64,000 bases of DNA, taken from positions 106,721 through 170,720 of the forward strand of contig VUYT01000037.1 of the NCBI GenBank assembly GCA_008802785.1, given 5' to 3'. This stretch comes from Symmetrospora coprosmae. Lineage: Eukaryota > Basidiomycota > Cystobasidiomycetes > Symmetrosporaceae. The position numbers and the translations under genes were made by a program. The notes under the pieces are model-generated. The model was given only the letters and a program-made list of their open reading frames with translations. It did no database searches and was not told where the DNA came from. Positions 1 to 64,000 of the stretch are shown here, piece by piece (within the stretch, counting starts at the first letter, position 1; each line of letters begins with the position of its first letter).

Positions 1-1
1 G

Positions 2-946
2 ATCTCGCGTGCGCGATTCGAGGAGATCAACGCCACGACCTTCAAGAACACGCTCACCCCGGTCGACAAGGTCCTGAAGGATGCCAAGGTCGCAAAGGAC
101 AAGGTCGACGACATTGTCCTCGTCGGTGGTTCCACCCGTATCCCGAAGATCCAGTCGCTCGTCTCCGAGTTCTTCGGTGGCCGCACGCTCAACAAGTCCA
201 TCAACCCGGACGAGGCCGTTGCGTACGGTGCCGCCGTCCAGGCCGCCGTCCTCACCGGACAGACCTCGGACAAGACCGCCGACCTCCTCCTCCTCGACGT
301 TGCGCCGCTCTCGCTCGGTGTCGCCATGCAGGGTGACGTCTTCGGTGTCGTCGTGCCCCGAAACACGCCCATTCCTTCCAACAAGTCCCGAACCTTCACC
401 ACCGTTGAGGACAACCAGACCACCGTCACCTTCCCCGTCTACGAGGGCGAGCGTGTGACGTGCAAGGAGAACAGGCTTCTCGGCGAGTTTGAGCTTTCCG
501 GCATTACGCCCCAGCCGCGGGGCCAGGCCGAGCTCGTCTGCACATTCGAGGTCGACGCCAACGGTCTGCTCAAGGTCTCTGCTCAGGACAAGACGTCTGG
601 CCGGAAGGCAAACATCACCATTACCAACTCTGTCGGCCGCCTGTCGTCGACCGAGATCGACCAGATGATTGAGGACGCAAAGACGTTTGCACAGGCAGAC
701 AAGGAGTTCACGTCGAGGCACGAAGCCAAGCAGGAGCTCGAGAGCTACATTGCCAGCGTCGAGGCGACCATCACGGGCCCCGAGGCGGGACTCAAGATGA
801 AGCGCGGGGCAAAGGCAAACATCGAGACCGAGCTCGCAAAGGCGCTCGAGAAGCTCGAGATTGAGGACTCGACGACCGACGAGCTCAGGAAGTCGCACCT
901 CACCCTCAAGCGCGCCATGCAGAAGGGTCTCTCCGGCGGCCGATAA
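2..946 (+). CDS. SSB1: Hsp70 chaperone, ribosome-associated Ssb type (3' part only)
   Basis: The window opens inside this gene; 314 codons remain, in one exon, ending at TAA 944-946. Visible parts are the end of the nucleotide-binding domain ([11 protein letters not shown], then [13 protein letters not shown]), the substrate-binding domain ([26 protein letters not shown]) and a short helical lid. It lacks the EEVD tail of cytosolic Ssa and the HDEL of BiP. The residues after VGRLSS and the C-terminal [15 protein letters not shown] stretch fit the fungal Ssb subfamily, which binds ribosomes and folds nascent chains in the cytosol. Codon choice is strongly biased to C/G-ending codons (AAG, CTC, GTC), as expected for a highly expressed gene. 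The neighbour at 1479-4443 is convergent. Family assignment is firm; the Ssb subtype is inferred from the C-terminal sequence pattern. Confidence 0.95.
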
Positions 947-1478
947 GCGTCATCACCCTACGCTTTTCGCTGCTTTCCCCCTTTTAGACCCGCGCCTTGC
1001 CCTTCCCGAAAAGAGCTAGTGCTGGCTTCCGCTGGCCATGCTCATACACCCTTCTCTCCACACCCCACTTCGCCGGATGAGAGTGTGCTAGCGCTTTGTA
1101 GCAAGTCAGCTTGTCGTCGTCGTCGTTCCTGATTGGGTCTTCTGCACAGAATAAGAAGAAAAGTCGACAAAACTGCAGGTCTGCCTTGTGTCTGCTTGCC
1201 CTTGCCCTTTGGAGTGATGCGCACCGCCCGCCTTCGTTTTGCCCTGATGCACCTTCATCGCTGGACGTGCCGACCCTTACTGCAGCTGGCTGGCTTTAGG
1301 CCCTCCAAAGAGGCTTCATACCGCAGGCCTCGACTGTCGCGAGGCCCATCGGCTCGTAGGCCCAGCAGGACGTGCAAGAAACGAATCACAGCTGTGCGAA
1401 ACATGCTCTACATATTGTCCACTGGCCATTAAGTCGAATTACACGGCTCCTGCGCTGATCGTGCCCACTTGCGATGCA
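947..1478. other. Intergenic region between convergent 3' ends (no gene seen)
   Basis: This holds the 3' ends of the Hsp70 and SulP genes. The short ORFs here have no recognisable protein features, and no RNA gene or repeat was seen. Confidence 0.5.
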
Positions 1479-4443
1479 CTAGCAGCGGCGAGGCACTCCT
1501 TTACAGATGGCTTGACGTTCTCTGCATGGGTTGTTTGGGTGTTCCTGGTCAGCGAGAACCACGGATGGAATGGCAAAATCAGACTCACCAATCCCGACGA
1601 CGTCGACGACACCCCCGCGTTGCAAACGTTTCCTCATCTCCCCTTCGAGATGCGCGAAGAGGATACTGACACCACGCGCCTTGTACCCCTCGCACGTCTC
1701 TTTCAAGATCTGGATCGCGCTCGCGTCGACCTCGCGGAGGTCCTGCATGTGGAAAACGATAACTTGCGCTTCGGCGCGCATGGGTGCGTCGCTTGGGTGG
1801 TGCTTCTTGTTGCCGTAGAGCTCAAGACGGCGCAAGCGTTCCTTGAGCGCGCCCGCATTGGCAAAGTGTAGCGACTCGCGCAGGCGGATAATGAGCACAC
1901 CGGGCACTTCCTCGTGCGGAGAACCGTGCTGCAGAAGGAGCTCGTCTACATCTTCTCCACCGGCATGTTCTTCGATTGGCGCCCAGTTCTCGGTGCCCGG
2001 CGCACGCCCCATGATCTGTACGCCCATCGATGTTGCGCTCTTGCGCACAATAATGACGAGAGATACTGCCAGAGAAACGAGGATGCCAGTCTGCAGAGGA
2101 GAAAAGTCGAGTATCAGATGTCAGGAGGACTCCCTCACAGTGGAAGCGAAGCCCGACTCGCCTGCAGCGACACGAAGAGCGTGAGGAGGAATGTAAGGGT
2201 CATGAGTGCCAGATCCGTCCACGCCCGCATTGTGACAAAGAAATGAACATCTTCCGGCGCTTCTGCCAAAATGCTGTAGACGACGAGGGTGATAATGCAG
2301 CCGAGCACGGCTTTCGGCAGGTAGAAGAGGTACTGCAGCAGGAAGAAAGTCGAAAGAAGCGTGAAGAGGGCGACGAAGAATCCGGACATGGGCGTACGAG
2401 CGCCAGCATTGGCAGCCAATCTATCGTCAACGGGCATCAGCACAGGCAGGTCGGCCCCTCGTTTCCCCACACGGAGATGTGCTCACCGTGAACGAGTTAT
2501 GCTTCCGTATCCAGGTATCGTTCCGCTGACGAGCGATGCGCCAAGATTCGCTGTAAAGCCATGATGTAGTCTCGTCAGTCGGAGACTGCCGTTAAATGCT
2601 TTGAATGTCCTACATGCGCACCGATGCCGAGGGCAGTAAGCTCCCGATTAGGCGAGATTGCATAGTTGTAGCGGCTGGCATTCTGCTTGCCAGCAACAAT
2701 CGAGTCGACATAACCCATGATGGCGATGGTGATCTGATGAATGGCGCATAGCAAGCTGTCGGGATTAGCCTCCCGGGCGCGTCTGCAGGTGCCGACAACC
2801 ACACTCACGGCCGCGCTGGTGACTTCGGATGATAGAGCATATCTTGCAACTTTGCCGGAGTGAATCGGGAAGTGGAGGCGGACAGCACCCGCAGAGACTT
2901 TGCCAAGTACATCGACGCCTTTCTCTGCCCATCCCAGCTTGTTCGCCAGGACTGCCGAATATCAGAGCGTGTGAGCGCTGTGACCTAGTGAGGAACGACT
3001 GCGAGTACGGAAATGGCTCACCGGTGGCGACGACAACAACGATAAGAATCTCGGGAACGTAGTTGATCCATTTGTGCTTCCTGCTAATTTTGGGCTTGAC
3101 GATCTTTGCGGAAACAAGCAGGGTGAGGCAGACAATCGAGATGCATGCCGTCAACCTGTGTATGCGCGAGACATGCTGAATGACAAAGATGAGTTTGTCG
3201 ATGGGCGTCTCCTGTCCAATGTGGTGTAGCTGGGCCTGGCCCTCCAGGCCGAGAAGAGGGACTGTGGAAGAGGACCGGATCAGTCTCAGATCGTAGGATC
3301 CGGGGGAGAATCAGAGCCTCACTCGACTGTTCGATGAAGATGATGAAGCCGACGGCAGTGATGAAGCCGCGCAGCAGAGCACGCGACAGGACAGCATCCA
3401 TGAAGCCGAGCCGCAATGCGCCCAGCAAAAAGGTGACGAGTCCGACTTCGAAGCTGGAGAGTCCGGCGCCGTCAGAGCGGGGAATGACACATTTCGTAGT
3501 CCCTGCATCACAGAGAGCGCACTGACACAATAGCACTGGCAATCCCGGCCCGCAGATCTGCGATCTTTGCGGGCGAGTGGTGGTTGTGCGGGCCGAGTAG
3601 TTTCTCCGTTGTCTGCCCGACACTGCGTCGTGCGAACGTGGGGCTCAGCAATCGTGACTAGGGCGGCCGATGTGTGCCAGACCTACAGGAGGGACAAGGC
3701 AGCTTCAGGGCCGACATTCAACTGGTTGCAGGTGCCGAAAATGCTGTAGAGGAAGGCTGGAATGATGACGCCGAACAGGCCTGCAGCAAGTAGAGGGCAT
3801 GGGTAAGTCAGAATCAGCCTTTGGATCGTTTGATACGCATTATTGCGAGCCAGGGATGCGGCACCCACCGTTCACCGGGTCCAGCTTTGCGAGCCCAGAC
3901 GCGTACGACATTGACTGAGGAATGAGAAGGCACGATAGCTTGAAGATAGAGGAAGAAGATTCAGCAATGGCAACAGCCAGCTTTCGCCTTCCGCTCTTCG
4001 ACCATGTTGACGGAGCCACCGAGACGCATCCTCACCGTAAGGCCGGCTGCGATATCACCAGCAAACAGCCGGAAGCTGTACGATGGCAACCAGCTGAATA
4101 CCGGGACATAATACGACCAGTACTGCTTGCTCTTGCTGGTGAGGTTGTTTGGGAGGAGGTAAGAGACCTTTCGCAGCGGCGTCGGCATAAAAACGGGGGT
4201 GCTTCGCCCGGACCTGTTCTGCTCGGATGCGGCAGGAGCGGCCGCGCCAGTATTGCTCTGCTGGGTTGTCGTTCGCTGACGAGCATCTGAACCGAGCGGA
4301 GAAGCGGTCCTGGCTGGAGCACTCGTTCCGTAGGCAGCAGAGCCATTGCTGGTCTCGTGATTTGGCAGAAGCGGGCGGCGCTCGTCCATCAGGGCTGGAG
4401 AGGAGACTGGGGAAGCGACCAGGCGAGGGGAAGCGCCGTCCAT
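1479..4443 (-). CDS. SulP family anion/sulfate transporter with STAS domain
   Basis: Multi-exon gene read from ATG 4443 to the stop at 1479. The N-terminus is a Ser/Thr/Pro-rich cytosolic tail with the acidic-dileucine-like ERRPLLP. The SulP core follows across several short exons: GDIAAGLT, then (after an intron) LLIPQSMSYASGLAKLDPV, then GTCNQLNVGPEAALSLL, ALRLGFMDAVLSRALLRGF, GYVDSIVAGKQNASRYNYAI and ARTPMSGFFVALFTLLSTF. The last exon (1479-2048) is a STAS domain (LIIRLRESLHFANAG, then VIVFHMQDLREVDASAIQIL). These are the hallmarks of 10-14-helix SLC26/SulP carriers. Fungal members move sulfate at the plasma membrane, and some act at the vacuole. The long N-tail and the GDIAAGLT context differ from classic Sul1/Sul2, so the substrate is left open. 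It diverges from SDHAF4 across 595 bp. Internal exon edges are approximate. Confidence 0.88.
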
Positions 4444-5038
4444 ATTGCGAGTAGCAGGACTATCCTGCTGCAGGTTGAGCGGAGAGCGGAGCGGGAAGGT
4501 GATGTAGGAGTGTGAGAGTATTCGATCGGGTCAGTCGGCGTGCACCTCCTCGTCTCGTCTCAATGGACACGTTCGCGTTTGCGACCGGAGGGGGCGGACG
4601 GGTGCAGCTGTGGACCGTGTCAACCAAGGCCATATCCAAGCTCACCTTGCGGCTGCAGGTAGTGCGGGTCTACGGTGGTTTCAGGTCGAAGGCCGAGAGA
4701 GGGAGACGCGCTCAGAGCGGCGGCGTGTCAGGATTCAGGCACGGGGAAAGCACACCTCGCCAGGATCAAGCGTGCAGCCTGCAAGTATAGCAATCGTGCA
4801 GCGGTAAGAGGATATATCTACACTACCATGGTACTTACTGCACTGGCATCCGAGTCTTGCTCTCCATGCAGACCAGCTCATTGCATGCACTCTTGTTGCC
4901 GCCATCGATGACAGCACGGGTGGCAAACGGCGTGAGGGCACCCGAGTGCCTCCGAGATCCGAAGGGCTCTTTCCTTCTCTTCTTGCCTCCATCTCTTCTC
5001 CACTGCGAAATCCAACACAGCGCATCCTCTCGTTCATC
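4444..5038. promoter_or_regulatory. Divergent intergenic/promoter region, SulP gene and SDHAF4
   Basis: 595 bp between two divergent start codons, so both promoters must lie here. The ORFs inside it overlap on both strands and show no protein family features. No specific element is claimed. Confidence 0.5.
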
Positions 5039-5464
5039 ATGTCCGCACCTCGCATCCTCCTCAGAGCACTGCTCCACCGTCCCTCCACTTCCTCTTTGCT
5101 CTTGCCGCCGCGGCAGCGCTTCTTCTCGTCGACAGCATCGACGCGGTATCCACCCAAGAAGACGGACTTCAGCGCAGATCGGCCAGCCCCACCTCGCTTG
5201 CCGCCAGAGCTGCAGAAGGAGTTTGAAGAGCTCCAGCGCTCCGCGGCCATGCCCATGGCCAGCAGCTCCGTCTCGTCCAATGGCCCCGAGATTGCCTTCT
5301 CGGGTGGCGATGAGGGCGAGTTTCACCCAGACATGAGAAGGAAGCCAAAGCCAGAGTTTGAAGGCGAGGTCAACCCACGCACAGGAGAAGTTGGAGGGCC
5401 CAAGAACGATCCCTTGAGCTACGAGAAGGAGTGGAGCTATGGCGGGAGAGCGACCGACTTCTAG
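5039..5464 (+). CDS. SDH8: Succinate dehydrogenase assembly factor 4 (SDHAF4/Sdh8)
   Basis: Single-exon gene of 141 aa. The first 35 residues (MSAPRILLRALLHRPSTSSL, then RQRFFSSTAS) are basic, Ser-rich and free of acidic residues, a clear mitochondrial targeting peptide. The C-terminus carries the family signature: FEGEVNPRTGEVGGPKNDPL followed by EWSYGGRATDF at the very end. SDHAF4/Sdh8 is a matrix chaperone that binds flavinylated Sdh1 before complex II assembly. I chose ATG 5039 over the upstream in-frame ATG at 4946 because the targeting peptide begins there and the upstream 31 residues look like untranslated leader. The 3' end faces the DUF21 gene (convergent, 623 bp apart). Confidence 0.93.
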   Translation: MSAPRILLRALLHRPSTSSLLLPPRQRFFSSTASTRYPPKKTDFSADRPAPPRLPPELQKEFEELQRSAAMPMASSSVSSNGPEIAFSGGDEGEFHPDMRRKPKPEFEGEVNPRTGEVGGPKNDPLSYEKEWSYGGRATDF

Positions 5465-6087
5465 GCCCGAAGGTTGCCCCTCAGGCCAAGTGCAGCGTCG
5501 CGCACGCAGCCTCTGTAGCAGAGAGCACGAAGTCAAGCCACTCGGCATGAGCAACATGACCGATGCCTGCACCTCCCCAAATCTGCCCGGCCTAAGCACG
5601 ACGAGGAAGAAAGCGACATGTACCAATAAAGCGATAGGTACGTCCCGCTCGACACCGGACGGAGAGCGGAAGAGCTTTGCTGACGCTGTTCTTCAATCAG
5701 TGCAGTTTCTTATAGCGCTCCGCTGTCGGGCAGTGTCGTTGAAAGCTAGACTACATCCGTCAAGAGGTATCCTGTAGAGACAGACGCCGCATCGATCGAG
5801 CCCGGACAAAATGCCAGACCTCTCAGCAATGCATACACGCCGCGCAGCACCAGACTGCTCTGTCCGCATTGACTCTTTCTAGTTGGCCATCCGGTGTCAA
5901 AAGCACCATGAAGCCCACAGTCTGCGATGAGCGGTGCAAATGAACAACGACTATCATTGCGCATTGCGGTGTCTGTTGGCTGCGTAAGGCCACAACAAGA
6001 CTTGCCGGTAGTAGCCACAAGCAGTCTGCCGAATGATGAAAGTTAAGGCGCTGCTGGCCGGATCTAGCCAAGCAGTTGGTTACCGCT
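5465..6087. other. Intergenic region between convergent genes
   Basis: Lies between the SDHAF4 stop and the stop of the DUF21-CBS gene. A polyadenylation-like AATAAA occurs near 5626. No convincing ORF, repeat or RNA gene was found. Confidence 0.4.
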
Positions 6088-8679
6088 TCAATAGTTTGTC
6101 GGACTGCCCGCAACCTGCTTGCCTCCCAGCAGCGGCGACTCCTCGTCTCTCTCCATAGCATCCAGAATACGTTGATTGTGCCCGTCAGAGTCATTCCCGT
6201 CATCTCCGTCTGTGCTTCCGTTCTGTCCTGCGTGCTCCGCGTCTTTCGGCATGGCCGTCGTCGCGGTGATGGTCACGCTCGAGTCGCCGCTCGCAGCGCC
6301 CTTGCCGCCTTTGACAGACGCAGTAGAGACGCTGCGATAAGCCGCATTCTTTGCATTCGCATTGGGAGAAGCCGTGCCCGAAGATGGTTGCGACTCCTCG
6401 ACAGATACGACGGCGCTCCCGATGGCTTCCAGATTCTGTCGGATCGCTTCCATCGCCTCGAGCTTCTTTGCGCCCGTCACGCCCTTGATTTTGACCTTGT
6501 CAAAGGCCATGTTGGTTGTGTTGAGGCTGCCGAGGCGATGCGGTGCGCTCGGGCGCCGACGAGGGGTCGATGCACCGGACGTTGCAGCTCCGGTTGCCGT
6601 CATCGTCCCGTAGTCCGGCAGAGCACCTCCTCCCTGTCGGAAGCTGGGTGCCTCCGAGCCAGCTTCACTGTTGGATCTGCTCATTCTGTTGCTATCTCGG
6701 CGGAGAGCGCCCAGATTTTGCTGCGAGCTGGCTTCCTTGTTGGTGCCGGCTTGTCCTCGTCGGTTTGCGGCGTCTGCAATAGAAGAATATATAGAGGCTG
6801 AAGGTGAGCGGGATCAAGAATGCTGACAAGGCTTCACATGTGACCCACCCCTCAGTAGTGGCGTAAGCTTCTTCGCGGCACCGGTCCTGATCTGAGGCCT
6901 TCGGACGACCTTGATCTTATTGGCGACATCGAGGAAGAGGTCGGTCTCGTCGATGATCTCCTCGCCGATGAGCTCCTCGATAACATCTTCTAGCGAGACA
7001 ATGCCCATGGCTCCACTGTCTTCGCCCGGGAAACTCGTCACCAGCAGCATGTGGGATCGGCCTTGCTGGCTGTGGGGGGATAGAGAGTGGTTTCAGTTGT
7101 TGCTGTGACCGGAAGTGTGGGTCTCGACTGTAGCACGTCGCAGCTCACAAAAAGTTGAGCGCCTCCAGACAACTCATGCCGGGCTCCGCTTCTGGCAGCG
7201 GAATGAGGTTAAAAGACGAGACAGGCTTGGCATCTTCCGGGTCGTACACAACGAGCTGGCATGCGGCACGGGAAACGTGAGCTTGCTTGTGAATACAGAG
7301 GCCCGTTTATGGACTACTCACATTCTTGACGAGCAGCATCCCAACGAAGTTTGACTTGTTCTTGGCCTTGTAGACGGGGACTCGGGAGTAGCCCTGCCGA
7401 AGGATCTGCAGTGAAGGTACACGAAGGCTTGATAAGCGAACGAGATTCTGCAACAGAACAGGCCGCCTGCTGCACATGCTCACCTCGGTCACAGTATCCT
7501 CGTCCAGCACCTGCTCCGACGACAGCGAGTAAATGTCGTCGACCGGCACCATGATGTCGCGAATGCTTTTCTCGCTCAGCTCTAGCACGCTCGAGATGAT
7601 GGTGACCTCGTCATCGAGCAGATTCTCGGCTCCCAGGTGGCGATGAAGCGAGACGAATGTCTTGAGACCAGCTCGCTTGTAGGTCACACCCTCGTCGTGG
7701 CCAAGGACGTAGTCGAGCAGGATGGAGATTGGCTTGGAGAGCGGGTAGGATGCGTACATCTGCGAATGCAGCACACCGCCGTAGGCGTTTGTCAGCTCAC
7801 GCGACGTTCAGCCGCGTAGGAATGGCCTACATACGAGGACGTTCATGATTGGTACGCTAGCCGAACCAATTGCCAGACCATAACGTGAGCAGATAGCTGT
7901 GCGGACCAGGTCCTCGCATCAGCCCAGCTCTTGCGCTATGAAAAGCTCTTCCCGAAAATGCGCACCTTGCGGAATCACCTCGCCGAAGAGCAGAATGAGG
8001 GCAGTGGACGACACGACGGCCTTCACACCACCGCCGAGGATGGAGTCGAGGAAGATGGGGAGCGTCTCGTTCGTTCTGTGGAAAGTCCGATTCGCCGCTA
8101 GTCAGCCAGAGGGAAGCCAGGTGGTGACCTCCGCCAAAATGGCTCCTTCCGAGACTCACATTGTGTTGTAGAGCAACAGCGTCACTGTGCGTAAGAAGAA
8201 TGTGCGTTCAGTGCCCAGCTCTCAGGCTCGACGATCCAAGATTAGCCTTGTTACAACTTACCGAGAACCCAGTGCTGGCCCTTCTTGAGCAGTCGGAGCA
8301 ATCTTCCAGCTCGCTTCCTCTCGAGGTCGTCACCGCTAGCCTCCATCACTGCGAGGTTGACGCTGTCTTGCGACATCAGGGCGAGCGTGAGTCCTGCGAG
8401 CATGCCTCCTATGAGCACAAGACAGGTGACGACACCGAGCTTGAGGTAGAAGGCTGGCGAGCCGGGCTTGGTCTCGGGCTCCTCTGGGTCTTCCTTTGCC
8501 ATTGCGAGCATCTGCAGAAGGACATGGGACGCGCCAGAGCCCTCGTGCATACTCCCACGACTGTTGCCGAGGATGCTCGACGCGGGCAGGGCGAGTGCCG
8601 TGAAGGGGAGGCGCAGGAGACGAGGGAGGATTGACGACACAAGGCACACGCGGCGCAGGCCGTTGGCGCGCAGTGACAT
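6088..8679 (-). CDS. MAM3: DUF21 (CNNM)-CBS domain membrane protein, Mam3-like
   Basis: Multi-exon gene on the minus strand. From the N-terminus: a hydrophobic leader ([20 protein letters not shown]), then the DUF21 transmembrane domain ([50 protein letters not shown]). The paired CBS domains follow ([15 protein letters not shown], then [20 protein letters not shown]) and a Ser/Thr/Gly-rich cytosolic tail ending [19 protein letters not shown]. The order DUF21-CBS-CBS is that of CNNM/CorC magnesium-transport regulators and yeast Mam3, a vacuolar-membrane protein affecting metal tolerance and mitochondrial morphology. The start at 8679 gives the protein a signal-anchor-like N-terminus; an in-frame ATG at 8856 is the alternative. 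Five or more short introns interrupt the membrane and CBS parts. Ion specificity cannot be read from sequence. Confidence 0.88.
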
Positions 8680-9361
8680 GACTCCGGCTGATAGCTGGAA
8701 CTGTTGAGTTGGGTTGTCTCGTCCGTAGTTGGAGTCGGGCGGAGGATGGCCTGCCGGGGCTTCGTCTCTGAAAAGTGACGACGGCGACGCCGAGGAAACG
8801 GGACCGCCGCTTGACTTTAGGCTTGTGACAACCAGCCCAGAGTGCCATAGAAGCACGGTAGCAAAGCAATAGACTCAAGGATCCTCTACTCGCTTCCAGC
8901 TAGGCAATGTAGACCTTAACGGCGATGAGCGCGCTACACCTCTCTGCACGTTTCGCAAACTTGCGCTCATCATGGACACGCTGAGGCGCAAACAGCATCC
9001 AACATCAGCGTCCTGCAAGCGACTGCAAGAGGCTACAGGGAAGCGTTGAGGCTACTCCTGCTTGCGAGCCCGGGTCGGCTGTATGGGTACTACTGACGCG
9101 CGACCTGCCGTGCCAGTTTACTCCCCGTCCGAACTGATGCGTTTCGTCTACGAACCTGATGAGACAGCCTCCCTTACCCAGCGCAGGCGACAGGGATCCG
9201 ACCCGAAGAGTGGAGCAAGCGCTTGCTGGCGACGATCTCCGTATCACTCTTGCACGCAGCGTTGCACTTGTCAAGGCATTGCGTTGCCTAGCTTGGCGGC
9301 ATCTCCTCAGGTACAGCAAAAAGAGCGACCCGCCCGACGCCAGAGCAAAAGAAGAGTCTGT
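8680..9361. other. Upstream region of the Mam3-like gene, with Pol III terminator
   Basis: Promoter-side region of the minus-strand DUF21-CBS gene. On the minus strand, a TTTT run (plus 9347-9350) lies just downstream of tRNA-Gly and is a suitable Pol III terminator. Nothing else was recognised. Confidence 0.5.
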
Positions 9362-9432
9362 TTCGACCGGAGGGAGTCGAACCCACGTCTCATGCATGGC
9401 AAGCACGAATTCTACCGTTGAACCACAGTCGA
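9362..9432 (-). tRNA. tRNA-Gly (anticodon GCC)
   Basis: 71-nt cloverleaf, no intron. The acceptor pairs TCGACTG with CGGTCGA and the discriminator is A. The D arm is GTTC-AACGGTA-GAAT. The anticodon stem is CGTGC/GCATG around loop TTGCCAT, giving anticodon GCC. The T loop is TTCGACT. The A box (TGGTTCAACGG) and B box (GGTTCGACTCC) match the Pol III consensus. The layout matches eukaryotic tRNA-Gly(GCC) position by position. It begins with U1-A72, and the T stem has one T-T mismatch (GTGGG/CCCTC). CCA is not encoded. Confidence 0.93.
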
Positions 9433-11046
9433 ATATGGAGAAGCTGCTTGGCGGCGAACATTCAGGGTGGCGGTCGGTGCCTGGGCCTGGCGGCGTCACA
9501 TCAACCAACCAACTCGAGAATGTAGAACCACAGCTCTGAAGAGTGCTGAAACCATTTGGTCCACATTGCTGCGGATGAGACTTCGATGAGGGTAAGTTTG
9601 GGCTGCGACGTATATATACGCGTGTTCACATTGCCAGCTCTCGGTAGTCTCCCCTCCTGCTGACCAAAAGTGGTGGCAACCATGATATGGTTCCTCGCTG
9701 TACACTTCCGCCCGCATGGAGTCCCAATGCTGTGCAACGAGGGACTCCCTTGCATCGACGATCATGTTCAATACGACAGGGCTGTCCGTTCTCGGATCAA
9801 GATCGAGACCCTCGGAAAAACGGAAGAGGCGAGATGCGGAGGCAGAAGTGGCTTCTCGGGCAGCGAGTGTAACGAATGGCCATATGGCGGTCCATAGACA
9901 CTGCTGGGCCAGCCACGGGAGTTTCAAATTCAGGGAGTGGCTTCAGACTGAGTGACGGCCTAACGAGAAGGGCAGTCACGTCGGGACCGTCGGATCTGCA
10001 GGAACAACCATGTTGTAACGGCATTTGAAGGGTAGACCCTGTAAGAAGCGCTCCAGTACCGGAAAGAACTTGTCTGTCGGTCAGTGAACATATAGGGACT
10101 GCCTCATGTTAGACTCTTGTTAGACGTAAGCCATGTGCCGGAACTCGGCAGTACTTTCTGAACGGCACGGACATCAGTCACACCCATGAGTACGTACGTC
10201 AGTTCTTGCCGAGATCTACGGCCCTTTAGTGACGTTACAGATGGTTGTCTTCGAAAGGAAGACGGCGATTGCTAACATCCTCCCCTTGGACGTCGCTGGT
10301 ATGGTCACTGCTGGTCAAAATCATTGTACTGCTGCTTGTCTAGTTCCTTCTCGTTCGTGACGTCGACCTTTGTGACGTTGGCCGCCGAGGGGCCCTGCTG
10401 GAGCACACTCGCGCTGTCGAATGCATGAAGAGTGGTTATGGCGTGAGCTCATGAGGCTTCAGTCCTGCACAAAATGCCTTCATAGGCTCACAATCTCGAA
10501 AGAGCGTCTGGCTTGCCTTCAGCTACTCCTGTAACATCACCACTCTGCGCCGAGATGGTGAATGTCGGAAGATGGGAGATGGGAGATGGGAGGGTGGAGG
10601 GTGGAGGGTGGAGGGTGGAGGTGGGAGGTGGAGAAGGGCAGAAGCGTCTCAAGCATCAGAACGACGGGGAGAGGAGGATAATGCGACACGAGGTGCCAGT
10701 AGCGTACCGACTCGTTCTTGACATAGCCAGTCAAGCCGAGACTGCTGGCTTGCTTGACTGTCCAGCTCCGAAAGTTGACGCCTATACGGATACAAGTTGT
10801 GTCATTCGACGTCATCGATAGAATCTGTCAGGGTTGGTGGACGCCCTCAGACGACCGCGCACCTTGGACTGTGCCCTTGACCGTGTACTCAAAGCTCCTT
10901 AGCTTACTGCTCATCGTTGCCGTCGTTGGAGGCGCTGCTTCATCCAGTTGGCAGCTGGTCACGCGCATTATCGGGACCCTTCCCGTCCGACGTGCTCTTC
11001 TCCTTCCTTCCCTCCCTTGCACCCCGCCCGCTTGGCAGCAGTAGGG
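9433..11046. other. 1.6 kb intergenic region without a recognisable gene
   Basis: Lies between tRNA-Gly and the first OMA1-type gene. Short ORFs on both strands overlap each other and show no family motif or plausible splicing into a longer protein. It contains a TATATATA-like tract near 9611 and the G-rich heptamer array described separately. The right end must contain the promoter of the metalloprotease gene. Confidence 0.5.
10571..10633 (+). repeat. G-rich heptamer array (GATGGGA)3-(GGGTGGA)4 plus variants
   Basis: Nine consecutive 7-nt units: three GATGGGA, four GGGTGGA, then GGTGGGA and a partial unit. Every unit carries a G run of at least two or three, so the plus strand could fold into a G-quadruplex. 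It sits in non-coding DNA about 0.4 kb upstream of the metalloprotease start. The minus-strand ORF across it only encodes a Pro/His/Ser low-complexity run. Confidence 0.85.
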
Positions 11047-13256
11047 ATGAGACGGTCTCTCTCGTCTCTCTCGTTACACATTCTGCATGCCCGTCCTGCA
11101 GCTACAGCTTATCTGCCGATACACGCGCAGCTCTGTCAACGGCAGGAATGGCCACGCTCAGCGCCACTCACCCGGCTGAGCCAGGTCCCGCTGTCTGCGC
11201 AGCCAGGCAGTAACGGCAGGCGTTCCAGCAGCATCGTCGAAGCTACGAGCCTTCCAGGCGTATCACTGGGCTCAGCCGGCCCGTCACAGCTGCCTCGCTC
11301 CTGGCTATCTGCGCATCGCCTTCACAGACACGGCTGGCGCGCCCAGACGCGCAGTTTCCGTACTTCCCCACCTAGAAGGGACATCCTCTTCGTCACCGTA
11401 CCCGCTTTCAAGTCCTTTTTGCTCTCTGTGACGCGCATAACGCTGGTCGTCCTGCCGTTCTGGTGGAGGTGAGGTCGCTGGATGTTCGATTGCCACCCTG
11501 CTCTAGATGCTGGAACATCACCCTCCGATGCTCCGGCTGACGTTATCATCCCGCTGCACTACTCAACTGCTCATCAACCGTAAGATGGAAGCTCTTCCGG
11601 CGATTCCCGAAAGCAGGCCGCATGCTGTGGCAGATACCGGTGGGACAGGCCCGCACCGAGCTGACTCGAGATGAAGATGGGCACTCGCGCTAAGGCGAAC
11701 CTTCCTACCATCGCTCATCTGCACAGGTCATAGCGGTCTTCCTGGTGATAGCCATCGGGCTAGATCAGAGTCCAGGAACCGCTCGCTGGCGTTTGCTCCT
11801 CATGAGCGAGAAGGAGGAGATGGCATGGTCACAAAAGCGGTGAGTCGGCGGATAAGCGATTGCATGTTATCTTTCTGCGTTACTTGCACTGACCCTTTCT
11901 TGACAGTTTCGAGGACATGCTCGAAGCTGAAGCCAAGCTGATCTTGCCGGCATCGGATAAGCGGGTCGAAACGCTCAAGCGGGTCTGCGACAGGCTGGTC
12001 ACAGCCATGGAGGGAAGCGAGCTTGTCAGCGCCGCAGCATGGCCTCGAGACGGTGAGCATTTGATTGAGAGCGCAAGAATTGCAGCATAGCCTGAGAGAC
12101 CCGCCGTCGGCGCCTCAGACGCGGACATTTTGGAACGCATACAGCGCTTCGAATCGCGGACGCTCATCCGGCCCAGTGCCCGAACCGATTCGGCTTTCCT
12201 GCCTTTTAAGCCAGAGAGCAGCAACCCGCAGAAGATCATTGAGGGCCGCGAATGGGATCTCTTCGTTGTCGAGATGCCTAAAGTCAACGCCTTTGTGTTG
12301 CGTACGTGACTGTTCGACTGTTCTAACGGCATTCCCGAAACTGACTTCAGTCTCGCCTTCCCTGGCAGCCACCAAGGAGATCTTCGTGTATTCAGGCTTA
12401 ATAGACTTGCTCGAGCAGGAGGAGCCTTTGATAGCGGCCGTCATGGCGCATGAAATAGGTGAGCATCGATCACCGCATCCAGCTGTATTTCTTAAGGACA
12501 TCCTAACAAGCTACCCTTCAACACCAGTCCACGTTGCAGAACGGCACGCCGTAGAGAACATGGGTTTCCTCGCACTCTCGAACGTCATATTCGACATCCT
12601 GCGAGGGGTCACTTTCGCAGTCACCGTCAGCTTTCCATTCGTCACGGACGCAATGAATTCGGTATTCAACGCAATGAGCGAAACCGTAGCGGGACGGGCG
12701 TACTCGCGAAAGCTGGAAACGGAGGCGGACACGCTCGGGTTGATGGTGAGGTAGCCGCTCGCATCGGCGTCTCGCTCACATTCGCGATGATGGATCTGAC
12801 AGCTGCTCTCCTTTCTGCGCCTCCAGCTCATGGCTCGAGCAGGGTGAGTGTCCACTGTCTGCGGATCCGTCGGATTGCGTTTGGCTTGCTGACCCTCATA
12901 TCTGATACAGATACAATCCCGAATCTGCTCTAGAGCTCTGGGGCCTGCTGAATATGCTCGAGCGCGAGGCTGATCAGAGCAACCATAGCATGAATGCCGA
13001 GCGAGCCCTACCCTTTTTGCGTACGCATCCCCAAGGGGATGTGCGGCTGGCAAACATCGAGAAGCACCTGCCTGCTGCGATGAAAGTCTATCGGGAGACC
13101 TTGGAGCCGACTAAAGCACAAAAGCTCAACACATCCTTGGTGCATGCCAAGGGAAAAGAGGATGCGGAGAAGGAGGTGAGGAGCAATCAAGGGCAGATGA
13201 GCGGTCGGCAGTACAAGCAGCTCTCAACCGATGTGAAGCCCGATGCTCGGGCGTAG
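11047..13256 (+). CDS. OMA1-type mitochondrial M48 metalloprotease (divergent copy)
   Basis: Multi-exon gene. The N-terminus (MRRSLSSLSLHILHARPAAT) is a mitochondrial presequence, followed by a hydrophobic segment (ITLVVLPFWW) and, after introns, a second one (VIAVFLVIAIGL). Then comes RRLLLMSE-like text (RWRLLLMSEKEEMAWSQKR). The zinc-protease core is assembled by splicing: an intron after CATGAAATAG joins to give MAHEIVHVAERHA, so the HExxH motif is HEIVH. The third ligand lies in KLETEADTLGLM. The C-terminal part (YNPESALELWGLL, FLRTHPQGDVRLANIEKHL) matches the end of OMA1. OMA1 proteins are stress-activated inner-membrane proteases. All zinc ligands are present, so activity is likely. A second, more canonical copy lies at 43024-44493. 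ATG 11047 was chosen because it opens the presequence; ATG 10948 is in frame upstream. Confidence 0.87.
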
Positions 13257-13523
13257 TCATGTACCATGACGACGCAGTCTCTGTTGTTATTGTTGTTGTG
13301 AGAGATGTGTTCGAAGTGCGCCATTGAGGGACGCGTCGAAGAAGTGTCCGTGCGCGCCCCGTCTCCGCACGCCCCCTCATTCGCCACCGCGCCGCTAGTC
13401 TTGATCACGTCGTCATCGACCCAGAGCGAGGAGGCGAGGGTCTGGCCAGCGTGTCACTTCAGGACTGCAAGGCTCTCCTTTGCTTCATACAAGGCCATCA
13501 TACCCCTTACAACACCCAGCACC

Positions 13524-14302
13524 ATGTCGTCCACAGTAAGTGTCTTCCGAAGTTCTGCCTGGCCGTCCGGTCGTCCGGCTTTCTTCGTGACCTGCGGCTG
13601 ATTGGCGCTTGCTCGCTCCGTAGTCTGCTCCCATTGGAAGTGCGTTTGAACGGCTCTAACTGGGCTCCTTGTTATGCTGAGCAAGATATGGCCTGCTGAC
13701 CTCCGTCCTGCCCGTCGTGTCCTTCCTCACTCCGCAACGTCTTCTGTCGGGTTCTCCCAAAAGCAACCGGAAGCGACGCCGGCGTGAGTACACCATCGGG
13801 GAGGCCCCGGAACTAGTGACTGTCCTCGACCGAGCCGCTGCTGACAGTGTCCGCTTTCTCATGCATGTCTGTAGAAGGCCGACGCGCTTGCTTCGTCGCC
13901 CTCGCACGACCGGTAGGTCCCCGTATCACCTGAATAGAGCAAGATCGGCTGTTGGCTCGCCAAGCGTCAACTGACACTCTAAACTCTTCTGCGCGCTGCC
14001 TGTCCCCAGCGAGCAAGGTCTGCCCGGACAGGCCAAGTCCGCCTTCTCTCACGCGAACGACTTCAAGGACGGTGACCCGGCCGGCGAGAAGCAGCAGTCT
14101 GGTCAGTGCCATCGCAGTGCAGAGTACGAGCTTGAGGAATGGAATCGTGGCTGACGCGCATAGTCACTTGCTTACAGCTCCGGACAGTGTCGAAGTCCTC
14201 AGCGCCGACACCCCGGCTGACAACCAGGGCAACTCGAAGTTCATGGCCAGCCTCGAGGAGGCAAAGCAGAAGCAGGAGGAGAACCACTCGACCGCCATCT
14301 AG
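13524..14302 (+). CDS. Small hypothetical protein, several short exons
   Basis: I do not recognise this gene. ATG 13524 starts MSST and is followed at once by a GTAAGT donor. The clearest coding exons are a short one ending before GTAGGT at about 13913 (KADALASSPSHDR), one from about 14009 (EQGLPGQAKSAFSHANDFKD) and the last from about 14176 (APDSVEVLSADTPADNQG, then FMASLEEAKQKQEENHSTAI), ending TAG 14300-14302. Phases of the last three exons agree. The joining of exons between 13536 and 13873 is unresolved: a hydrophobic reading and a hydrophilic reading are both open. The product would be about 90-130 residues, hydrophilic, charged and probably helical at the C-terminus. It lies tandem with the OMA1-type gene, 267 bp downstream. 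Confidence 0.5.
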
Positions 14303-14885
14303 GTCAGACAAGATTCACTTCGCAAAAGCCAGTCCGAGCCGGAACACGATGTTGCTTAGCCTTGCGGGAGCTCCATGAAAGCCAATTCCGTGAACTTACT
14401 TCTGAGCGCGTCCGGTCGTGACGTATCCTGCACTCGACCGACATGTGTGCCAGTCTGTCGGAGATGCCGTTCTGGCGTGCATGCAATCGACTTGCCCGGC
14501 GATTTGCTAGATCAGGTCCGGCTTGCGCACCCAACAGCAGCGAGCATTGTGGACTGCTCTGGAGAGAACTGATCTTGACGTGTCCGCGTACTTCACTCCG
14601 ACTCGTGATCCGTTGCATATTGTCCAAACATGCTGTGTCCGTCGAGACGTCCGAAAGAGGCCCCAAGCTAGATGTCTCCCGAGTTCGCCTATTCGCAGGC
14701 CGCACGCTCCGAACTTGCCTAATAATGCGGGGTGACAACTGCTTTAGCAGGCTGGGGCGCAAAGCCGTGATCTTCCATTCACGAGGATGCTCGTTCTGGT
14801 GGTGTCGAGCCTAGCTTCCGACCTCTCTTGCCTCTCTTCTTCGCAAATCACGCTTGCCGCGCTTCCATACCATTGCATGCCTACT
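14303..14885. other. Intergenic region
   Basis: 583 bp between the small hypothetical gene and orphan gene A. No gene-like ORF, RNA gene or repeat was recognised. It presumably contains the promoter of gene A. Confidence 0.4.
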
Positions 14886-16702
14886 ATGGACATAGATGAT
14901 CACAGATTCGAGAGGTCTGCAGCTGGTGAGACTGCACATCTCATTGCTCGTCTCCGTCCCTGTCCGCCAGGAACAGGCCCAGGCGCGTGCGTTACTGTAC
15001 TGATTGCGCCGCTCTCTCGGCTCCATTCCGCACTTTACGCGTCCGGCCGCACAGACCTCTTGCAAGATGCGCAGAACGCTGCTAGAGCTACGAAGGTGGC
15101 CTACCTCGACTACCTGCGGCTCTCTGGCCAAGCTCGCGTGTACAGGAACCAGGGACACTTCACGCGATGTGACCGCAAGTGGGACGAAGCTAGCCACGCT
15201 CTATTCGATGCTCTCAACCATCGCGTCCAGTGAGCTCTTCCCGGGTCCTGACGCACTAACGCAAGCTGAGACTTCTACCGGTGTGCAATATCATCCCCGA
15301 CAGCCAACAGGCTTGTCTTGAGCTCGAGTACACGAAGAGCAAGGCCGATCTGACGGTGCCCGAGCGTCAGCTGCGAAAGCTCGCCATTTCCCTCTGCAAG
15401 CGCGATATCGTCCGCATGCGAGATTACGAAGGCATGCTGGCTTGGTTCAAGAGCCGAATTGCTCATCTTTCGTGAGCGCGCTTCCGGCCTGGTCAAGAAG
15501 CCGAGCTCCTGCGCAGAATTGACGAGACGACGGCGCGCCGACTGTTAGATTCAAGGTCCTCGGTACCAATGCTGCAGCTCAAGCATGCGAAGATCAGATT
15601 CGTCATGAAGATTTGCGCGGGCTTGCCCAAGCGCACCACCCAGAAGAGACCTACATTCTCACTTGCGGATCAGGGTGGTCGACAGAGCCAGAGACTTCCA
15701 CGAACCATACTCGGCTTCGTAAGATCTGTCAAGTTCTGGATGGGCTACGCTTCGGGAATGACAGGCTTATGTTTGCTGCTCCGTACTGTGACGATCCGCG
15801 CAGCCATCCGACACAACTGGCCAAAGTACTATAAGCAAGCCGTGGCTCAGCTAGAGTCGACCATGAAGCGACACCACTTTCACGGAGATACACTCACAAA
15901 GCAGATCCAGCGTATCGTGGTGCAATGGCAAAAGAAGCGAACGCAATACCTGAAGTGGGAGGCCGCAGCTGCCCCGCTCGATGAAGAAGCCGTTGAGTGC
16001 TTGGCTGGCAGGAGGGTCTATGATCCTAATGCTCGGGCTAGATCCAGGGGCTTATCGGAGGTGTCGGGTTTGGCGGATCCGAGAGACATGTCTGCATCGC
16101 CAGCGCCGCTCTCTCTCACCTCAGCGCAGCGGAAGCAACAGATCGGGAGCGAGTTGGCAGGCTTCTCTGCCGCTTTACCACCAAGCGAGTTCCGCGGCAG
16201 TGCCATTCCGCGCAGGTCTTCGCCGCTCAAGGACAAGCGCGCGGAAGTTCGCCCCATGGATGCGATCCCGGAAGTCGCGATCCCGGCTTTCAGCTCGCCG
16301 AATCCCCTCTTCCGTGCCAGGTCTGTTTCCGTCGCTCCCTCCATGGCATCCACGTCGTCTTCATCGGCCCGTATTCCAGGGCTCACGCGGGACTCGAGAA
16401 GTCCTAGCGTTCCTGCCGAACTCGCCCAAAGTGCCGTCGTTAATCGATCCGAGGGAGAGCACAATCCGATTCTCATGGACGACCAGGATGACTACGATTC
16501 AGTCCGTCGGAGCCTGGATGCACTCAAGCTGTATCCACCTCTGATTCAGTCGAGGCGATCGGCATCTCCGAGACCAGTTGTGCCAGGCAGCCCGTCGATG
16601 CGAATCGCTGGGTCAGCCAAGTCGCCGAGGCCCTCTTATAATGGCCTGAGCGATTCTGGGTACAGCTCGGGCAGCTCGCCTCTGCGCGGCCAAGTAGCAT
16701 GA
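14886..16702 (+). CDS. Orphan-family protein A (tandem paralogue of 17169-18735)
   Basis: Unrecognised family. The start MDIDDHRFERSA is followed by a helical region (AARATKVAYLDYLRLSGQAR, then RKWDEASHALFDALNHR). A second exon holds LRKLAISLCKRDIVRMRDYE and WFKSRIAHL, and the next FKVLGTNAAAQACEDQIRHE followed by DLRGLAQA. After another intron, a charged helical stretch (YYKQAVAQLESTMKR, IVVQWQKKRTQYLKWEAA) leads into a Ser/Pro/Arg-rich, probably disordered C-terminus ending SGSSPLRGQVA. Four or more introns are needed and exon edges are approximate. The first about 200 residues match the next gene block by block, including CxRxIxRxRD and KxRIAxL patterns, which supports both models. The helical repeat near the N-terminus could be TPR- or MIT-like; that is a guess. 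Confidence 0.65.
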
Positions 16703-17168
16703 CCTGCAGGGATGGTGTCCCTGCTTTTGGCCTATGGCTCTGCATGAATCGCGACTTCTGCAACGAACGCTAGAGTGGGGAAGCCAAAGGGCTGGCCCTG
16801 CTGCTGTGCTAGAGGTCACAGTGGGTGGAGCAGCACGAGAGCAAGGAAGCGAAGGAAGTCGATATGAGGGGTGGGATTGGGTCACATTGTGCAGTAACGA
16901 CGTCGTCAACAGCGCGCGTGGAAAGCGAGCTTGTAGAGTAGACCATGTAGTCATGTCCAATGAAAGAGAGTGCGTTCAGCACTGCGGTATCCTGCGGCAG
17001 CTGTTCCTTTCTGTGCTTGTCATCGCGGTCTCTGACTGACTGCCTTGCCTGTCGGACTGTCGGGACGCTGTCGGAAGGAAGCACGTGAAGACGTGCGTCG
17101 AAGCGGCTTCTGAGCCTCTCTTGTCCATCGTCCAACAACCACGGCTTAGGCCACCAGCTGAAACAGTA
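16703..17168. other. Intergenic region between the tandem orphan genes
   Basis: 466 bp separating the two paralogous genes in the same orientation. No coding signal was seen. It should hold the 3' end of gene A and the promoter of gene B. Confidence 0.4.
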
Positions 17169-18735
17169 TGAGCGTGGTCGACGATGTCCGCACGGGCTAC
17201 TCTCACCAGGTCGGGCACATGTACCAGGAGAAGCCGAGAGCGAGCGTCCCACCGCGACGAGAGCGTGAGTCACCTCAATGGAGCTAGACGCTGGGGGAGC
17301 AGTACTAGCCAGCTACAGCTAGCCGTGTACTTATGCGAGCTGCATACACAGTTGTAGTGGACCAGTACACGCTCGCCCATCAGGCCGCTGCCGAGGAGAA
17401 GCAGGCTGCCGAACGCTTCGAGAAGTACGCCGAAAGCGCCAATGACCGGAAGGACTATCGCAATGCGTACCATCATTGGGATAGCGTCGTCCGAGCCATC
17501 TCCAACTCTACAAGGCATAGACAAGCGTGAGTCGCTAGCCCTTGTAGTGTCTGAGCTCCGCCATCACATGGAAGCCAGTTCTGATGGCAGCGTGCCCCAC
17601 TACCGACAGAGAGCTCGCTATGCGCAAGCAGGAGTACACGCTCTACAACCATCTCGATGACGATCACGTTCGGCAAGGCCTCCTTCTTCTTATCGGTTAC
17701 TGCGAGCGACGCATTGAGCGTTTGCGAGACGATTCGGCCAAAGCTCTCTGTAAAGCCAGGATTGCCCGCCTGAGGTGCAAGATACTTGACATCGAGTGGA
17801 GCGCAAAGATGATGCAGCAGCAAATCATCGAGGAGGACTTGGAAGGCAGGGCCAGGGCAAGACCGAATGGATCTTTTGGTGCCAGCTGGAAGCAAGGCGA
17901 GGGTGCCTGGAATGGTGTGTCCGACCGCGGGCCGCCTTGATGAGCGCAGCAGACATCCAGAGCTGATTCTTCTTTCCATGGCTCCGCCACTTACCGCTGA
18001 CACGTACGCGTCGCTGCAGGTCCGCCTGTTCACCGGAGTCTGGACGATGCTAGCAACAAGCTGCGTTTTCTCAAGGGACGCATCATAGGTAGCAGTCGTA
18101 TAATCGACCAGAAGACACACGAGTTGCAACAGAACGAGGATGCATGGGAAGCGATTCGCGATAAGGCAGCCCGTCGCGAGCCAGAGTGGAGACGGCTCGA
18201 TGCGGAAGCTCGCAGTCACTGGTCGGCGCCGGTGCAGGCGCCTCCGGCTGGTCGTCCACGGCAGATACAGCAGACAAGAAACGTCGACATGGAGTTAGAC
18301 TTGGACCATCAGCCAGCTCGACATCAGACTGAGGCAGACGTACGCATCGGGGACGCTGCGCCCGAGCTTCAAGCGATGTCATCCTCCCAAGCTCAGGCAG
18401 AGCAATCGCAGGAGACGCAGGAGACGCAGCGGGCGGAGACACAAGATGACGAAGAATGGGAAGTGGAGTACGGGAAGGCGTTTGAGGAAGATCCGGATTT
18501 CCTGGCTCCGGCCACTCGAGGCGTCTCAGCGCTGCAACTGGGCGACACGGAGGCTGATGTGGTTGGCCCCGTCGAAGTCCAAAATGCCGAAATCGATGCG
18601 CAAGCCCCTCTGCAACATCCGCAGGGGGCTTCCAGCACCAGCGATAACGTCGTGCCGGAGTCTCCTCCTGAGGAAGCTCCTTTGCCGTTGCCGCAGGACG
18701 GCGAAGTCGTCATTAATTACGACGAGGAGCTGTAG
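17169..18735 (+). CDS. Orphan-family protein B (tandem paralogue of 14886-16702)
   Basis: Unrecognised family. Exon 1 begins MSVVDDVRTGYSHQVGHMYQ. The next exon (after an intron ending near 17340) gives QYTLAHQAAAEEKQAAERFE and NAYHHWDSVVRAIS. Then come ELAMRKQEYTLYNHLDDDHV, YCERRIERLRDDSAKALCKA and KILDIEWSAKMMQQQIIEED-LEGR, and after another intron LRFLKGRIIGSSRIIDQKTH with WEAIRDKAARREPEWRRLDA. The C-terminal about 150 residues are acidic and Gln/Glu-rich (DDEEWEVEYGKAFEEDPDFL) and end at TAG 18733-18735. Paralogy with gene A rests on matching spacing of EY, CxRxI-xRxRD, KxRIAxLR, K(V/I)L and ED-L-G-A positions. The tails are unrelated: basic Ser/Pro in A and acidic in B. Helical content and charged tails suggest a scaffold role, but no function is claimed. 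Confidence 0.68.
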
Positions 18736-18935
18736 CTGCCAGCGTAGACCCAATCCAGACCTGAGATACGACTCTATGTCATTACGAAGTGCTTGTTGTT
18801 GTCTTCCTCGAAAGCATTGCACAGTCAATGCCCCCTCTCGTCTGGCTTCATTGCTCGGGATTGGGCCGGACCGTGCGACGTTCTCCTTGTTCCGCCTCTC
18901 ATAGCACAACCAAATCCGCCGTCGACCCACTAGAG

Positions 18936-20768
18936 ATGTCGTCGAGCAACTCGCAGCTGCGAGGTACGGGACCGTCCGAGCGTGATCGCCTTCTTCCGAC
19001 TTCGTCGACCCGTGACGGCTTCGGGCACGCATCAAGACGAAAGAGCAGCGGCCATGTCGAGGGTGACGCTAGCGACTCGCGGAACATCGGCACTATCCTT
19101 CTCTTCAGTACTGTCGCCTTCCTTGTCATCTGGGTCACTACCTTTCAGGGCTTCTATACGCCCTGGAACCCACGCGAGTGGCACCAAGAGCCCGCTGCCC
19201 TCCCGGAGGATCCCCTCGAGCGGGCGCACGCGCTGCTTAGCCGACACCCGTTGATTGATGGAGTGGGTCGGCCAGCTTCAGCGCTGACGATGAAACGCGT
19301 GCAGGCTGATTGCGCGGATCCCCTTCATTCCAGCACATTGACACGCCCATCCAGGCTCGCTTGCACTACAGCAACGCTGTCCAAGACATCGATCTCAACG
19401 GCCCGCCCATGCGCAACGTGAATATCCCCAAGCTACGTGCAGGAGGCGTTGGCGGATTCTTCTGGAGCGCCTATGTACCGTGCGCGGCCGACGCGGGTCA
19501 GCATGAAGGCCCGGACTACGTGAACGCGACATGGAGAGTCAGAGACACGCTCGAGCAGATCGACATCACCCAGTTGCTGGTCGACAAGTACAGCGACACA
19601 TTTGAGCTGACTACCTCGGCAACTGGCGTGCGCGAAGCTTTTGCAAATAAGCGGATTGCCAGCCTGATTGGTATTGAAGGGTGGGCGAGACGGATTTAAG
19701 AATTGTCAAGGACGCTAGTCGCGCCCTGCTGACTCCCATGCGGATCACCTGACAGCGCACATCAGCTCGGCAACTCCATCGCTGTGGCTAGACAGTACTA
19801 CCAGCTTGGAGTTCGGTACAGTGCGCAGGCCAGACCGAGACGTCCATCGCCAGCTCATGCTGACACGATGCTGAACCCGCCACACCGACCTACAGTCACA
19901 CTCACACACACGTGCAATAACGCCTTCGCTGGCTCGGCGGGTTTCCAAGGCAAACCTATCGAAGCGCGGGGTCTCAGTGACTTTGGCCTTCGCCTTGTTC
20001 ACGAAATGAACCGACTGGGCATGATCGTCGACATCTCGCACACATCGGAGCAGACATCCGCAGATGTCCTGAAGCATAGTCGGTCGCCGGTCATCTTCTC
20101 TCACTCGAATGCCAAAGCAGTGTGGGATGTGCCGAGGAACGTCCCGGATTACCTGCTCAAGGAGGTCAAGCGCACAAGTTCTGTGGTCATGGCTACATTC
20201 GCTCCTCAATTCGTCAGCCAGTCGGAGCAGGGAGTTGGCGAACGAGCCACCTTGAAGCGAGTTGCAGGTGAGGAGATCTACGCAGGTTCCCGCTTACTCG
20301 CGTGATGGTGCTTGCTGATACACCGCCCTGCAGATCACATCGAGCACATCGCCAGCGTGGCCGGCAAAGAGAGCGTTGGTCTGGGCAGCGACTTCGATGG
20401 CATCTTGAGTACACCGGAAGGATTGGAAGACGTGTCCAAGTACCCGTATCTGGTTAGTGCATCGAGCATCTCGTTGACGTAGCCGTCGGCAGCGCTGATG
20501 GTGCGACATTCCTGCTCGAACCAGATCGCCGAGCTGATCTCAAGAGGCTGGACGGACTCCGACATCATCGGACTTATCGGGGGTCAGTGCGAAACCATTA
20601 TCTATCCATTCACCGTGCACTGTTGAAGCCTGTCGTTCCCTTTCCGCAGGCAATTTCTTGAGGGTGTTTGCCCGGGTGGAAGAGGTGGCAACAGACTCTA
20701 AGCATCTTATGCCAGAGACGGGACTGTACGGGAAGAGACCGGATCTTCCTTGGAAGCCAGAATGGTAG
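18936..20768 (+). CDS. Membrane dipeptidase (renal dipeptidase family, peptidase M19)
   Basis: Multi-exon gene. The first exon has a cytosolic Ser-rich tail with the [10 protein letters not shown] acidic-dileucine element and one transmembrane helix ([20 protein letters not shown]), predicting a type II membrane protein. Splicing then gives [18 protein letters not shown], which supplies the HxD metal ligands. [20 protein letters not shown] supplies the bridging Glu. [38 protein letters not shown] (two His ligands) and [11 protein letters not shown] complete the binuclear zinc site. All expected ligands are present. The protein ends [12 protein letters not shown]19 enzymes hydrolyse dipeptides, and relatives act on glutathione breakdown products; the substrate here is unknown. 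Introns are short with ordinary GT-AG borders. One within 19801-19910 uses a GTGCGC donor, restoring GVRYITLTHT. Confidence 0.92.
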
Positions 20769-21175
20769 GTAGAGGTCTGGTCCTGCCCCTGCAAAGCAGC
20801 CTCTTGCGAATAGATCTGGTCAAGAAGGCGTGGAAGGCCTGCAAGGCTCGCGACTGCGCATTGATGAGGACAGAGTCTCGCAGTTAGCCTGGTACTTAGC
20901 GACGACACGTTGATGCTTCAGCGAGTGCTTGAAGCCAATGTGCAGGGTGCTTAAAGTGATGGAAGCGCTTTTCACGCTCAAGAAGGCCTTCTCCGCGGCC
21001 GTCAGCGGTCACGTTTTCCGTTGAGAGCGGCTTTCGGTGAGAGCGGCGGTCGGCGGCAGCAGACGTCAAAGCGGAGCCCGGTGCGGACATGGGGTTTGCT
21101 CGCGCACAGGACGACTGCTGCGACCTCTCTAACGCAGCACCATCGCGGGTGGTGTGGTAGCTTATCGTCAGCAAA
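20769..21175. other. Intergenic region
   Basis: 407 bp between the M19 dipeptidase and the trehalose gene, same orientation. It presumably contains the promoter of the latter. No further feature was seen. Confidence 0.4.
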
Positions 21176-24100
21176 ATGCCCGCCATGGCACAAGATCAGC
21201 TACCTGCACCAGCCTGGAAGGAGGACGAGTGAGTGTACTTTCCAACTTGAAGGCAAGGCGATAGACGATAGACGGACGTGTTTGGATGGGCCGGCCCTGC
21301 ATGATCGTGTGCGGATACGGGACAGCGGCGAGGAGGGACACATCACTGACCATGCATATCCTTGCGCTGACAGGTGGGAGCCAGCAGAGCCCTCTGGTCA
21401 CTTGCTGCCTCTCGAGGAGCTCCGCAACAAGATCCGCCAGGCCCAGCAGGAACATGCGTCAAAGGGCCAAGTCAAGGTGTCGGGGCGGACAATGTGAGCG
21501 GCCATGCCTTCAGTGGATGCCGTACTGGCATCAGAAGGGATAGGATAGCGTACGGCGGGCTGACTATCTTGCTCGGCCGGCCTGTTTGCCTTTCACGCGC
21601 CCTCTCTGGATCCCGTCCGTCCACAGCGTCGTCTGCCACACACTCCCATACACCTGCAGCTACGTCAACTCCGGCACTGGAACAGGGTCGCAGTCGACTG
21701 GCACCCACCCTTCGCGCGTCGAGGTCGTCGCAGCGCCCGAGCCAGGCTACCCAGCACCGGTCAACGCCCCGACGCTCCCCGCGGACGCGACTCTACCGTC
21801 CGACACGGTCAACAACCAGCAACCCATGTCTCCCGCTTCTACACTCTATCACAAAGTGAAGAACCTAGTTATTGGCGACGGCAAGGATGGTACGGACGTC
21901 AACGGTCCCGCTGGGTCGCCAGAACAGGCACCGCACTGGGTCCTCAAGCCGCGCCGCGTTCATGCCGCGCTCAACAGCGGTGTGAAGAGCCTATCGCAGC
22001 AGAGTCGCGTCGTCCTGACAGGCTGGCTGGGTGACGTCTACAATGTCAGCGGCGACAAGGTCGGCTCGGGCACCCTGTCTGAGCAACAGCGGGAGGAGCT
22101 TCAGGCAGGTTTCGACGACATCGCGGCGGCCACCGAGAGCAAGCACCAGGATGACCTGCCCGGCATCTCGTGCGTCCCCGTCTGGATGGACGACGCAACA
22201 GCTTCCGGACACTATAATGGATACTGCAAGAGCTTTTTGTGGCCCACGTTCCACTACCTCGGGCTCCCAGACCACCAGGACAAGGATCAGCAGGAGAAAG
22301 CATGGAAGGCGTACTACGAAGCCAATGTGGCCTATGCAGAGCGTGTTGCGGAGATCTACCAGGAGGGCGATCTTGTGAGTCCATTTGAGCGGCACATCCG
22401 GTTCCAGCGTGGGCTCATCTCACACTTTCTTGCGTGATCTACAGATCTGGGTTCAGGATTACCATCTGCTGCTCGTACCGAGGATGCTGAGGGAGAAGAT
22501 CCCTGGCGCTGCGATCGGCCTCTTCTTACACTCGCCCTTTCCTTCGAGCGAGTTCTTCAGGTGCCTGCCAAAGAGGGAGGAACTGCTCAACGGAATGCTC
22601 GGTGCCAACCTCGTGAGCTTGACCTGGTCTGAATTGCCTGATAACTTGATGACTGGCATCGGCTGATACTTTCGCGACCGACCATTCTATACAGTGCTGC
22701 TTCCAAGTGAGTCAGCTATGCGCCTCCCCTCATCCCTGTCCGTCGCTGACAGCCTCGCTATATCTCATCTGATGAGACCTACTCCTACGGTCGCCATTTC
22801 CTTTCTTCCTGTGTCCGAGTCTGCGGCTACGAGGCCCTCGACGGCGGCATTGGCGTTGACGCCAAAGGCAATATCACTGCTATCGCCTACAGCCCGATTG
22901 GCATCGATTCGGACCGCATTGAAGCAGAGCGCTCAGCCGAAGGCGTTCTACCCAAGATTGAGGCACTGCGCCAACTTTACAAAGGCAAGAAGATCATTGT
23001 AGGCCGCGACAAGCTTGACTCGACGAAGGGCGTTCTGCCGAAGGTGAGCAAATGCCCATTTCCAGCGCCGATGGTCCCTAGACTCACCGAATACCGCGAA
23101 CCGATCCGTCACCCAGTTCGAAGCATTCGAGACCTTCCTTGAGCTATTCCCAGAGTGGATCGGCAACGTTGTCCTGATTCAGGTGACAACGCCTACCGCG
23201 AACGACTCTCCAGTCGTGGCTCGCAAGATCTCAAAGTTGGTCGATCACATCAATGTGAGCTGTCCTGCTTGGCGAGTTCGTTCAATCAATGAGCTGACAG
23301 ACCTGTGCATGACAGGGGACCTATGGCAATCTCTCCTTCGCTCCTCTTCACCACTACCACCAGATCATCGACAGAGAGGTGAGCGCCTGGTACCAGGTGA
23401 CAGCTAGTCTCGGAAGCGACATACGAGCTGATCAATGATCGGGGCGCAGGAATACTTCGCCTTATTGACGGTGGCGGATCTAGCGCTCATCACATCGATC
23501 CGAGATGGGATGAACACGACCAGCATGGAGTATGTCTTGTGTCAGCAGAGCAAGAGCAACCCCCTCATCCTGTCCGAGTTCACCGGAGTCACGGGCAGCA
23601 TGAAGGAGGCTGTCCGGGTCAACCCTTGGGATGCACACGGCTGCGCACGCGCGATCGACCAGTGTCTGACCATGGAGCAGGATGAGAAGGACCGGCGCCA
23701 CCTTCAGCTCTACAAGCGAGTGACTACACAGACGGCTGCTGTCTGGGCGCACACGCTTGTCTTGCGGCTACTCGAAAGTCTCAAGCACGACCCCTCGACA
23801 CACGACACGCCGAGATTGAACGTCGAAGACTTTACAAGCCGCTTCAAGGCGTCCAAGAAGAGGCTTCTGATGTTCGACTATGGTAAGTTTCGCTCTGCTC
23901 TCGAGCCAGACGATGTGAAGCAGGAGGAACAAGCTAATGCTGACGTGCTCCTCAATAGACGGGACCTTGACACCCATCGTCAAGGTTCCTTCAGCGGCAG
24001 TCCCGTCAGCAGGTCTCTTGAAGTCGCTCGAGACTCTGGCGGCAGATCCCCGCAATGTCGTCTACATCATTTCCGGCCGTGACGGCGACTTCTTGGATCA

Positions 24101-24951
24101 GCATCTCGGCCACATCCAGGGCCTTGGCTTCTCGGCCGAACATGGGTCTTTCCTGAAGGAGCCAGGAGAGAAGACATGGAAGAATCTCACCGAGCACATC
24201 GACATGAGCTGGAAGTCGGATGTTGAGGAGATCTTCAAGCATTACGAGGCGAGGACGACGGGCTCTTTCGTCGAGAAGAAGCGAGCGAGCGTCACTTTCC
24301 ACTACCGGAACGCAGATCCCGAGTACGGAGAGTTCCAAGGTGCGTGGGCTCCCTGTCAGCTGTCGAGGTCGCTTCAGGGACAGAATTGACTCGACGACAA
24401 TGTTTTGCTTACCTACAGCGAAAGAGTGCCAAGCTCTGCTCGATACAATGGTCGACAAGCTTCCTATCGATGTCATTGTCGGCAAGAAGAATCTCGAGGT
24501 CCGCCCTGCACACACGCACAAAGGCGAGATTGTCCGGCGCCTCACTTACCAGCATGCCGATGCCGACTTGCTCATTTGCGCTGGAGACGACAAGACGGAC
24601 GAGGACATGTTCCGGGCCATCTTTGCCATCGAGGCCACGGCTCAAGCGAGCGAGCCTACGCTTGTCGTCACACCGCCACCGTCACTTTCCCTCTTCCCGA
24701 GCCTGGCCCAGACTCTGACCATTCCCCTTGGCGTGACCGGCGTCGAGGCTGTCGAGTCGCCGTCGTTGCCTGCTATGCAGGTGCACGACGACGGTCAAGT
24801 CCAGCTTAAAGCGCAGAAGAGCCGCTTCACTGTCGACAACCTCTTTAGCATTGCGGTCATCCCCGCCGGGTCCAGGAAGACGATTGCGCGGTGGCTCCTG
24901 AGCGAGCCCGCCGATCTGCTCGAAGTTCTTGCCGAGCTCGCGGCACAATAG
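21176..24951 (+). CDS. TPS2: Trehalose-6-phosphate phosphatase, GT20-HAD two-domain protein (Tps2-like)
   Basis: Large multi-exon gene. After MPAMAQDQLPAPAWKEDE, splicing yields KVSGRTIVVCHTLPYTCSY, the start of the glycosyltransferase-20 domain. An inserted low-complexity linker follows, then SRVVLTGWLGDVYNV, LWPTFHYLGLPD, WVQDYHLLLVPRMLREKIPG and AIGLFLHSPFPSSEFFRCLP. The GT20 domain continues through GGIGVDAKGNI and SIRDGMNTTSMEYVLCQQ. The HAD phosphatase domain begins LLMFDY-DGTLTPIV, with an intron splitting the second Asp codon of DxDGT, and continues VYIISGRDGDFLDQHLG, FSAEHGSFLK, EVRPAHTHKGEIVRRL and LLICAGDDKTDEDMFRAIF. The nucleophile and the GDDxTDED acid motif are intact. The enzyme dephosphorylates trehalose-6-phosphate in the cytosol. 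The degenerate N-terminal GT20 domain is typical of Tps2 and usually structural. Length is about 970-1,000 aa. A Tps3/Tsl1 regulatory role is unlikely given the intact HAD site. Confidence 0.92.
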
Positions 24952-25518
24952 CGCTATCGTAGCTGATCTCAGAGCGCGAGCTTCCGAGCGCACTCTGTCT
25001 CCACTTTTTGCTGTTCGCTGGATACCCTAGACGTCAGTCCCGTCCCCTCAGTTTTGCCAAGTTCGGTACTCGGGCAATGTACATGATGCTCCAGCATATA
25101 CAAGGGAAGGAAGTTCTCATCTGCGCCGACCTCATTCGGCCTTGCTGCTCCGGCTCCGGCCTCATTCGCTCGAACACATCATGAACACTGGGGTTGCCTC
25201 CGAGCACGACACGCGGCACGTGACGTCGTGCCAAGTGCCCTCCCTCGTCATGGTCAGCGTCGTGGCTCGTGAGGCAAGGGTAGATGCGATGAATGCCTGG
25301 GCAACTGGATGCGTGTCCCAATCTGACTCCTCCCTCTTCGGTGCCAGCTGCTGATCGCAATCGTAGTCCTCGCCGAGGTGTGTGTCTTCCTGGAGCTTCT
25401 CACGCCGAAAGCCGCTTGTCGTTAAACCATCCAGACAAGACCATAGAGCTGTGCGCTACAGTGCAGGATATTGCCCGCCGGCTGGAAGATCAAGCGCCGT
25501 AGCACTTCATCAAGCGAC
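24952..25518. other. Intergenic/promoter region of the PEF gene
   Basis: 567 bp with no recognised gene. The 5' leader of the following gene may extend in, since an in-frame ATG occurs at 25471. No RNA gene or repeat was seen. Confidence 0.4.
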
Positions 25519-26672
25519 ATGGCGTATCAAGCCTATGCCGGTGGGAACCCCGGTGGCCCCTCTCGAACACCTTCCATGGCCTCGCAGCATCATCAGGGAC
25601 ACTACCATCAGCAGCAAGGGCAGTACCAGCCGGCTCAGGGTGTCAGTCGGATGGCATCGAACGCGTCCTCGTACTATGGCGCGCCAAACTCGAGCGCCAG
25701 GCCCGCAACTCAGCACGCAGCTCAGGGAGGCCCCTCATCTGGCCGTCAGCCAAGCACAGTCAGGAGGGTCATCCCGCCCTGTCCGGCAGGGGTGTCCGAG
25801 TCGCACTGGAAGTGGTTCCACACGGTCGACGTCGATGCCTCGGGCCAGATCTCCCCTCTCGAGCTGCAGCAAGCCTTGATAAATGGGGACCATTCCAAGT
25901 TCGAGAGCGAAACGATAAAGATGCTCTTTGGCCTCTTCGACACGGACAAGTCCGGGTCAATAGGCTTCACAGAGTGCGTTGCTCTTCTCCTGTCTACGCT
26001 TCAGCGAGCCGCCGTTGGCCAAACTGACGCGATGGCCTTGCCACGGCCTCCTCCTCCTTGCACAACGAACGCGCTCGCCAGGTTTGTAGCGGTCTTCAAG
26101 TATGTCGAGCAATGGCAAAGCATCTTCCGAACCTTTGATGTCGACCGAAGCGGGACAATAGAAGCTCCAGAGCTGGCGTCGGCTCTGCAGCAGTTCCGTG
26201 AGCGGTGCTTCCAATCTTCGCAAGGGGCGCCAAGGCCTAGCACCGAGTTGCTGCGTGCTAAGAAGCATTCTGCTACGCTCACATTCACAGAGTACAACCT
26301 TTCTCCACGCCTCATCGACCTGCTATGCAAGAAGTTCAGCCCGCTGCCTTCAGGCCCGTCCATGAGCGAGCCAGGCATCACTTTTGGTGCGCACTGTCTC
26401 AATCGGGAGTGCATACCTCGAAGACAATGCACAAAGCGCTGATCAGATGTGTGCCACGCTGCAGATCGCTTTGTGCGGTGTTGCGTCAGCATAAAGACCT
26501 TGACGGATGCGTACGTCGCACGTCTGCCGTTTTCCATTCGATCGCCTCTCGCTGACCTGCTTTCCCTGCTCTTGTTCCCGTCTCCAGCTTCATGGCCGTG
26601 GATACCGACCGGGATGGCTACGCCACAGTGTCGTACGATCAGTTCCTTGATATGGTCTTGTCGGCTCCGTAG
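25519..26672 (+). CDS. PEF1: Penta-EF-hand calcium-binding protein (Pef1/ALG-2-like)
   Basis: Four-exon gene. The first about 85 residues are Gln/His/Gly/Ser/Pro-rich and disordered, as in fungal Pef1 and peflin. EF-hands follow: HTVDVDASGQISPLELQQA, LFDTDKSGSIGFTE (continued across an intron into FVAVFKYVEQWQSIF), and FDVDRSGTIEAPELASALQQ. A degenerate hand (YNLSPRLIDLLCKKF) comes next, and after an intron FMAVDTDRDGYATVSYDQF ends in MVLSAP. The calcium-coordinating D-x-D-x-S/D-G pattern is intact in at least four loops. Family members dimerise through the last EF-hand and act as Ca2+ adaptors at membranes; yeast Pef1 works in polar growth and zinc/cation stress. ATG 25519 (MAYQAYAGG) is preferred over the in-frame ATG 25471 because the intervening residues are not low-complexity like the rest of the tail. 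Confidence 0.88.
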
Positions 26673-27080
26673 ACCTTGGCTGCATCAGCGTCTCCGTGTA
26701 GAGTGGACCGTCCGCCAACGGAAGGTAGGCAACAGGTGTTGTTGTAGAGTAGTTTCAGGGTAAGGGTGATGTTCCACGTCAAATTCATCGAGCTCGTAGA
26801 ATCGAGTGTCGGCGCCACGATACAACTCAGGAGATGCAGCGATGCCGGAGGCAGAAGAACAAGGAGCGTGACTAGCGTACAGACGCAGCAGAGCGCTAGA
26901 GTAACGAGAGGTCTAGTATTGACAGCAAGAAGGATATGGGCATATTCGTTGCACTGCCGACGAGCGAAGGGGATTTAACGGCGGCCAGAGTAAACGAAAG
27001 AGTCGAGCCGAAAGCGGTAGTGAGGGGGACGAGGTCCCTGGGAGGGCATGATACACAGAAGAGAAGGAGGATGCAATCGC
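26673..27080. other. Intergenic region between convergent genes
   Basis: 408 bp between the stops of the PEF gene and the membrane-protein gene on the other strand. No gene was recognised. Confidence 0.4.
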
Positions 27081-28396
27081 TCAGTACCCATAGCCCTGCT
27101 GTGAGTACTGGGATCCTTGGCGCGGCGGGTGCTGCTGGTACTCGCGGTGTGGGGGGTACTGCTGTTGTTGCTGCTGCTGAGGCCGACCTTGCGAGCTGTA
27201 CTGATTGTCGTACTCCTGCTGGTACTGTTGCTGATGGTGCCCTTGTCCCTGGCCGTGATCGTAGCCATAGGCCAGCTGTTCCTCCTGGTGCTCCTGCTGC
27301 TGGTGAGCATAGCCATTCCCGTACGGCCGTGCGTTCTGCGCGTGCCCATAGGCGCTAGAGTGCTGGCTGAGCGCAGGCGACATAGCACGCGTCCGGCTGT
27401 TGCGCGAGTATTCAGGGCTCGTGGGCGGGTATTGCGCCTCGTCCGGGTGGTACTGCGCCTGCTGACTCGCGTGCCCGTACATGGGTGGAACGGAGCGGAC
27501 GGAACAGTTGTCGCCCGTCACAAAAGCGCCGCCGCTCTTATCCATGGAATAGCTCGAGTCGTTGAGCTGCATCATCATTGTCATGTCGTTGTTCCCGGTC
27601 GCGTCGAACCGGCCATATCCGTCGTTGCCGGCCGGCGGACCCTGCTGTAGATTGTGGTTGCTGCGCAAAGTCGAGCTGTCCATAGCCTGCATGGGAGATG
27701 CGAAGGAAGAGCGTTGCCTGTTCGTGTGATCGTTAAGGCAAGTAAGCGCGGCTGTGTCGCGAACACGCGTGAGGACCATCGCATTTGCCTCACGTCATCC
27801 GGGCGTCCTTCCGGGCATTGCCCTGCTGGAGAACCTCTGCTGGCTGACGGCGCTTCCTCCTGGAGCGCCGCGCTACGAAGATGATAAGGGCCTGCAGAGA
27901 GCACCGCGTATGCGCACACGTGCCGCCAAGGTGTCGTGAGCGTGAGCATTTCACTTGCCGAGGGCAGATGCGATGAACGCACAATGATGAGGAGAACAGC
28001 GACGCCTGCGCCAGCATATATGGCATACTTTGTCGTGTTGGAGAGGTTGTTCCATCCGCTCACGAGGCCGCCGCTACCGCTCGAGCCACTGCCACTGGCG
28101 GTGCCGCTGCCATTGCCGGACCCGCCGACGATGACCGTGTGATCAGAGCCTGGAGTAGAGTGCGAGTAGGCGCTGCGCGAGTATGAAGAGGCGTCGTTCC
28201 GCGTTGCAATGCCTCCCGAGGCCAACGAGGTGAGGAGGGCGCCTTCTCCTGTCGTTGTGAGGATGTAGGTGCTTGGCGGGGTCTGTTGCGAACCGGTCAA
28301 GCGGAGGCCGTGTCAACGAGGTCTGCACAGTGTGTTTCCGAGTAGGCAGAGCACGCTCACAGTAGGAAGAGGTTCAGCAGGTGCTGGAGTGGCCAT
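27081..28396 (-). CDS. Single-pass membrane protein with Gln/Tyr-rich cytoplasmic tail
   Basis: Unrecognised gene of four or five exons. The start MATPAPAEPLPT is followed, after an intron, by a Ser/Thr/Gly-rich segment (DHTVIVGGSGNGSGTASGS). Splicing joins one transmembrane helix (YAIYAGAGVAVLLI-IALIIF) to a basic stop-transfer stretch (ARRSRRKRRQ). The tail (about 240 residues) starts MTQRSSFASPMQAM and ends in low-complexity Gln/Tyr/His/Pro repeats with a run of seven Gln and the C-terminus QGSQYSQQGYGY. Topology is predicted N-out/C-in from the basic flank. There is no cleavable signal peptide. The layout recalls Mid2/Wsc-type surface sensors and other basidiomycete membrane anchors, but no cysteine-rich ectodomain is present, so this is only analogy. 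Its 3' end is convergent with PEF1; the 5' side faces a 1.5 kb intergenic region. Confidence 0.72.
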
Positions 28397-29879
28397 TCTG
28401 GGCTAGGAGTGCTGGCTATTTCAAGGCCGTCAACCAGAAAAGGGCCGGTGTTGTTGTCGCTCGGTGTGGGAAGCCGTCCTAGAGTTGTGACAGCTGCCAG
28501 CGAGTATAAGGGGAAAGGAAGCAGGGAAGTGTGTGATGGGACAAATCAGAAAGAGTGAAGGAGCGGAGTCCGTTGTTGTGAGATGCCGATGAGTAGGGCA
28601 GGAAGGAAGCCCGTGAATTGTCCGTGCCCAGCGACGACTGCGGGGCACGTGTTTTGTCGAGGGCGCGCGGGCAAGAAGCAGGCGTCGCAGTGGGGGGAGT
28701 CGTGCAGGTGATGAACGCTTTGCTGCAACAAACTAGAGATCTCAGACAACAACGACAGAGCTACTCTGATCTAAACGACCTTTGCGACAGGGGAGGCAGA
28801 AAGCAGGGTCAGCCTGGTGTTCGTCCGTCACTCTGATGCAGCGAAGAGGGGACTAGAGTGAAGGGATAAGGAGCAGAGGTCAGAGAGCTCAACAATCCTC
28901 AACATACGCATACCCTCAATCCCCTTTCTTTATTTGTACACGAATGAGGACTTTGGTGCAAAGGCAGCGTTTTTGACCGCCCGTTAAGCGTTGTTCATCA
29001 AGGTGGGAAGAGGTTGCGAGGGGGAGGAGGAGGCTCGACTTCCGAGCGAGTCTGGGGCGAGTGGACTCACAAGGACGGCCGAGATGAAGACAGATTCAAG
29101 GGACAAGGGCTGTGACGCCAGGAGGGGTTTAGAAAGCAAAGTCAGCATCACAGTCCCGCATTGTGTTGAGTTTGTACGCGAGAAGGCAGGAGGAGGATGA
29201 GCGCTCAGACAAGGCTGAAACTTGTAAATGTATGATCAAGGTGTCAACAGTGCACGAGGCTCTGACCGAGGAATACCTATTGAATTGTGTCATGTATCGT
29301 CATTGCTGGAAGGGATGAGGTGAGAGAGTGGGAAGGATAGATGCAGGTGAAATCTTCGAGGACTCACCCTTCGGGAGGCGTGCGCGCTGACTTCGGACGA
29401 GACCAAGAAGGAGGAATCAGCACTGCTATTCGGCACTGTGGAGGCGTGTACTGTGCTGGTGTTGACGGGAGGGAGAGCTGAGGAAGGACGACGTTGCTCT
29501 CAGACTGAAATTGCAGTCTCGCCATGCGACCGCCGGGGACGATGCCCAGCCGAGTCTGTACGAGTTGGATTGTTCATTATGGTTTGTATGCATGTATCTC
29601 ATCTCTGGGTGGTGTTCGTCCTTCCGCTCGTCCTCCTCATCCTTGCCTGTGTGAGCTCACCTTTCAATCCATGTCGCGGCGGGCGGTGGGAGCAGAGCAG
29701 ACCCTGGGCGCAAGGGGCCAAAGAGCACGGGGAGCACACGGGGCACGGGCAAGCGGCACGCGTGTCTTCGCAGCCACACACAAAGAGCACCTACGAGTAC
29801 ATCAGCACTACTGACTGAAGCAGCAGCATGGACATGATGACATAGAACAGAGAAGGACTGGGACAGGACACTGGAAAGG
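28397..29879. promoter_or_regulatory. 1.5 kb divergent intergenic region
   Basis: The longest gene-free stretch between two protein genes after that at 9433. It separates divergent starts (membrane protein and PH-RhoGAP). A purine-rich GA/GGA stretch runs about 28990-29040. ORFs are short and overlapping, with no protein motif. Long 5' leaders or an unrecognised non-coding RNA could lie here; nothing specific is supported. Confidence 0.4.
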
Positions 29880-32800
29880 ATGCCGTCTGCCGTGTCCAGC
29901 ACCGTCTCCGTCAACACCATCAGTGGGACACCATCGTCGTCGTCGCGGTCCCCGAGCTCGTCGCCCCTATTCAAGCCGGGAGGCGTGTTTTCAAGGCTCA
30001 GGAGCGCATTCGGCGGAGGTGGAGGGAACAGCAGCAGCAGCAGCGGCACCACTAGTAAAACTAGTTCCTCCAGCAGCAATGATGGCGCCGCGTCTTTATC
30101 CCCAGCAGCTGGCGTCGCCGCCCGCAGGTCCGTGTCTGCAGGACGCGACCGGAGCGCGACAACGACCCTCTCTGCAGCACCATCTTCCAGAGCTAGCAGG
30201 CTCCACAACCTGCGCGCATACTCGAATGGGAACGCATCGTCCGTGGACCTTTCCATCACCCACTCGTCGCCCGGGGTGCAGTATGCCTCACGCTCGCCCA
30301 ACCCCGCTTTCTCCCCTTCGGCATCGACGTCCGCAACCTCCTCCTCTTCGCCCTCGAGCGCGCAGAACGCTGTCATCTCCCCTTCACCTTCAGACAGCTT
30401 CCTGTACGCAAACAGCGGGACAGGTCAGCTGTACGGCGCCCGGCTGTCCCCGCTGTCATCCTCGCACTCGCAGAGGTCGCCACTGTGTGCGTCATACTCG
30501 CCTTCATCCGCCTCTGAACAGCTCGAGCGCCAGCAGGAACAACGATCACGTCCTCTTCAACAGCGGCAACCGTCTTCTTCCAGCCTCAAGCAATCGACGC
30601 TGGATAATGGCCCGTTTGCGCGCCATTCGCCACAGCCAGAGTCCGCCTCGCTGCCTACACCACCCTTGCCGGCTTTCAAAACGCACAGAAAGTCGACAAA
30701 ATCAACGGCAACACTGCCAGGGTGGCTGCTCTCCTCGTTTGGAGCAGGTGGCTCCTCCAGCAGCAAGTCATCCAAAGGCACGGCAAACAGCGGTGGCGTG
30801 CCAGACAGCCCGAGAACACCAATCACGTCACTGTCCGCTCAGACGCCTCCCGTGCTCGACAACGAGGTGACGCCGAAACAGAGGAAGCGCAGGACCAGGA
30901 ATGACGATCTCATGAAGGGCTCAGGCGATCACTCGGTGGGCGAAGCTGTCGCCTTCTTTCGGGCTCCCTTGAGAGGCGTACTGATGGAGCTGCGAATCCT
31001 GCTGTCCAGCTCCTGGCAACATCGCGCAGAGCGTTCAGCAAGAGTCTTGACGACCTCAGCATGCTGGCTAAAGGCAGCATCTCGCCTGCCGCTCCGACAA
31101 CAACCTTGGCAGCTGGCAGGCCCAGCACAAGTGAGAATGGCCCCCAGAATATCGCAGGGACAAGGTCGCGCAAATCGATGGACGACAAGCGCAGGCGTCG
31201 CGAGAGCATGCGGGAGGTCCTGAGGGGCTCCACCTACTTCAGCCCAGACGAGCACGAACGACATGCGATACCATCGCTGCCAGGGAGGCACGAGCATGGT
31301 CAGATCCAGTTGCCGCCAAGTCTGACACTTCCAGGCGGGCTCCGCATCGAGAGTACGGCGCAGATTCTGGGCGAGAATGGCTCAACGGACGTCAAGCCTG
31401 CTGGCGGTCTAGCACCTGCATTCAATCCCGCCCCGCCGGCGAGACCACACCATGATGACAGCACGCCGGCATCCTCCGCACCTAGCCAAGTCCCATCCCT
31501 CGAACCGCTTCCCTCACAATCACGTCTGCGACAGCATCAGGGGGCGTCTTATCGGCGCGATTCACAGATCGTGCTATTTGAAGGCCTGGTCAAGCGCAAG
31601 GCGGATTACAAGTCTCACAAGAAGACAGTATCCCGCGGGTTTCCCTTCTACTCGTCGGTGTCATCGTCCTCGGGCGGCAAGTCGCCTCGTTCACCTGCTG
31701 GTCAGATGCAGCTGGCGCCGCCAGATGCCAAGGATATGGATCTCAGTCGAGGATGGAAGCCGTACTACGCTGTCCTCCGTGGCACAAAGCTCCACCTCTA
31801 CAAGATCCCTCTCGAGTCACTGGCAGCAGTCAAGCTGGCATTTGCATCGACTACACCTCCATCCGACTCCAACACACCGGCAGAAGTTGGCAGACTACAA
31901 GACGGGATATCGCAGGCGCCACACTCGGCTTGCAGCTTGTCGATAGCAAACAGCAAGATTCGCGAGCTGCCCTCTGCCCAGCGCGCCTACGTCTTTGAAG
32001 TGCAGACGGAAGAGGGCGAGGTCGCGATTCTCCAGACCATGTCGGCTAGCCTGGTAGAAAAGTGGACGTCTGTTCTTGAAGAGGTCGGCCAGACTATCGC
32101 TAGTCGCCGAGCAAGCTATCTTGAAACGCTCTCGACAGCGGCTAGCGTGATCAACGAGCAGGCCCAGCCGAGCAGCCCTTCTTCACCTTCACCGAAACGA
32201 TGGGCATCGAGCAATGCCGTGGCGGTCTTTGGCACTCGTCTCGAGGACCTTGTACGCAGAGAAGGCCGACCGCTGCCAGCCATACTCGAGCGTCTCCTCG
32301 AGGCTATCGAAGAGCATGGTCTGGCAGAGACCGGCATCTACCGCATTTCCGGCGAGAACAAGGTTGTCCTGGCGATGAAGGCCGCTGCAGATTGTAAGCT
32401 GCTCTGCGGGAGTAGGGGCGATGCACAAGCTGAAAGTGTGATTGCCTACAGCCGGTCGTGACATCAACACCGACAAGAGTAGCGAGTCGGGCGATGCTCA
32501 CAATTTGGCATCTTGCCTGAAGCTATGGTTGCGGGAGCTCCCGGAAGTCATACCTTCTCGAATCTACAAGGCCCTCATCGATACGAGCTGTAGGTCGCTC
32601 GCATCCTGGGTGCTCTTCATGCTCGCTTTGTCTGACGGAGCTCTCTGGCGCAGCTGTGGACGAGTACACAGACCGGCTCTATCGCGTGCGCGATCTGGTA
32701 TGGCAGCTCCCTAAACCACACTTCGACCTGCTCCAGAGACTCTGCGAGCACCTCCACCTTGTCAGCGAGAACGAGTTCGAGAACCACATGCACTCGAAGA

Positions 32801-33227
32801 ATTTGGCCATCGTCTTCGCGCCCACCCTCCTGAAGCCGCACGACTCCCCAGACAGCTATGGCATCCTCAGTCAGCCACCTTCTCCTCTTCTCTCTGCTAG
32901 ACTGGTGCTAACGAACATCAAACTACAGTGGGAAACCTAGGAGCAGCTGTAAAGCTTATCGCTACCCTCATCGAGCAGAGCGGCTGGATCTTTTCGTATT
33001 CCGACGAAGCCGAGGAAGAGGTGGCCGTGCAGGAGGAGGAGGAAGGTCAGCCATTGGAGTCGTTCGACCAGCCAGAAGGGGAGCCTGAGATCTTCCACGA
33101 GGCCGAAACCAGTTTCTACGAGACCGCACCGCAGGAGCCCGGCGGCGAGGATACCAGAACGGCCGATGCCAGCTCTCTCAAAATCGGCACCGTCAGGCAT
33201 ACTGGCGATACGACGCTGACAGCTTGA
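29880..33227 (+). CDS. PH domain-RhoGAP protein
   Basis: Residues 1 to about 530 are Ser/Pro/Gly-rich and probably disordered. The frame change near 31 kb is explained by a 74-nt intron at 30936-31009, which joins GDHS to LLATSRRAFSKSLDDL. A PH domain follows (VLFEGLVKRKADYKSHKKTV, RGWKPYYAVLRGTKLHLYKI, AYVFEVQTEEGEVAILQT). The RhoGAP domain then reads VFGTRLEDLVRREGRPLPAI, ETGIYRISGENKVVLAMKAA, NLASCLKLWLRELPEVIPSR and HMHSKNLAIVFAPTLLKP. The arginine finger (GIYRISG) is present, so GAP activity is likely. The C-terminus is acidic (DEAEEEVAVQEEEE). Short introns near 32395, 32593 and 32865 are needed. Such proteins switch off Rho/Cdc42-type GTPases at membranes; the target GTPase cannot be read. 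Length is about 1,020-1,060 aa. Confidence 0.88.
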
Positions 33228-33595
33228 CGCGCTGTGCGTATGCGCACTCAATCGATACCATTGTGGACAGTCCATCTTGGCAGGGCGCATACCACCTTGA
33301 TGGGCATACCATCTTGATCTAGACGAGACCGCAGAATCCCCCGCTTCTTCTTTCTAGACGTACGCAGTTCTTCGCACGCATCATTTGATCTGTAGATACA
33401 CCTCATTCCATACTCAGCGAAGTAAATGCGCAGCTGTGCGACACTGTACAGTGGTAGCAATGTGCGATACGACCTTGGTTTCAGAGCGTTCTCCCTGGCG
33501 CTCTATTTTCGGCTGGAGTCCGATGGCTTCGGGCGGCTCCAGGCTCCAGAGGCTTCCGTTTCAGCTCGCTTCTTCACCAACGCGCCTCCTGCACC
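33228..33595. other. Intergenic region
   Basis: 368 bp between the PH-RhoGAP stop and the cyclophilin start. It probably contains the cyclophilin promoter. No other feature was seen. Confidence 0.4.
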
Positions 33596-34410
33596 ATGTC
33601 TGGCATCGATGCGCCCGGGGTCCGCCCCATTGTCTTCTTTGACCTCGCTATCGGAGAAACGAGCATCGGGCGGTTGAAGATGGAGCTCTTCAGCGACATT
33701 GTCCCAAAGACTTGTGAGTTCCGCCTGCGGCCGGCGCCTGCCAGAGGACACAGAGGATCCCGCTCAGACATGGCATCCGCAGGCGAGAACTTTCGTCAGT
33801 TGTGTACAGGCGAGCACCGCAAGAACAATGTCCCACAAGGCTACAAGAACGCCATCTTCCACCGAGTCATCAACGATTTTATGTGTCAAGGCGGCGACTT
33901 CCTCAATGGCGACGGCACAGGATCGTTCTCCATCTACGGAGGCACCTTTGAGGACGAGAACTTCATTGCGAAGCATACAGCACCAGGCAGTGAGTCTCTT
34001 GGCCGTCTTTGTAGCTGTCCGGGTCAGCGGAGGCGTGTCTCTGAAGGCGCCCGCATTCTGCAGTGCTTTCCATGGCAAACAGCGGACCGCATACCAATGG
34101 GTCTCAGGTGCGGATGATATGACTATGTAAGAGGCAGGAGAAGGATGAGCTGATGTAGAAACGCACGCAGTTCTTCATCACGACGGCGCCCGCCGACTTC
34201 CTCGACGGAAAGCACGTCGTCTTTGGCAAGATCCTGGACGGTGGAGACAACATGCTCATCTTGCGGAAGATTGAGAACGTACCGACAGGAGCGAACAACC
34301 GTCCAAAGCTGACCGTGCGGATAACGGGTGAGTCTGGTCTGGTCGGGTTGCCGCGCCGTGCCTAAGCTCGCGGGCTGACGCTGCGCATGGCAGAATGCGG
34401 GGAGATGTAA
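33596..34410 (+). CDS. Cyclophilin-type peptidyl-prolyl isomerase, PPIH/USA-CyP type
   Basis: Five-exon gene of about 180 residues. The start [20 protein letters not shown] and the end ITECGEM match human PPIH end to end. The core reads IPV-like [10 protein letters not shown], then [58 protein letters not shown] and [13 protein letters not shown]. The catalytic Arg (FHRVI), Phe and His residues of active cyclophilins are present. Introns are resolved by frame: A-GTGAGT...CTGCAG-TG restores PGMLSMANSG, and the next intron joins GSQ to FFITT. PPIH binds Prp4 in the U4/U6.U5 tri-snRNP, so a role in the spliceosome is inferred. That fits a genome whose genes are all intron-rich. The downstream BCS1 start is only 190 bp away. 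Confidence 0.93.
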
Positions 34411-34600
34411 GGGAGCTCGCGGGCAAAAGCGACTCTACCTCAAAATTCAGCTCCGACATATCCACGCATGTCAGTCGTTCTCTCCGTGCTGTTCCTGAAG
34501 CCCTGTTGTAGCTGTTAGATGTTCTTCGCGGTCACGCTTTCTTCGATTGACCTTTCCGCATGTGCCTGGCTCCGCTTCAATCGGATCACAAGCATTCACG

Positions 34601-36183
34601 ATGAACATGCTCGGCGGTAGGAGCCTCAAGGGCAAGCAACGCGAAGTCGTCAGTGACGATAGCACTGCTGTCCCACTCGTCGATGGAGCTGGAAGTGCTG
34701 CTGGTCCATCTGCGGTCGCTGCCGCCGGCGCTGATCCGGCGCCTGGAGGGCTGCGAGGCATAATTTCGGGCCTGCTCGATGACAAGTCAGTGGCGCAGGA
34801 TGGGGAAGGCCTAGCAAGGGAAGGCAATCCGCTGACGTTGTGCTCGCGGTTGCTATCATTTGAACCAGCCCCTACTTCTCCGCTGGCTTCGGCCTGATGG
34901 GCGTCGGTGCTGTCCTGGCCGTCCTTCGACGCACCTCCGTGCAGGCAGCATCCTTCGGTCGACGGCGCCTTTTGGTCTCGCTCGAGATCAGCAGCAAGGA
35001 TCCATCCTACCTTCCCTTCCTCCAGTGGATGTCGGAGCAAACGCTCAAGCAGCGCACTCTCGGAGGCCTCGCAGGCAGGATCAGGTCGCACGAGCTTGCG
35101 GTGGAGACAGTGCAAGAGCAACGCAGCGACGGGAGCAAGTCAACATCCTTCAGCCTTGTACCCGGACCTGGTACCCACTTCTTCAAGTTCCGCGATGCCT
35201 GGTTCCAGGTCAAGCGAGAACGAGACGGCAAGATGATGGACCTCACCTCTGGCTCGCCGTGGGAGACGGCAACGCTCACAACGCTCTCGCGCGATCGCAG
35301 TCTCTTTGCGGACATGCTTCAGGAAGCTGCAGATCTTGCGAAGGCGTCACAAGTCGGGAAGATCATCATCTACACCGCGTGGGGTCCCGAATGGCGTCCG
35401 TTTGGGCAGCCCAGAACCAGGCGTCTGCTCAACTCGGTCATCCTCGACAAAGGCGTGAAGGAGAGGATCGTGCAGGACATGGAGGACTTCTTAAGCCGAG
35501 GGAAGTGGTATGCGGAGCGAGGCATTCCTTACCGGCGCGGCATCTTGCTTTACGGTCCTCCCGGCTCCGGCAAATCCTCCTTCATCCAGGCTCTTGCCGG
35601 ACAGCTCGACTACAACATCTGCGTCCTCAACCTCTCCGAGCGTGGTATGACGGACGATAAGCTCAATCACCTGCTTGTGAACGCGCCAGAACGGTCCTTC
35701 ATCCTTCTCGAAGACATCGACGCGGCCTTCTCCGGGCGTTCGCAAAGCGACGAGCACGGCTACAGCGCCAATGTGACCTTCTCGGGGCTGTTGAACGCTG
35801 TGGACGGTGTGGCATCATCGACATCACAGCGCATCATGTTCATGACGACAAATCACATCGAACGCTTGGATCCTGCATTGATACGACCCGGAAGGGTGGA
35901 CGTCAAGGAACTGCTTGGTGACGCGACGTCGTATCAAGCTCGGACCCTCTTCTCCCGCTTCTACGAGGGTAGCCTACCGAAGGAGGAATTGGAAGATCTG
36001 GAGAGAAAGATTGGCGAGATGGCATCTGGTAGCCAGATCAGCATGGCGACCCTGCAAGGCCACTTCATCCGCAATGGCGCGAGAGAAGCCGTGGAAGGCT
36101 GGCCTCGTCTCGTGGAGGAGGCGAGCTTGGACAGAGCGCTTGCTGCGAAGACGCCAAAGCACGTCATCCCTTCGACAGCCTGA
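34601..36183 (+). CDS. BCS1: BCS1 mitochondrial AAA-ATPase chaperone
   Basis: Two-exon gene. Exon 1 encodes a low-complexity N-terminus ending GLRGIISGLLDD. A single intron (donor GTCAGT near 34782) joins to NPYFSAGFGLMGVGAVLAVL, the transmembrane segment of BCS1. The BCS1-specific domain follows (GPGTHFFKFRDAWFQVKRE, LLNSVILDKGVKERIVQDME). The AAA domain has Walker A GPPGSGKSSFIQALAG, Walker B SFILLEDIDAAF and the sensor/second region RIMFMTTNHIERLDPALIRP-GRVD. BCS1 sits in the inner mitochondrial membrane and translocates folded Rieske protein Rip1 to complete complex III. The internal targeting signal follows the membrane helix rather than an N-terminal presequence, as in yeast. The exon-1 tail of about 60 residues is longer than in yeast. 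The 3' end is convergent with the TBC gene, 84 bp apart. Confidence 0.95.
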
Positions 36184-36267
36184 TGAAGCCGCTATGCTGC
36201 ATAGGGTAGCGCCTACGACTACAACGACAGTGTCTGATAATCCAGAGATCACTGAAAGCAAGCAAAC

Positions 36268-39200
36268 CTATCTGAAACTGGCCTCGGCAGCTTTTGCGTA
36301 CTTTCGGAGGCTGCGGTCTGGTATCTTGACGGTCAGGACGGTAGGCAGAAGGGACGAAGGCGTGAGCAGATCCATCGGGGGATGCAGGAGAATTGGGAGA
36401 AGATCGTCGCTTGTATTGAGAAGCGTGTCTCTGAGGAGATCGAGAATTGACAGGCCGACCCGCAGGACGAGCTTCGAAGACTGCAGGAACCCAAGGTCAG
36501 ACCACCCGGCCAACGCGAGATGACAGCTTGACTTACAGTCTCTCCAAACAGCAGAAGGTCCATTACGCGGAGCAGGGATGACCATGGCAGGACCCGCACA
36601 AACACCGGCAAGAACCAGCCAGATGCAAACATTGTGGCTGTTACGAGAAGTGCAACAGTCAATAGCCGCCCTCGACAGCCTAAATACGATCGATCACAGC
36701 GGACACACCTTCGATACCTTGCTCATGGAGCTTTTTGTGGAGTTTGGGTTCGCTCGTCTTCAGGAGCTTGCCAAGAATGAACGCGTCCACCCGGAAGCCT
36801 CGCATGCTCAAGGTGTAATAGTCCTTGAGGTAGTTGGTTACGATAGAGACAAGCAGCCAGAAGGCACTGGTATACGTGAAATAGCGAGATGTGTCAGCGT
36901 TGTAAGGCAGGCATGCGTATCAGTCGCTCAAAACCTACGATTCGGCCTCGGTATGCAGCAGGAGCACGCCAGTAATAAAGCATAGGCCTTGACAGTAGCC
37001 GATCTCCGGCATGTAATGCGCAAATGCTTTGAGAACTGTGGACAAGTCCACACGGCCCAAGGAGTTCTCGTCCTTGAAGTGCGCGTGGTCGGGACTGCGA
37101 GGCAAGGAGGGGGTCTATCAGCTCCGTCCCGCTCGACAGAATGAACCGCGCGCACAATGTCCGATCTAGGTCTTTCTCGATTTCGGCGTAGCATTCAAGC
37201 TCGTGCCTCCCACATAGATCGTGGTACAGACCCTCTTGACGAATGCTGTCGGTTTCAGCGAGGAAAGCCCAGGCCGATCCGCGCACGCTATTTGGAATCC
37301 CGTATGAAACCAGCTTGCGCATCTTCTTCGACTTCTTCGCTGCCGAGGGCGTCATTGCATTCATGCTTTGTACCCACTTGAGCTCTCTCGCTCGATGCGC
37401 CTCGAGCGCCTTGAGATCCTGCGGTGCGTTCATCTCCAACTCGTCCTCGATCGCGCGCGGATCGTGCTTGTGGATGAAGCCGAATGTGTCCGTCTGCACT
37501 GCTGGCTCAATGTACTGATCTTGTATGTAGATAGAGCGGACGCGCTCTTTGGCTGCAGCAGTCGGCCGAGTTACTAGCAGGCTGGCGCCGAGGCCGCCTT
37601 CGTTGTCAGTCTCGTAATCCAGCGTCGGCGTGCCTTCGCCTGCATCTGACGAGCGAGGAGGCAACACGGACGAACTACTGGCTGCAAGGTCATCCTCTTT
37701 GCTCGCCGAAGCCGCCAGTCTCGTCGAGCTGGGCAATTTGACGAATTCGAACTCGGTGTTGCCGACAATTTGGACGTTCGTCTCGAGCGTGTTATTGTTC
37801 GGAAGCGATGGTCTGCGCCTCGACAGGAGGGAGCCGCTCCTGCTCGTACTCCTGCTGAGTCCGGAGAGGCTGCGGCTATGCCTCATCTTGGTACCGCCTT
37901 CCTTGGACAATAGCGATGGTGTCTCGCTCGAAGGGCTGAAGGCAGGACTCGGTGGAACATCTGGAGAAGGCTGCGAACGACTGCCGAAGTACTCCTTCTG
38001 GTGACCAGACTGGCTTCTATCCAGGGAGGAGCTGCTGTAGAAGCCGTCTGAAGCTGGCGATTGCAGTGGCATGCTTGGGCTGGCTAAGCCGTACTGTACG
38101 GCAGTCATCGGGCTTTGTGGACTGCGCGGACTCGAAGAGCCGAATGATGGCATACGCGACGAGGCTAGATTCCCGCTCGTATAGGCTGGAGATGTGCGGA
38201 AATTCGTTTCGAGCTGCAGGTGTGGCGAGTGCGGACCTTGCTCTACTGCATGCGGACGGTGTGCTGGACTAGCTGGTCCAGATGCAACCCGCCTAGGCAC
38301 GCTGGTATACCGGTTACCGGTACCATTGGCAGTCTCCCCGAGGGCGTTACCGGGAGAGGCGCGGCGAGGAAAGGCATAACCAGTGCTTCCGGGCGATGCA
38401 CGCAATTGCTTGAGGGACATGCCCTTCGGCAGGATTGGCATGGTCGAGGCGCGTGGATCTGCAGTGGCTGGAGTACTGGGCAGTCGTGGACTAGGCGCAG
38501 ATAACCCATCGACTTTCCGACTTTCCGCTGTGCCAGTCGTGGTGATAGGTAGGGGTGCCTGGAGGGTGGCACCGTTCGTAGACTGCTCCATCCGTCGTCT
38601 CAATAGAGAGGCAACGGACCCTCCGGCAGCGTCAAGGGCTGGCTCCACCCGACTCGACGCACCCAGGCCAAGTTCAGCATAGCTTGCGGCAAGCGCGGGG
38701 GCTGGAGTCGACCAAGTAGGCAAGGCGGCATCTATGGAGCCAGCGGAGGAGACAGCCGATTGCTGACTTTTCTGGCGAGCGTGTGCCCCTTCCGAGTGCA
38801 GAGGGATGGCCGATGGCACGGCAGAGTAGCGATACGAGTCGAAGATGAAGTTCTCCGCTTCCGTAGCCGGGGTGTCTGGAGGTCTGTCCTCCCCAGATTC
38901 CGGATCTACGCTTGAGCTGGAGCCTTCACGGTAAGCCGTTGGCGAAGTGGGCTGCCTTCCTTCCATCCCTCTCATGAAGGCTGCTTGGGCCGCCATGGTC
39001 GCGTCCGCATCGCCATCCCCTCGCACTCGCTGGACGCTCTCGGGAAACCCGATCTCGACGGGGGATGCTATGCCTTGGCGCTTTCGGCGGGTTTGATCTT
39101 GTGAAGTATGCTCTAGCCCCGTCGCCGAGGATACGAGCTGTTGTGGAGAGTGTGCGGCTTTTGGCGTCGCGGTCACCGTACCAGCGCTCCAAGGAGGCGA

Positions 39201-40007
39201 CTGGAAGGTCGAAGGACCGCTCTGGTCCAAGGGAGTCGTGGGCGCGTCTTCTGTCATAGGCAGCGGATCCTGACTATGTGCGTCTAGGAGATCCGTAGTG
39301 GACAAGTCTGCAGCATGCTTGCTGTTGCGCCTCGATGTTGGCTGGGTCTTCTGCTCGGCACTGCGCCGTCTACCACTTGCGAGCACGACCTGCTCACGCG
39401 AGCTGCGGCGGTTCTGCGACGAGAACGAGGATGATCTCCGCCCCGGACCAGCCGCAATGTGCTGCACTAGACTAGCCCTCGGCGATGAACCCATCCTGCG
39501 GTTACCATCTGGCGCGGCGCGAGCTAGCCTGTCCCCATCATCATCGAAGGTCGCAACAGTTGGAGTCATCTTGGTATTGGCCGAGCCTGACCTAGACCGT
39601 CTCCGACCTTCCGAAGCGCTCAGGGATGCGGCTGCTGGCGGCTTCTTGGTGAAGACTGGCTTCTTGAGCTTTGTCGTGAAGGTCACCTCGGACTCGTGGA
39701 AGATGCCCACGACCCCTTCGCAGCACCCAAGGTAGACCCCATCGTCTGGTAGATAGGGTAGGCGGTCTCTCATCAGCGGAGTTGTCGGAAGCGACCAGCG
39801 CCACCGGGACTGGGGGCTCCGAGCGCCGCCTCTTGTGACGCGTCGGCTAGACTCACGCAGGAGAGCGAGCACCACGACCTCTTCATCCTCCATGAACATG
39901 AGCTCGTCCGAGTCTGGCTCTGCAAGCTTGTCGACCTTTCCCTTTGCGCGCCCGATACCGCCCTTCTGGCCGAACCGCGACCATTTTCTGTTGGAGGCGC
40001 ATGACAT
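36268..40007 (-). CDS. TBC-domain RabGAP with N-terminal SH3-like segment
   Basis: First exon runs 40007 to 37156 (about 950 residues). Near the N-terminus, DELMFMEDEEVVVLALL and YLPDDGVYLGCCEGVVGIF resemble an SH3 domain. Between them lies an 87-90 nt stretch with GTGAGT and AG borders that is open in frame, so either reading codes. A Ser/Pro-rich disordered middle follows. The TBC domain starts KLVSYGIPNSVRGSAWAFLA. Splicing at TT-GTGCGC gives DLDRT-FPDHAHF, then MPEIGYCQGLCFITGVLLLH, AFWLLVSIVTNYLKDYYTLS, MRGFRVDAFILGKLLK and WFLPVFVRVLPWSSLLRVMD. The last exon holds VLRVGLSILDLLRDTLLN. The catalytic IPxxxR and YCQG fingers are both intact, so it should accelerate Rab GTP hydrolysis. Total is about 1,200 aa. 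ATG 40007 is chosen; the ORF is open upstream to 40160. Confidence 0.88.
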
Positions 40008-40591
40008 GGTGAGGCGGGACAATGTTGAGAGGGAGTACTGTACGTCAGCTCTGTGAATATGGCGGAGTTGACTGCTCCCGGATCCGGCCTTTTGCGACGA
40101 CGGTTGCCGTCGCAGCGTCGGGTCACGTTCGCGGCGGGCGCATCGGAGGCCGAGTCGCATTGCAACTTACCTCAGAGCAGGGGCGGAAAGCGGCAGCTGT
40201 ACGTAGCTGTCAAGTACAATGCCTGCTGTGCCTGCTGATGGTGCTGATGCTACTGATGCTGCCATGCTTGGAGCTGGGAAAGTGTCCTGCGCGTGCGTCG
40301 GTTGGCGTGCTTTTGGCCGAACCGGATGGGCGATCTTGTGTCACCAGATTGCCATAGGGAGCGCGCAACTATTTCATTGTGGTAACTCTGCAGAAGCTGG
40401 TCTGTCTGACGTGGCCGCTGCTGCTGCAAATACCGCCATGGTGGGTCGGTCAGATTCCAGCGAGCCAGCACGCGTCAGGAGGGAGGGAGAGAGCATGCGT
40501 GCACGAGCCTCCTCGAAATCATCAGCCCCGTGTCTGGTCCTGCTTCTATACACCTGCCCACCCACGCACCACACTTATCTAAGCAGGCAGG
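40008..40591. promoter_or_regulatory. Divergent promoter region, TBC gene and CCT8
   Basis: 584 bp between two divergent start codons. The ORFs here are short and overlapping. No defined element is claimed. Confidence 0.5.
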
Positions 40592-42787
40592 ATGGCACTC
40601 AAGATTCCAAAGAGGTCAGTGGGATGCATTCTGCTGCAGGTATTGCGGTGTTGCTGCGCTCCTCAAGCTGACGCCGGCCTCTGCGCATCTGAATTGCACG
40701 CGAGCAGCGGGCCGTCGCTCTTCAAAGATGGTCAGTTCGGGGCACAGGAGCACAGGATGCGGACAATGAAGGACAGCAAGGACTCCTGCTCACTTTATCA
40801 GATGCTGACAGCTCGCTGCTCTTGCCTGCCTCGCCTCGCACAGGCTACACCTTCCAGTCGGGCATCGAGGAGGCCGTCATTCGAAATATCCAGGCAGTGA
40901 GCCAGATCACTGAGATTGTCAGGACATCCTTCGGACCCAATGGCAGGAACAAGATGGTCATCAACGTGAGCTTTTCCACAGCAGAGACGCGAGGACCGCC
41001 CTCCGGCCCGCCCTCGCTTGCCCGGCTGTCGCTGTACTCGCGAGCAGCCCCGGTCTGTGCCTGACTGACCACCTTGTACCGACGTCAACTGCACAGCACC
41101 TGGACCGCCTCTTTGTCACCAACGATGCCGCTACCATTCTGCGCGAGCTCGAAGTCGTCCACCCGGCGGCGAAGGTCCTCGTTATGGCTAGCCAGCAGCA
41201 GGAGGCGGAGGTAAGCCTTCTTCGTCGGACGCGCTTCACGCCCTGAGCTCATGTAACGAACTCGCTCGCAATGATTCAGATTGGAGACCGGACAAACTTC
41301 GTCTTGATGTTCGCTGGCGAGCTGCTCAAGAAGGCAGAATACCTGCTCACCATGGGCTTGCACCCGAGCGAGATCATCAACGGCTATGAGCTCGCCAGGG
41401 ATCAGGCAGAAGAGGCTCTCAAAGGTGAGGCACACCAGCGCGACTTGCTTCCATCAGCTACGGCTCTAACGCAGCGGCTCTCCCATCCAGGCCTGAAGAT
41501 TCGGACGCTGCCCATGCCCTTGACGACGGAAACTCTGGCTACACCGCTCCGCACAGTCCTTGCCGCCAAGCAGTACGGCAGCGAAGACTTGCTGGCCAGG
41601 CTAGTCTCCGAAGCGTCTCTCCTCGTCATGCCATCGAAGACGTCAGAGTTCAACGTTGACAACGTCCGCGTAGTCAAGATCATGGGAGGCAGTCTCGAGA
41701 ACAGCAGGGTCATCAAGGGGATGGTATTCGGCAGGGAGCCGGAAGGGACCATCAAGAAGGTCGACAAGGCCAAGGTCGGCATCTTCACCTCTGGTGTTGA
41801 TGTTGCGCAGACCGAAACAAAGGGCACCGTCCTCTTGAAGAACGCCGACGAGCTTGTCAACTTCAGCCGAGGAGAGGAGAAGCATCTCGAGAAGGTCATC
41901 AAGGAGATTGCCGACTCCGGCATCAATGTAGTTGTTGCTGGCTCGTCAGTCGGAGAGCTCGCCATGCACTACCTCAACCGCTACAACATCCTCCTTATCA
42001 AGGTGCTCTCCAAGTTCGACCTACGCCGTCTCGCTCGAGTCGTCGGCGCAACGCCCCTCGCACGGCTGGGAGCCCCTACAGCAGAGGAAGCTGGAAGCTG
42101 CGAGGTTGTCGAAACTGTCGAAATCGGCGGCGATCGCGTCACTGTCTTCAGGCAGGAGAACGAAAAGACGCGGACGGCTACCATCGTCGTCCGTGGCGCC
42201 ACCACCAACCGAATGGACGACATCGAGCGCGCTATCGATGACGGAGTGAATGTTGTCAAATCTATCGTCCGCGACCCACGCATCATCCCGGGGGCAGGAG
42301 CGACAGAAGTCGAGTTGGCAAAGAAGGTTGCCGAACTCGGAGAGAAGACGCCCGGCCTCGCTCAGCACGGCATCAAGCGCTTTGCAGAAGCTCTCGAGGT
42401 CGTCCCACGGACCCTGGCTGAAAACGCCGGTCTGGACAGCACCGAGATCATGAGCGCGCTATACTCGCACCACCAGGCAAGCGAGGAAGGAAGCATGGGT
42501 GTCGATGTAGAAGGCGACAACGGCGGTATCGTTGATGCCGCGAAAGAGGGCATCTTTGATCTCCTCGAGGCGACGCAGTGGGCAATCCGGTACGGTACCG
42601 AGGCTGCCATCAACGTTCTTCGGGTTGACGTAGGTCTCGCGTCTCGCGCATCGTCTCAGATGGAGCTGGAGAGGGTCACCGCTGACGCCTTGTCCCTTCA
42701 CCACATCCGTTGCAGAGCATCATCATGTCAAAAGCTGCGGGCATCGCGCCTCCCAAGCAGCAGGGTCACTGGGATGACCAAGACTAG
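40592..42787 (+). CDS. CCT8: CCT8, TCP-1 chaperonin subunit theta
   Basis: Multi-exon gene. Splicing gives MALKIPKSGPSLFKDGYTFQ, then QITEIVRTSFGPNGRNKMVI, HLDRLFVTNDAATILREL and KVLVMASQQQEAEIGDRTNF. The apical and C-terminal parts follow: VKIMGGSLENSRVIKGMVFG, NYILL-like RYNILLIKVLSKFDLRRLAR, IIPGAGATEVELAKKVAELG and ALEVVPRTLAENAGLDSTEI. A last intron (donor GTAGGT at about 42628) joins LRVD to SIIMSKAAGIAPPKQQGHWD. The assignment to theta rests on the VMASQQQEAE-type region, the PGAGATE form also found in yeast Cct8 and the IIM(S/A)K(A/P)AG C-terminus. The conserved GDGT nucleotide motif reads GDRT here. CCT folds actin and tubulin in the cytosol as a sixteen-mer. It shares a 585 bp divergent promoter region with the TBC gene. 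Confidence 0.95.
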
Positions 42788-43023
42788 ACCATGTCCTCGA
42801 ATTGTAGTGCAAGAGGTGGAGCGTGCAAAGAACGTTCACGTCTTGCGGAATTAATGTTGCAGCTTCCGCTGTGCGGGTCGTGTATCACCCTAGCTTCTCT
42901 TGCTACATCACCGCCACGGCGACATGGTCGCTTGGGAGAAGAGGCTCTTCTGTTCGGCCAGAGTGCCGCAGCTATCTTCCCGGATGCGATTGGCCTAACA
43001 TTAAGTGGGAGATTAGGCACATC

Positions 43024-44493
43024 TTAAAGCAATCCAAATTGGACGGAAAGGCTCACTTCTGGGAGCCACTCTCGAATCTGCTGAATCCTCTTCTCGTTCG
43101 CAGGATGGGTAGAGAGGAAATCGATGCTGGCCCCTCCACCGCCACCGCTCCCGCTCTCGCTCTGCTTCATGCGTTCCCACATCTGAGCTGCTTCGGCTGG
43201 GTTGTAGCACGCCCGGCTGGCCAGCTTGAGACCAATCTGCCAGTGGAGCGAGATGTCGTGATGTCAGCTGCTACTCCACCGGTCGGACAACGACGCCGCC
43301 CACATGATCAGCCTCGGTTTCTGCTGCTCTGCTATTCGGAAGCGTGAGCATCAGCCCAATGGCGGGCGAGGTGAGACTCGGGTCGATGCCTAAGAAGCTG
43401 GCCAGAAAGCTAAGAGCGAGGTTGATCTTTTGACTGGACATGCGTTCGCCAGCATGTCTGGCCACCTGATGGGCAACTTCGTGCCCGAGAACAGCAGCCA
43501 ATCCGTCTTCGTTCTGCGCGGAAACCCTACTTTAGTGGGCTGTCGGATGACCGCGAGCGGCGGCAGACCACTCACGGCGCACACAGGAAGAATGCCAGTC
43601 TAGCGCATTCGAGCAACGAATGTCAGCTGACATCCCAGCATCATGCAATCGCGCACTCACAAAGACAAAGATAGCACCATTAGGAAGGACAAAGCTAGGT
43701 GCAGATCATCTGGGTCAGCTTGAAGAGCCGTCGGCGCGAGCAAAACGCTGACTGACGCGTTCTTGGTGGAATCATCCTTGATGACTCGGACCTTCCAGTT
43801 GACGCCTTCTTTCTTGTTGCTGCTACCCCAGGCATCGCTCACTTCCGTCAAGGCAGCATTGCCATGCGTGCGTGTGTCGAGACCGCTAGCCGCGAGGATG
43901 CGGTCGGCCACCTTTCGGACGTACTTTGTCGTAGGGTGATTGTCTGGTAAGATCTGGCGACTGTACTGCTGCAGTATTTCTTGAGCGGCCTGTGGAAAGA
44001 AGCAGCATGAGGTGCTGAGTGCAGGTAGCAGAGCAGCCCAATCTGTTCACCATCTCCCCCATCTCCCGTTCGGAGGCCTCCGTCACATCGAAGAAACGCA
44101 AGCGGCCGGTCTCGGTCCGCTCAAGGTGATAGACTGAATATGCGAAAGTCAGAGCATTGTCAAGGGAGGTCTACTACAGTAGGCTGGCATCGCAATGTCA
44201 TAATCCCAGCTCGCACTGTAGTAGACGCCTCCGGCGCCGCCGGCCACATAGACGACCGGAGGCAGGTTGCGGACGCGTGACTTGAAGTCGTTTCCGTAGC
44301 CTCGCCCAGCTCTCGAAGCAAGGTCGTCTCCGAATCGTCTGTACGTAGCCGGACGAGGGCGAGTCTGGGAGAAGAGACGAGCATTGCTGCCGGGCAATGA
44401 CGCCGGCCTGCTTCGAGCGGCGAGGCGTCCAGGAGCATTTCGAGACAGTTGCTGCAGCAGCATCCGCGAAGCGACGACGTTCTGAAACAGCAT
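43024..44493 (-). CDS. OMA1: OMA1 mitochondrial metalloendopeptidase (canonical copy)
   Basis: Multi-exon gene. The N-terminus MLFQNVVASRMLLQQLSRNA and the following Arg/Ser-rich stretch are a mitochondrial presequence, then LPPVVYVAGGAGGVYY forms a membrane segment. Next come LERTETGRLRFFDVTEASER, TKYVRKVADRILAASGL, FVLPNGAIFVFTGILPV and NEDGLAAVLGHEVAHQVARH. The zinc motif is HEVAH, with the third ligand in SRAAETEADHVG. The C-terminus reads ASRACYNPAEAAQMWERMK, a Gly-rich loop, then IDFLSTHPANEKRIQQIREW. This matches yeast and animal OMA1 in motif order and spacing. OMA1 is an inner-membrane protease activated by loss of membrane potential; it cleaves OPA1/Mgm1-like and other substrates. 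Convergent with CCT8 (236 bp). Confidence 0.92.
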
Positions 44494-44965
44494 TGCTTTG
44501 GTGATGTGCTGCTGTCAGAGCGAGATAGCGTGTTGTAGTAGGAGTTACGAGGAGTCAAGTGGAGCGGAGAAGACAAGCGGAGTGGCTGAGAAATGCAAAA
44601 GACAGCTTGCAGGGAACGCATCGCGCAGGCAATGTAGGACCGGCTTGAGCACAGCCGTGGAGGCAGCTTATGCACTGGCAGGAGTACGCGAAGCTGTAAA
44701 CCCTTCACTGACTCGACTCGTGCTGTCCTGCGTACATACTGAAACACGTGCCCTGAGGGTCGCGGTCATGCGGCGGGCGGTCATGGATGCGACGACGTCG
44801 ACAGGTGGCCAGGGTGCATAACTTCGAGCAGCTAGAGAGAATACGGTTGTTCATCCTCTTTCCATCTCCATCTCTGCCAGCCTGCCGTCCAGGCAGTATT
44901 CCGGTGCTCCTGTCCACTCCGCGACCAAGTCCCCGTGGACTTTGCCCTCCCACCATCCGTCGCAA
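44494..44965. promoter_or_regulatory. Divergent promoter region, OMA1 and coiled-coil gene
   Basis: 472 bp between divergent starts. No specific site was recognised. Confidence 0.4.
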
Positions 44966-47900
44966 ATGGCTTCGTCCACCGGCGCCCAGGCCGGGCAGTT
45001 CGATGACTTCTTCAAAGCAATGGCCAAGAGGAAGCTCTCCGTCACCGACATTCTCAAGTACTCTACTGCGAATAATGCGCCTGCTGAAGCAGAGACTTCG
45101 TCGACACGCGTTGTACTGGACGAGCAGCAGGGTCGCGCGAAGAAGAGGCGGAAGCGCCGTCAAGTCCAGGGAGGTAGTAACGACGACAGTGCCGTTGCCA
45201 GTCGCACCGGATCTCAGTCAGCTGCATCACCCATGCCTGAGTCCACGGGCGCTGCTGTGACGCCATGGCCCGCCCAAGCCTCTCCTGCATCTTCGGCAAG
45301 ACCCGCTGTCTCGGTCGCTGCGAAAGCAGCTGTAAAAGCCGAGCGGAAACGGATCAAAGCAGTGGAGAGGGCGCGACTGAGAGCCCTGGAGCGCCTCAAA
45401 GAGCAGCAGCAGCAGACAGACGGAACGCCCCGACAATTGCAGGCGCATGAGCGGCAGGACTCGGATACCGAGCGAGCCCAGAGGCTCAAGCAGGCCAAAG
45501 AGGCGGAGAAGGCAGCAGAGCGGGAAAGGCAGGAGCGGAAAGCGGAGCGTACCAAAGCCCAACAGCAGCAGAAGGAAGAAGCGGCGCGGCTCGAGCAGGA
45601 GCGGCAGGAGCTTGCACGAGCGCAGGAGCTGAAGCAGGCTGAGGATGCGGCAGCAGCTCAAGAGCAGGAAAAGCGGGAACGTAAAAAGCGGAAAGCGCAG
45701 AGACGCGAAGCTCGAGCGCAGAGGAAGGCGGAGAAGGTAGCCAGGAAAGAGCGCAAGGAAGTTGAGCGGTTGCAGCAGGAAGCTCAAGCTCGGGAGGAAC
45801 GCGAGCGCGCGGAAGAGGAGCGACGCGAGCGGGAAGAGGAAGAGGAGCGTCAACTTGAAAGCGAACGCTTACGCCTGCAGGCAGAAGAGGAGGCGCGCGA
45901 GCGGCGTGCCGCGCAAGAGCGCGCTTTCGAAGAAGCCAAAGAGAAGGAGCGCGCCCACTTCGCCGAAAAGGCGAGACTCAAGCTGGAAGCAAGCAGGAAA
46001 CGCGAAGACACGAAGCGCGAGGAAGCGAAGCGCAAGGAAGCGCAACGCGAAGCACGCAAATGCGAAAAAGCGGAACGCGCTCGTGCCCTTGAAGAAAGGC
46101 GAATTGCGGATGAGGCTGCTCGGAAGGCTGAAGAGACAGCCAAGGAAGCAAAGACGCTAGCTCGAGCCGATAGAAGGAAAAAGAGGGAGTCCACCGGCAC
46201 CTCCAGCGCTGCCAAGGCGAAGCCGATGCGTGCACCTTCCACGGCTGCAAGCGATGCGTCAGATGGCGAGGGATCCGAGGGGTTCGAGCCAGATGAGACA
46301 CATCGCGCGACACGCGGACTCACGCAGAGTGCACATGCCGAGAATCGAAATGCCGCAGATCCTGGCGGAAGTTTGCTGGCCGACAGCGACTGGGAAGAAC
46401 AGATTCACCTGATTGATGAGGACAAGGACTTCTTCATGCTCGACCTGCCCCTTCCGGACTGGGGAGAGGGGGCTTACATCTGTCAGCTACCTCCGATGCG
46501 CGACCCAACAAGGACACAGGACGAGTCATCAGCCGGAGTGCCTAAGGGAGCCAGGGTACCTTTGGAAGCGTCACACCTCGCGCATGGAGGCACACCTTCC
46601 GCCAAACAGCCAGCCTTGCAACAAGCTCAGGCACCCATGATTCCGTCTACGAAACCCCACGCGAAGACAATCGAAGTCGTTGTACCCGTCAGTGTCTCCG
46701 CTAGCTCGCGCAAGGAGGCGGTCAATCGCATTCCGCCTTCTCAAGGTGATCAGAACGAAGTAAAGTCTACGGTTCAATCGCTTCCCGCGTCAGCAGCGGA
46801 CCAGATGGCACGGCCGCTATCTCAGGCGACTCCTCTTGCGCACGATGACGCCAGTGATATTGCTGCAACCCACACTCCCACAACAGTCACAACTCCAGTC
46901 CCGGACTTAATGGCCATCACGCAAGTGCCGGAAGACACGCCAGCGCAGGATGCGCATGCGGCGGAAGACACGCCGGCACAAGAGGGCGCTGTGCAGTCGG
47001 AAGTCCTACCAGACGTAGGCCAGTCTGGTTCGGCAGACCTTGCCTTCGATTGCCTCGCGCAAGCAGCGCCGCGCTCTACATCGTCACTTACGCAGCAAAT
47101 GACCGGAGAAGAGATAGATGTGCAGCTTCCAGAGGCCGGTAAACCATCAAAGCCGAACGCTGTGGGATTGTCAGATGTGCCCGCAGAGCGGGCTGGAGCC
47201 GAAGGCGTGGACCTCGACGAGGTGGATGAGTTGGAGGACGAAGACGAGACAGAACAAAGCGCACCTGCCGAATCGGAATCTGCGGCTGTGGCAGTTCGGG
47301 CCTCGGCTCCGTCCGACGGCGGAGCCTCGACGAGCGGACAGCCTGTGGCGGATGGGCCCGATGGGGAGGGGGTCGCCACCTCGCCTTTCCCTGGCCCTGC
47401 GAGCTCGCCTACCGATAACACTCAGCCGGCATCGGCAGGCGATGCGATGGCAAGCACAGCTTCATCTCCGGCCTCATCAGAATCAGTGGATGAGCCAGGC
47501 ACAGACCAGGCCGCCGACAGGCCGTCTGCGGCAGCGGTCCAAACCGCTAAGACCTCAGCAGGCACCGAGGTGCAGCTTTCAGTGCTCGCCACAGATGCAG
47601 ACGATACTCACGCCAGCGCACGCGAGCGCGAGGATCCGTCACCTGCCTCTACGACCGACGCTTCTGAACCCGTGCAGACCAGTATGGCTCCTCCTAGTCT
47701 CGATCAAATAGTAAGAGCCGATAAGCCCAATGTCGTCGTCGACACCCCCACCGACAGCACCTTCGACATGGACGTCGACGCCAACATCCCAGCGGCTCCC
47801 GACCACTCACCTTCGCCACGAGCATCAACGCTTTCGCCTGCACAAGCTACCGCGCCGGTCCCATCTTCCCCTACAAGTTCGCAGCGCCTTAAGCCGAGCG

Positions 47901-50247
47901 TTAGTCAATTGCTCGACAGCCTCGAAGACGAAAGTAGCGCATCTTCCAGCGATAGTGAGGAGGAAGATGATGGTTACCTAGAAGATCAGCCACAGCCAAA
48001 CATCAGCATATCGCAACGCAGACGCTATGCAGCTAGCTCGTCCCCCGAGCTTGATGGTGCGAGCGATGCAGGCTCCATCCAGCACGAGGTGAACCCGCCG
48101 CAAGGGTACGGTCCGGCATCGACTGGAATGTTCGCCCCGACCCTGCACGATACGCAGTCTGCAGCAGGCGAGGAGGAGAGGGACGCATCTCCGCCTGCAG
48201 TGACCTCTCCCGCTCCTGTAAGCCCCGCAGAAGTGAGGCAATCGTCTGTCTCCTCACCGCAGCAAGTTGAGCCAAAGGCTCAAGCCGCCAATGATCGAGA
48301 GCAGGACGCAACGTCTCCGGCAACCAGCGCGCTCGAGTCGGCGCCCCATCGCGGAAGCGCATTGGAGACCGACGACGCCGTCCACGCCAGACCAAGTCCA
48401 GCCACATCTAGCCAGCGATCTGAATCCCCTCAGATGGCAGCGGTGCTGCGCTCTCCTGCTGCGGCTTTCGAGGAGACCAGCCTACCCGTCTCAATCCCTC
48501 CGACGAGTGCGGCGGGCGTCGAGACTTCCAATGGGGCTGTCAACAATCCACCGAAGGCTTCGATAGCGAGCATCCTAGACGGCAATACAGGGCAGCCATA
48601 TGCAGAGGAGCAGCAGCTACCGGCAGAGCGCGAGATGCCCTCGTCTGAAGCGCACCTAGGCAGCGCGATCGCACAATCCGCACCGGTAGCAGCTAGCGAC
48701 AATGTGGAGAGCCTGCCCGAGCAGATGGATCTTGGAGGCGGGGATAGTGCCATAGACGAGGAGAAGACCGCGGTACCGCTCCACACCCTGTCCGAGACAC
48801 AGTCTCCAGAGTCGCCGATTCATCTCCCGACGCCATCCAAGCCAGTGTCTCACGCCTCAGGTTCTTCCATGCTGGAGAGTATCCGGCAGCGGCGAAAGTC
48901 ATTATCGTTACAAGACGAGAGTGCAAGTCAGATGTCGCAAGACTTGCTCAACGACATGCGCGGATCCCCTGGATCCGCAAATGGCACTCTCAGCCTCAGC
49001 CCATCGGAGACGACTCAGGTGTGTCCCATTCGCGCAGGTCCCGCGTTTTGCCCTGCTGCACGCGCTGAACTGTACCGATGCCGCACAAGCAGGCGCCCGA
49101 GTTCCGGGTCCAGCCACCTTCCACACACAAGACTACACAGCACCGCGTTATGTCTCCTCCTCCTTCTCCTCGTCGCTCACCGAGGCTGGCCTCAGCATCA
49201 CCTGGGATCTATCCAAGCCTAGCTGAACTTCGAGACGAAGCACCTGGCCTGGCCAGCTCGCAGATATTATCCACAGCTATGGGGAATGGTCTAAAAAATG
49301 GCAGACCTACTATGACGGAAATCGACCTGCAAGAAACACCTCCCAGCATTGTCACAGGCTTCGACACCAAATCGCAGATCGACGCCTTGGACTCACAGCC
49401 ATCAATGCCGGAAGATCCGCCGCCCTTCTCGCCAGCCTTGAGCGCGAATGTTTCCGGTTAGTCTTTGACCACGGTTAGGCAGTGTCGTTATGGTCTGAGC
49501 AGAGGGCCGTCTTCACACAGGATCTGAATCACTCGAGGTTGAGCAAGCGCTTGTCAAGAAGGCTCTTTTCAGGGCGAGCTCCCTGCACGACAAATCAGAC
49601 GGTTCTAGCAGTGCGAGCGACGACGAGCGGGCTGCCTCGGGCTCCTCGGACTCCGAGTCTGGCAACAATCAAAACGGCCACTCTTCGTCGGGGAGCCTCG
49701 CTAACCGTGGCCGAGGCCAGGCGCTGCACCCCGACAGTAATGTCCGGAGTATGCAGGTGAGGATCTTGGCTATGCCCGACACAATCGTTGAGACGCTGAC
49801 TGGAGCGCTATAACTTCCCAGCACACGACCCTCAGTGCTCGTCTGGGTGGCGGGGCGGCTGGACGACCGTTCTTCTTCATGGGTGCCCCAAGCAAAGCAA
49901 CCACTTCCACGCCTACAGCTGCCAAGACGGCTGCCATCGCTTCCGGGTCCGCACCTCCAAAACTCAACAGGTTCGGCAGCTTGACCCAACAGCACGCGGA
50001 AAGAGGTGCCCGCCGGCGTCAGAGCACGTTCAGCTCGCTTGCCTCGCAGGCTTCTCAATCCCAGCAGATCCGTGCCAATGGCAATCAAGCCGATTCTTCG
50101 TCGGATAGCGATGGAGACGATTCAGAGGACGAGGGCCCGTCGGCCCCAGCGAGTGGCGTTCCAGCAGGGAGACTCGCGGGATCGTCAGCAATGCCCACTC
50201 GCTCCTCGCCGAGAAAGAAGTCAGGCCTCGCTATATTCGGGCGCTAG
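44966..50247 (+). CDS. Large coiled-coil and Ser/Pro-rich protein, unknown function
   Basis: Four exons (44966-49018, 49090-49456, 49521-49756, 49822-50247) sum to 1,693 codons plus stop, with phases that agree at all three junctions. The N-terminal 45 residues (QFDDFFKAMAKRKLSVTDIL) are the most protein-like ordered part. A basic cluster (AKKRRKRRQ) could be a nuclear localisation signal. Residues of about 120-410 form a long Glu/Arg/Lys/Gln helix (for example LRALERLKEQQQQ), predicted as a single coiled coil or charged alpha-helix. The rest is acidic/Ser/Pro/Ala-rich and disordered, with many SP/TP sites (SPPPSPRRSPRLASASPG) and Asp/Ser clusters. Near the C-terminus GRPFFFMGAPSK stands out. 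I do not recognise the family; nuclear or cytoskeletal scaffolds fit. The in-frame ATG at 44942 is an alternative start. Confidence 0.82.
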
Positions 50248-50360
50248 CTTGTGTGTAGGCTTGTTCTCATTCCTCGCATCGCAGCAGTCTCGTTATTCTT
50301 TCGCGGGCCCGAACGCAGTATATGAACAACGACATTTGTACGAATATAGAGACGACCAGA

Positions 50361-50932
50361 CTACGCGAACGATACCGCCTTCTTGCGTGCTCCATCCCTA
50401 GCACTTTCGCCTCCTTGTTTGCGCTTTTTCGCCGACTTGCCTTGGGTGGACACCTTCGCTAGGTCTGCCTTCATCTTCAGCTGTGCAGGGAATCGGACGT
50501 CAGGAGGCTCGGGCACAACCTGCGGCGCTGCAACGCACTAGGCGACTAGATTTCTTGCCCTTCTTCGGCATGTCTTCCTCGTGGCCTTTCCCGCTTGACC
50601 GGGACGATTGCCGAGCTTTGGTCTGCAACACAGCAAGAAGGTAAGTCAGTTACGAAGTAATGAGCGCGACGTGTGTTGTGCAGGGGTCGAGAACCTTGTC
50701 GAGCTTGTCGCGCACTTCGGCTTCTTGAGCTCCGGAAGCTGCATTTGCGAGTGCGAGCAATTCAGACCTCTGCCGGCCGATGCCTATCGTCATCAGCTGG
50801 CGACGCTTCTAAGATACACTCTAGTTGTATGAAGCTCACGTCATCTACCAAGCGCTTCTTTTGCTTGCCATGGCCCTTCGTCTCGCTTTTTGGTGGTGGT
50901 GCTGCTTTCGCTTCTTCTTCAGACGGGTCCAT
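50361..50932 (-). CDS. Small basic hypothetical protein; model needs a 19-nt intron
   Basis: Four-exon model of 136 aa: 50932-50840, 50769-50695, 50622-50539 and 50519-50361. The first two introns (70 and 72 nt) are ordinary. The third must remove 19 nt (50520-50538), with GTGCGT donor and CCGCAG acceptor, to join KKGKKSSRL to VVPEPPDVRFPAQL. Exon lengths are exact multiples of three. The product starts MDPSEEEAKAAPPPKSETKG, contains a helical SELLALANAASGAQEAEVRD and several Lys/Arg clusters (KKGKK, KSAKKRKQ, ARKKAVSFA). It is likely nuclear or nucleolar; no family recognised. A single-base insertion in the assembly would give the same frame change. Its 3' end is 113 bp from the coiled-coil gene (convergent). 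Confidence 0.62.
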
Positions 50933-51205
50933 CCCGACCACAACTACCAGAAAGATGGAAGCGTGGCACCAGCGATGTCCGTTGCAAGTCGCTTCGAATC
51001 AGCAAGAAGAAATGTCGAGCAAGCTATGATCGATGGGGAGGCAAAGTAAGTGGCTATTCTATCGGGTCGAAGGAGACAGGCAGCTTTTGCTTCGGCGCCG
51101 AGCAAGCCAGCTTTCTGCCATTTTCAAAGTCTGTCTCTCTGCTACACGGAAGTGCTCTAGCAGGTCTACACCACATTTCTACAGTCCAGGCCTTTAGCAG
51201 ACCTC

Positions 51206-52327
51206 TTAAGGGAGTGTGTAACCGCCTATGAATGGGTGTCAGGTCTGGCGTCAGCCAACATCGGACGAGCGAGCAGGAAGTAGTTGACAACGAACCGTCA
51301 ACGATAATGTCGCATCCAGTCGTGAAGGTAGATGCGTTGCTAGCCAGGTAGAGGAAGACACCCTGGATTGTATCGTGAAGTCGTCAGACGTTTGCTCATG
51401 CAACTCGATGTGCTACTCGACATACCTTGAACTCCTTGGGGTCGGCCTGACGACCCATCACAGTCATGTGTCGGTTGACCTCAAGGATGTTGTCGAAAGC
51501 GCCCATATTGGTGTCGACGAAGCCAGGCGAGATGATGTTGACCCTGGCAAAGTCCTTCCACTCGAAGGCAAGCGACTTGCCGAGGTGGATGACGCCGGCC
51601 TTGTGGGCGTTGTAGACGGCCTGGGTGTTGGGCACGTTGACAATGTGGCCAGACATAGAGGCAGTGATGATGAAGGAGCCACTGCCCTGCTTCTTGAATA
51701 CCTTGCCGGCCTCGCGAGCGCAGTAGAAGACACCGGAAAAGTTGACGGCGGTCGTCTTGTTGAAGTACTCGTCGGTCATCTCAGTGACAGGTCCAGATGA
51801 GCCCATGCCAGCATTGGCGACGAAGACGTCAATGCGACCGAACTCCTCTGCGCACTTGGCCACGACATCGGCGACGGCCTTGCTGTCGTCAACGGGACAC
51901 TTGAGCGCGATGATGCGGGACTCTCCGTTGTACTCCTTCTCGAGCTGCTTTGCGAGGTCAATGGTCTTGTCATTCGAGTTGTAGAGCATGGCTACACCTG
52001 CTGCCTTGGCATCGAGGAATGAGCGGACGGCAGCAAGGCCGATACCGCTTCCAGCGCCCGTGACGACAGCGTACTTGCTGTCAGCGGGCGGAGGTGGAGC
52101 AAAGGCAAGGTCGAGAGTCAGCACCCGGTTCAGGCTGCGGGCGGTCCACGCGGCACTCACCCCTTGAGCGAGAACATCTCGAGGGTGTTGTCCGGGATGT
52201 TCGGCGTCGGGTTGTCCTTGGTGAGGGTGTTGGTGGCCCTGAAAAGGTGGACAGCGTTGGGGGATAGGTGAGCAGGAGAGCACGGAGGGCACAGGACTAT
52301 CCTGTATAATATGAGTTCTACGCACAT
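51206..52327 (-). CDS. Short-chain dehydrogenase/reductase, NADP-mannitol dehydrogenase/sorbose reductase type
   Basis: Five exons (52327-52326, 52238-52161, 52077-51426, 51362-51296, 51225-51206) give 272 aa with every phase consistent. The Rossmann motif is VVTGAGSGIG (TGxxxGxG) and the mid-strand motif NAG (VFVANAGMG). Catalytic residues are Ser (ITASMSG) and YNAHK (YxxxK). The end IIVDGGYTLP is the standard C-terminus of the fungal MtDH/sorbose-reductase clade. These soluble tetramers interconvert mannitol/fructose or sorbose/sorbitol with NADPH. Codon use is biased to C/G endings, suggesting high expression. In this model the start ATG is split AT-intron-G. The next in-frame Met (EMFSLKGKY) lies in exon 2 and would make a 21-residue shorter protein without harm to the fold. 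Confidence 0.9.
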
Positions 52328-52755
52328 GGTGGAAACGGTTGCGGCTGTTCGAGAGGGTTGAGAGGGTTTTGGGTGAGGGAACAGGGTCAGCGCTCGCTGC
52401 GACGGCCGCGGTGCCTGGCCGTGCCTGCGGATGACGCAGAGCAAGACCGCCTAAGATTGCAAGTAGCAGAGCGAAGCACTCACAGGTGGGGATACTGGAT
52501 ATGAAATGTGCTTCTAACAAATGCTCTGGTGGGTTACCGTATGGTGAAAACGAGGGAGAACAGGACCCGCCCTGCGCTGCCTTGGACTGCGATCGCCCTC
52601 ACATCATGCGGAGGAGCCTGCGGGGAGGTCCTGCCTCTCCGCCGGAGTATTTCTCGCAATCATTCGTAGCGGAACAGACGGCCGCCAGCATGAGGGCTGC
52701 TAGAAACACAACAACAGACTGCTACTCTCTACACAGCCGAAATTCACAGCGGTAT

Positions 52756-54587
52756 TCAGGAACTGCCCGTGCTTGCAGAGATGAATCGACCTGCAGCACC
52801 GGAGAAACCCTTGATCTTCTTGCATTCCGTCAGGAGATTACGGGAAGTGGGGGTCTCGAGGAGCCCGCTCGTGATGAACTGATCGAGATAGCGGAAGCAG
52901 AGCTCCTCTCGGAACTGCAGCGACGCGGGCAAGCCAACAGGCTCAGATGCGTCAGTACTGGCCTTCTCAGTGCCAATGGGTCACGCTCGCGACCTACATC
53001 GAGATACAGCTTGCGGTTGTATCGCCTCTCATTCTTGCGAGCCGCTTCGGCGTACTCGTGGCTTTGGTGAATCAGAAAGTCGTCCGGCAGCACGTAGAAA
53101 GACACTCCAGAGAGGTAGAGCTCAAAGAGGCAGGCTGCCTTACTGGAATTGCATAAGAAAGGAAGGCGAATATGAGCTCTTGAGGCCTGACAGGCAGGCA
53201 GATCGCGATGCCGGCTGTCTCAATCTGTCAATTCGGACTTACTTTGCGCCGTATCCGATGAAGCGCTCATCGCAGTAAGGCGTGCCCTCCTTCTTGAAGA
53301 TGACGTATGGCTCGTAAGCGTGCGTATACTGATTCACCTTGTAGACTTCGGCTGCCTTTGCCTCGTAATACCGTGTGTAGTTTGTCGAGCCATGTCCTGG
53401 CTTCCAGAAGGCATGGAACATGCCGATCTTGTCCTGCTCGACCAGCTTCATGAGATCCGCTTTCTGCTTCGGGAATGTTGAAGGGTCCAGCCCGTCTTCT
53501 TGCGCAGCGTATTCGAATGCTGGAATGACAAAAGCAGCGTTGCCCTGCTCCAGCTTCTCCATGACCTGCGAGCTTCGGAGTATCCGACTGCGAAAATCGG
53601 TGCAGATGGCAAAGTCGACATCGAGCATCATGACAAAGTCCGTCCTGGAGAAGAATTTCGCAACGTTGCGCCACATGTTGAATTGCCGGTCGAAACTATC
53701 CACGACGAGATGAACGTCGACGTAGGTTGACATGTAGGGCGAGGTGGTGTATAAGGCATGCAAGGAGTCCAGAAGCTCTTGGCGAGAAGAGGCGTCATTC
53801 GTAACGTGAATCGTAACCGAGATGGGCCCTGGCGCGCGAGAAGGATGAAAGCGAACGGCAAACAGGGACATATTCAGCAGTAACCCGACACAGCTCTAGC
53901 CTGAAGTCAGCGTAACGAACCTTGATAGGTCTCTGAAAGAGCTGCTAGGACCTTGAACCGGTTGCTCGTCACAAGAGTCGTGATGGTGATGTCTTTGGCG
54001 CCGAAGTGGCTCGTCGCTCGATAATAATACGGGATGACCTTGGACGGCTGCAGGCTTTCTCCAAAGGCCTTTGACAGAAAGAAGTCCTCTGCCATTGACA
54101 TTGACAGCTTGTCGCTGGCCTGTGCCGGATTCCAGCTGACCGTGTCCACTCCCCACTCCACACCGTGGATCCTCCCGTACTCTCGCCAGCTGACTGCCTT
54201 GTTTGAGGCGATAGTGGAAGGCTGGGCCGAGCCTCGACTGCCTGCAGTGGTAGCTGCGACGACTTCACCGTGCTGGTGAGGTTGATGGCCCTCGCTGCCA
54301 CCCCATATTTGTTCTCCTGCATCCTGCTCGACCTTGCCTGCAAGCTCGAGCGCTTCTTTAACTGGATCGTACGCAGCGCCGTGATCTGCCACGCTGGGAC
54401 GGAGTAAAGGCTCCGCTATGGTGTAGTAGAGCGTGTAAAGGAGAGCCGTGGAGATGTAGGCGAGGAATAAGAAGCGCGGAATGGCGCCAAGACGAGCGGT
54501 CCCGGTAGACAAAGAGGCCTTCGTTCTTGGGCGGCCTTGTTCCCACGAATCTGTCGAGATTGGCTCTCTGCGCGTATCGTTGCCCAT
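52756..54587 (-). CDS. GT49 glycosyltransferase, LARGE/B4GAT1-like, type II membrane
   Basis: Start MGNDTRREPISTDSWEQG, then a basic flank and one transmembrane helix (FLFLAYISTALLYTLYYTIA), predicting a Golgi type II protein. A stem follows, then the catalytic domain: FGAKDITITTLVTSNRFKVL, SVTIHVTNDASS, DVHLVVDSFDRQFNMWRNVA, MLDVDFAICTDFRSRI (the DxD metal motif DVD), AAFVIPAFEYAAQEDG, YEPYVIFKKEGTPYCDERFI and, after an intron, GYGA-NKAACLFELYLSG. The C-terminal VLPDDFLIHQSHEYAEAARK with NERRYNRKLYLD is characteristic of GT49. A final exon (FREELCFRYLDQFI) ends with TGA at 52756-52758. In animals these enzymes transfer glucuronic acid onto xylose. The fungal acceptor is unknown; a wall or protein glycan is likely. 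The catalytic DVD is intact. Confidence in the family is high; donor sugar is not assigned. Confidence 0.9.
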
Positions 54588-55106
54588 GGCTAAAGTCAAG
54601 GTGCTGCAGCCCGAGCAGTCCGAGCAGTCCGAACTGTAGGCGCGTCGGTCTGCAAGTGCGCGGCCGAGAAGCGGCAGATGCGACAGGCGCAGATCCAGCT
54701 GATTGTGACAAAGACGGGGCCCACGATGCTCTTCTTCGAAGGATGCTGGCGTGATACTTGCAGCTGTCGTCGCTGCTTCGCCCGGGAAGATGCGGTAGAT
54801 GGCAGTGAGGGACGTCACGCGTGCTCGTGCAACCTCTCGCCTGAGAGTCGTTGGCGAACGAGAAGGCTAGGCGGGCGAACGCGGAGCAGGAAGTCGGTGT
54901 GTCAGTGCAGAATGAAGAGAGGACAACGGACAACGCTCTCACTGGCCCTGCTGACCGAGCTGGACTGAGAATGAGTGCAAGGGCACGCTCGAGCCTTCAG
55001 CCACTGTCTTAGCCGCCAGGGCCCGTGCCACAGCGACGCAAGCAAGATGGTGCAGAAGGCGCCACACTGCGCAAGCCAGCTATGCAACGATACAACGCCG
55101 ACGCTC
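54588..55106. other. Intergenic region between eIF2A stop and GT49 start
   Basis: 519 bp upstream of the GT49 gene on the minus strand, so its promoter lies here. No other feature was seen. Confidence 0.4.
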
Positions 55107-57460
55107 CTACCCCTCTATCTCTCGCAACTCCTTCCGGACGTCCTCCTCGGCCTCTATCTTCTTCTCTTGCGTCTTTTCAAGCTTCTCGCCTGCATCCCGC
55201 TTAGCCTTGAGCGCCTCTATGGCGCCAAGCTTCTTCTGCAAAGCTCTACGCTTCTTGTCTTCTGGTGTCAGAGGTGCGGACAGCCCGTTGTCTTGCGAGA
55301 CGCCGTTGACGTGCGCTAGAGCGGATTTGGCTGGTGTCGCAGGAACCGAAGCCGATTCCGCCTCGGCAGCAGGCGCACCGTTCGCGCCTCCAAGCGACAT
55401 ATCTTGCAACTCCTGCGTGGGGGTTCCGTTCTCCTTCTTCCCACCCTTCTTGCCGCCCTTCCTGGATCCACTGCTTTCCGCCTGGCCGTTCTGCGGAGGA
55501 CCAGCTCCAGGGACGCTCCTGCCTTTGCTGCCACGACCGTTCTTGTCGGGCTGCTTCTGTGCAGTAAGACCAGGGATGCCTGGCTTGCCCTTGCTCGTGG
55601 TCTGGGGCCCGCTGGACTCGCCACCGTGGCCGTAGATGGCCGGTGTCTCGCGACCTCTCAGACCCGGCGGGCGATATGCTCCCACTGCGACAGGTTTTGG
55701 CGAGGCTGTGCCTGCTGTTTCGCCTTTGGCAGCCGCTTTTGCTGCCAGCATCGCTTGGACGGCAGCGGATGGCGCAGGCGCCGATGACAGCGAGCGAGGG
55801 AAGGGCGAGTTCGCAACGGGCTGCGGTCGCCATGCGGCCTGGAAGAGAATACCGAAGAAGAGCGATCAGCGGTGACCATCGGAATTACTGATGGCAGTCG
55901 CACTAAGAAGCCATACCTGATACAGCTCATCGATGATGTCGTGGTGAATGAGATCTCCGTTCCAGTGATAGATCTTGATACCGTTGTCCACACGCAACCG
56001 CGGGCTCAACGTTGCACACATCAGAAGACGCCCACTAGGTGACCAGGTGCACTGCGTGCTATTGCTGGCTTGAAAGCTCGCTACCTTCTTGAGCGTGCTC
56101 CTGTCCCAAATATCGACATTTCCCGCCAGGTTGCCGAAGCCGGCGATGCACAAGAGGCGACCTTGCGGGTTGAAGGAGACGAAGTTGCGAGATAGCGAGC
56201 CAAATTCGTGCAGAACATTGAGGCGGAGGTCGAAAAGGGTTGCCTTCGCTGGCATGAATCCGTATGTGACGACGAACTCCTTGCCACCATTCGCTGGGTT
56301 CCATGCGAAGTCACCAATGTGGCCTTCCTTGTCGAGTGCTACTCGAGCATCGTACTGAAGGGCTGGAGTAAGGAGGTACAAGTTGGTCTCGCCGTAGTAC
56401 GATTTGCCGGTCTTGTCGTGATCGGTCGAGGACAGGAAGAGCAAGGATGTCCCGCTAGCATTCCACTTCATCTGGCCTCGGTCGGCCTTGAAGAACGACT
56501 TTTGAATGGATGCGATTGCGATAGTAGCGAGGGAGTGGATGATGACTCGTGCCGGCATGCCCTGAGGTGAAGCAAGGTCAGCGTCAGCAACTAAACGCGT
56601 GCTACAGGCGCACATAGTCAGGCCTGGTAGCTGCCCACCTTCTTCTCAGACACAAAACATGCGACGCTCGGGTTTGTGCCAGGACTCAAGCTGTAGCTGG
56701 TCAGATTCTCGACGCGGACCTTGTCGACGACGCTGAACCCCTTGGCAGGATCCAGAATGTGCACCTCGCCCGTGACACTCCTGCTCGCGCGAGACTCGTC
56801 GTCTGTGAATTGGAGAGCCCATCCTTCCTGTAGCTTGTGGGCGTACGAGACGACCTCTTTAATCTCGCTGCTCTCGTCCCCTGAAAAGGCCGTCGACCAG
56901 ATCTGCAGGTTGTTGTGCTGGGCGCCGTCCTCGAGCTTGATATGCCGAACCCAGCTGGAGAGGTACGTCCCTTTTGGCGAGAAGGAGATCTCGACTGCAG
57001 CCTTGACAGGGATGGTGCCGAGTAGGGCATTCTCCGCGGTCGTCACGTCGTAGACAGCAATGCTGCGCACACAGGCCAACGAGAGCAGTCAGCGTGGGAA
57101 ATGAGAGGGAGGACAATGCCCCACGCTGATGTACTAACCCATTTGCATGTGCGACCGCATACAGTCGCCCGTCTGGCGCGTAGGCCGAGGTCTTTGTCTG
57201 TCCTTCGGGCTTGACCCAGACATCAACCGGGGTCCAATCTGGAGCGCTGGAGACCAGGCCCAGAGACTTCTCTGCTCGATCTGTCGTCCAGCGAGGTGCA
57301 GGTTGAGGCGATGTGCGAAGCCAGAGCATCAGCCGTGCTCACATCAGGTCGTGCTCGCCAGCCATCAGGCCAGACCTCCATGGCCACAAGGGAGCAGGAG
57401 CCGCCTGGACGAGGCGTGCAGCTTACAGGCATACTGCAGGGAGCTGCGCGTGGACTCCAT
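55107..57460 (-). CDS. Eukaryotic translation initiation factor 2A (eIF2A)
   Basis: Multi-exon gene. The beta-propeller part is recognisable from KSLGLVSSAPDWTPVDVW, KTSAYAPDGRLYAVAHANG, IAVYDVTTAENALLGTIPVK, VEISFSPKGTYLSSWVRH and SYGFM-type segments (GKEFVVTYGFMPAKATLFDL). Also visible are LLCIAGFGNLAGNVDIWDRS, FQASNSTQCTWSPSGRLLMC and VDNGIKIYHWNGDLIHHDII. A disordered Gly/Lys/Pro-rich linker then leads to the helical C-terminal tail (LTPEDKKRRALQKKLGAIEA, EDVRKELREIEG). eIF2A is a 40S-binding, GTP-independent initiator tRNA factor used in alternative initiation. The start at 57460 (MESTRSSLQYA) is the weakest part, since the first exon is short and its junction to LRTSPQPAPRW is approximate. 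Divergent from the second RhoGAP gene. Confidence 0.87.
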
Positions 57461-58419
57461 CTTCGAGGCAGACTATGCTGACGAGTGTTGCTTTGTAACG
57501 CGTTCTTTTCGCGTCTTGTAAGAAGAGAGACCGGGCGCGACCAGACAACTGCCAAATATTTGAGAGGTTCCAACTGCGACGTCCAGCGGAAACTTAGCAA
57601 GTCGGCAAGCGATAGCGACAGCGAGCGGGCGGAATACACGCAAGATACAGATCTGGTACTGGTACAAGGAGGGCCACAGAGATCTGACTGCTGCGGCTCG
57701 CGACTCCAGCTCCTGCGCCTGAGAGCATGTCCAAGCTACAGGTGCAAAGACGACGACTCTGCAGCCGCAACTACGCGAGGCTCCCGCAAGTCACGCTTCT
57801 GACTTCATTGACGATCTTGTCGCGTCCCTCTCAGCACACTTGCCTGTGCCGTCCTGGCGGGAGTCGGAAACTCGAGGTGTCCGATGCTAACGTCTGGCCG
57901 TCTTGAGGCGCGCGACGCGCGGCGCGGCTTCAAGGCAGCTCGGGGGACACTCGTAGCTCTGCCGACGACAGGCCATACGAAGTGTATCGCGTGACACGCC
58001 CCGCCTGCGTTGCTCCTCGTTGGCACGACCGCGGTCTTCGTCTGTCGACACGACTTGTGCGAGGCGCTGCAGTGGCGGGAGATGCAGGTTGAAAGCGATT
58101 CTTGCCGGAAAGCCACGGTGCATGGAGCAGAACAACAGCTCCATTTGACCTATGCTGTGAGGCAATGCAACTTCCGGAGTCCCTTGAGACCTGAGGATTG
58201 GTGTCTAGCAGACTTGTGTGCTCGCCCGATGAGTCCCTCGCCTCTGCGGCACGTTTCCCTCTTCCCCGGCTCCACCCCTTCCTCTCCCTGGCCACTGTTT
58301 TTCTCTCTGCATGATAAACGCGCCTCCGATAATTCCCCTCCTCCTGGACAGCAGGCGGCCTCTTCGCATAGATAGGCAGCATCAGTGTGCTCTGTCTTGC
58401 TCGCTTCCCCTGCCTCTGA
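57461..58419. promoter_or_regulatory. Divergent intergenic region, eIF2A and RhoGAP 2
   Basis: 959 bp between divergent starts. Both promoters must lie here. ORFs are short and overlapping, and no RNA gene or repeat was recognised. Confidence 0.4.
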
Positions 58420-61400
58420 ATGCCCGTAGCCGTCACTTCCCCAAGTGGCCAACGCGTCCTGCACAAGCGCAACAGCAGCACCATCCTCGACAGCAACGGC
58501 CAGAATATCCATCACCACAGCAGAGCCAGCAGCGTCGCATCAACTCCAGTCGCAGCACCTCATACTTCACCGGGATACTTTGGTACAGGAGCTTCTGCCT
58601 CATCAACCACAGTTGACAAGCCCAGCTCAAAGATGAGGAGATTCCCCAGCATCCTGTCGAAATCGGACAACAGACGGTCCACGTCTTCATCTTCCTCCTC
58701 CTCAGCTGCAGCTGCTGCCACGACGCAGCCCAAGCAGCACGGGCGCAGCCTCTCGCTCGCTTCCGCCTCTGGGCTACCTCGCCCGGCCGCAGGAGGTACG
58801 GCTCCGCCAGTCCCCGCTGCTGGCATGCCGACAAGTGTTAGCCAGCCTTCCATATCCAAGGCGGCAGATCCTGCAGGCGGGAGCCCTCGCTCGTCGCCAG
58901 CCTCGTCACTCAGGAAGGGCGGCCCCGGTGGATCCCCCGCACCATCTCCAGCTACGTCGCCTTCGCGCATCCCAGCGTTGTCGTCCTCGGCTGGAAGAGG
59001 CGGGGGCCGCGATACGCCCAGTGGACACGTCAAGTCGCAAAGCGATGTTTCTGGGTCGTCAACTTCGCCGGTGACCGCAGTGCTCGGGGAGGCCCCGACA
59101 TCATCCGCCTCGTCTGGCATCGGTCTGGGCATCCCCAGAAGTGCCAGCGGAATACCCAGGCTCAGGCAGACGTCTGACCCAGCCCAAGGTCCGGCACTGG
59201 GCATATCGCAAGCACTCGACGGAGATCAGCCATCGGCGGAGGCGGCCCTTCCTCAGGTGAGCTTGAAGTGGGCACGATACGCCAAGCCGGTGCTGCCAAA
59301 CTGATAGACAGTCTGCTTGTAGAGTTCACATGCGAAGAGTCCATCCGTCTCGGGCAGTGGGACGTCCAGAACATCAGTATCGCGAGCCCCTCTTCCCTCT
59401 CCACCCGTCGCAGCGGCTGCGCAAGCTGCAGATGCAGGAGTTCCAGCAATGTGGAGATCCAATTCATACGAGGGCACGACAAAGGCCTTTCTAACGACAT
59501 CGGCATCCATGGCGCGCGATATTTCTGCATCTAGCTCGGGCTCGACGCGCTCCTACGTCGGCACCGCCGGCCTCGCCGAGCTCGAGAAGCAAGAAGGCCA
59601 AGCGCCGGCCATCAGTCATCGCCTCAAGCTCATACGCCAGCTCGTCACTCTCCGCAGCGAGAAAGTTCTGGACGGTGTGGACATCGAGAAGGTCGTCTGG
59701 CTCGAGGGAACGAATCTGCACATGACGACAGAGGAGGAGCTAGCGGTCAATTTGCCTTTCTTTCGCTAGTGAGGTTAGCGGACTTGCGTCGCTGACCAGT
59801 GCCAACCCTCCTACACAGATGGCCCGCAACGGCAGTGTCGTCAGCAGCTCTACGACTGCATCGCCATTGCCGGCTAACACCACTGCCAGTCCAGCTACGC
59901 CGGAACAGCCAGCCTCAGTGTCAACGTCTGCCAGGCCGCCTGTACCGACTCAACCGAAGAAGCAGGGCCTCTTCCACAAGCTGGCGCATTTGGGATCCGA
60001 TAAAGGCCATGCCCGCAAAGATAGCATGGGATCTGCTATGGGAGAGACAGATCCAAAAGCGACCAGCATGATCTCGGGTACGGCACCCCTTGCAGCTTCA
60101 TCCACTCCAGAGACTCCGGCTCTCAGCGCATCCCAGACTAGAAACCGTGGACCTATCTTTGGCGTGAGGATATCCGAAGCACCTCCGTTGGCCTACGCCG
60201 TCTCTATCATCGGTGGTCAACGTCATCAGCTCCCGATCCTGGTCTTCTCGCTCGTGGAAGCCATCTTCCGGCGTGGCATCGAAACCCCTGGCATCTTCAG
60301 GATGAACGGGGATGCTGCAGCCATCAGCCGCCTTATCGCCGTCTACAACACCTACCCTTCTTACGGCGACGACATCAATCTCGACAACGAGACCCTGTTC
60401 ACCCTATGCGATCTTCTTAAGCGGTATCTGAAGGACCTGCCCGAGGCTGTCATGAGCAGGGAGCTCTGGCAGCTCTTCATTGCGACCTGTCTCACCGGAG
60501 CGGACAGCGAGCACGACAAGCAGCTTGCGTCAGCTCAAATCATCTTCCGGCTGTGAGTCGGATCCATAATATGTATATTCGATGCCTCTAGCTGACGAGA
60601 GTGCCCTTGACAGACTACCTCGGAAGAACATGTCGTTACTCATCTATCTCACCGCATTTCTATTCCAACTGCCACTCAACCCGTCCAATAAGCTCACCAT
60701 AGAATCGATATCCGTCATCTTCGGCCCTGCTATCCTTGCACCGCGCGACAGTGCGAACGATCGACCCGCGCAAGATGGCCTTCGCTGGCTGCTCAGCAAC
60801 TGGGACGATTCGCTCAGCCAGGATCTGCTCGATGAGGAATATGACCCTCTCGAGTCCCCGGTGATCCAGTACTCCCCGCAAAAGATGGCTGTGGTACAGG
60901 TCAACTCTCCCGCATTCTCAATGGCAGCATCGCCAATGGTTGCCGATCAGCCAAGCGAACCAGGTCACAGCAGCGCGTCTGACCGCTCTCCCATTCCGGA
61001 AGGATGGGGCGAGGCTATCTCGCCAATGGAGGACGACGCTATCCTGCAGCAGCAGCAGCTCAACAGCAGGGCGCGCAAATCTAGCTTCAACCTGGATCCG
61101 GACATCTCGGACAATGGTCCGCTTCTGCCGGTTGCTACAGGTGATGTCGAGCCCGTCAAGGAACGCTCTGTGAGGTCGACAACCTCAAGCCGTTCACTCA
61201 GGGATCTCAAGGACGGCCAGCCTCAGGTTCATCCCACGACTTCCATGCCGTCTGTGCGGCAACCTGCGCCTGCAGAGGAGATCGGGGCAACAGCCACGGA
61301 GACGGACGGGAAGCGCGCATCGCGTCTGCAATCTCGAAAAGAGGTGCTTCTGAACGAGGAAGGGCGACAGTCCAGCAACTCGAGTAAGTCCTGGCCGCAG

Positions 61401-61998
61401 CTCTCTGAGTCCGCCTTTCTCTGTACTGACGGTCTAATCATTCTAGCCTTCGGGTACGGCAGGCCTGCATCATACGATGCTTCTAGCGATTTCTGTCAGT
61501 GCGCCTCCCGTCCTCCGCTCGTGCTGCTGCCACTGCTGACGACAAGCTTCGCCAGCCTTCTTCCCAGACGAATTAGCGCAAGATCCCAATGCCGCGCGCC
61601 TCTTCGGAAGTCTCGGCGAACTCTTCATGAATGAGAGGAGGAAGGTATCGGAGTCGCAGCAGCAGCTAAGGACTCTGGAGGCCAAGACATCCGCGGACGA
61701 TGATCGCATTCTCCAAATGCAAAGGGATCTCGAAAGTGCAGCTGCGCGCTCTCAGCAGACGCAACAATCCTTGACGGAGGCAGAAGCAATCATTCAGCAG
61801 CTGAAGGAGCAGCTTAAAGATGGCGAAGACCTCCGGATCAATTTGCTCAATGAAGCAGAAAAAGCACGGGAAGAAGAAAAGACTGTTCTCCTCGTCGAAA
61901 TCTCGACTCTCAAGGATCAGGTCCGTAACGCAACGGAGGAGAGGGATCTGGCCAGAAGTCAGCTCGCCAAGATTAGATCATTCCTAGCTAGTGACTGA
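58420..61998 (+). CDS. RhoGAP protein with Ser-rich N-terminus and C-terminal coiled coil
   Basis: Last gene before the telomere. The N-terminal about 450 residues are Ser/Pro/Ala-rich and disordered. The RhoGAP domain reads GPIFGVRISEAPPLAYAVSI, LPILVFSLVEAIFRRGIETP-GIFRMNG (arginine finger in GIFRMNG), LFTLCDLLKRYLKDLPEAVM and NMSLLIYLTAFLFQLPLNP. A second disordered stretch and a C-terminal coiled coil follow (RRKVSESQQQLRTLEAKTSA, ESAAARSQQTQQSLTEAE, VLLVEISTLKDQVRNATEE). Introns: one at about 59255-59325 (joins PQ to SSHAKSP) and one before 59820. The latter has two possible borders: an intron from a GTCAAT donor, or a 31-nt intron from GTGAGG giving FFRYANPPTQMARN. Others lie near 60555, 61384 and 61495. 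The GAP site is intact. Rho/Cdc42-type target and site of action are not readable. Confidence 0.87.
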
Positions 61999-63902
61999 GC
62001 ACGGTGTCTATAGACTCACATATACCTATTTCTACCTACCTAATCTACTTGATGATCACGACAAACTGCAGTGTGTTGCGCCGGTTGATGAGTGAAAGGC
62101 ACCGCCGCCACGCAATCAGGCGCTTTGAACAAGGCGCGCGTGACGCAAGCAGTGCATTAGTGTAGTCTTTCTAGGTACGTACTGGTGAGGGTGAGGGGAC
62201 CTTTTCCTCTCTAAAAAGCGGGCTCGGACTTCCGAGCGCTCGCCAGGCTCCCAAAGGATGAGCTCGGACTTCCGAGTGTTGTCGGTGTGTGAGCGGAAGC
62301 GAGAGCGCGAAGTTCCAACTTGGTTCGATGTGGTCGCTGGGTTTGCGTGGCAGCCCACGACTTCGCCCGGACTGTCAGCCTTTCCGTCGTGTAGCATAGA
62401 TGATTATGTATAGATGCAATGGTAGATGTGTTCAAAGGTAGATAGGCTGCAACATAGAGATCCATAGAGCACGGTGACGCGTGTACATAGGTGCCTCCGG
62501 AGCATTACCGAGACACGTGCATTGCATATAGAAAGTTGAATATAAGTGGGATGTACAAAGACAAGAAGCGAATGAGCAATCGATCAAAGCTATATCCTGT
62601 GTACAATTTGAGCTCAGCAATGCATTCTCACGCCAACGTCTTCGACGCGTTTCCGTCCTGCTTGACCTTTCCCGCCTGCGGCGCGCTCGGGTCGGAGTTT
62701 ATCCGAACTTTCCGTGGCGAGCTCAGCGAGCGCCAGGACTGCTCGGGGCACGCCAGCGCAGGGCTACAGTGGTCCAGCAGGCAAAGCCGCTGACCACATC
62801 GACCAATGTCAGCAAGTATGCCTCGACAGGCGATGGGCCAGACTCCTCTCCTGTCATGGGCACAGGCTGACGACCCACCTGGGTCGTCGCTGGGCCAGCG
62901 GTTCGGGTGAACTTGCGGCACGTGACCGCCAAAGTTGGTCCAACCGGACCAACTCAGCGAGCGCCCGCCCTCGCCCGCCCCCTCCCCTTTGCTCTCCCGC
63001 CAATCATCAGCACCGGTCACTGTGACCGTCTACCCACCCTCCTGTCCGCACACAGCCTCATCGCTGTGCTGCCACCAGGAGGGATGGTCCTCCTTCCACA
63101 CCCCCCATCAGCACCCTGCGTGGGGTTAGAGCGCTCCACCCGACCCAGCAATCTATGGCGCCTCGACCTCCACCCCGACCCCGACCCGACCCGACAATGA
63201 GAGCACACTCAACAAAGCAGCATGAACAGCAGCAAGACCAGCAGCAGTGCCCAATGGCCTGCCCTCAACAACAAGCCGCAAGACGAGCTGGCTCCTCCTC
63301 CCGCCCTTCACAGCCTTCGGGCTCTTTTCACCTTGTTCCCTTTCCCTCGCGGCTTTGCGCCACCCACACTTTCTACCCAATATACAGACTAAGCCTCAGT
63401 CGTCCTTAGGGAGGATTGGGCTGTGTCTCTGTTAACCTTCCTCCCTCATTGTCGCCCTGCCCTCATTGTCCCTGTCGGGCTACAGGGTTTGCCACTGGCA
63501 GAAGACTGGGCAGACACCAGCAAAGGCTGGCAGGGTTGGGCAGAGAGTGGCGGAGATTATGGTGCAGGGGGCAGGGGCCTGCGGGTCAAGCAGAGGTCAA
63601 GGCAGACGAGCTTACAGATGATTCGGAGTGGGCAGGGCTCAAGCTCTAAGCTTGACAGGGGTTACCGAGGGGGCAGAGGGTCTTGCAGTACGGCAGGACT
63701 TGGGCAGAGGTTCTGGACTTGAGTTGCTGAAGGCAGAGGTGGACTATAGTCAAGGAGTTGTGGCAGGTGTAGGCAAGGGGCAGGGTCGACTAATAGCAGA
63801 GGAGGGTAGTTGCTATTATTTACTGAGGTTCAGAACTGGAGAAAAGAGAAGAGAGAAGAGAGGCACAACGAGGCAGAGCAGTATTTATATCTTTTCTGGT
63901 CT
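61999..63902. other. Subtelomeric region without a convincing gene
   Basis: 1.9 kb between the last gene and the telomere. It contains a CCGAC tandem run (63171-63195), a purine tract (about 63838-63863) and the G-rich GGGCAG region. A weak minus-strand coding candidate at 62628-62932 (MTGEESGPSPVEAYLLTLVD with a hydrophobic helix, then KVRINSDPSAPQAGKVKQDG) would need a 29-nt intron to join its two frames; I do not annotate it as a gene. Confidence 0.55.
63470..63790 (+). repeat. Subtelomeric G-rich region with degenerate GGGCAG-type motifs
   Basis: The motif GGCAG, often as GGGCAG(A/G)G, recurs many times on the same strand that carries the telomeric G repeat (for example TTGGGCAGAGAGTGG and GGTGTAGGCAAGGGGCAGGG). 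Spacing is irregular. It may be a degenerate subtelomeric satellite. Not coding, since the overlapping ORFs are only low-complexity. Confidence 0.6.
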
Positions 63903-64000
63903 GGGGGGTTTTTTGGGGTTTTGGGGTTTTTGGGGTTTTGGGGTTTTGGGGTTTTGGGGTTTTTGGGGTTTGGGGTTTTTGGGGTTTTGGGGTTTTGGGG
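63903..64000 (+). repeat. Telomere: T(3-6)G4 repeats, mostly TTTTGGGG
   Basis: After an initial run of six G (63903-63908), 11 units run to the last base. Each has exactly four G; the T tracts are 6,4,5,4,4,4,5,3,5,4,4. The G-rich strand reads 5' to 3' toward the right end, as a right telomere must. The constant G4 with variable T length is what a telomerase with slippage in the A-tract of its template would make. The array ends exactly at the window edge, so it may be longer. Confidence 0.9.

Follow-up and report, generated by a model that had tools for sequence, protein, structure and literature searches.

The DNA analysed here, a stretch of 64 kb to which we refer as the window, ends at its right edge in short tandem repeats of the T4G4 type, and the octamer on which they are built, TTTTGGGG, is given for ciliates in two reviews (PMC9498494; PMC6410037). 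The locus raises the question whether a fungal chromosome ends at this position and, if so, which repeat its telomerase adds.

The terminal repeat array

The right edge of the window comprises two features:

63903-63908, plus strand: G6 junction leading from the unique DNA to the first T run
63909-64000, plus strand: array of 92 nt with 11 T(3-6)G4 units arranged head-to-tail

The last 98 bases of the window consist of GGGGGG followed by the 11 units, and the array stops exactly at base 64000, which is the final base of the window. The T runs are, in order, 6, 4, 5, 4, 4, 4, 5, 3, 5, 4 and 4 nucleotides long, and the G run counts four nucleotides in every unit (11/11). Comparing the variability of T and G inside the array gave p = 0.087 when the junction unit was omitted and p = 0.035 when it was included. 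The G-rich strand is oriented 5′ to 3′ toward the right end of the window, as expected of a telomere, and short tandem G-rich repeats running in this direction up to the end are what characterizes a telomere made by telomerase. Tandem Repeats Finder reported positions 63911-64000 as 11.0 copies of TTTTGGGG with a score of 148. The pattern G4T4G4T4G4, with up to three mismatches allowed, matched 16 times in the window, always inside the array, while 0.01 matches were expected from 100 shuffles; a chance origin of the array is therefore excluded. Direct reading, Tandem Repeats Finder and the shuffles thus all bear out the original observation of 11 terminal T(3-6)G4 units with an invariant G4 in the right orientation.

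Outside the array TTTTGGGG does not occur in the 64-kb window. The sequence TTAGGG is present once on each strand, singly and never in tandem, and is absent from the array, none of whose units (0/11) contains an A. Likewise TTAGGGTTAGGG is absent from the 64-kb window, which accordingly does not display a canonical fungal TTAGGG telomere.

The array adjoins fungal nuclear DNA

The genes that were most informative about the origin of the window are the following:

2-946, plus strand: 3′ part of an Ssb-type Hsp70 gene, by comparison with solved structures
21544-24948, plus strand: segments of a trehalose synthase/phosphatase gene (Tps2-like)
33596-34410, plus strand: CypH-type cyclophilin gene with five exons, read by eye with the standard code and ending in the stop codon TAA
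34864-36183, plus strand: coding segment of the mitochondrial chaperone BCS1
41247-42851, plus strand: coding segment of CCT subunit theta (CCT8)
59819-61634, plus strand: segments of a RhoGAP-domain gene, found with Pfam; no gene is recognisable between it and the end

For the Hsp70 segment two of the top chains are named SSB1 (419 and 390 bits) and one is unnamed (387 bits), the next chain scoring 305 bits. CCT theta scored 450 bits with its best chain against 415 bits for the next one, and BCS1 reached 459 and 458 bits with its best chains against 398 bits for the following one; the top-scoring chains for CCT8 and BCS1 are presumably those of budding yeast. The cyclophilin gene has four GT-AG introns of 63-74 nt and encodes a full protein of 180 residues, for which the best solved match is a U-snRNP-associated cyclophilin (269 bits). 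A GT-AG intron of 61 nt is also found in the RhoGAP gene at 60553-60613; we take this gene to be Bem3-like. Other genes supported by Pfam code for a STAS-domain protein, a DUF1674 protein, an EF-hand protein, a peptidase M19, an SDR, a GT49 glycosyltransferase and eIF2A, and there are two RhoGAP genes in all. At the gathering thresholds Rfam detected one tRNA in the whole window, which ARAGORN classified as tRNA-Gly. Judged from these genes, the DNA surrounding the array is nuclear and fungal, its short introns being of the GT-AG type, and the array is joined to it through the G6 junction. That the array is fused to clearly fungal, intron-rich DNA had been claimed before, and this held up with the Hsp70, CCT8 and BCS1 genes and with the introns of the CypH gene.

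The trehalose phosphatase segment matched 5dx9 with 85.6 bits, 5dxl with 56.9 bits and 5dxi with 48.2 bits. We take these structures to be from Cryptococcus neoformans, Aspergillus and Candida, respectively, the latter two being ascomycetes. This one comparison with solved structures hints at a basidiomycete as the source of the DNA.

Two very long open reading frames are located at 36897-40166 on the minus strand (1090 codons) and at 44942-49219 on the plus strand (1426 codons). With Pfam at an E-value of 0.05 these two frames gave no match, except for one hit below its cut-off.

The quality of the underlying sequence has to be considered, since base calling might have created the variation, or even the motif itself, from a true repeat that is a uniform T4G4 or something else. 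Some long-read chemistries are prone to errors in homopolymers, and ten runs are a small sample. The G runs, however, are constant (11/11), and open frames of 1426, 1090, 535 and 439 codons along with the intact five-exon gene argue against a sequence ridden with indels. Moreover, the telomere miscalls of nanopore sequencing (TTAAAA, CTTCTT and CCCTGG types) presumably do not yield T4G4. Among the alternatives weighed in this study we regard a consensus error as the least probable.

The approach to the array

Between the last gene and the array two further regions were distinguished:

62000-63460, no strand assigned: interval separating the last gene, which by our own reading ends near 62 kb, from the G-skewed block
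63461-63900, plus strand: subtelomeric block with a G skew of +0.38 and 14 GGCAG sites on the G-rich strand

The G skew amounts to +0.41 in 63501-63750 and to +0.69 in the last 250 bases, the array included. In the other sampled windows of 440 nt the skew is at most +0.35, with one extreme of -0.39. When 440-nt windows were taken elsewhere at steps of 20 bases, none held more than five GGCAG sites on either strand, against 14 in the block. In 2000 runs of a first-order Markov model fitted to the block there were 3.5 sites on average and never more than 12. The spacing of the sites clusters near multiples of ten with a best period of 10.2 bp for 13 sites and of 10.1 bp for all 14. For any period between 8 and 60 the p-values of this phasing are 0.016 (13 sites) and 0.018 (14 sites), the motif having been chosen post hoc. 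As a lead, the GGCAG sites might lie on one face of the helix beside the telomere. We also considered the block as a minisatellite and rejected this because there is no significant autocorrelation. Rfam gave no match in 61900-64000 up to E = 1, nor did Pfam for the ORF at 62631-63029 (minus strand), the sole ORF searched within 62000-63460.

These observations bear on the possibility that the contig continues beyond the window, in which case the T4G4 units could be a microsatellite inside it or the relic of an old telomere fusion. The array, however, has the right strand orientation, runs exactly to the last base and is preceded by G-skewed sequence without a recognised gene; in addition, a given stretch of 98 nt, within which a random cut would have to fall, makes up only about 0.15% of a 64-kb tile. 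We therefore judge an interstitial array to be improbable, though not quite as improbable as a consensus error, and the end of the window is likely to be the end of the contig. A chromosome end at this position agrees with the orientation, with an array that extends as far as the last base and with the lack of recognised genes in front of it.

We also looked in the window for a telomerase RNA and for telomere proteins. Outside the array the only permuted T4G4 template of 10 nt is CCCAAAACCC at 52364-52373 on the minus strand, in a pyrimidine-rich stretch upstream of the SDR gene. As a telomerase RNA this site was rejected as a chance occurrence, 0.33 sites being expected for the eight permutations on both strands. 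Among the 32 distinct ORFs given to Pfam (36 submitted), which cover part of the window, no match to a telomere-protein gene was obtained.

Comparison with T4G4 ends of ciliate type

The array shares the core octamer T4G4 and the outward orientation of the G-rich strand with the macronuclear telomeres of hypotrichs (TTTTGGGG; Oxytricha, Euplotes). Unlike these telomeres, it is 92 nt long, has T runs of 3-6 nucleotides and is attached to gene-dense fungal DNA with standard stops. Hypotrich nanochromosomes are short, usually carry a single gene, have telomeres at both ends and use reassigned stop codons. The window, in contrast, is 64 kb long, contains many genes and has its left end inside the Hsp70 gene, and uses TAA or TGA to terminate its conserved coding segments, so that no stops appear to be reassigned. 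The T4G4 array also departs from strict regularity, with five of the 11 T runs differing from four nucleotides (junction run included).

For a quantitative comparison, public contigs were fetched by an exact match to (TTTTGGGG)3, which gave 2 stretches in viral_contigs and 87 in genome_contigs, that is 89 loci. Visual inspection assigned them to two kinds, telomere ends resembling those of ciliates and repeats lying inside bacterial contigs; a fungal relative of the window was not recognised in this way among the 89 loci. As a yardstick we used the 46 locus ends with uninterrupted arrays of at least three units, which may derive from short-read assemblies. This counting rule missed three ends, namely those of L032 and L042 with two clean units each and that of L088 with mixed units. 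The seed favours regular arrays; the window contains the same seed and would pass the same filter.

In the 46 public ends the T runs are exactly four nucleotides long in 138 of 140 cases, and the same fraction (138/140) applies to the G runs. The public arrays have a median length of 30 nt and reach 66 nt at most, compared with 92 nt in the window, a comparison which may be limited by short-read assembly. When the junction run is omitted, 4 of 10 T runs deviate in the window and 2 of 140 in the public ends (Fisher p = 1.5e-4). Omitting seed and junction by one rule for both sets leaves 3 of 7 deviant T runs in the window and none of 48 in the public ends (p = 0.0013). At the rate of the public ends the probability of at least four deviant runs among ten is 8e-6. 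The T5-T4 pattern of the array had no match in viral_contigs or in the 89 loci. A gapped pattern containing N retrieved at least 120 scattered stretches and was discarded as uninformative. At E = 1e-4 the open frames of the window with at least 60 residues gave three matches to the 89 loci; two of them came from the BCS1 segment, and the third was short.

With these data it can be asked whether an assembler fused a ciliate telomere onto a fungal contig. Macronuclear T4G4 ends are plentiful in mixed samples, and public bins do contain contaminating contigs with such ends that are apparently ciliate nanochromosomes, which lends the idea some substance. However, the public arrays are nearly always regular and do not exceed 66 nt, while the array of the window is long and variable with 4 of 10 internal T runs deviating, and for this reason we disfavour a chimera with a ciliate nanochromosome. 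The absence of the T5-T4 pattern from viral_contigs and the 89 loci and the scarcity of matches between the window frames and these loci (only three at E = 1e-4) likewise speak against it. A chimera is unlikely in our view, although we give it slightly more credit than an interstitial array.

The right end of L088, where TTTTGGGG units are mixed with TTTTAGGG units, touches on a further possibility: T4G4 may be confined to a variant zone near the subtelomere, with another repeat such as TTAGGG lying unassembled farther out. Variant units are common in the proximal parts of telomeres in other organisms. In the window, however, all 11 units are of one type, none contains an A and the G4 is invariant. 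A proximal variant zone thus seems rather improbable to us, ranking between an interstitial array and a consensus error.

Some of the public loci deserve a comment in their own right. The array is present at both ends in 12 of the 89 loci, and in all of these 12 the longest open frame becomes longer when only TGA is read as stop. The gain is about two-fold or more in six of them (L011, L032, L043, L046, L078 and L089) and hardly any in others, and for L044 and L048 a larger gain results from reading TGA through. Since fewer stops must lengthen frames anyway, this points only faintly to a ciliate origin of the two-ended loci. Twelve JARLIC010 contigs of 3-5.5 kb (L005, L006, L022, L026, L028, L029, L043, L044, L048, L055, L058 and L080) have T4G4 at one or both ends and belong to a bin labelled Candidatus Paceibacterota, at least part of which looks like ciliate nanochromosomes. 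Similar T4G4 contigs are found in bins labelled Dojkabacteria (L013, L046, L078) and Chloroherpeton (L011). Among the IMG/VR sequences listed as viral, L001 carries T4G4 at both ends and L002 at one end; both are probably ciliate macronuclear DNA.

Telomere motifs in other fungi

The TTAGGG telomeres of basidiomycetes, as in Ustilago maydis and most surveyed species, are likewise short G-rich repeats at a fungal chromosome end. Unlike them, the units of the window lack A (0/11), contain G4 and not G3 and have a variable T count. Salmacisia, presumably a relative of Tilletia, also has TTAGGG telomeres. This motif is reported for Ustilago (PMC10035886) and for Salmacisia (PMC10849329), and TelFinder found motifs in 21 Basidiomycota which are mostly TTAGGG (PMC10100673). 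The earlier statement that most of these fungi use TTAGGG consequently stands for most surveyed basidiomycetes and needs qualifying, since TTAGGA and TTAGTG in Malassezia, TTGGA in Hericium and TTAGGGGG in Agaricus have been reported (PMC10100673). The variants of Malassezia, Hericium and Agaricus bisporus set a precedent for a motif change in basidiomycetes; none of them is known to be T4G4 or is reported with a variable T and a fixed G run. Putative templates of the telomerase RNA in Malassezia agree with its telomere motifs (PMC12506658). Fungi with TTAGGG telomeres use Myb proteins specific for this sequence, e.g., Tay1 and Trf2 (PMC7952879).

A fungal T4G4 telomere was not among the literature matches listed, for which the motif was partly optional and supplementary tables were outside the scope, so that a buried report is possible. 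Strings resembling the motif turned out to be of another nature in the matched passages: retroelement-telomere junctions of Pyricularia and not a telomere of T4G4 type (PMC8381367), a quadruplex in an Aspergillus gene (PMC8209732; PMC12686049) and a primer (PMC9165886).

Variation of a homopolymer has a parallel in the telomeres of the Schizosaccharomyces pombe and Cryptococcus type, in which the G run varies. There, too, a single homopolymer varies, as an ambiguous register on the template would give, but these telomeres vary G, whereas the array of the window varies T and keeps G fixed.

A probable chromosome end with T(3-5)G4 repeats and its putative template

Taken together, we think it likely that the window ends in a fungal chromosome end, probably of a basidiomycete, to which telomerase adds T(3-5)G4 and not TTAGGG; this reading relates to the one end examined. 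The finding extends a known kind, the variant telomere motifs of fungi, and does not open a new one.

The fixed G4 and the variable T count, 3 to 5 apart from the 6 at the junction, would fit a re-alignment within an A-run of the template, as far as ten runs allow such a reading. We infer a telomerase RNA template of the form 5′-A(m)CCCCA(n)-3′. In each round of synthesis all four C would be copied, so that the G count is always four, and synthesis would come to a halt within the A-run on the 5′ side. The T residues just added would then re-pair with the 3′ A-run, where identical bases permit several registers, and because of this register ambiguity the T count could wobble between about m and n. 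An internal A-run of the template flanked by C on both sides would, on the other hand, fix the T count as in the regular public ends. The template slippage in an A-rich segment that had been proposed for the varying T count can in this way be narrowed down, as an ambiguous re-alignment of the primer's T tail in the A-run would be all that is needed. We predict that the array is bound by telomere proteins, both duplex and single-strand binders, that have become adapted to T4G4.

Beyond this one end we lean, by a small measure, toward a wider picture in which T(3-5)G4 has replaced TTAGGG across the whole genome in a lineage of basidiomycetes, the alignment region of the template is a bare A-run, proteins of the Trf/Tay1 type and Pot1 have been re-specified or replaced, and the phased GGCAG block serves as an auxiliary binding platform. 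A change of the telomerase RNA template across the lineage is a prediction, and so are its consequences, among them the altered Taz1/Teb1-like and Pot1 proteins proposed earlier. The pattern of fixed G and variable T leads to a specific and checkable prediction on the permutation of the template. If the wider picture is true, a lineage whose repeat lacks A would offer a natural experiment on how the telomerase RNA, the duplex binders and Pot1 change together, and its convergence on the ciliate octamer would bear on the question which G-rich repeats can cap chromosomes.
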